Below, piece by piece: positions 1 through 23,371 of a stretch of 23,371 bases of DNA. The stretch is from a virus, in IMG/VR virus record IMGVR_UViG_3300046007_009305, positions 1 through 23,371 of that record; one strand, written 5' to 3'. Each line of letters starts with the position of its first letter. Position 1 is the stretch's first letter. Position numbers and translations under genes: made by a program. The notes under the pieces are model-generated. The model ran no database searches, was not told where the DNA came from, and saw only the letters and a program-made list of their open reading frames with translations.

Positions 1-8
1 GCAAAGGT

Positions 9-374
9 ATGGGTAAATACCAAATGCAAAGACCATTATGTGCAGTATGCGCTAGTACCCCTGCTGCAATAAACTATATAAAAAACAATGTCTATCACTA
101 TAGAAAGATGTGTGATAGTTGTATAAGAAAAGGTAAGAAACTGAAACCTAAACCTCCGGCTTGGTTTAAAGCAGGATATCGGAAAAAATCACATTGTGAA
201 AAGTGCGGATATGTTGCGAAATTTCCTGACAAACAACTTACGGTTTATCATGTAGATGGTAATTTAAAAAATATTTCCTCAATAAATTTAAAATCCGTTT
301 GTTTAAATTGTAGAGTTGAAATAGCTAATAGTAGACTTCCTTGGCGAGAAAGTACCATCACACCAGATTTTTAA
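9..374 (+). CDS. Zinc-ribbon / HNH-like conserved phage protein
   Basis: A 121-residue basic protein with four CxxC pairs: C11/C14, C35/C38, C63/C66 and C98/C101, enough for two zinc-binding sites. Between the last two pairs lies H81-V-D-G-N-L-x-N, which resembles the HNH nuclease core (His, then Asn in a DGNLxN turn, inside a zinc ribbon). From memory, proteins with the same CxxC layout and a similar YHVDGNL segment occur across marine T4-like phages, usually without an assigned function. It may be a nuclease or a nucleic-acid-binding protein; a catalytic role is not shown. The start is uncertain: only 8 bases precede this ATG, the frame is open to the window edge, and another ATG lies at 24. 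Its 3' end overlaps the convergent kinase gene by 17 bases. Confidence 0.75.
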   Translation: MGKYQMQRPLCAVCASTPAAINYIKNNVYHYRKMCDSCIRKGKKLKPKPPAWFKAGYRKKSHCEKCGYVAKFPDKQLTVYHVDGNLKNISSINLKSVCLNCRVEIANSRLPWRESTITPDF

Positions 375-954
375 GAGCTCTATATAAATCTTCAATGCTA
401 CCATTATTTTCAATTACAGCATCAAAATCTGTTGTTGCCCAACTATATTCGCTAGCATGAATTTCGGGCCAATCTAGTTTCATACATTCTGGATGAAATC
501 TTGCAGTTTTAAACCACTCAGGATCTGGACCTCTAACAATTCTTACTACTCTACCGCCTGCACGACGTATGGCAGTAATTTCATTAGGAAATCTGCAATC
601 ACTGATTACAACACTGTCCTCAGATTTTCTTAACTTATTTTCCAAACTAGCGATCCAAATGTCATCGTGGAACCCTTGTCTGCAAACTTCTGTGCCCCAA
701 AGTTGTAAAATAAGTCTTGGAGTTAACCCAGGCATGTTTAATCTTTCACTCCACCATGGATCAATTTCTTCACGCCATTCACGGGCGTGTTTGGTGCGTC
801 CTTCCAATAAATCTCTATCCCAACTAAACACCGACGCTACTGCATCTTTTAATGTAGCAGCAAAACTGTCGCGTTTGAAACCATGAAAGTTAACAAGATA
901 ATCGGCGGCAGTATCTTTGCCTGCGCCAATCAAACCGCAAATACCAATAATCAT
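358..954 (-). CDS. gp1: Deoxynucleoside monophosphate kinase (T4 gp1-like)
   Basis: A 198-residue P-loop kinase. The N-terminus carries a Walker A motif, GLIGAGKDT, at residues 7-15, with the K-D-T ending seen in T4 gp1-type dNMP kinases. The next segment (about 28-75, F..D.FA..LKDAVASVF and the R..REWREEIDPWW stretch) fits the family's monophosphate-binding and lid region. The enzyme would phosphorylate dNMPs to dNDPs in the cytoplasm for phage DNA synthesis. Length fits the family (T4 gp1 is about 240 aa). The start is supported by GGAG eight bases upstream of the ATG. It is the last gene of the leftward block, 28 bases after the gp13-like gene, and overlaps the convergent zinc-ribbon gene at its 3' end. 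Confidence 0.9.
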   Translation of the reverse strand: MIIGICGLIGAGKDTAADYLVNFHGFKRDSFAATLKDAVASVFSWDRDLLEGRTKHAREWREEIDPWWSERLNMPGLTPRLILQLWGTEVCRQGFHDDIWIASLENKLRKSEDSVVISDCRFPNEITAIRRAGGRVVRIVRGPDPEWFKTARFHPECMKLDWPEIHASEYSWATTDFDAVIENNGSIEDLYRALKNLV

Positions 955-980
955 AATATAAACTCCGTAAGCTTATATTA
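954..980 (-). other. AU-rich stem-loop displaying the kinase ribosome binding site
   Basis: Bases 954-961 and 973-980 are inverted complements (8 bp, all A-T) enclosing an 11-base loop that contains GGAG on the minus strand, the Shine-Dalgarno sequence of the dNMP kinase gene. The stem is weak and the region AT-rich, so chance is possible. Confidence 0.3.
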
Positions 981-982
981 CA

Positions 983-2146
983 TTATCCAATGACCCATGT
1001 CAACGGTTGTGAACCATCAACATAGTTTTTCAAATCTTCTTCCAATTTTTCCATTTCTGCCTGTGCCTCTTGTAGCAATGCTGCACCATTTAACTGAGTG
1101 CCTGCTTGAGGACCAGCAATACTGGCAAATTTACCACGTGCCTGACCTAGTATACTCTTACAAAATGCCAAAGAATATTCCTGTAACCATGGATAAACTT
1201 GAGGATCGCTTAGAAGCATACTGTCTGGTTTGTAATTAAATATCCAAAGAAGTACACTTTCAGTATTGTTTAATCCGTCTACTTCGGGACTCCAAATTTG
1301 AGTTTGACTTAGGTTAAAGCCAGTAACTGAATTAGCCCCTAAAGCTTGAGTTGCTTGTACTGTAATCACAGTGCTACTATTATTAACAGAAACTACAGTA
1401 TATTGTCCGCTATAACCGCTTACAGGACAATTTTGAATGTACAAACTGTTACCTGCAGCTAACGTGACTGGTTGTCCTAAATTAATTGTAATAGTACTGC
1501 CGATTGTTGTGCCGGCAGCAGTTAAAGAATTTAATGTAAAGTAGGTATGACCATATTCTGGCATCTTGCGTACTAGTGTCAACTTTTTGGTGACACGATT
1601 CCAAGTATAATTCATATAGCCACCAAACATTGTCATAGCCAATTCTTGATATTGGGTGAATAATTCATAGTTAAGTAAACCGCCCACACGACCTGCTACT
1701 AACATATAGGTGTTTAAGTAACCGCTGGCAAATGGTTCAAACTGGCTTGCAGTAGTACCGGTTGTGCTACCGATACCTCTACGAAATATTTGACGTACTT
1801 CCATAATATAATTAGGAAGAATATATTCTTGCACCTCTGGTAGCAAATCTAAAAATGCATAGCTTTCCTCTACTGCGTTTTGCGCTTTTTGTCTATATTT
1901 CGTGAGTGCCTGCTTTATAGCTAATTCGTAATGTTCTTTGTCAAGTTCTAAATCTACTATTTGATCGCCCAATCGTAATCGAATATAATCAATCATTTCA
2001 TTACGCAATTGATTCAAAGTTTGAATATTACCTGCAGCTTCAATTGCGCTGGCCTGACTTATGGGACCAGGTCCTCCGATATTATAGGTGCGTAAACTTA
2101 GATCATTTTGTAAGTTAGGTTGAATAACAACATTTGCAGTAGTCAT
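983..2146 (-). CDS. gp13: Neck protein, T4 gp13-like, with an inserted beta-rich segment
   Basis: A 387-residue protein counted from the ATG at 2146. That start is preferred over the in-frame ATG at 2167 because AGGA lies 8 bases upstream of it and nothing comparable precedes 2167. The helical stretch IDYIRLRLGDQIVDLELD, then ALTKYRQ, EYILP, EVRQIFRRGIG and FEPF match what I recall of gp13-type neck proteins of marine T4-like phages, which help join head to tail. After the core, residues about 200-280 form a Thr/Ser/Val-rich segment without cysteines that looks like an inserted beta domain; the conserved fold resumes at WSPEVDGL. The gene lies on the opposite strand to its usual partners (gp14, gp15), separated from them by two unknown genes. 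Family assignment rests on motif recall, not on an alignment. Confidence 0.65.
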   Translation of the reverse strand: MTTANVVIQPNLQNDLSLRTYNIGGPGPISQASAIEAAGNIQTLNQLRNEMIDYIRLRLGDQIVDLELDKEHYELAIKQALTKYRQKAQNAVEESYAFLDLLPEVQEYILPNYIMEVRQIFRRGIGSTTGTTASQFEPFASGYLNTYMLVAGRVGGLLNYELFTQYQELAMTMFGGYMNYTWNRVTKKLTLVRKMPEYGHTYFTLNSLTAAGTTIGSTITINLGQPVTLAAGNSLYIQNCPVSGYSGQYTVVSVNNSSTVITVQATQALGANSVTGFNLSQTQIWSPEVDGLNNTESVLLWIFNYKPDSMLLSDPQVYPWLQEYSLAFCKSILGQARGKFASIAGPQAGTQLNGAALLQEAQAEMEKLEEDLKNYVDGSQPLTWVIG

Positions 2147-2152
2147 AATAAA

Positions 2153-2184
2153 AGTCCTGTTAACCATATTTAGCTAACAGGACT
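2153..2184 (-). terminator. 10-bp stem-loop with T-rich tail; also masks the gp13-like ribosome binding site
   Basis: On the minus strand AGTCCTGTTA (2184-2175) and TAACAGGACT (2162-2153) are perfect complements around a 12-base loop, followed by TTTATT and the ATG at 2146. Hairpin plus T-rich tail resembles a rho-independent terminator for the gene ending at 2189. The right arm contains AGGA, the Shine-Dalgarno sequence of the gp13-like gene, so the folded RNA would hide it. Confidence 0.6.
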
Positions 2185-2188
2185 AGGT

Positions 2189-3355
2189 TTAAGCTACCTT
2201 CAGCAGAACAATATCAGCACTGATCCTGCCATTGAGTTTTGTTTCTGTGGCCTTGATATCGTCTAAAAATTTTCTAAGAATAATTTTCCCTGCTTTCGCA
2301 AACTCTTTTAACTTTTCTTCCGGCTTTCTCAACGTTTTACAGATACTTTTGTCTGAATCGAAATTCTCAATTCCTGTTCCTTTTACTGAAAGTTGACTGT
2401 GAGATGCTGCAACATATTTGCCCAATTTACGGGTCTTAGTGTTATAGACCCACAGTTCATTGGCGCCGATAATTTCAGCTGGATTAATACTGACCAATTT
2501 CAATTCTTTAAAATCCTTGGCATATTTAAGCTTTGCTATTAATTTTTCTTTTGTTGGAGCTTTTTTGACTCGGGCTTTCTTTGTTGCCTGTTTTACTTGA
2601 CGATATTCATCTAATGCCAATAGCACAAGATCCAACCAACCGATTATTCGTTTGAAATCAGCAGCCTTATAATGTTTATAAGCTTCTGTAAGTTGAGGAT
2701 CTTTTTTAGATTGTGCCAATTCTAATTCAAATTTTCTATTTTCAAATAATGTTCTATACTTAGGCAATTGAGCTTGTACTACTTTATTGGCTGTAAGAAA
2801 ATCATAAGGTTTAAAATTTGGCTTGGTGTTTTTAAGAATTTCGTCAAACATACCTTCCATTTCGCCAATCAGTTCGGAAGTTTTCTCTGCCAGTCTGTCT
2901 TGAATTGTGGGACGATATTCTTGAGCTTTAGGTTTAGTAGTAATTTCTTCAGGATCGGGTTCTGAATCAGAAATTGCTGCAATAATACATTTGGTAAGAA
3001 ACTCAATGTGCGTTGCTTTAAATGGCATGCCTGCACGATGCGCCATTACTAGACTACAAGCAGTCATGGGAATACTTCGGTCCGCACTACGTTTAAATGC
3101 TTTGACTTGCACTTGGTTAAACAGACCAGACTTTTCAGCCCATTCCTCAACGTGTTTTTTTGTATCTTTTTGATTATAAAAATAATTGTAATAAAAGAAA
3201 CTTTTACGCAAAAGATGATCAAAGTCATCATCGGACCATTCCGCTGCATCTCGGGGCCATTCGGGCTCCCCGCCTGTATATTTTTCATCTGCAAACAACG
3301 GATTACGAACTCTGGGAGGTTTAGTTTTAATTTTAATTCCGGCAACAGTGGGCAT
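2189..3355 (-). CDS. Conserved marine T4-like phage protein, function unknown
   Basis: A 388-residue, Lys-rich, cytoplasmic-looking protein with no signal peptide or membrane segment. Visible parts are an aromatic N-terminal stretch (residues about 35-65, with SFFYYNYFY), an acidic helical region near 165 (ELIGEMEGMFDEIL), a basic linker near 255-275 (KQATKKARVKKAPTK) and a C-terminal domain with ELWVYNTKTRKLGKYVA and a KTLRKPEEKLKEF segment. I recall similar C-terminal motifs in unassigned proteins of marine T4-like phages, so it is probably a conserved core gene of this group rather than a recent import. The basic linker would suit nucleic acid binding, but that is inference. The start is well supported: AGGAG sits 6 bases upstream. 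It begins one base after the stop of the preceding small gene and is followed by the stem-loop at 2153-2184. Confidence 0.7.
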   Translation of the reverse strand: MPTVAGIKIKTKPPRVRNPLFADEKYTGGEPEWPRDAAEWSDDDFDHLLRKSFFYYNYFYNQKDTKKHVEEWAEKSGLFNQVQVKAFKRSADRSIPMTACSLVMAHRAGMPFKATHIEFLTKCIIAAISDSEPDPEEITTKPKAQEYRPTIQDRLAEKTSELIGEMEGMFDEILKNTKPNFKPYDFLTANKVVQAQLPKYRTLFENRKFELELAQSKKDPQLTEAYKHYKAADFKRIIGWLDLVLLALDEYRQVKQATKKARVKKAPTKEKLIAKLKYAKDFKELKLVSINPAEIIGANELWVYNTKTRKLGKYVAASHSQLSVKGTGIENFDSDKSICKTLRKPEEKLKEFAKAGKIILRKFLDDIKATETKLNGRISADIVLLKVA

Positions 3356-3356
3356 A

Positions 3357-3623
3357 TCAAACTCCTTTTGTCAAGTAGGCCAAAGTAATGTACTGTTCAA
3401 GATTACTAACTAATTCGTCAAACTTAGTTAGCGCTCTGTCGTATTGAGCTGTAACTTTTCCGATTCTTCTACATTCTATCCAAAGATTATTTACAAGTTT
3501 TTGAGTTGCAGTCACAGATTGATACATTCTTTGTAGATCAATTTTTTCTCTGCCAGTAGGCATCCCAGCTATCTGATCCCTACACTTGTACAGTCTAGAT
3601 TGGCAGTTAAGCATATCTGGCAT
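3357..3623 (-). CDS. Small helical protein, function unknown
   Basis: An 88-residue, probably all-helical protein with charged/hydrophobic periodicity (REKIDLQRMYQSV, QKLVNNLWIECRRI, ALTKFDELVSNLEQYI). I do not recognise a family. It is the first gene of the leftward block and reads directly into the 388-aa gene (one base between stop and next ATG), so the two are likely co-expressed. The start is unsettled. The promoter at 3630-3658 would place transcription start at about 3623, the A of this first ATG, making the mRNA leaderless. Alternatives are the ATG at 3614 or the later ATG before PTGREK. No clear Shine-Dalgarno sequence precedes any of them. Confidence 0.6.
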   Translation of the reverse strand: MPDMLNCQSRLYKCRDQIAGMPTGREKIDLQRMYQSVTATQKLVNNLWIECRRIGKVTAQYDRALTKFDELVSNLEQYITLAYLTKGV

Positions 3624-3629
3624 TTAGCA

Positions 3630-3658
3630 AGTATAGCACCTTTGGTTTTTATTGTCAA
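3630..3658 (-). promoter_or_regulatory. Consensus sigma70-type promoter for the leftward block
   Basis: On the minus strand TTGACA (3658-3653), a 17-base spacer and TATACT (3635-3630). This is a perfect -35 box and a 5/6 match to the -10 box at ideal spacing, in the gap between divergent genes. It would be read by unmodified host RNA polymerase and so suits early expression. The predicted start falls at about 3623, on the first ATG of the downstream gene. Confidence 0.7.
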
Positions 3659-3664
3659 TCTGAC

Positions 3665-3672
3665 CATAAATA
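3665..3672 (+). promoter_or_regulatory. T4-like late promoter box (CATAAATA) for the gp14-gp15 genes
   Basis: CATAAATA, 21 bases upstream of the gp14-like ATG, in the divergent intergenic region. T4 late promoters use TATAAATA as a lone -10-like element, and I recall NATAAATA being proposed for marine T4-like phages. A late virion gene directly downstream supports the call. Confidence 0.6.
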
Positions 3673-3693
3673 CATGATTAAAGGGTAGAATGT

Positions 3694-5073
3694 ATGCCTA
3701 GGCTAAGTATGTGGCGTCCAAACCACACTAACGATTACAAATTTTTTGATAAACTAATATCCGAACAATTTACAGTGGGCGGCACGGGCATTCTTCTACA
3801 CAAATACATAGGCACAAACAGCCAGGCAAATAGTTACATTACTTCAAATTCTACTACATCTGGTGCTACCTTATATTTTAGCAATGTGGCTAATTTCGAA
3901 CCAGGCCAAACTGTACAAGGTGTAGGTATAGGTAGCAATACTGTTATTGTAAGTACAAATACTATCAGTAATACTGTGGTATTAAGCAGTAATATAACAT
4001 CTAATATTACAACAGGACAATCCTTAAGCATATTTTGGAAAGATGCGTCGCAACCTGTTTATCAAAATCAAAGTGCACTGAACATTCAGGACTTATTGTT
4101 TTTAGAAAATAGGGATAGAAAATATGATACTTCCGTCTATACTCTTCGGGGTGTTTATACTGTTAATGATAATGATTTTGATTTAAACCAATTTGGTATA
4201 TTTTTAAGTGCAGACACAATTTATATGACTTTTCATTTAAATGACACTGTGGCTATTTTAGGTCGCAAAATTATGTCAGGGGATGTATTGGAACTTCAAC
4301 ATAAAAAGGATTACTATCCATTAAATGAGGAGATTCCCGCACTATTAAAAAGATATTATGTTGTTCAAGATATAACATTTGCGGCAGAGGGATTTAGTCA
4401 AACTTGGTGGCCACATTTACTTAGAGTAAAAATGACTCCCTTAGTAGACAGCCAAGAATATAAAGATATTATCAATCAAATTACTGGTACTGACAGCCAA
4501 GGCAATGTTACACCGCTGGGCTCATATTTAAGCACACTAGATAAGTTATTAGAAATAAACGATGCTGTAATAGCGCAGGCAGAAATTGAAGTTCCTAAAA
4601 GCGGAACCAACGTTGATGAATTGTATGTAGAACCGATTAACCCAGATGGTAGTCCAGGAGATCCTACTGGAGTGCAAGTTGATATCACGCAAATGACGGT
4701 AGATTCAACTGTAAATTTTGCTGCAACACAAGCTACTACCCCAGATACTAATATTCCAGCATATTTAGGAGGAGACGGAACTCCGCCTAATGGCTGGCCA
4801 GTAACTGCAGGAACCAGCTTCCCTCAAGATCCCACTATTGGTGATTACTTATTGCGTACAGATTTCGTTCCTAATAGATTATTTAGATATGATGGAACAA
4901 GATGGACCAAGATAGAAGATTCAGTAAGAACTGATTTAACTCCGGGACCAAATAATCGTACACAACGTAGTTTATTTGTAAATAATACAGACACCTTTAT
5001 AGACAACGAAGGCCGAACACAGCCTGTCAGACAAAGTCTTAGTAAGGCATTGACTCCAAAGGCAGATAATTAA
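3694..5073 (+). CDS. gp14: Neck protein, T4 gp14-like, with an inserted beta-rich segment
   Basis: A 459-residue virion protein. The N-terminus MPRLSMWRPN...DYKFFDK and GGTGILLHKYIG, then LLFLENRDRKYD, DFDLNQFGIFL, GRKIMSGDVLELQH, EGFSQTWWPHLLRVK and PLVDSQEYKDI match the gp14 type of marine T4-like phages as I recall it. T4 gp14 acts with gp13 at the head-tail neck. Residues about 43-115 are a Ser/Thr/Asn/Val-rich stretch splitting HKYIG from NIQDLLFLEN and look like an inserted domain. The last ~160 residues include FRYDGTRWTKIED, a short aromatic motif also seen in phage structural tails. It is longer than T4 gp14 (about 256 aa). The ATG at 3694 is chosen over the one at 3709 because MPRL precedes MWRP in recalled relatives and AGGG lies upstream. 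It is followed directly by the gp15-like gene (one-base overlap). Confidence 0.75.
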   Translation: MPRLSMWRPNHTNDYKFFDKLISEQFTVGGTGILLHKYIGTNSQANSYITSNSTTSGATLYFSNVANFEPGQTVQGVGIGSNTVIVSTNTISNTVVLSSNITSNITTGQSLSIFWKDASQPVYQNQSALNIQDLLFLENRDRKYDTSVYTLRGVYTVNDNDFDLNQFGIFLSADTIYMTFHLNDTVAILGRKIMSGDVLELQHKKDYYPLNEEIPALLKRYYVVQDITFAAEGFSQTWWPHLLRVKMTPLVDSQEYKDIINQITGTDSQGNVTPLGSYLSTLDKLLEINDAVIAQAEIEVPKSGTNVDELYVEPINPDGSPGDPTGVQVDITQMTVDSTVNFAATQATTPDTNIPAYLGGDGTPPNGWPVTAGTSFPQDPTIGDYLLRTDFVPNRLFRYDGTRWTKIEDSVRTDLTPGPNNRTQRSLFVNNTDTFIDNEGRTQPVRQSLSKALTPKADN

Positions 5074-6689
5074 TGTCTCTCCAACAATTTTTTTACGATA
5101 ATCAAATAAGAAGATACATTATTCAGTTTATGAGAATGGTATCTAATTTTCAAGTTGAGTTTGGCAGAGACCGCAATGGTGTTACTGCACTACAAAGAGT
5201 ACCTGTTATCTATGGTGATAGCAGTAGGCAAGCAGCATCTATTATTAAACAAAATAGTGAAAACGTTATGAATGCTGTGCCTGCAATGGCTGTTTATGTC
5301 AGTGGTTTGACTTATGACAGAGCCAGACTGCAAAATCCTAGTTATGTAGGCAAATTAAATGTAAGAGAGCGATACTATGATCCACAAACAGGCGATTATA
5401 GCACTACCCAAGGAGATGTGCTTACTGTAGACAGATTAATGCCGGTTCCTTACAAACTAACTATTAAATTAGATATTTGGACCAGCAACACAGAGCAAAA
5501 ACTTCAGTTATTAGAACAACTTTGTATTCTATTTAATCCAGCACTAGAAATACAAAGCACAGATAACTATATCGATTGGACTAGTATAAGCTATGTATTG
5601 TTAACAGATGTTCAGTGGAGTTCTAGAACTGTTCCGTTGGGCACAGAAAATCCTATAGACATAGCCTCATTAACTTTTGAAATTCCTATCTTTATTAGTG
5701 CACCTGCATTGGTACGTAAATTGGGAGTAATTCAAAGAATAGTTGCCAGTGTGTTTGATGGATCAGGTAATCTAAACGATTCCATATATGACGAATCTAC
5801 CTTGCTTAGTAGACAGTATTATACTCCAATGAATTATGGAGTAATTCTATTAGATAATGAACTTAGATTAGTAAAATATAATCAACCCGTAAAAGATGAA
5901 TTTGGCACACAAGTAATCAAAGAACTTGTAGCCAATGTTACTGCAAATACCACGGTTATACTTACAGATACAGACGGTATTCAAGCAAATATGATAATTA
6001 CCAGTGCCAGTATTGCCAGTAATGTAGATCCTACTATTCAAACTGTACCAAACTGTTTAGTATTGCAAGTAAATGGTGACACTGTTTTAACCAGTAACGT
6101 AATTACAGGCAATATTGGAGATAAAATTGCGTTTACTGCTGTAACCAGAAAAACAGGTGCAAGCGAAGTATGGAGAGATGTAATTAACGTTTATGGAAAC
6201 TTAGTAAATGGCACAAGTTCGATCACTTTAGAATTAGATGATGGAAATGAAGTTGTTGGAACAGTTGCATATAATCCTATTGATGACACTAGTTTAATAT
6301 GGACTGCAGACATAGACACCATTCCTGTAAATACTTTGCAGCCAGTAAACGCCATAATAGATCCTTTAAGTTCGAGACCCAATAGAGATTTACAGGATTT
6401 AGCTCCAGGAACTAGATATTTACTAGTAAATGATTATGTGTCAGCTGAAGGTGCACAACCTGTATATAATTGGTTAGGTATAGACGATACCCCGTTAGAA
6501 GCATATGCTAACGACATAATTCAATTTGATGGACAGCATTGGTCAGTTGTATTTGATTCAAGATACGAAACTACAGTGCAATATGTAACAAACTTGACTA
6601 CCAGCGTACAATATAGGTGGAATGGCTCTACTTGGATTAAAAGTTACGAAGGGTATTACCCGTCAGGAAAATGGTTACTAACAATTTAA
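5073..6689 (+). CDS. gp15: Tail sheath stabilizer / tail completion protein, T4 gp15-like
   Basis: A 538-residue virion protein. The N-terminal ~225 residues follow the T4 gp15 pattern: FFYDNQIRRYIIQFMRMVSNFQVEFGR, then RVPVIYGD, then MPVPYKLTIKLDIWTSN..QKLQLLEQLCILFNPALEIQ, then a conserved strand ending FISAPALVRK. T4 gp15 caps the tail tube and sheath and binds the neck. The protein is about twice the length of T4 gp15 (272 aa). Residues about 230-538 form an extension that is Val/Thr/Asn-rich and ends with short aromatic repeats (QFDGQHWSVVFDS and VQYRWNGSTWIKSYEG). Its ATG overlaps the gp14-like stop by one base (TAATG), consistent with coupled translation and stoichiometric assembly. 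Its last 19 bases overlap the Nudix gene. Confidence 0.8.
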   Translation: MSLQQFFYDNQIRRYIIQFMRMVSNFQVEFGRDRNGVTALQRVPVIYGDSSRQAASIIKQNSENVMNAVPAMAVYVSGLTYDRARLQNPSYVGKLNVRERYYDPQTGDYSTTQGDVLTVDRLMPVPYKLTIKLDIWTSNTEQKLQLLEQLCILFNPALEIQSTDNYIDWTSISYVLLTDVQWSSRTVPLGTENPIDIASLTFEIPIFISAPALVRKLGVIQRIVASVFDGSGNLNDSIYDESTLLSRQYYTPMNYGVILLDNELRLVKYNQPVKDEFGTQVIKELVANVTANTTVILTDTDGIQANMIITSASIASNVDPTIQTVPNCLVLQVNGDTVLTSNVITGNIGDKIAFTAVTRKTGASEVWRDVINVYGNLVNGTSSITLELDDGNEVVGTVAYNPIDDTSLIWTADIDTIPVNTLQPVNAIIDPLSSRPNRDLQDLAPGTRYLLVNDYVSAEGAQPVYNWLGIDDTPLEAYANDIIQFDGQHWSVVFDSRYETTVQYVTNLTTSVQYRWNGSTWIKSYEGYYPSGKWLLTI

Positions 6690-7102
6690 CTGGTTGCGGC
6701 GCTTTAATTTTTTGTACTAGTTCCCAACGGTATCTGTTTCTATTACGAAACAAAGGCAAATATGCTGATAATTGGGGACTGGTTGGTGGAAAAATAGAAC
6801 CCAACGAATCCATTTTATCTGGATTAGAAAGAGAAATCACTGAAGAACTAGGCGGCAAAATTCTTGGTGCGAAAATTTTGCCTATAGAAAAATATACCAG
6901 TGATAATGAAAAATTCATCTATCACACTTTCCTAATCAAAGTTGAGGAAGAATTTATACCGGATTTAAATTCGGAACACAAAGGTTATTGTTGGGTACCA
7001 TTGGAAGATTATCCCAAACCTTTACACCCTGGAATTTTACGTATTCTTAATTCAGAAACAGTTAAGAAAAAACTAGATATACATCAAACAATTAAAGATT
7101 GA
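6671..7102 (+). CDS. Nudix hydrolase
   Basis: A 143-residue Nudix protein. The Nudix box runs from G40 to G61: G40, E46, R54-E55-I56-T57-E58-E59 and G61, fitting Gx5Ex7REUxEExG. Only the final position (G62) departs from the usual aliphatic residue. The preceding NKGKYADNWGLVGGK is the standard substrate-side strand. Such enzymes hydrolyse nucleoside diphosphates linked to another group (NTPs, NDP-sugars, ADP-ribose, oxidised nucleotides); the substrate cannot be read from the sequence. It starts inside the gp15-like gene, so it is probably translated from the same late message. At its 3' end it overlaps the convergent oxygenase gene by 11 bases, leaving no room for an intergenic terminator. 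Confidence 0.9.
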   Translation: MVTNNLTGCGALIFCTSSQRYLFLLRNKGKYADNWGLVGGKIEPNESILSGLEREITEELGGKILGAKILPIEKYTSDNEKFIYHTFLIKVEEEFIPDLNSEHKGYCWVPLEDYPKPLHPGILRILNSETVKKKLDIHQTIKD

Positions 7103-7685
7103 ACACAATACTAGTTCGTGGTTCTTGGCTTTGATTTGGTACAACTTCGTGCCATAACCAGCCCGGCCAAATCATTAACAAGCCTGGATAGGGATCATAC
7201 TTTGTACTGCTCATATTATACCAGTTAGTAGGGTCTTTAACTGCGTAAAGAAAGTCAAAAAACTCTCTATAAGTTTGATGCGGGTAAAAAGTAATAGGGC
7301 TACTTCCCGGCGGAGTTTGTAAATAGTAAATTCCGCTTATACTGCATTGACTATGTAAATGCTTGGCATGTGCAGAGCCTTCTTTGAAACTATTTAGGAA
7401 CATGTAAGGACGCCAATTTACTGCATTACTATCATATCCTTGTAGTTCTAAAAATTCTTTGCCTTTTTGAAGAATAAATTCTCCAAAGTCCTTAAATTGC
7501 GGTTCATAAAATAAATTTCTAGTGCCATGAGTTGTTCTTCCGTTATAGTAAAACTGCTCATTTAAGTTTGTATTAGGATTATCCCAGATTTGCTTGGCGC
7601 TGTTTAACACAGGCTCAATCCATTCGGGATGAAAACTTTTACCTATGACACTAGGGAACCAATGATCTAAAGACATTGTACTCAT
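7092..7685 (-). CDS. 2OG-Fe(II) oxygenase of the TIGR02466 / 2OG-FeII_Oxy_5 type
   Basis: A 197-residue non-haem iron oxygenase. The C-terminal half carries HLHSQCSISGIYYL (H109-L110-H111, then the SGxYYL strand), a GLLMIWPGWLWHEVVPN strand with the distal iron ligand H179, and R190 in EPRTSIVFN for binding 2-oxoglutarate. The usual HxD is replaced by HxH, which I recall as usual for this subfamily. Members often modify unknown substrates and are common in marine phages. It is the last gene of the thirteen-gene leftward operon; its ATG overlaps the preceding oxygenase stop by 4 bases. Substrate and target are unknown. Confidence 0.85.
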   Translation of the reverse strand: MSTMSLDHWFPSVIGKSFHPEWIEPVLNSAKQIWDNPNTNLNEQFYYNGRTTHGTRNLFYEPQFKDFGEFILQKGKEFLELQGYDSNAVNWRPYMFLNSFKEGSAHAKHLHSQCSISGIYYLQTPPGSSPITFYPHQTYREFFDFLYAVKDPTNWYNMSSTKYDPYPGLLMIWPGWLWHEVVPNQSQEPRTSIVFNL

Positions 7686-8221
7686 GATGAAGACTTATTA
7701 AAAAATAATTGCACACTCAGCCTCGGAAATTCTGCAGCATTGGTTACCATGGTAGTGCTGTGCCATAGGGGCGGAATGAACCATATTGCCGAATTGGGAT
7801 GAGGGAATACCCACCCCTGACCTAAACTTTCATGATCATATAAAAACATCCCTCCCCAATTCCAATTCCAACTTTCGTTTATGTAAATAGTGCTACTTAA
7901 TCTAGGACTAGTGTCACTAGAATCATGATGCCAATTAATTTGTGTGCCGGGCAACCAAATATGCATGAAACAGGTTAAATTTTGATAGTCCTTGAATATG
8001 GGATCCACGGCACAATATTTGTCGATAAAATATTGTTTGTATTCTTCTAAGGGAAGAATAAGAACTGGACTATAACTACCGTATTCTAATCCTGCGCCCC
8101 ATCGTCCCATGTTGTTAATTTCAAATGAAGGAGTTCCTTTAGATTTTTCAAATTTATCGCGCAGATTTTGTAAAACATCTGGTTCTAAAAAATTACTAAT
8201 TCGATTTATTATCATATTCAA
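7682..8221 (-). CDS. 2OG-Fe(II) oxygenase, prolyl 4-hydroxylase-like
   Basis: A 179-residue protein with a complete facial triad. The HxD motif is H98-H99-D100 in INWHHDSSD, the distal ligand is H154 in PPLWHSTTMV, and R167 in EFPRLSVQLFF is placed to bind the 2OG carboxylate. The strands STIYINESW and WNWGGMFLYDH between them are the typical core of the prolyl-4-hydroxylase-like superfamily. It should catalyse oxygen-dependent hydroxylation of a protein, sugar or small molecule; the sequence does not say which. It overlaps both neighbours by 4 bases (ATGA-type junctions), so translation is probably coupled. Confidence 0.85.
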   Translation of the reverse strand: MNMIINRISNFLEPDVLQNLRDKFEKSKGTPSFEINNMGRWGAGLEYGSYSPVLILPLEEYKQYFIDKYCAVDPIFKDYQNLTCFMHIWLPGTQINWHHDSSDTSPRLSSTIYINESWNWNWGGMFLYDHESLGQGWVFPHPNSAIWFIPPLWHSTTMVTNAAEFPRLSVQLFFNKSSS

Positions 8222-8769
8222 TACTCGGTTGTAAGAAAGAACAACTGAAACAATCTACCATTTTCTTTGCTTTGACCAAAATAATCTATACTGTTATGAA
8301 ATAAATCACTGTGATAAAGCACTAGTCTATTATATCTATTACCAATTACGTCGTATAACTCCCATTTAGTCATATCTTGTGATTCGTAATTTTCGAGTTC
8401 AGATGCGCGAATAGCTCCGGTTTTTTTATATCTGTAAAATCCAGTTCCACCACTTAGTGGAGCATCGGGTGTCAAATATATGACCCCTGCCCATGTATTA
8501 AAATGGTCTGTGTGTATCCAACTACGATCTCTACTTGTGGCTAATTCAAATGACCCAGTTAAACCATCACGTTCATTCCAATTAGTAATTTCACCTGCTG
8601 CGTTATACAATATCTGACTCAGAGTTGCTTTGGTTGATTCGTTTAAAAAAGAACGTGTTCTGATTCCAGGAAAATTTTCCCTTTTAGCGAATTCTTGTTG
8701 TAAGGCAAAATCTCTAACCCCATCGGGATTGCTGTAAAAATCATCAATAACAATTACATTTGTTTGCAT
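8218..8769 (-). CDS. 2OG-Fe(II) oxygenase-like protein (DUF6445-like), copy A
   Basis: A 183-residue protein with RDRSWIHTDHFNTWAGVIYLTPDAPLSGGTGFY. H86-T87-D88 is the HxD pair, H158 in SDLFHNSIDYFG the distal ligand and R172 in GRLFQLFF the co-substrate arginine. The N-terminal VIDDFYSNPDGVRDFAL is typical of DUF6445-type oxygenases found near glycan and tailoring genes. All residues needed for Fe and 2OG binding are present, so it is probably active. It is a close paralogue of the gene just upstream in the operon (8772-9329), with nearly the same length and the same motif order. Its stop overlaps the next gene by 4 bases. Confidence 0.8.
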   Translation of the reverse strand: MQTNVIVIDDFYSNPDGVRDFALQQEFAKRENFPGIRTRSFLNESTKATLSQILYNAAGEITNWNERDGLTGSFELATSRDRSWIHTDHFNTWAGVIYLTPDAPLSGGTGFYRYKKTGAIRASELENYESQDMTKWELYDVIGNRYNRLVLYHSDLFHNSIDYFGQSKENGRLFQLFFLTTEY

Positions 8770-8771
8770 GA

Positions 8772-9329
8772 TTAAAATTGTGTGTCAAAGAAAAATACTT
8801 GGAACAGTCTTGCATCTTGTGTGTTGCTACCGAAATAATCCAAACTACTATGAAATAAATCGCCTCTATACATTATTAAACGATTATATCTATTTGCAAT
8901 GACATCAACCTTTTCCCACTTCGTCATGTCCTGTGGATCGTAAGATTCTTGACCCATTTCTGCTGCGGTCATGGCTTTATTCTTTTTGTAAAGGAAAATA
9001 CCTGTGCCACCCGAAATAGGAGCATCCGGTGTCAAGTAACATACTGCTGCCCATTTGTTAAAATGATCAGTATGAATCCAACTACGATCTTTTGCATACG
9101 TTAATTGAAAAGATCCAGTATAACCGTTGTCGCTGTACCAATTTGTAATTTCTCCGCCTGCATACCAAACTATTGTTTGAATTGTTTCCTTAACCTCTGG
9201 CGTTAAAAAACTACGTGTTCTATTGCCGGGGAAATTTCCGGTTACATTATATTCTTGCTGTAACGCAAATTCTCTAATAGCATCTGGATCGCCATAAAAA
9301 TCATCAGTGATGATTAAATTAGTTCTCAT
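8772..9329 (-). CDS. 2OG-Fe(II) oxygenase-like protein (DUF6445-like), copy B
   Basis: A 185-residue paralogue of the downstream gene. Shared blocks include DDFY..PD..R.FALQQE, GNRTRSFL, the W-I-H-T-D-H-F-N motif (HxD at H86/D88), YLTPDAP.SGGTG, DMTKWE..DVI.NRYNRL, H160 in DLFHSSLDYFG and R174 in ARLFQVFF. Both copies keep the catalytic residues. They differ mainly in the acidic/basic loop around 112-135 and in the 55-75 region, which may alter the substrate. The two genes are separated by 2 bases and clearly arose by tandem duplication. The start overlaps the stop of the GT10-like gene by 4 bases. Confidence 0.8.
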   Translation of the reverse strand: MRTNLIITDDFYGDPDAIREFALQQEYNVTGNFPGNRTRSFLTPEVKETIQTIVWYAGGEITNWYSDNGYTGSFQLTYAKDRSWIHTDHFNKWAAVCYLTPDAPISGGTGIFLYKKNKAMTAAEMGQESYDPQDMTKWEKVDVIANRYNRLIMYRGDLFHSSLDYFGSNTQDARLFQVFFFDTQF

Positions 9330-10159
9330 AATATTATTTGACTGTTATCAGTATTTAATTTAAATTTTTCAATAATAAATTTTTCAATTTGTTCTTCGAT
9401 TCTTTGAAAAACACTTTTTTCCCAATATGGGCGTGCAAGCTCATAATTTTCTTTAATATAGGGCAACATCTCGTCGTATGTTTCTAAAGTTAAATTTTCG
9501 ATTATTTGTTCAAATTCCTCAATAGTTCTGAACTGCAAAATTCCCTTTGGATTAAAGTATTGCTCTATGTTATGGCAACCAAAGTAAATTGGCACTGTAT
9601 AAGTTTTGAAACAATCTAGTAGTTTTTCTGTAAACATGTTAGGCATGTCTTGATTTTCGCAGGCTATATGAAACTTAGCATTAATGAAAAAAGGATCTTT
9701 GCTGGGAATCATTGGCGGGCTTCTATGAAATTTATATTCGAACACACCCATTGTTTTTGCGTTACGGTATCTTTTCAATATTTTATATCGCATCCTATAA
9801 GGTGCACCATTAATCTTACTGCTCATTATAAAACTTATTTGATTTTGCTTTTGTAAAGGTAAATTGTTTTCTACCCATGAACCTACTGCACAAAATTCTT
9901 GCGCCTGCGGCATAGCTAAAAGTCTGGGATCATAGGCTAAAATCAAATCAAATTTATTTTGACATTCTTTAACCATTCCGTAAAATTTAATATAAAGATT
10001 GGGCGGTTCATTTTGAACTAACACATTTATATCTGCATCGGGGTTATAATTCACATTATCAAAACATACTGCAACTTTAAATGGAAATTTTTTAGTAAAT
10101 CGAAAAGAATGATTTAGCCCGTATGCAGGCATATAACCGCGAGATTCTATTTCGAACAT
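9326..10159 (-). CDS. Glycosyltransferase family 10-like (alpha-fucosyltransferase-type)
   Basis: A 277-residue protein whose C-terminal half has the family 10 donor-binding signature: KFHIACENQ, then MFTEKLLDCFKTYTVPIYFGCHNIEQYF, then GILQF and a helix with EEFEQIIENL. This corresponds to the F..CFEN...YVTEKL.DA...G.VPVYWG pattern of alpha-1,3/1,4-fucosyltransferases that use GDP-fucose. There is no membrane anchor, so it acts in the cytoplasm. No GDP-fucose synthase is present in the window, so the donor could be host GDP-fucose or another GDP-6-deoxyhexose made from the gmd product. Its ATG overlaps the previous stop by one base. Confidence 0.75.
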   Translation of the reverse strand: MFEIESRGYMPAYGLNHSFRFTKKFPFKVAVCFDNVNYNPDADINVLVQNEPPNLYIKFYGMVKECQNKFDLILAYDPRLLAMPQAQEFCAVGSWVENNLPLQKQNQISFIMSSKINGAPYRMRYKILKRYRNAKTMGVFEYKFHRSPPMIPSKDPFFINAKFHIACENQDMPNMFTEKLLDCFKTYTVPIYFGCHNIEQYFNPKGILQFRTIEEFEQIIENLTLETYDEMLPYIKENYELARPYWEKSVFQRIEEQIEKFIIEKFKLNTDNSQIIL

Positions 10160-10920
10160 CAGTACTTAACCCAATTACCAGTTACACCACAGCGACCATG
10201 TACATCCCACGGAACTTGAATTACATCATCTAGTAAATTAAATATTCTTAAAAAATAATACAAAGCATATTCTACGTCTTGATAATAAAATTTTATATTT
10301 TCCATACTGCTTTGAGCACATGCAAATATCAATGCTTCGTATTGATCTATTTTATCCCTGTGCATTCCGTGAGCAACAGTATACGTACCTGTTAGTACTC
10401 CGTCAACAATTAAATCTCTGGGCAACTGATCGGGTGTTAAAAAATCAATTTGCGGTCCTGCCCAAGACATAGGTTTTTTAAGGAAAAATTTATTTTGATT
10501 TTGTTCAGTGTACAGATCTAAATTGAATGTTTGATCAAACCAATATCTTCCACAAAGTTTTGTAACAAAATCGAATTCTTTAAGTAAATTTTTAAAATGT
10601 TTAAAGAACTCAATCATCATTAAACATTCGCAATAACTTTTATTAGAGTAAGTTCTTACTGTATTCGCTATAGTAGAATTTAAATTTTCTAGTTGAAAAT
10701 AATTTACATTTGGTAGATTATGTAATTCACTTAGGTAAGTTGCACTGCTATCTATTAGAAAAATAGTGCTGCCCGGTGCCAGTTGATTACATGAATTAAT
10801 GGTTTTATAAGTTTGCTCCAATCTTTCTTCTGTTGAAAATACTGTGCGTTTTTTAGTTCCTTTGAAAGGCCGGTTAGGATCTAATTCTATACTGGAAGTA
10901 ATAAAAAAAGCGTGTTTCAT
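10159..10920 (-). CDS. Probable glycosyltransferase (GT-A-like), unassigned family
   Basis: A 253-residue soluble protein. The N-terminus MKHAFFITSSIELD, followed by RTVFSTEERLEQTYKTINSCNQLAPGSTIFLIDSS, resembles the opening beta-alpha-beta unit of bacterial sugar transferases (R..QT..TI.S......I.L.D). The central FDFVTKLCGRYWFDQTF is like the K..GRY segment seen in capsule and LPS transferases. The C-terminus is WDVHGRCGVTGNWVKY. No clear DxD motif is visible. The gene sits between two fucosyltransferase-like genes with 4-base and 1-base overlaps, which supports a role in the same glycan. The call rests largely on context. Confidence 0.5.
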   Translation of the reverse strand: MKHAFFITSSIELDPNRPFKGTKKRTVFSTEERLEQTYKTINSCNQLAPGSTIFLIDSSATYLSELHNLPNVNYFQLENLNSTIANTVRTYSNKSYCECLMMIEFFKHFKNLLKEFDFVTKLCGRYWFDQTFNLDLYTEQNQNKFFLKKPMSWAGPQIDFLTPDQLPRDLIVDGVLTGTYTVAHGMHRDKIDQYEALIFACAQSSMENIKFYYQDVEYALYYFLRIFNLLDDVIQVPWDVHGRCGVTGNWVKY

Positions 10921-11765
10921 AATCTAATAACTTTTTTAATCGAATTACTAAAAACTATAGCAGCATTGCTAAAATTACTAGTATTGCAAATTAAACCGCC
11001 GCATCTGGCCAGGGTCATTGCTTCCATAAAACTTTCTTGCCAGAATTGTTTTTTAAAAAACATGTCATATTCCCACGACCATTGCCACCTTTCAGTAATT
11101 TGTTCATTGGGCAATCTTAAGAGATTAGGATAATATCTAATTATATGGCCGTATCTCTGTTCCATTTTAACCAGACTTTCTACATTATCAGTGGCAACAT
11201 AAAGCCCATTATAATTTCCAGTTTCCAATTCTTTATCTATTGCTGCACAATAGTCTTCGAATTGCGCGACATTGTAATTATTGTGCACTGCCATGGTAGT
11301 CATTCTGACATGAGCACCTAAGGTGCGTTCATCTATTTGTACTAATTTACATAGATTATCTACTCTGGTTTTAATTTCATTATGAATGTGAAGTTTACGC
11401 AATACTCGTTTATATTCCTGTAACATGGGACTATGCTCAATAGGATTCTCTTTATCATACATTTTGCCAAAGGGAAGATACCCGTAAAAATTATAAGTTC
11501 TGTCTACGTGCTGATTTAATACATACCCCATAATATGATCATAGGGATTATTGATACCATATGATTCCATAGTATATCTATTTCTAATAATATGATCGAC
11601 TGCTTCTTGAAGATACTCGTCATTATTGGTATTTTCTTCAAAAGGGCTTAAGGACAAAAATGCGTTATCAAATTCTATGTTATGTTCAGCTAAAGGGATC
11701 ACTCCACATTGCAAGAATCTACTGAAAGGGCCTCCTCCTGGTAAAACAAAAATAAAATTTTTCAT
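10917..11765 (-). CDS. GT-B fucosyltransferase-like protein (GT23/O-fucosyltransferase superfamily)
   Basis: A 282-residue protein counted from the ATG at 11765, which overlaps the gmd stop as ATGA. An in-frame ATG at 11780 lies inside gmd and has no visible Shine-Dalgarno sequence. The N-terminal FVLPGGGPFSRFLQC is a glycine-rich loop. The C-terminal half has RTLGAHVRMTTM (the HVR motif that contacts GDP-sugar in NodZ/FUT8/POFUT-type enzymes), GLYVATDN and ARCGGLICNTSNFSNAAIVFS, the usual end of the Rossmann-like donor domain. It most likely transfers a GDP-linked deoxyhexose. Its position directly after gmd supports use of a GDP-sugar made by this operon. Confidence 0.65.
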   Translation of the reverse strand: MKNFIFVLPGGGPFSRFLQCGVIPLAEHNIEFDNAFLSLSPFEENTNNDEYLQEAVDHIIRNRYTMESYGINNPYDHIMGYVLNQHVDRTYNFYGYLPFGKMYDKENPIEHSPMLQEYKRVLRKLHIHNEIKTRVDNLCKLVQIDERTLGAHVRMTTMAVHNNYNVAQFEDYCAAIDKELETGNYNGLYVATDNVESLVKMEQRYGHIIRYYPNLLRLPNEQITERWQWSWEYDMFFKKQFWQESFMEAMTLARCGGLICNTSNFSNAAIVFSNSIKKVIRL

Positions 11766-12730
11766 AATGTTTTCATCCAATGGGCAATCATTTCATCTAG
11801 CATAGATTCAAAAGTATATTTAGGTTGCCATCCCAATTGTGTTCTTATGTCTGAACTATCACCGCGAAGGTATTTAAGTTCTTCAGGTCTTAAAAATTTT
11901 TGGTTTTGAATTACATAATTTTCATAATTCATGTCTAGGCTTTCGAACACATATCTACATAAATCTCTAACGGTGTGACTTTCACCTGTTGCTACAACCC
12001 AATCTCTTGCAGTGTCATGATTTATGATTATATGCATTGCACGAACATAATCATAGCTATGTCCCCAATCCCTTGAACTATCCAAATTGCCCAATTCCAG
12101 TCGATCAGCCAAACCTTTTTTAATTTCCACTGCAGTTTTTACTACTTTATTGGTGACAAAATTTGTTCCCCTCCGTGGACTTTCATGATTAAACAAAATG
12201 CCATTACAGGCATGTAATTTGTATGCATCACGATAATGTCTTGTTAAGTTAAATCCCATAACTTTACTACAACCATAAGGGCTAACCGGAGTCATCGGAG
12301 TTGTTAATCTTTGAACCCCATCGGCGTCAATACTATTACCAAACATTTCGCTGCTGCTAGCTTGATAAAATTTTGCTGTAGGACAAAATTGTCTATACGA
12401 TTCCAGCATGTTTAAAACACCTAGACTGTTAGTCTTAATAGTAAATGCCGGCATATCAAAACTAATCCTGACATGACTCATTGCACCCAGATTATAAATT
12501 TCGTCAGGTTGCACATCATTTATTACTTTAGTTACAGACCATTCATCTGTTAGATCCCCGTATATCCTTGTAATATTGTCGTTAATATGTTGTAATCTAC
12601 TGCTTTGATTTTCAGGTACACTTTGACGTCGTACTATACCAAATACTTCATATCCAAGTTCTAATAGATATTCTGTTAGGTAACTACCGTCTTGACCAGT
12701 AATACCAGTTATTAGTGCTTTCTTTTTCAT
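11762..12730 (-). CDS. gmd: GDP-mannose 4,6-dehydratase
   Basis: A 322-residue short-chain dehydrogenase/reductase, full length for the family. The NADP-binding GITGQDGSYL has the glycines of GxxGxxG at residues 9, 12 and 15. The catalytic set is S127-E128 in ASSSEMFGN and the Y152-x-x-x-K156 pair in SPYGCSK. LFNHESPRRGTNFV and LGNLDSSRDWGHSYDYVRAM are the characteristic GDP-mannose-binding segments of Gmd. It converts GDP-mannose to GDP-4-keto-6-deoxymannose, the branch point to GDP-fucose, GDP-rhamnose and GDP-perosamine. The adjacent aminotransferase and acyltransferase suggest the perosamine-type branch. It overlaps both flanking genes by 4 bases. Confidence 0.95.
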   Translation of the reverse strand: MKKKALITGITGQDGSYLTEYLLELGYEVFGIVRRQSVPENQSSRLQHINDNITRIYGDLTDEWSVTKVINDVQPDEIYNLGAMSHVRISFDMPAFTIKTNSLGVLNMLESYRQFCPTAKFYQASSSEMFGNSIDADGVQRLTTPMTPVSPYGCSKVMGFNLTRHYRDAYKLHACNGILFNHESPRRGTNFVTNKVVKTAVEIKKGLADRLELGNLDSSRDWGHSYDYVRAMHIIINHDTARDWVVATGESHTVRDLCRYVFESLDMNYENYVIQNQKFLRPEELKYLRGDSSDIRTQLGWQPKYTFESMLDEMIAHWMKTL

Positions 12731-13422
12731 ATTAAGTTTTTAAATAATTTCTTTTCACTGAGATCTGCATAATTTTCCCACCCGCCACAATCGGGGTTAT
12801 TTTCAGGGACTTGATCCATTAGTATGATTCCCCGGGCAGCATCTTCTGGAGTCATATACATATGCCAACCGCAGATATCCCCATCATCTTCCCACTGACT
12901 TACTGTTAGATCTCTACCGTCATACCTTGCTTTACTTAACCAAGCATAGGCATCTTTGTCATCAGTAAGAATCATACCCCCGCGACCAATCGGTACACGT
13001 TTTTTAATTTGAAAACTGCAAACATGCAACCCGCCTTGATACATACCTCGACGCCATCTTGTGGCAGCATCCCAAATATTGTAAGGTTTTAATTGATACA
13101 TACCTGACCATTCTTCATGCCTGAATGCAGGAACACAGCCTGCATGCATAATATTCATAGGAATACTTTGATATGTATGTTTAGGTATTTCTACTATACC
13201 TTGTGCTTGTACATATTTTAAACATAAAAATACACCATTAGTGCAACAATCTACTGCAACTGCATACTTTGACCCAGCAAAGTCGGCTACTTTACGTTCA
13301 AAAATTTCCACAGCATCACGTGGGTCTGTCCAGGTGTATCCTAATTTTTTTAATTGCCCTAGTTCAGGTCTTTGAAAATGATCTGGCGGTCGCCCGCTTG
13401 GCCAACTATTAAATTTAGTCAT
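12727..13422 (-). CDS. DegT/DnrJ/EryC1-type sugar aminotransferase, compact form
   Basis: A 231-residue PLP enzyme of the sugar aminotransferase fold. CCTNGVFLCLKYV matches the cofactor-phosphate turn, D118 in IWDAATRW is the pyridine-N partner (usually EDAAQ), and K141 in SFQIKKRVPIGRGGMI is the lysine expected to form the Schiff base (aligned to SFHPTK). The usual GYNYRM..LQAA helix corresponds to GWHMYMTPEDAARGIILMDQV at about 185-205. The protein ends 26 residues later, whereas typical members are about 370 aa with a C-terminal small domain. No frame-shifted remainder exists, because gmd starts within 4 bases. It would aminate the 4-keto sugar made by Gmd, as PerA does, if the compact form is active. 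Confidence 0.75.
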   Translation of the reverse strand: MTKFNSWPSGRPPDHFQRPELGQLKKLGYTWTDPRDAVEIFERKVADFAGSKYAVAVDCCTNGVFLCLKYVQAQGIVEIPKHTYQSIPMNIMHAGCVPAFRHEEWSGMYQLKPYNIWDAATRWRRGMYQGGLHVCSFQIKKRVPIGRGGMILTDDKDAYAWLSKARYDGRDLTVSQWEDDGDICGWHMYMTPEDAARGIILMDQVPENNPDCGGWENYADLSEKKLFKNLI

Positions 13423-13945
13423 TGTATGTATATCCTAATTTAGCTGCATATTCATATGCTTTGTCTTTGTTTCTTTTTCTTATAGGCCTAGCTGGACTTC
13501 CTGCATATACTGTCCACGGTTCCGTGTTTGTCTTGAGCAAACTATTAGCTCCTAAAACACTGCCTTCTGCCATAGTTACTCCTGGAAGAACAACACTATT
13601 AGCAAGCACTCCACTAAAACGTTTTAAGATTATAGGAGCAAGAGTTTGTCGATCTTTATATTCATTTGGGATTAAAGGACCAATTAATCCCTCACCATGA
13701 AACTGCTCACTTCCACATATAAATTTAGAACCGACACTTAAAAAACAAAAATCTTCAACTGTTAATTTAGATAGTTTACCACCTATTACAGCAACATGCG
13801 GACTTATATGAACATAATCGTTAATTTCCAATTGCGTTGAACAATAAAAGAAAGGATCGATAGCAACATGATTTCCAATTCGACACAACTCTACTCTTGT
13901 AAAAATAGCCGTTTTGTCTATACAAACATCAGTTCCTAATTTCAT
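13415..13945 (-). CDS. Left-handed beta-helix acyltransferase (sugar O/N-acetyltransferase)
   Basis: A 176-residue hexapeptide-repeat protein. Imperfect [LIV]GxxxxI turns run from about residue 12 to 150 (for example CRIGNHVAIDPFFY, INDYVHISPHVAVIGG, VTMAEGSVLGANSLL). It closes with PWTVYAGSPARPIRKR, the standard C-terminal signature of trimeric acetyl-CoA-dependent acetyltransferases. Beside gmd and a sugar aminotransferase, the simplest reading is acetylation of the 4-amino group of GDP-perosamine (PerB-like), but O-acetylation of another sugar cannot be excluded. It lies 3 bases after the preceding oxygenase stop and overlaps the aminotransferase by 8 bases. Confidence 0.85.
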   Translation of the reverse strand: MKLGTDVCIDKTAIFTRVELCRIGNHVAIDPFFYCSTQLEINDYVHISPHVAVIGGKLSKLTVEDFCFLSVGSKFICGSEQFHGEGLIGPLIPNEYKDRQTLAPIILKRFSGVLANSVVLPGVTMAEGSVLGANSLLKTNTEPWTVYAGSPARPIRKRNKDKAYEYAAKLGYTYND

Positions 13946-13948
13946 ATG

Positions 13949-14569
13949 TTATCTTAATTTAGGACCCAGTACCCATGTAGTAAGAGTTTTTCTTATTCCC
14001 CAAGTAACTGGACAAACTTTATGTAACAAAAACGACGGAAATAACAGCATACTGCCTTTTGTCAAAGGTGCAGTAGTGGGTGTTCGTTCCATACTTAAGT
14101 TTAATTGAAATTCTCCTCCACCAAAATCAACTTCGGGCTGAGTGAGCAGTATTACAACTGTTAACTTTCTGAAAAATTCGTTGATTCTATAATCATATTG
14201 CTGTGGGTAGTCAAATGCCATATCCATGTGAAAATCATGATGCCCACCTGTATGATATTCTGCATATTGAATATATGGCAATCCAGTTAAGTCTAAATTA
14301 AAAACATAATCGTTAAATCTTTCTATTCTAGCGTTTAATCTATCATATATCCACTGTGTGTCATGAGTGGGATATTCTATCCACGCAGTATACGCATCTC
14401 TAGTAGAGTAATCTGGATTAGATTCAAATAACTGTCCCTTATTAATTTCTAAAGTTTTGCAATAATTGGCAATCCAATCAATCTCTTCCATGCTAAATGC
14501 TTCGTTGTCTACAATTTTAGATGTAGAAAACAATTGCTTTTGCATAGGGTTAGTGGATAATTTAGTCAT
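13949..14569 (-). CDS. 2OG-Fe(II) oxygenase, PKHD/prolyl 4-hydroxylase-like
   Basis: A 206-residue oxygenase with the full metal site. H114-M115-D116 in GGHHDFHMDMAFDY is the HxD pair, H183 in FPSFLLHKVCPVTWG the distal ligand and R193 in IRKTLTTWV the 2OG-binding arginine. The strands KLTVVILLTQPEVDFGGGEF and KGSMLLFPSF are typical of PKHD-type hydroxylases common in T4-like phages. It begins at TAATG with the cupin stop (one-base overlap). It sits upstream in the operon, apart from the other four oxygenases, and is of a different subfamily. The substrate is unknown; candidates are virion or host proteins and the sugar made by its neighbours. Confidence 0.85.
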   Translation of the reverse strand: MTKLSTNPMQKQLFSTSKIVDNEAFSMEEIDWIANYCKTLEINKGQLFESNPDYSTRDAYTAWIEYPTHDTQWIYDRLNARIERFNDYVFNLDLTGLPYIQYAEYHTGGHHDFHMDMAFDYPQQYDYRINEFFRKLTVVILLTQPEVDFGGGEFQLNLSMERTPTTAPLTKGSMLLFPSFLLHKVCPVTWGIRKTLTTWVLGPKLR

Positions 14570-14979
14570 TAAATAAACACCTTATCATTTTTCTGTCCAG
14601 TGTAAGGGCCAGTTTTATATTCATACACTACAGTGTCATCTTCAAGTATAGTGTAAGTGTGACCGCCTTCAAATGTCATACTACAATCACCTGCGCGAAT
14701 TATTTGTTTTTCAAGAAAAGTGCCGTCAGTATCATAAAAGCTGCATTCAACACTGCCTTTAATTACTACCCAGCTCTCCTGTGCAATTATACACGGACTT
14801 GGAGTGTTTTTCCAAATATGTCGATGAGGACGAAATGTTTGTCCCTTTTTCATTCTCAAAGTTGCTAACTGTAAAAATTGATGATCCTCAGCTACATTGG
14901 TGCGTTCGGTAATTTCATCATACCGATGAACTAAATGGCATAGAGTAGAAGAATTTAATCGACTGTAAATTTTATACAT
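14569..14979 (-). CDS. Cupin-fold protein (WbuC-like)
   Basis: A 136-residue cupin starting MYKIYSRLNSST at 14979. The frame is open farther upstream (to 15156), but that part lies inside the glycosyltransferase gene and does not resemble a cupin. The core has FRPHRHIWKN (metal-binding histidines), ESWVVIKGSVECSFYD, IIRAGDCSMTFEGGHTYTIL and VVYEYKTGPY, the two conserved cupin motifs with a late histidine. Relatives sit in O-antigen and capsule clusters of bacteria and in marine phages; most have no assigned reaction. It overlaps the GT4 stop by 8 bases and the following oxygenase by one. Confidence 0.75.
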   Translation of the reverse strand: MYKIYSRLNSSTLCHLVHRYDEITERTNVAEDHQFLQLATLRMKKGQTFRPHRHIWKNTPSPCIIAQESWVVIKGSVECSFYDTDGTFLEKQIIRAGDCSMTFEGGHTYTILEDDTVVYEYKTGPYTGQKNDKVFI

Positions 14980-16030
14980 AGTAGAAATTTTGCCTTGCAA
15001 TTTTTTGAATCCATTCATCGAACTGGTCATGTACCACTTGATCACTGAAATTTTGTTCGGCCCACAATCTACAAGTTGCAGGATCCAATTCATGTATTCG
15101 TTCCGCTGCTCGAACGAAACTACCGAAATCTTTACATCTAAAACCTGTAACTCCATGAACTACACTGTCTACAAAACCTCCCCAGTCTGTGGTTAACACC
15201 GGAGTTCCGCAAAACTGTGCTTCGGCCACAATATTGCCAAACGGTTCTATATAATGAGTAGGAGCCATTAAACATTGGGCACGTCTTAATAAATCACTTC
15301 GTTGTTTAGGATTTACATATCCTAACAGTTCCACATGATCTGGAACTTTTGAATAGTTCAAGTGTTGTAAATTATTGGCAGGACCTGCAATATACAGTTT
15401 TTTTCCAATACGTTCTGTTACCTGTATACATAAGTCTATACCTTTATCATAGTTAACCCTGCCCAAATAAACAAAATAATCTTCTTTTTCACTGCAAAAA
15501 TCAAATTCACTGGGAGTAAATGCATTTGGAATCACTGCATCATACCAACTTGGCTTTAACAACATGCTGTGCAATCCATAAAAATAGTGCATTTGACTGT
15601 AACTAACAAATGCACGATAATTGGAATATACTGCATCTGGTGGATATCCGATACTGGGTTCTAAACAAAATAAGTCTGGATGATCATCCATGGTTGGCTT
15701 ATTGGCTCTACCGTAAAAAGCTAATAGCATGTCTCCTGGGCGTTTTATTTTAGCAATATGTGCAGATGCTCTGGCATTATAAATTGGATGTAAATCATAC
15801 TTGTGATTCATCAAATCTCCATCATTTTCTGGAGGTGCAAATTCGTCATTGGTTATACAAACAATATTTTCTACAGGGACTTCTGCGCTTTCATGACCAT
15901 AATGTATCATGTTCCACCCTTTGGGTTTCATGTTATGCAGAAACTTTAGGGCCGCAACATTGAAAGGTTCCATACGATATCTTGTATTGGTAATGCCAGA
16001 AGGATTCGAAAGTATATGTAAAGTTGTCAT
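14972..16030 (-). CDS. Family 4 glycosyltransferase
   Basis: A 352-residue GT-B enzyme. The second half shows VYLGRVNYDKGIDLCI (start of the donor domain), LYIAGP, VELLGYVNPKQRSDLLRRAQCLMAPTHY, and the GT4 EX7E motif E262-P-F-G...E270 followed by CGTPVLTTDWGG and the HGVTGF loop. It would use a nucleotide sugar to extend a cytoplasmic glycan acceptor; the donor cannot be read. It is the first gene of the operon, so its level should follow the promoter region just upstream. No good Shine-Dalgarno sequence precedes the ATG, and a TATAAT 11 bases upstream hints at a very short leader. Confidence 0.9.
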   Translation of the reverse strand: MTTLHILSNPSGITNTRYRMEPFNVAALKFLHNMKPKGWNMIHYGHESAEVPVENIVCITNDEFAPPENDGDLMNHKYDLHPIYNARASAHIAKIKRPGDMLLAFYGRANKPTMDDHPDLFCLEPSIGYPPDAVYSNYRAFVSYSQMHYFYGLHSMLLKPSWYDAVIPNAFTPSEFDFCSEKEDYFVYLGRVNYDKGIDLCIQVTERIGKKLYIAGPANNLQHLNYSKVPDHVELLGYVNPKQRSDLLRRAQCLMAPTHYIEPFGNIVAEAQFCGTPVLTTDWGGFVDSVVHGVTGFRCKDFGSFVRAAERIHELDPATCRLWAEQNFSDQVVHDQFDEWIQKIARQNFYYV

Positions 16031-16160
16031 CGTTGCTGTTAATTATACACGATATTTAACAATAATTAAAGTATCTAATAACCTTTTATTTTTCTTTGTC
16101 AAAAAATACTATCGATTCATACTTATAGACGGCGGAGAGAAATTTGTATTAGGGTCACTT
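16031..16160 (-). promoter_or_regulatory. Putative promoter region of the thirteen-gene sugar/oxygenase operon
   Basis: This is the longest gene-free stretch in the window (130 bases). On the minus strand it holds TATAAGTA (16127-16120, one mismatch to a late box), a perfect TTGACA (16102-16097) with TATTAG 16 bases on, and TATAAT at 16047-16042 just before the operon's first ATG. Each is plausible alone. Because the region is AT-rich, which one is used cannot be decided by eye. No convincing terminator hairpin is visible. Confidence 0.4.
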
Positions 16161-16451
16161 TTACATCTCTGCCATAATTCTTGCGTTAATGTGTTCCTCA
16201 AATCCTTCTTTTGAATTAATATCTGCTTGTATCCAACTTAAAATTATGTCATGAGATAACTGTTCGGAAGAAATGAAATCCTCTGGTGGCAAATTTAGCG
16301 CACTAAGAGGAGTTACACCGTTAAAAGTACCAGTTCTATTATTTTCATCTGTACCTGTTTTGGACCAATATACCTGTACTACTACATTAGAATAGGAATG
16401 CTGATTAATTTTTTTTACAGTTGTTATTTCCCAAGTATACGATATAGACAT
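16161..16451 (-). CDS. Small conserved phage protein (DUF7936-like)
   Basis: A 96-residue protein starting MSISYTWEITTVKKI, with VVVQVYWSKTGTDENN, TGTFNGVTPLSALNLPP and a C-terminal helix ILSWIQADI...EEHINARIMAEM. I recall the same order (YTW start, YW.V.GTDE, TGT/F.G.TP, WIQ, terminal I..QI-like helix) in a small family widespread in T4-like and other marine phages, now listed under a DUF (probably DUF7936). The beta-rich N-terminus suggests a minor structural role, unproven. It is expressed alone: a CATAAATA box lies 29 bases upstream and AGGT precedes the ATG. A stretch with promoter-like boxes separates it from the next operon. Confidence 0.65.
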   Translation of the reverse strand: MSISYTWEITTVKKINQHSYSNVVVQVYWSKTGTDENNRTGTFNGVTPLSALNLPPEDFISSEQLSHDIILSWIQADINSKEGFEEHINARIMAEM

Positions 16452-16480
16452 TTTGATTACCTATCTTCTTTTGATATTAC

Positions 16481-16488
16481 TATTTATG
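16481..16488 (-). promoter_or_regulatory. T4-like late promoter box (CATAAATA)
   Basis: CATAAATA on the minus strand, 29 bases upstream of the ATG at 16451, in the only gap between that gene and the membrane-protein gene. It is identical to the box in front of the gp14-like gene. Confidence 0.55.
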
Positions 16489-16493
16489 AATTT

Positions 16494-17375
16494 TCAAAGC
16501 AGTACCATTAAGAATGATACTAAAATAAGTGAGCCACATAAAAATGTTATTGCTTTATAAAAATCTACTATGGGTGTATCAAAATATGTTTTACCAACAG
16601 CAAAACATTTGTGCGTAGGTGAGAGCATATAGCCTGCATAATCTACTGCCAAAAATAACGGCAAGTATTGTGTACCGAAAATTGTAGATAAAATTGACAC
16701 AAATCCTGCATATTTACTTGAACTTCCCATTGCAAAGCTGAACAGAAAACTTAATAGTGTAGCAATTGCAATAGACCCGTTATTCTTCACGATCTCATAC
16801 ATTTGTGTATCAAAGCTCTTTAAAAAGTTACCTAAGATAATTACTCCAGTTACGGCTGCTAAAACTTTCCATTGAATCCAAGGTTGTTCATGCAAGTGAT
16901 GTTGACAAGTTTGCTTTTTATTCATATCAATTGCAATATCTTCTTCTTTAAGAACAAAAAATATATAGAACAGCCCGACAAATAAACATGTTGCAATTAG
17001 TGGCCAAACTAAAATCAAAAAGTCAAAATAGCTAAGTGACAATACAGCCATTGGCACTATAACAGTTTTTTCCAATGGTGACCAGAAATAGTAATGGTGT
17101 GTGCTCAGATAGTCAATGATCCCATATATTCTTTTTCGATTATCATTAGGTGCTATCGTATCTAAAAAACCTGCTGACACAGTAACTCTACCTTCAATAG
17201 GTAAAATTCCGGAAATAGCACTAATAATTGCGACAACTGCACGTTTAGATTTAACGTTCAACGCTATCCATCTGTACAAAGGCATAAAGATGTTAGTTCT
17301 TTTAGCCCATGCTGCAAATATCATTACTAATGCTAAAAATGCAATGTACCAAAGCCCTTTAAACAAATATTCCAT
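16494..17375 (-). CDS. Polytopic membrane protein, DUF401-like permease
   Basis: A 293-residue hydrophobic protein with roughly seven to nine membrane segments (for example residues 7-24, 45-60, 103-140, 168-184, 200-217, 270-293). Polar conserved-looking motifs sit between them: LPIEGRVTVSAGFLD (58-72), STHHYYFWSP (91-100), GSSSKYAGF (217-225) and GYMLSPTHKC (248-257). The order G-LP-x-G-x-x-SA ... H-x-x-WSP ... GY-x-SP-x-H-C resembles the DUF401 family of putative permeases. A His-rich loop, CQHHLHEQ at 157-164, joins the two halves. Substrate is unknown. It would insert in the host inner membrane. AGGA 7 bases upstream supports the start, one base after the stop of the fusion gene, so the two are probably expressed together. 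Confidence 0.6.
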   Translation of the reverse strand: MEYLFKGLWYIAFLALVMIFAAWAKRTNIFMPLYRWIALNVKSKRAVVAIISAISGILPIEGRVTVSAGFLDTIAPNDNRKRIYGIIDYLSTHHYYFWSPLEKTVIVPMAVLSLSYFDFLILVWPLIATCLFVGLFYIFFVLKEEDIAIDMNKKQTCQHHLHEQPWIQWKVLAAVTGVIILGNFLKSFDTQMYEIVKNNGSIAIATLLSFLFSFAMGSSSKYAGFVSILSTIFGTQYLPLFLAVDYAGYMLSPTHKCFAVGKTYFDTPIVDFYKAITFLCGSLILVSFLMVLL

Positions 17376-17376
17376 T

Positions 17377-19020
17377 TTATTTCCTTACGAGAGTAATATA
17401 AAGTCCATTCCACCATTGATCGGAATCTTCGATTTCATTTAACACAACTTTTTGATACACAATTTTTAAGCCAGCATCTTGAATACCTTTACGTGCACCT
17501 TCTACTACTCCGTCAAAGTTTGCATCGTCGAACACCAAAATTGTATCATCAACGAATTTTTCAGCAAAATATTTCACTGCAAGTTGAGTCATCATTGCGC
17601 TGTGGTCAGCATCATAGAACATAAAATCAATATAGTCGATTTGTGATTTATCTACTTGTAAAAAATTACAGTCGAATAATTTAATTTTACTGTTGCCTTT
17701 ATACTGCCTTGCATTATTAATAAAAGTTTGCTTGTCTGTTTTTATATTAGTAGATCCGTTAGCAGCCTGTGTTTTATTTTGCCAATGATCAACTGCATAG
17801 GCACTCAATGTGTTATTCAATATTGTACTGCAAAAAGTTGCACCGTTTAATACCCCAACTTCCAAATAAGACGTAGAAATTCTACCCAGCAGATTCAATA
17901 ACTGTTTTGTCCTGTTACTAGTAATTCCTTTCACAGGAACGCTGATATTATGATTTACACTATCAACAAGGGCTTGTGCTACTAGTTCGGCTTTTTTATT
18001 ATTTGTGTTACCTTTGGCATGCCAAACTTTATCACAAAAATTACAATCCCAACAATTAAATTTGCAAGTCTTGATAATCTTACGCCATGCATTAATAGGT
18101 CTTTCTTCTAACTTAGTATCTTTTATATATTCATCGAAACTATCAAATAATATGTCTTGGCCAGCGGCAAATCTTTGGATGATATCCATTGTTTCAAACA
18201 ATCGCGAAGGACTTTCTCTGCCGTGCATCTTAAATGTGTCTATGCCTAAGTCCAGCAATTCTAACCAGTCATCTCTCCAAGGTGCCAAGTTAGCTGTCTT
18301 TAATGGTATAGCACTATCTGTTGTATCCCACTTAGGACAACTTACTCTACTAATAGGATCGTTAAAATACTGGGGGCCTGACGTACGAGTGTTGTTAAAT
18401 GCAAAATGTTCATCCATTACTGGGCATCCGCCCAAGCAACCTTCATTAGCCAGTAAAGAAATTTTAATGTTATACTTTTCTTTTACTTTTTTAATTTCTT
18501 TTATCTTATCGTGATCTCGCATCAATACTCGATCTAGATTAATATATTTAAACCCAGCTTCTGCTAACTGTGCTATATCCCGGGGTTCTGTTACTTTTCG
18601 AAGTATTGTGTTTTTAACAAATAAATTAGGAAACTCTTTTTGAACTTGACCCGTAAGCATCCAGTGCGTGTGTGGCAATGTGCATGATCTAATACCAGCA
18701 GTGTACAAAGGTCTAAATGCTTTGATCCAAATATCTAAATTACGCTGATCTGGTCTAATTTCTAAATTATTAAATGTTGCAGAAACAACAATACCAGTTG
18801 TAGATTGAATATGTAACGCTGTTTGTATGGCGAATTCATAGTCTTCCGATTGGATAAAAATGTCGCCCATAGCATCTTGCAGAAAGGGGGGAATTCTGCA
18901 AGTAAAATATATATCATAGATGTACTCTTTGTAATCTAAACAGAATTTAAAGAAAGCATTAAATTCATTTTCAGACAATTTAGGATTTAACGGTACACTG
19001 AATATCTTAGAGATCTTCAC
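17377..19020 (-). CDS. Fusion: U32-like Fe-S barrel domain + SAM-dependent methyltransferase
   Basis: A 547-residue two-domain protein with a GTG start inside the 3' end of the preceding gene (14-base overlap). Residues about 1-335 resemble peptidase U32/UbiU-type TIM barrels: AGFKYINLDRVLMRDHDKI, then KISLLANEGCLGGCP with C195 and C199, C228 in SRVSCPKW, and a C-terminal cluster C319, C323, C326 and C329 (KTCKFNCWDCNFCD). These cysteines could hold an iron-sulfur cluster. Characterised U32-type proteins hydroxylate ubiquinone precursors, rRNA or tRNA without O2. Residues about 370-547 are a class I methyltransferase: YLEVGVLNGATF (385-396), AYAVDHW, IDFMFYDADHS (acidic DADH) and ILVFDDANFDGVV, closest to the Methyltransf_24 type. 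I know of no assigned function for this pairing. The N-terminal call is less certain than the C-terminal one. Confidence 0.65.
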   Translation of the reverse strand: MKISKIFSVPLNPKLSENEFNAFFKFCLDYKEYIYDIYFTCRIPPFLQDAMGDIFIQSEDYEFAIQTALHIQSTTGIVVSATFNNLEIRPDQRNLDIWIKAFRPLYTAGIRSCTLPHTHWMLTGQVQKEFPNLFVKNTILRKVTEPRDIAQLAEAGFKYINLDRVLMRDHDKIKEIKKVKEKYNIKISLLANEGCLGGCPVMDEHFAFNNTRTSGPQYFNDPISRVSCPKWDTTDSAIPLKTANLAPWRDDWLELLDLGIDTFKMHGRESPSRLFETMDIIQRFAAGQDILFDSFDEYIKDTKLEERPINAWRKIIKTCKFNCWDCNFCDKVWHAKGNTNNKKAELVAQALVDSVNHNISVPVKGITSNRTKQLLNLLGRISTSYLEVGVLNGATFCSTILNNTLSAYAVDHWQNKTQAANGSTNIKTDKQTFINNARQYKGNSKIKLFDCNFLQVDKSQIDYIDFMFYDADHSAMMTQLAVKYFAEKFVDDTILVFDDANFDGVVEGARKGIQDAGLKIVYQKVVLNEIEDSDQWWNGLYITLVRK

Positions 19021-19714
19021 TTTGGACTTTGTTGTTTTCTAATGCAAATTGTTGTTTAACTACTTGGTCGATAAATTTGTTTTCTATTGCAACACTGTTT
19101 AGTTCTTCTAATGCCAACTTTTCAGTCTTAGCAATTACTGCACCCAGTAGTGCATTGTACTTTAAGGCAGCTTTAATTGTTTCTTGTTGATCTGTTAATG
19201 GCATCATAGCGATGCTGTCCAAATTGCCTTGCCCTATTCGACCGATAGTTATTAAATCCATTGTAGCCTGTTTGGCTAATCTTGTAACCCAGTAATTTCT
19301 TTCTTCTTCGTCGTTTTGCTGTTTATACGTTTCTAGTGTAGTAAAATCAGGTACTAGATCTTTAACAATTTTCGCAAATTGATCTAGTTCTTCTAAACAG
19401 ATTCGATACTTTTTTTGATAAACAGAAAGGTCATAATCACATTGGTCTATATCAAGTTGAATTAATTCCTTTTTTAAACTATCTGTTTCAAGGGTTAAAT
19501 CTCTGACATGGATCTTTTTTTGAGTTTCTGTTTTTCTTACGTTTCGCTCTATTTGTTTTTTTGCTGCAATTCTTGTTTCTATCTCTAACAATGCCTGTCT
19601 GACACGACGATAATCAGTAACCTGAGAATTAACGACGAAGTATCTCGATTGAAAGTCTGAAACTGCCCACGAGCCGTGGTTCTCTGCTAATTCAAATATT
19701 TGACTATTTTCCAT
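19007..19714 (-). CDS. Coiled-coil protein, function unknown
   Basis: A 235-residue soluble protein. The N-terminus (FELAENHGSWAVSDFQSRYFVV and VTDYRRVRQALLEIETR) leads into a long charged helical region, residues about 40-120, with heptad-like Leu/Ile spacing (LTLETDSLKKELIQLDIDQ). The C-terminal part has YWVTRLAKQATMDLITIGRIGQGNLDSI and a final helix pair. I recall similar YW..R..KQA and GRIG.GNL segments in unassigned proteins near fibre genes of marine T4-like phages, so a virion or assembly role is possible but unproven. AGGT precedes the ATG. The gene starts one base after the previous stop. Confidence 0.6.
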   Translation of the reverse strand: MENSQIFELAENHGSWAVSDFQSRYFVVNSQVTDYRRVRQALLEIETRIAAKKQIERNVRKTETQKKIHVRDLTLETDSLKKELIQLDIDQCDYDLSVYQKKYRICLEELDQFAKIVKDLVPDFTTLETYKQQNDEEERNYWVTRLAKQATMDLITIGRIGQGNLDSIAMMPLTDQQETIKAALKYNALLGAVIAKTEKLALEELNSVAIENKFIDQVVKQQFALENNKVQSEDL

Positions 19715-19715
19715 A

Positions 19716-20270
19716 TTAAAAACCTACATGATAATAATGTCTGCCGATTCTAGAATCAGTATCGGCATCCCATAAAAACAAATCTTTAAGTTGTGTTTTT
19801 CCCATTTCTGTTCCCAACAACCTTTCTTTATGATATGTTATTTCAGATATTGTATTTAATGAATCAATGAATGCCAACAAATCTTCTTTGCCAGACTGAT
19901 CTTCTCTGACAGCATATACATCGTTAACGTTGCCTTTGAATATTCTTTTCATTAAAGATACTACTGCTGTAGTTATTTCAGGTGTAAAATATACCTTAGT
20001 TTTTCTTTTTCCTTGTGCTAAGGCATCTGCATCTGGCTCCAACCCTTCAACATCTGAATATGCCGAACGATATGGTCTATTTTCACCGTAAAATCTCCAG
20101 GCTGTTGTTCCTTCTATTTCAGTAATTTGTTCGTATACAATATTAGTTGGAAAATTATCTGCAGATTCTTCGGTCATTTCAAAAATCGAATAATTATCAA
20201 ACGATGCAATTAATTTAAATCCAGTAAACTGCGGGATCTCTCTTTTAAAATGTGCTATAGCATAAATCAT
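19716..20270 (-). CDS. Unknown protein downstream of fibre genes
   Basis: A 184-residue soluble protein that I do not recognise. It starts MIYAIAHFKREIPQFTGFKLIASFDNYSIFEMTEE, has AWRFYGENRPYRSAYSDVEGLEPDADALAQGKRKTKVYFTPEITTAVV in the middle and ends DLFLWDADTDSRIGRHYYHVGF. No signal peptide, membrane segment or cysteine cluster is visible. It follows the second fibre paralogue with one base between stop and ATG and has a strong AAGGAG 5 bases upstream, so it is made at the same time as the fibres. An accessory role in fibre assembly or attachment would fit the position, as inference only. Confidence 0.55.
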   Translation of the reverse strand: MIYAIAHFKREIPQFTGFKLIASFDNYSIFEMTEESADNFPTNIVYEQITEIEGTTAWRFYGENRPYRSAYSDVEGLEPDADALAQGKRKTKVYFTPEITTAVVSLMKRIFKGNVNDVYAVREDQSGKEDLLAFIDSLNTISEITYHKERLLGTEMGKTQLKDLFLWDADTDSRIGRHYYHVGF

Positions 20271-20271
20271 A

Positions 20272-21318
20272 TTAACTCCTTAAAAATGCTGCCGATGCAG
20301 ATGCGGTTGCAGCCGAACTCATTCCGTCGTGACCTTTTGGCTGAGCTGTTGCTCCTAAACTAACCAAAGAATCTGTTGCATGAGTCACCTTATATGTATT
20401 ATTGTTTTGTGCGCCATTATAATGCCCTAAACAATAACCCCAATTCTGTCCTGTTTGATAATTCTCTTCTCCAGCGTTTCCATCTGGAGCAGTCAAATCT
20501 GTACGAATGTTTGATCCTGTTGTGTCATTCACTTTATATATTCCATTCACAATATTTCCACCATTTTTCACATAAGCGTATCCATCTTTTGTTGGCAAAG
20601 CTTTACCCCATCCATCAGTACCAACAGTAAGACCTCCTGCTGACCAAGTTTCTGTAGAAAATTCTAACTTTAAATTTCTATTGCCTTCATAAGAATGCTT
20701 CACCCACCCATAATATTCTCCATACCAAGTTGCAATAAAATCACCTGCAGTTCCACCACTACCACCCATACCAGCAGAATACATTGTTTCGGTTACTAAA
20801 TTGTGTTTATCAAATAATGTTTGATTTCCAATAATCCACGCCATGGTTAAATTGCTGTTAATTACAACACCAACATCACCATATTGAGTCATATTCTGAG
20901 TTAAGTCCCATGAACTTGAATGAGTTCTTCCTGCCTCTGTTGCCATATTAATAGAACTAGTATATGATCCAGTACCAGGCCAACTATTGCTAGTAGCGTA
21001 AATGTATTGATAATAATCACTATAACTTCCGTCTACATAAGCGGCTGCTAGATCTAATAGATCCCCGAGATTAGTGGTAGTATCCGTTGAGTGAACTGTT
21101 TTATTTGAATTTCTCCAAGGAGCAGAATCCTTGTAGCCACCAGATACAAGACCGTGAGTGTATATTGACCTGTACTTAAATGAGTTAATGAATGGGTTAG
21201 GGCTTGATGTGTCACCTAATGTTGTCCAAGATCCACCGCTGTCGTAAATATAAATTACACCGCTGGGTGCAACATATTGAGTCCCGGTAGTCGGGCTAGT
21301 AGGAAAATCAAAAGCCAT
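20272..21318 (-). CDS. Tail fibre-like virion protein, paralogue 2 (cysteine-poor)
   Basis: A 348-residue Gly/Ser/Thr/Tyr-rich protein starting MAFDFPTSPTTGTQYV, with GVIYIYDSGGSWTTLGD, an N-terminal module common to phage fibres. The body carries WRNSNKT.HSTD.TTNLGD, a SDYYQYIY segment, INMATEAGRTHSS, VTETMYSAG, STETWSAGG and GEENYQTGQNWGYCLGHYNGAQNNNTYKV, ending QPKGHDGMSSAATASASAAFLRS. The same blocks occur in the same order in the gene upstream (21322-22362), so the two are tandem paralogues. Only one cysteine remains. AGGAGG 7 bases upstream, inside the last codons of the previous gene, is the strongest ribosome binding site I noticed in the window. Likely role: host-surface recognition on the tail or baseplate, inferred from composition and neighbours. 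Confidence 0.7.
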   Translation of the reverse strand: MAFDFPTSPTTGTQYVAPSGVIYIYDSGGSWTTLGDTSSPNPFINSFKYRSIYTHGLVSGGYKDSAPWRNSNKTVHSTDTTTNLGDLLDLAAAYVDGSYSDYYQYIYATSNSWPGTGSYTSSINMATEAGRTHSSSWDLTQNMTQYGDVGVVINSNLTMAWIIGNQTLFDKHNLVTETMYSAGMGGSGGTAGDFIATWYGEYYGWVKHSYEGNRNLKLEFSTETWSAGGLTVGTDGWGKALPTKDGYAYVKNGGNIVNGIYKVNDTTGSNIRTDLTAPDGNAGEENYQTGQNWGYCLGHYNGAQNNNTYKVTHATDSLVSLGATAQPKGHDGMSSAATASASAAFLRS

Positions 21319-21321
21319 AAA

Positions 21322-22362
21322 TTACCCTCCTAATAGGGCTGCTGCTCCTGTGCCACAGCAACCCGAGCTCATTCCGTCGTGTCCTTTAGGTTGTGTATCG
21401 GATCCCATCGCTGTAGATGTATCAGTTAGATAATTTATCTTTTGTGTATTGTTGGTTTGATTACCATTATATGATCCCAGACTATAGCCGCAGTTTTGTC
21501 CAACTTGGTGATTTTCTTCTCCGCATGTATCGGGCCTACTCACTGTAGTAACTGCGGTTGTACCTGGAGTAAAATCATTCCATTTATTGTAAGTGGCTGA
21601 ACCATTGTACGAACCTGTTGCACAATAACCATACCCTAACTTGCTTGATAACCCTTTTGGCTGACCGTCTGACCCCGAACTCCAAGTTCCACTGGTCCAG
21701 GTCTCAGTAGACCAATCAATATATGCCGCAGTACTGTCGACTGCTATCCATCCTCTATATTCTCCGAATAACGCGGCTATCCCGGTAGCGGTCCCACCCG
21801 TTGTTGCTGGGTTAGCAGGAGCTGAACCAGCATTATACATAGTTTCAGTCACATAATTATGTTTGTCTGTGGCCGTAGAACCCCCTCCGGTTATATAAGC
21901 GATAGTTAAGGTAGAATTCATTAACGCTTCACAATCGCCTCTTGAAGTTTTTGTGTTCCAAGCAGAATTTTGTGTTCTACCAGAATCTGTTGCCATATTA
22001 ACAGATGATGTTGTTGTAGATGATCCATTTACTGCGCCTGACATTCCATAAACATAGTGATAATAATCACTAAACCCTCCACCAATATAAGATGCATTAG
22101 CATCCAACATATCACCTAGATTAGTTGTAATATCTGTTGAGTGCTGTGTTTTGTTGACATTACGCCAAGGACTACCGTTTTTATACCCTGCAGACACATA
22201 GCCTCTACTGTATATAGTCCTATATCTAAAACTGTTTATAAACGGATTTGGAGTTTGTGTATCTCCTTTAGTGGTCCAAGTAGAATCATACAAGTATAGT
22301 AAACCATTAGTAGTTACATATTGGTTTCCTGTACTAGGACTTGAAGGGAAATCAAATGCCAT
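21322..22362 (-). CDS. Tail fibre-like virion protein, paralogue 1 (cysteine-containing)
   Basis: A 346-residue paralogue of the next gene, starting MAFDFPSSPSTGNQYV, with LLYLYDSTWTTKGD, YKNGSPWRNVNKTQHSTD, SDYYHYVYG, VNMATDSGRT, VTETMYNAG, STETWTSGTW, QPKGLSSKLGYGYC, GEENHQVGQNCGYSLGSYNGNQTNNTQKINYLTD and the end QPKGHDGMSSGCCGTGAAALLGG. It has six cysteines, two of them adjacent near the C-terminus, where the other copy has one in total. Repeated TW/GY/GSYNG elements suggest a beta-propeller-like or other repeat-built beta fold. A late-type AATAAATA box lies just upstream (22387-22380); the Shine-Dalgarno sequence is weak. Confidence 0.7.
   Translation of the reverse strand: MAFDFPSSPSTGNQYVTTNGLLYLYDSTWTTKGDTQTPNPFINSFRYRTIYSRGYVSAGYKNGSPWRNVNKTQHSTDITTNLGDMLDANASYIGGGFSDYYHYVYGMSGAVNGSSTTTSSVNMATDSGRTQNSAWNTKTSRGDCEALMNSTLTIAYITGGGSTATDKHNYVTETMYNAGSAPANPATTGGTATGIAALFGEYRGWIAVDSTAAYIDWSTETWTSGTWSSGSDGQPKGLSSKLGYGYCATGSYNGSATYNKWNDFTPGTTAVTTVSRPDTCGEENHQVGQNCGYSLGSYNGNQTNNTQKINYLTDTSTAMGSDTQPKGHDGMSSGCCGTGAAALLGG
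21326..21331 (-). promoter_or_regulatory. Full-consensus ribosome binding site for fibre paralogue 2
   Basis: AGGAGG on the minus strand, 7 bases before the ATG at 21318. It lies within the last Gly-Gly codons of the preceding gene and runs up to its TAA stop, which ties the two genes together and fixes the start. Confidence 0.85.
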
Positions 22363-22379
22363 AATTAATTACTTTCGAA

Positions 22380-22387
22380 TATTTATT
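22380..22387 (-). promoter_or_regulatory. T4-like late promoter box (AATAAATA)
   Basis: AATAAATA on the minus strand, overlapping the stop codon of the collagen-like fibre gene and ending 17 bases before the ATG of fibre paralogue 1. It fits NATAAATA. It would let the two short fibres be made independently of the long one. Confidence 0.5.
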
Positions 22388-23371
22388 AAGTTTTGCCAAC
22401 TACTATTTCAATCACTGCCGTGGGGTTATCGGGTGTTGCTGTAAAATCTTCTAAAGATTTTCCGATTATAGTACCAATTCTGGGATTAGGCTCTGCTCTG
22501 GCAAAACCATTTCCCGCAGTTACCATCATATCGCCCTTACCGACCGGACCAATTACTTTTGTAGGTACACGACCTTGAAGTGCTATATCGACTGTAAATT
22601 CTCCTTCTAGTCTAATGTTCATTAAGTGAGCAGGATTAGTTGTAACAACTCCAGCAACTTTATTAGACATATCTGAATTAGCCAAAGTTACTTCTCGAAT
22701 TCCACCAAATATTAGCACTGTTCCAGGTTTATAAATTGCATCAGCCAAATAACGTTCTGCAATGTCAGCGTACTGTGCAGATGTTGCTGTAACAGTTAAA
22801 ATATTGGAAGCAAGATTAATACTAAATGCAGTGGCAGTTGTTCTTACAAAAGGTGTTTGATTGGAGCCAGCAGCCTGAACGCAAACAGGGTAGTAGGTTC
22901 CTGCAGTTGTAGTAGCAGTTGCATTTATTGCGGTGCTTGGTCCGATTGGCCCGATTGGTCCAATTGGTCCTTGTGGGCCTTGTGGGCCGATTGGTCCTAT
23001 GGGTCCTTGTGGTCCACGCGGACCTTGTGGGCCTTGTGGTCCGATTGGTCCTATGGGGCCTTGATTTCCGATAGGCCCAATGGGTCCGATTGGTCCTTGT
23101 GGCCCGCGGGGTCCTTGTGGTCCGATTGGTCCGATTGGACCTATAGGCCCGATCGGTCCTTGATTACCGATTGGTCCAATCGGTCCTTGATTTCCAATCG
23201 GTCCTTGTGGTCCCTGTGGCCCAATTGGCCCAATTGGCCCAATTGGCCCGATTGGGCCTTGATTTCCGATTGGACCGATTGGTCCTTGATTACCGATTGG
23301 TCCTTGTGGTCCCTGTGGTCCGATTGGTCCAATTGGGCCTTGATTTCCAATTGGACCAATAGGCCCAATTG
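22386..23371 (-). CDS. Collagen-like tail fibre protein, 3' part (5' end beyond the window)
   Basis: The frame is open from the stop at 22386 to the window edge, at least 327 residues. A TTG at 22748 is not a true start: the upstream codons continue as [19 protein letters not shown]. The visible N-terminal part is 48 consecutive Gly-x-y triplets (GPI, GPQ, GNQ, occasional GPR), a collagen-like triple-helix segment. A Thr/Ala-rich linker of about 45 residues follows. The ~130-residue C-terminal domain has [51 protein letters not shown] and [17 protein letters not shown], a domain I recall at the ends of many marine phage fibres and somewhat like the Peptidase_G2 self-cleaving/chaperone type (weak inference). 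It probably forms a trimeric fibre for host binding. Confidence 0.85.
22938..23371 (-). repeat. 9-bp Gly-x-y coding repeat (collagen-like)
   Basis: The glycine codons recur every 9 bases from 22941 to the window edge at the positions I checked across the stretch, with no frame break. Units differ only slightly, mostly in third codon positions and in the x and y residues. The array continues past the window. Such near-identical units favour slippage or recombination, so fibre length may vary between relatives. Confidence 0.9.

Follow-up and report, generated by a model that had tools for sequence, protein, structure and literature searches.

This locus raises the question of what a phage would do with a protein that may first oxidise a substrate and then methylate the oxygen just added. 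Few enzymes are thought to hydroxylate without O2, and U32 oxidases belong to that small set. A preliminary description of this DNA proposed that one protein joins a U32-type barrel, carrying seven candidate cluster cysteines, to a Methyltransf_24-like domain. The protein is encoded in a viral stretch of 23,371 nucleotides (IMG/VR record IMGVR_UViG_3300046007_009305), referred to here as the window. The minus strand of positions 17377-19020 translates as an open reading frame of 547 amino acids with a GTG start, and the plus-strand reading of the same positions is riddled with stops. Hundreds of conserved homologues exclude a chance reading frame. Residues 51-547 match PHROG 1458 in a PHROGs search (E 2.7e-164), a family which has no annotation. 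AlphaFold2, with an input alignment of 62 sequences, predicts two confident domains (mean pLDDT 89.9 for the whole protein, 84.7 for the N-terminal domain alone). We regard the architecture of a U32-type barrel followed by an O-methyltransferase domain as firm. The gene and its two domains are located as follows.

17377..19020, minus strand: whole enzyme gene, 547 amino acids; T4-GC 354 in annotated cyanophages, PHROG 1458
18016..19020, minus strand: N-terminal domain, residues 1-335; U32-type TIM barrel with a C-terminal cysteine motif (AlphaFold2, match to 5D88, profile bridge)
17380..17913, minus strand: C-terminal domain, residues 370-547; COMT/TrmR-like class I O-methyltransferase (Pfam Methyltransf_24, fold match, TrmR profile match)

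The top match of the N-terminal domain among solved structures is the U32 protein Mk0906 (5D88), with Z 16.9 and 219 of 247 residues aligned. MTHFR and other TIM barrels score Z 13.6 or lower, that is 3.3 below 5D88. The Pfam family Peptidase_U32 (PF01136) gave no match to 20 family members at E up to 1, and direct searches of the domain in Pfam, NCBIfam and, as a single sequence, the PDB found no match. Profile comparisons with UbiU, UbiV, TrhP and RlhA one by one were weak, the best giving 0.0019, so bridging proteins were needed. The phage N-domain profile finds such proteins in Chloroflexota, at E 7e-13 to 2e-32. Chloroflexota L124/L145 matches the phage profile at E 6.8e-13 and Pfam Peptidase_U32 at E 1.1e-15, with a weak match to TrhP, and the seven-cysteine relatives L146 and L147 also match Peptidase_U32. 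With hhalign the phage profile is linked to the bridge at 2e-18 and the bridge to UbiU/TrhP/RlhA at 4.6e-14; five unrelated non-U32 controls gave 0.15 or worse. Fold and homology via intermediates support the placement of this domain in the U32 superfamily. Stray Pfam matches in single family members, including Yippee and AP_endonuc_2, were below significance.

The enzyme has cysteines at residues 27, 41, 113, 195, 199, 228, 319, 323, 326, 329, 397 and 451. The seven that had been named as candidate cluster ligands (C195, C199, C228, C319, C323, C326 and C329) lie exactly at the positions given and are invariant in the alignment of 62 homologues (62/62), in which the other five (27, 41, 113, 397 and 451) vary. 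In a 15-sequence alignment of phage and bacterial proteins every row keeps C195, C199, P200, H205, C228, K264, G267, R268, C319, C323, C326 and C329. These residues fall into the following motifs.

18424..18438, minus strand: C195-x3-C199, which opens a CxxxCPxxxxH motif; in 62/62 phage sequences and in the bacterial relatives
18406..18408, minus strand: H205, the histidine of CxxxCPxxxxH and a possible extra ligand; invariant
18337..18339, minus strand: C228; invariant
18217..18231, minus strand: K264-M-H-G-R268, counterpart of KIEGR in UbiU, TrhP and RlhA; K264, G267 and R268 invariant in phage and bacteria
18034..18066, minus strand: C319-x3-C323-x2-C326-x2-C329, a four-cysteine motif absent from canonical U32 oxidases; invariant

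The phage protein has in common with the U32 oxidases UbiU/UbiV, TrhP and RlhA (PF01136) the TIM barrel, the KxxGR motif and a site rich in cysteines that follows one of the late barrel strands, the profile link running through bacterial seven-cysteine U32 proteins. It differs in being viral, in its fused methyltransferase and in the added CX3CX2CX2C. Oxidases of the UbiU/TrhP/RlhA type are further marked by a bound [4Fe-4S] cluster and by hydroxylation that depends on prephenate. Canonical U32 oxidases carry four cysteines as CX6CX15CX3/4C (PMC6747719, PMC11574389). This motif is not present in the phage domain, where CX3CP-X4-H and the lone C228 stand in the place of the CX6CX15CX3C of UbiU/UbiV, TrhP and RlhA. 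Because the canonical motif is replaced and a further four-cysteine motif is added, hydroxylase activity is not simply transferable to this domain. TrhP requires a glutamate, E162, whose equivalent in RlhA is E161. Reading the alignments by eye we found no conserved glutamate at the corresponding place, eight residues N-terminal to the first cysteine; the nearby E193 is out of register with it. The U32-type barrel of the preliminary description thus holds for the fold and for the bridge through bacterial U32 proteins, and not for the canonical oxidase motif: within the superfamily the domain is divergent and of a seven-cysteine type.

A radical SAM relative had been raised as the alternative fold. 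Structure searches with the domains taken separately place the U32 protein 5D88 first for the N-terminal domain and lend no support to that alternative, which we rejected. In radical SAM proteins the signature CX3CX2C occupies the loop that follows the first barrel strand. The sole CX3CX2C here, residues 319-326, is part of CX3CX2CX2C and lies past the last predicted barrel strand (262-265). The fold ranking also argues against such a relationship; there is no radical SAM protein among the fold matches listed, which alone excludes nothing.

The C-terminal half bears out the proposed Methyltransf_24-like domain. Pfam Methyltransf_24 matches residues 386-499 at E 2e-7, above the Pfam cut-off, and the fold is of the COMT type, with Z about 17 (TomG and bacterial COMT, Z 17.2; TrmR, Z 15.9). 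TrmR (YrrM, PDB 5ZW3/5ZW4) is the B. subtilis tRNA ho5U34 O-methyltransferase and has the class I fold in common with the phage domain. When the C-domain profile is compared with PDB sequences, TrmR alone gives a significant match (E 9e-5); the match was 1.4e-3 with a subset profile and absent with a cyanophage-like subset profile and with a single-sequence query. Residues G389, G393, D411, D470, D498 and D499 are invariant in the 62 homologues, three of them being predicted metal ligands.

17611..17613, minus strand: D470, predicted metal ligand; invariant in 62/62, aligned with the D of the TrmR IDAAK motif
17524..17529, minus strand: D498-D499, predicted metal ligands (Asp-Asn in COMT-type enzymes); invariant, aligned with 'DN' of TrmR

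The third metal position, D499, is Asp and not the COMT-type Asn in 62/62 sequences. Position 473, which holds the general-base Lys of COMT (D-x-x-K), is His in 54/62, Asn in 5/62 and Lys in 1/62. The Asn ligand and the Lys base, both found in TrmR, are therefore replaced, so the resemblance to TrmR and COMT lies in fold and role and does not extend to membership. The evidence supports a COMT-like O-methyltransferase, predicted from sequence to be a divalent-cation-dependent class I enzyme. A match of this domain to Cas_phi3 (E 0.005 to 0.18) was taken as chance.

TrmR is the natural partner of U32 hydroxylases, but it is a separate protein, whereas the phage domain is fused. In Bacillus, TrmR O-methylates the hydroxyl made by the U32 proteins TrhP1/TrhP2, and trmR and trhP1/trhP2 share an operon (PMC6599085). 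In three species trmR is joined in one gene with that of the O2-dependent ho5U hydroxylase (PMC6599085). These TrhO-TrmR fusions (Phytophthora, Phaeodactylum; PMC6599085) resemble the phage protein in having hydroxylase and O-methyltransferase on one polypeptide, but their hydroxylase is of the rhodanese family and O2-dependent, whereas the phage N-domain is U32-type.

The family is the same as PHROG 1458/T4-GC 354 of cyanomyoviruses, where it is annotated as hypothetical (P-HM2 PHM2_101, S-ShM2 SShM2_051). The full-length protein is present in 123 phage records, all from Synechococcus or Prochlorococcus phages and all labelled hypothetical, and the fusion is found in more than 570 IMG/VR stretches. 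A search with the tail sheath stabiliser matches 380 Synechococcus, cyanophage or Prochlorococcus records; by this comparison the fusion gene is widespread in these phages without being universal. Searches of the literature on U32 proteins with cyanophage or phage auxiliary genes returned nothing relevant. The suggestion that no phage enzyme of this kind had been described thus fits the literature searched, in which the fusion does not appear, but the protein is not rare. A testable function can now be offered for a gene annotated as hypothetical in 123 sequenced cyanophage records and carried by hundreds of metagenomic viruses. The first genome scan turned up no more than two MAG contigs, which carry the fusion in full or its beginning and look viral. 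With no close cellular copy in that scan, recent transfer from a bacterium was rejected. An archaeal-side search (the phylum of G003) gave no further real homologue, and a plasmid search gave no match.

Proteins with the N-terminal domain and no methyltransferase are found on other viral contigs (L148-L155) and in Chloroflexota (L139-L147). In an IQ-TREE tree of the barrel the fused proteins lie on a single branch, with a support of 48 for exactly that node. With L148 as the one exception, the stand-alone proteins of viruses cluster with those of Chloroflexota (support 100); L148 falls outside both groups. A single fusion event is the simplest reading of this tree. The Chloroflexota proteins have all seven cysteines, the histidine and KxxGR, and are unfused. 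In three genomes the gene lies directly downstream of, or overlaps, a gene for an O-methyltransferase, which belongs to Methyltransf_2, whereas the phage domain belongs to Methyltransf_24. The three pairs are given below.

L142, 6739-9017: O-methyltransferase and seven-cysteine U32 gene pair
L143, 8449-10762: O-methyltransferase and seven-cysteine U32 gene pair
L144, 6807-9179: O-methyltransferase and seven-cysteine U32 gene pair

The same three loci adjoin genes for TAT-signal, 4Fe-4S proteins. From their signal peptide and Fer4 matches, and from general knowledge, we describe these as reductive-dehalogenase-like. The seven-cysteine subgroup, comprising phage, stand-alone viral and Chloroflexota proteins, widens the U32 superfamily and brings a probable second cluster to it. 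Another Chloroflexota genome has a second seven-cysteine copy near a DAHP synthase gene (L141). At 6.2-11 kb on two viral contigs (L149 and L152) the stand-alone protein adjoins a tryptophan halogenase and about eight small paralogous genes in a row; the paralogue tested, from L152, has its best match to phrog_274 and a weaker one to a 2OG-oxygenase family.

The enzyme gene of the window lies among tail genes, and the tail-fibre region is rich in tailoring enzymes. Two genes, GC351 and GC353, are found upstream of it in 80/80 neighbourhoods, with tight or overlapping borders. The window has the following neighbours.

19007..19714, minus strand: GC353 (phrog_1409), just upstream; overlaps the enzyme gene by 14 nt
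19716..20270, minus strand: small upstream gene, weak match to phrog_1604
20272..21318, minus strand: GC351 copy (phrog_1417) with conserved C-terminal segment; in 80/80 neighbourhoods
21322..22362, minus strand: second GC351 copy (phrog_1417)
16494..17375, minus strand: DUF401-like permease (Pfam DUF401), directly downstream; homologue in 52/80 neighbourhoods

The number of phage records with GC351 is likewise exactly 123, and their breakdown by organism equals that for the enzyme (the accession lists were compared in part). Residues G330, S332 and S333 of GC351, which lie no further than about 20 residues from its C-terminus, are kept in 128-130 of 130 copies. In the 80 neighbourhoods genes for 2OG oxygenases or tryptophan halogenases often overlap the 3' end of the enzyme gene; beyond these tailoring oxidases and the permease, the downstream neighbours differ between phages. 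A late-promoter motif was not enriched upstream of the cassette.

The tails of GC351 past the conserved segment are highly variable (SSGxxxWRD, SSGCCGTG...). Tryptophan occurs in the last residues of GC351 in 15/17 loci with a neighbouring tryptophan halogenase and in 21/63 others (p 6e-5), a link that weakens once loci are clustered by relatedness (p 0.02 at 85% identity, p 0.1 at 75%).

We hypothesise that the two domains act in sequence. The N-terminal domain would probably bind two Fe-S clusters, one on the barrel through C195, C199, C228 and perhaps H205, the other after the barrel through C319, C323, C326 and C329. It would then oxidise a substrate, most likely by O2-independent hydroxylation as in UbiU/V, TrhP and RlhA, and the C-terminal domain would use SAM to methylate the resulting hydroxyl, on the model of TrhP1/TrhP2 and TrmR (U to ho5U to mo5U). 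As the substrate, the genetic setting would favour some component of the tail-fibre or host-surface module (the GC351/GC353 cassette) over host quinone. Coupled oxidation and O-methylation is favoured by the Bacillus precedent together with the independent pairing with an O-methyltransferase in three Chloroflexota genomes. It is weakened by the missing canonical cysteine motif, the want of an obvious counterpart of TrhP E162, the modest TrmR match, and the changes at the COMT base (mostly His) and Asn ligand (Asp). Drawn by analogy, it is the best mechanism we can propose and has, in our estimate, about an even chance of being correct. Coupling to methylation would not be obligatory, since other viruses have the N-terminal domain alone. 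As a natural fusion of a U32 protein to an O-methyltransferase, the enzyme offers a single-protein test of 'oxidise, then cap'.

If the chemistry is of this kind, the target could be the virion itself, the enzyme modifying a neighbouring tail-region protein, most likely GC351. The constant company of GC351 and GC353, the equal numbers of phage records for GC351 and the enzyme, the near-invariant G330, S332 and S333, and the overlapping oxygenase and halogenase genes all point this way. However, the conservation at the C-terminus of GC351 may be structural, the stand-alone viral relatives have no GC351 nearby, and we know of no U32 protein that hydroxylates proteins; we hold this target to be a tentative possibility. 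The fuller picture, a two-cluster seven-cysteine U32 class with which phages oxidise and O-methylate their own tail-region protein GC351 in a maturation cassette that recurs between phages and also includes 2OG oxygenases and a flavin halogenase, is speculative and very unlikely to hold as a whole. A small molecule, lipid or glycan (a surface polysaccharide, quinone or aromatic metabolite) would suit the adjoining DUF401 permease, which might handle a related compound, as well as the sugar-nucleotide and glycosyltransferase cluster of the window and the action of UbiU/UbiV on quinones; it sits poorly with downstream neighbours that vary while GC351 and GC353 are constant, and is unlikely.

TrmR, as the sole significant PDB match of the C-domain profile, raises a different possibility, that a fused TrhP-TrmR-like enzyme acts on tRNA or rRNA during infection, installing 5-methoxyuridine or a different base that is first hydroxylated and then O-methylated, and so tunes the decoding of phage messages. 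RNA hydroxylases are among the characterised U32 oxidases, and trmR and trhP are co-operonic. Nevertheless the N-terminal domain is nearer to seven-cysteine U32 proteins of no assigned function than to TrhP, no RNA-binding domain is seen in the enzyme, the gene is tied to genes of the tail region, and a search of the window gave no tRNA or RNA elements; we consider modification of RNA quite unlikely. The N-terminal domain might also not be an oxidase, catalysing instead a different reaction of the Fe-S or metal kind, such as dehydration or sulfur chemistry, or serving as a structural Fe-S or Zn protein, with the methyltransferase acting separately. The bacterial relatives adjoin reductive-dehalogenase-like genes in anaerobes, the canonical cysteine motif is missing, and two U32 families have been reported without the conserved four-cysteine set (PMC6747719). 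The strict conservation of barrel, KxxGR and cysteines, and the recurrent pairing with an O-methyltransferase, make a non-oxidase improbable, and coupled oxidation and O-methylation is retained as the working mechanism.

Elsewhere in the window, positions 7092-9329 carry four consecutive genes, two for 2OG-Fe(II) oxygenases and two for DUF6445 proteins; in related phages the 3' end of the enzyme gene is often overlapped by a homologue of the first oxygenase (2OG-FeII_Oxy_5). The sugar cluster at 9326-13945 encodes a GDP-mannose 4,6-dehydratase, a hexapeptide acyltransferase-like protein, a GT10 fucosyltransferase-like protein and a DegT-type aminotransferase, the last of which is short (231 amino acids) and perhaps truncated. 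This cluster suggests a fucose-like surface glycan. The tail sheath stabiliser at 5073-6689 is closest to those of jumbo phages (Agrobacterium Atu_ph07, Xanthomonas XbC2, Erwinia), not of cyanophages, so the host of this virus may not be a cyanobacterium.
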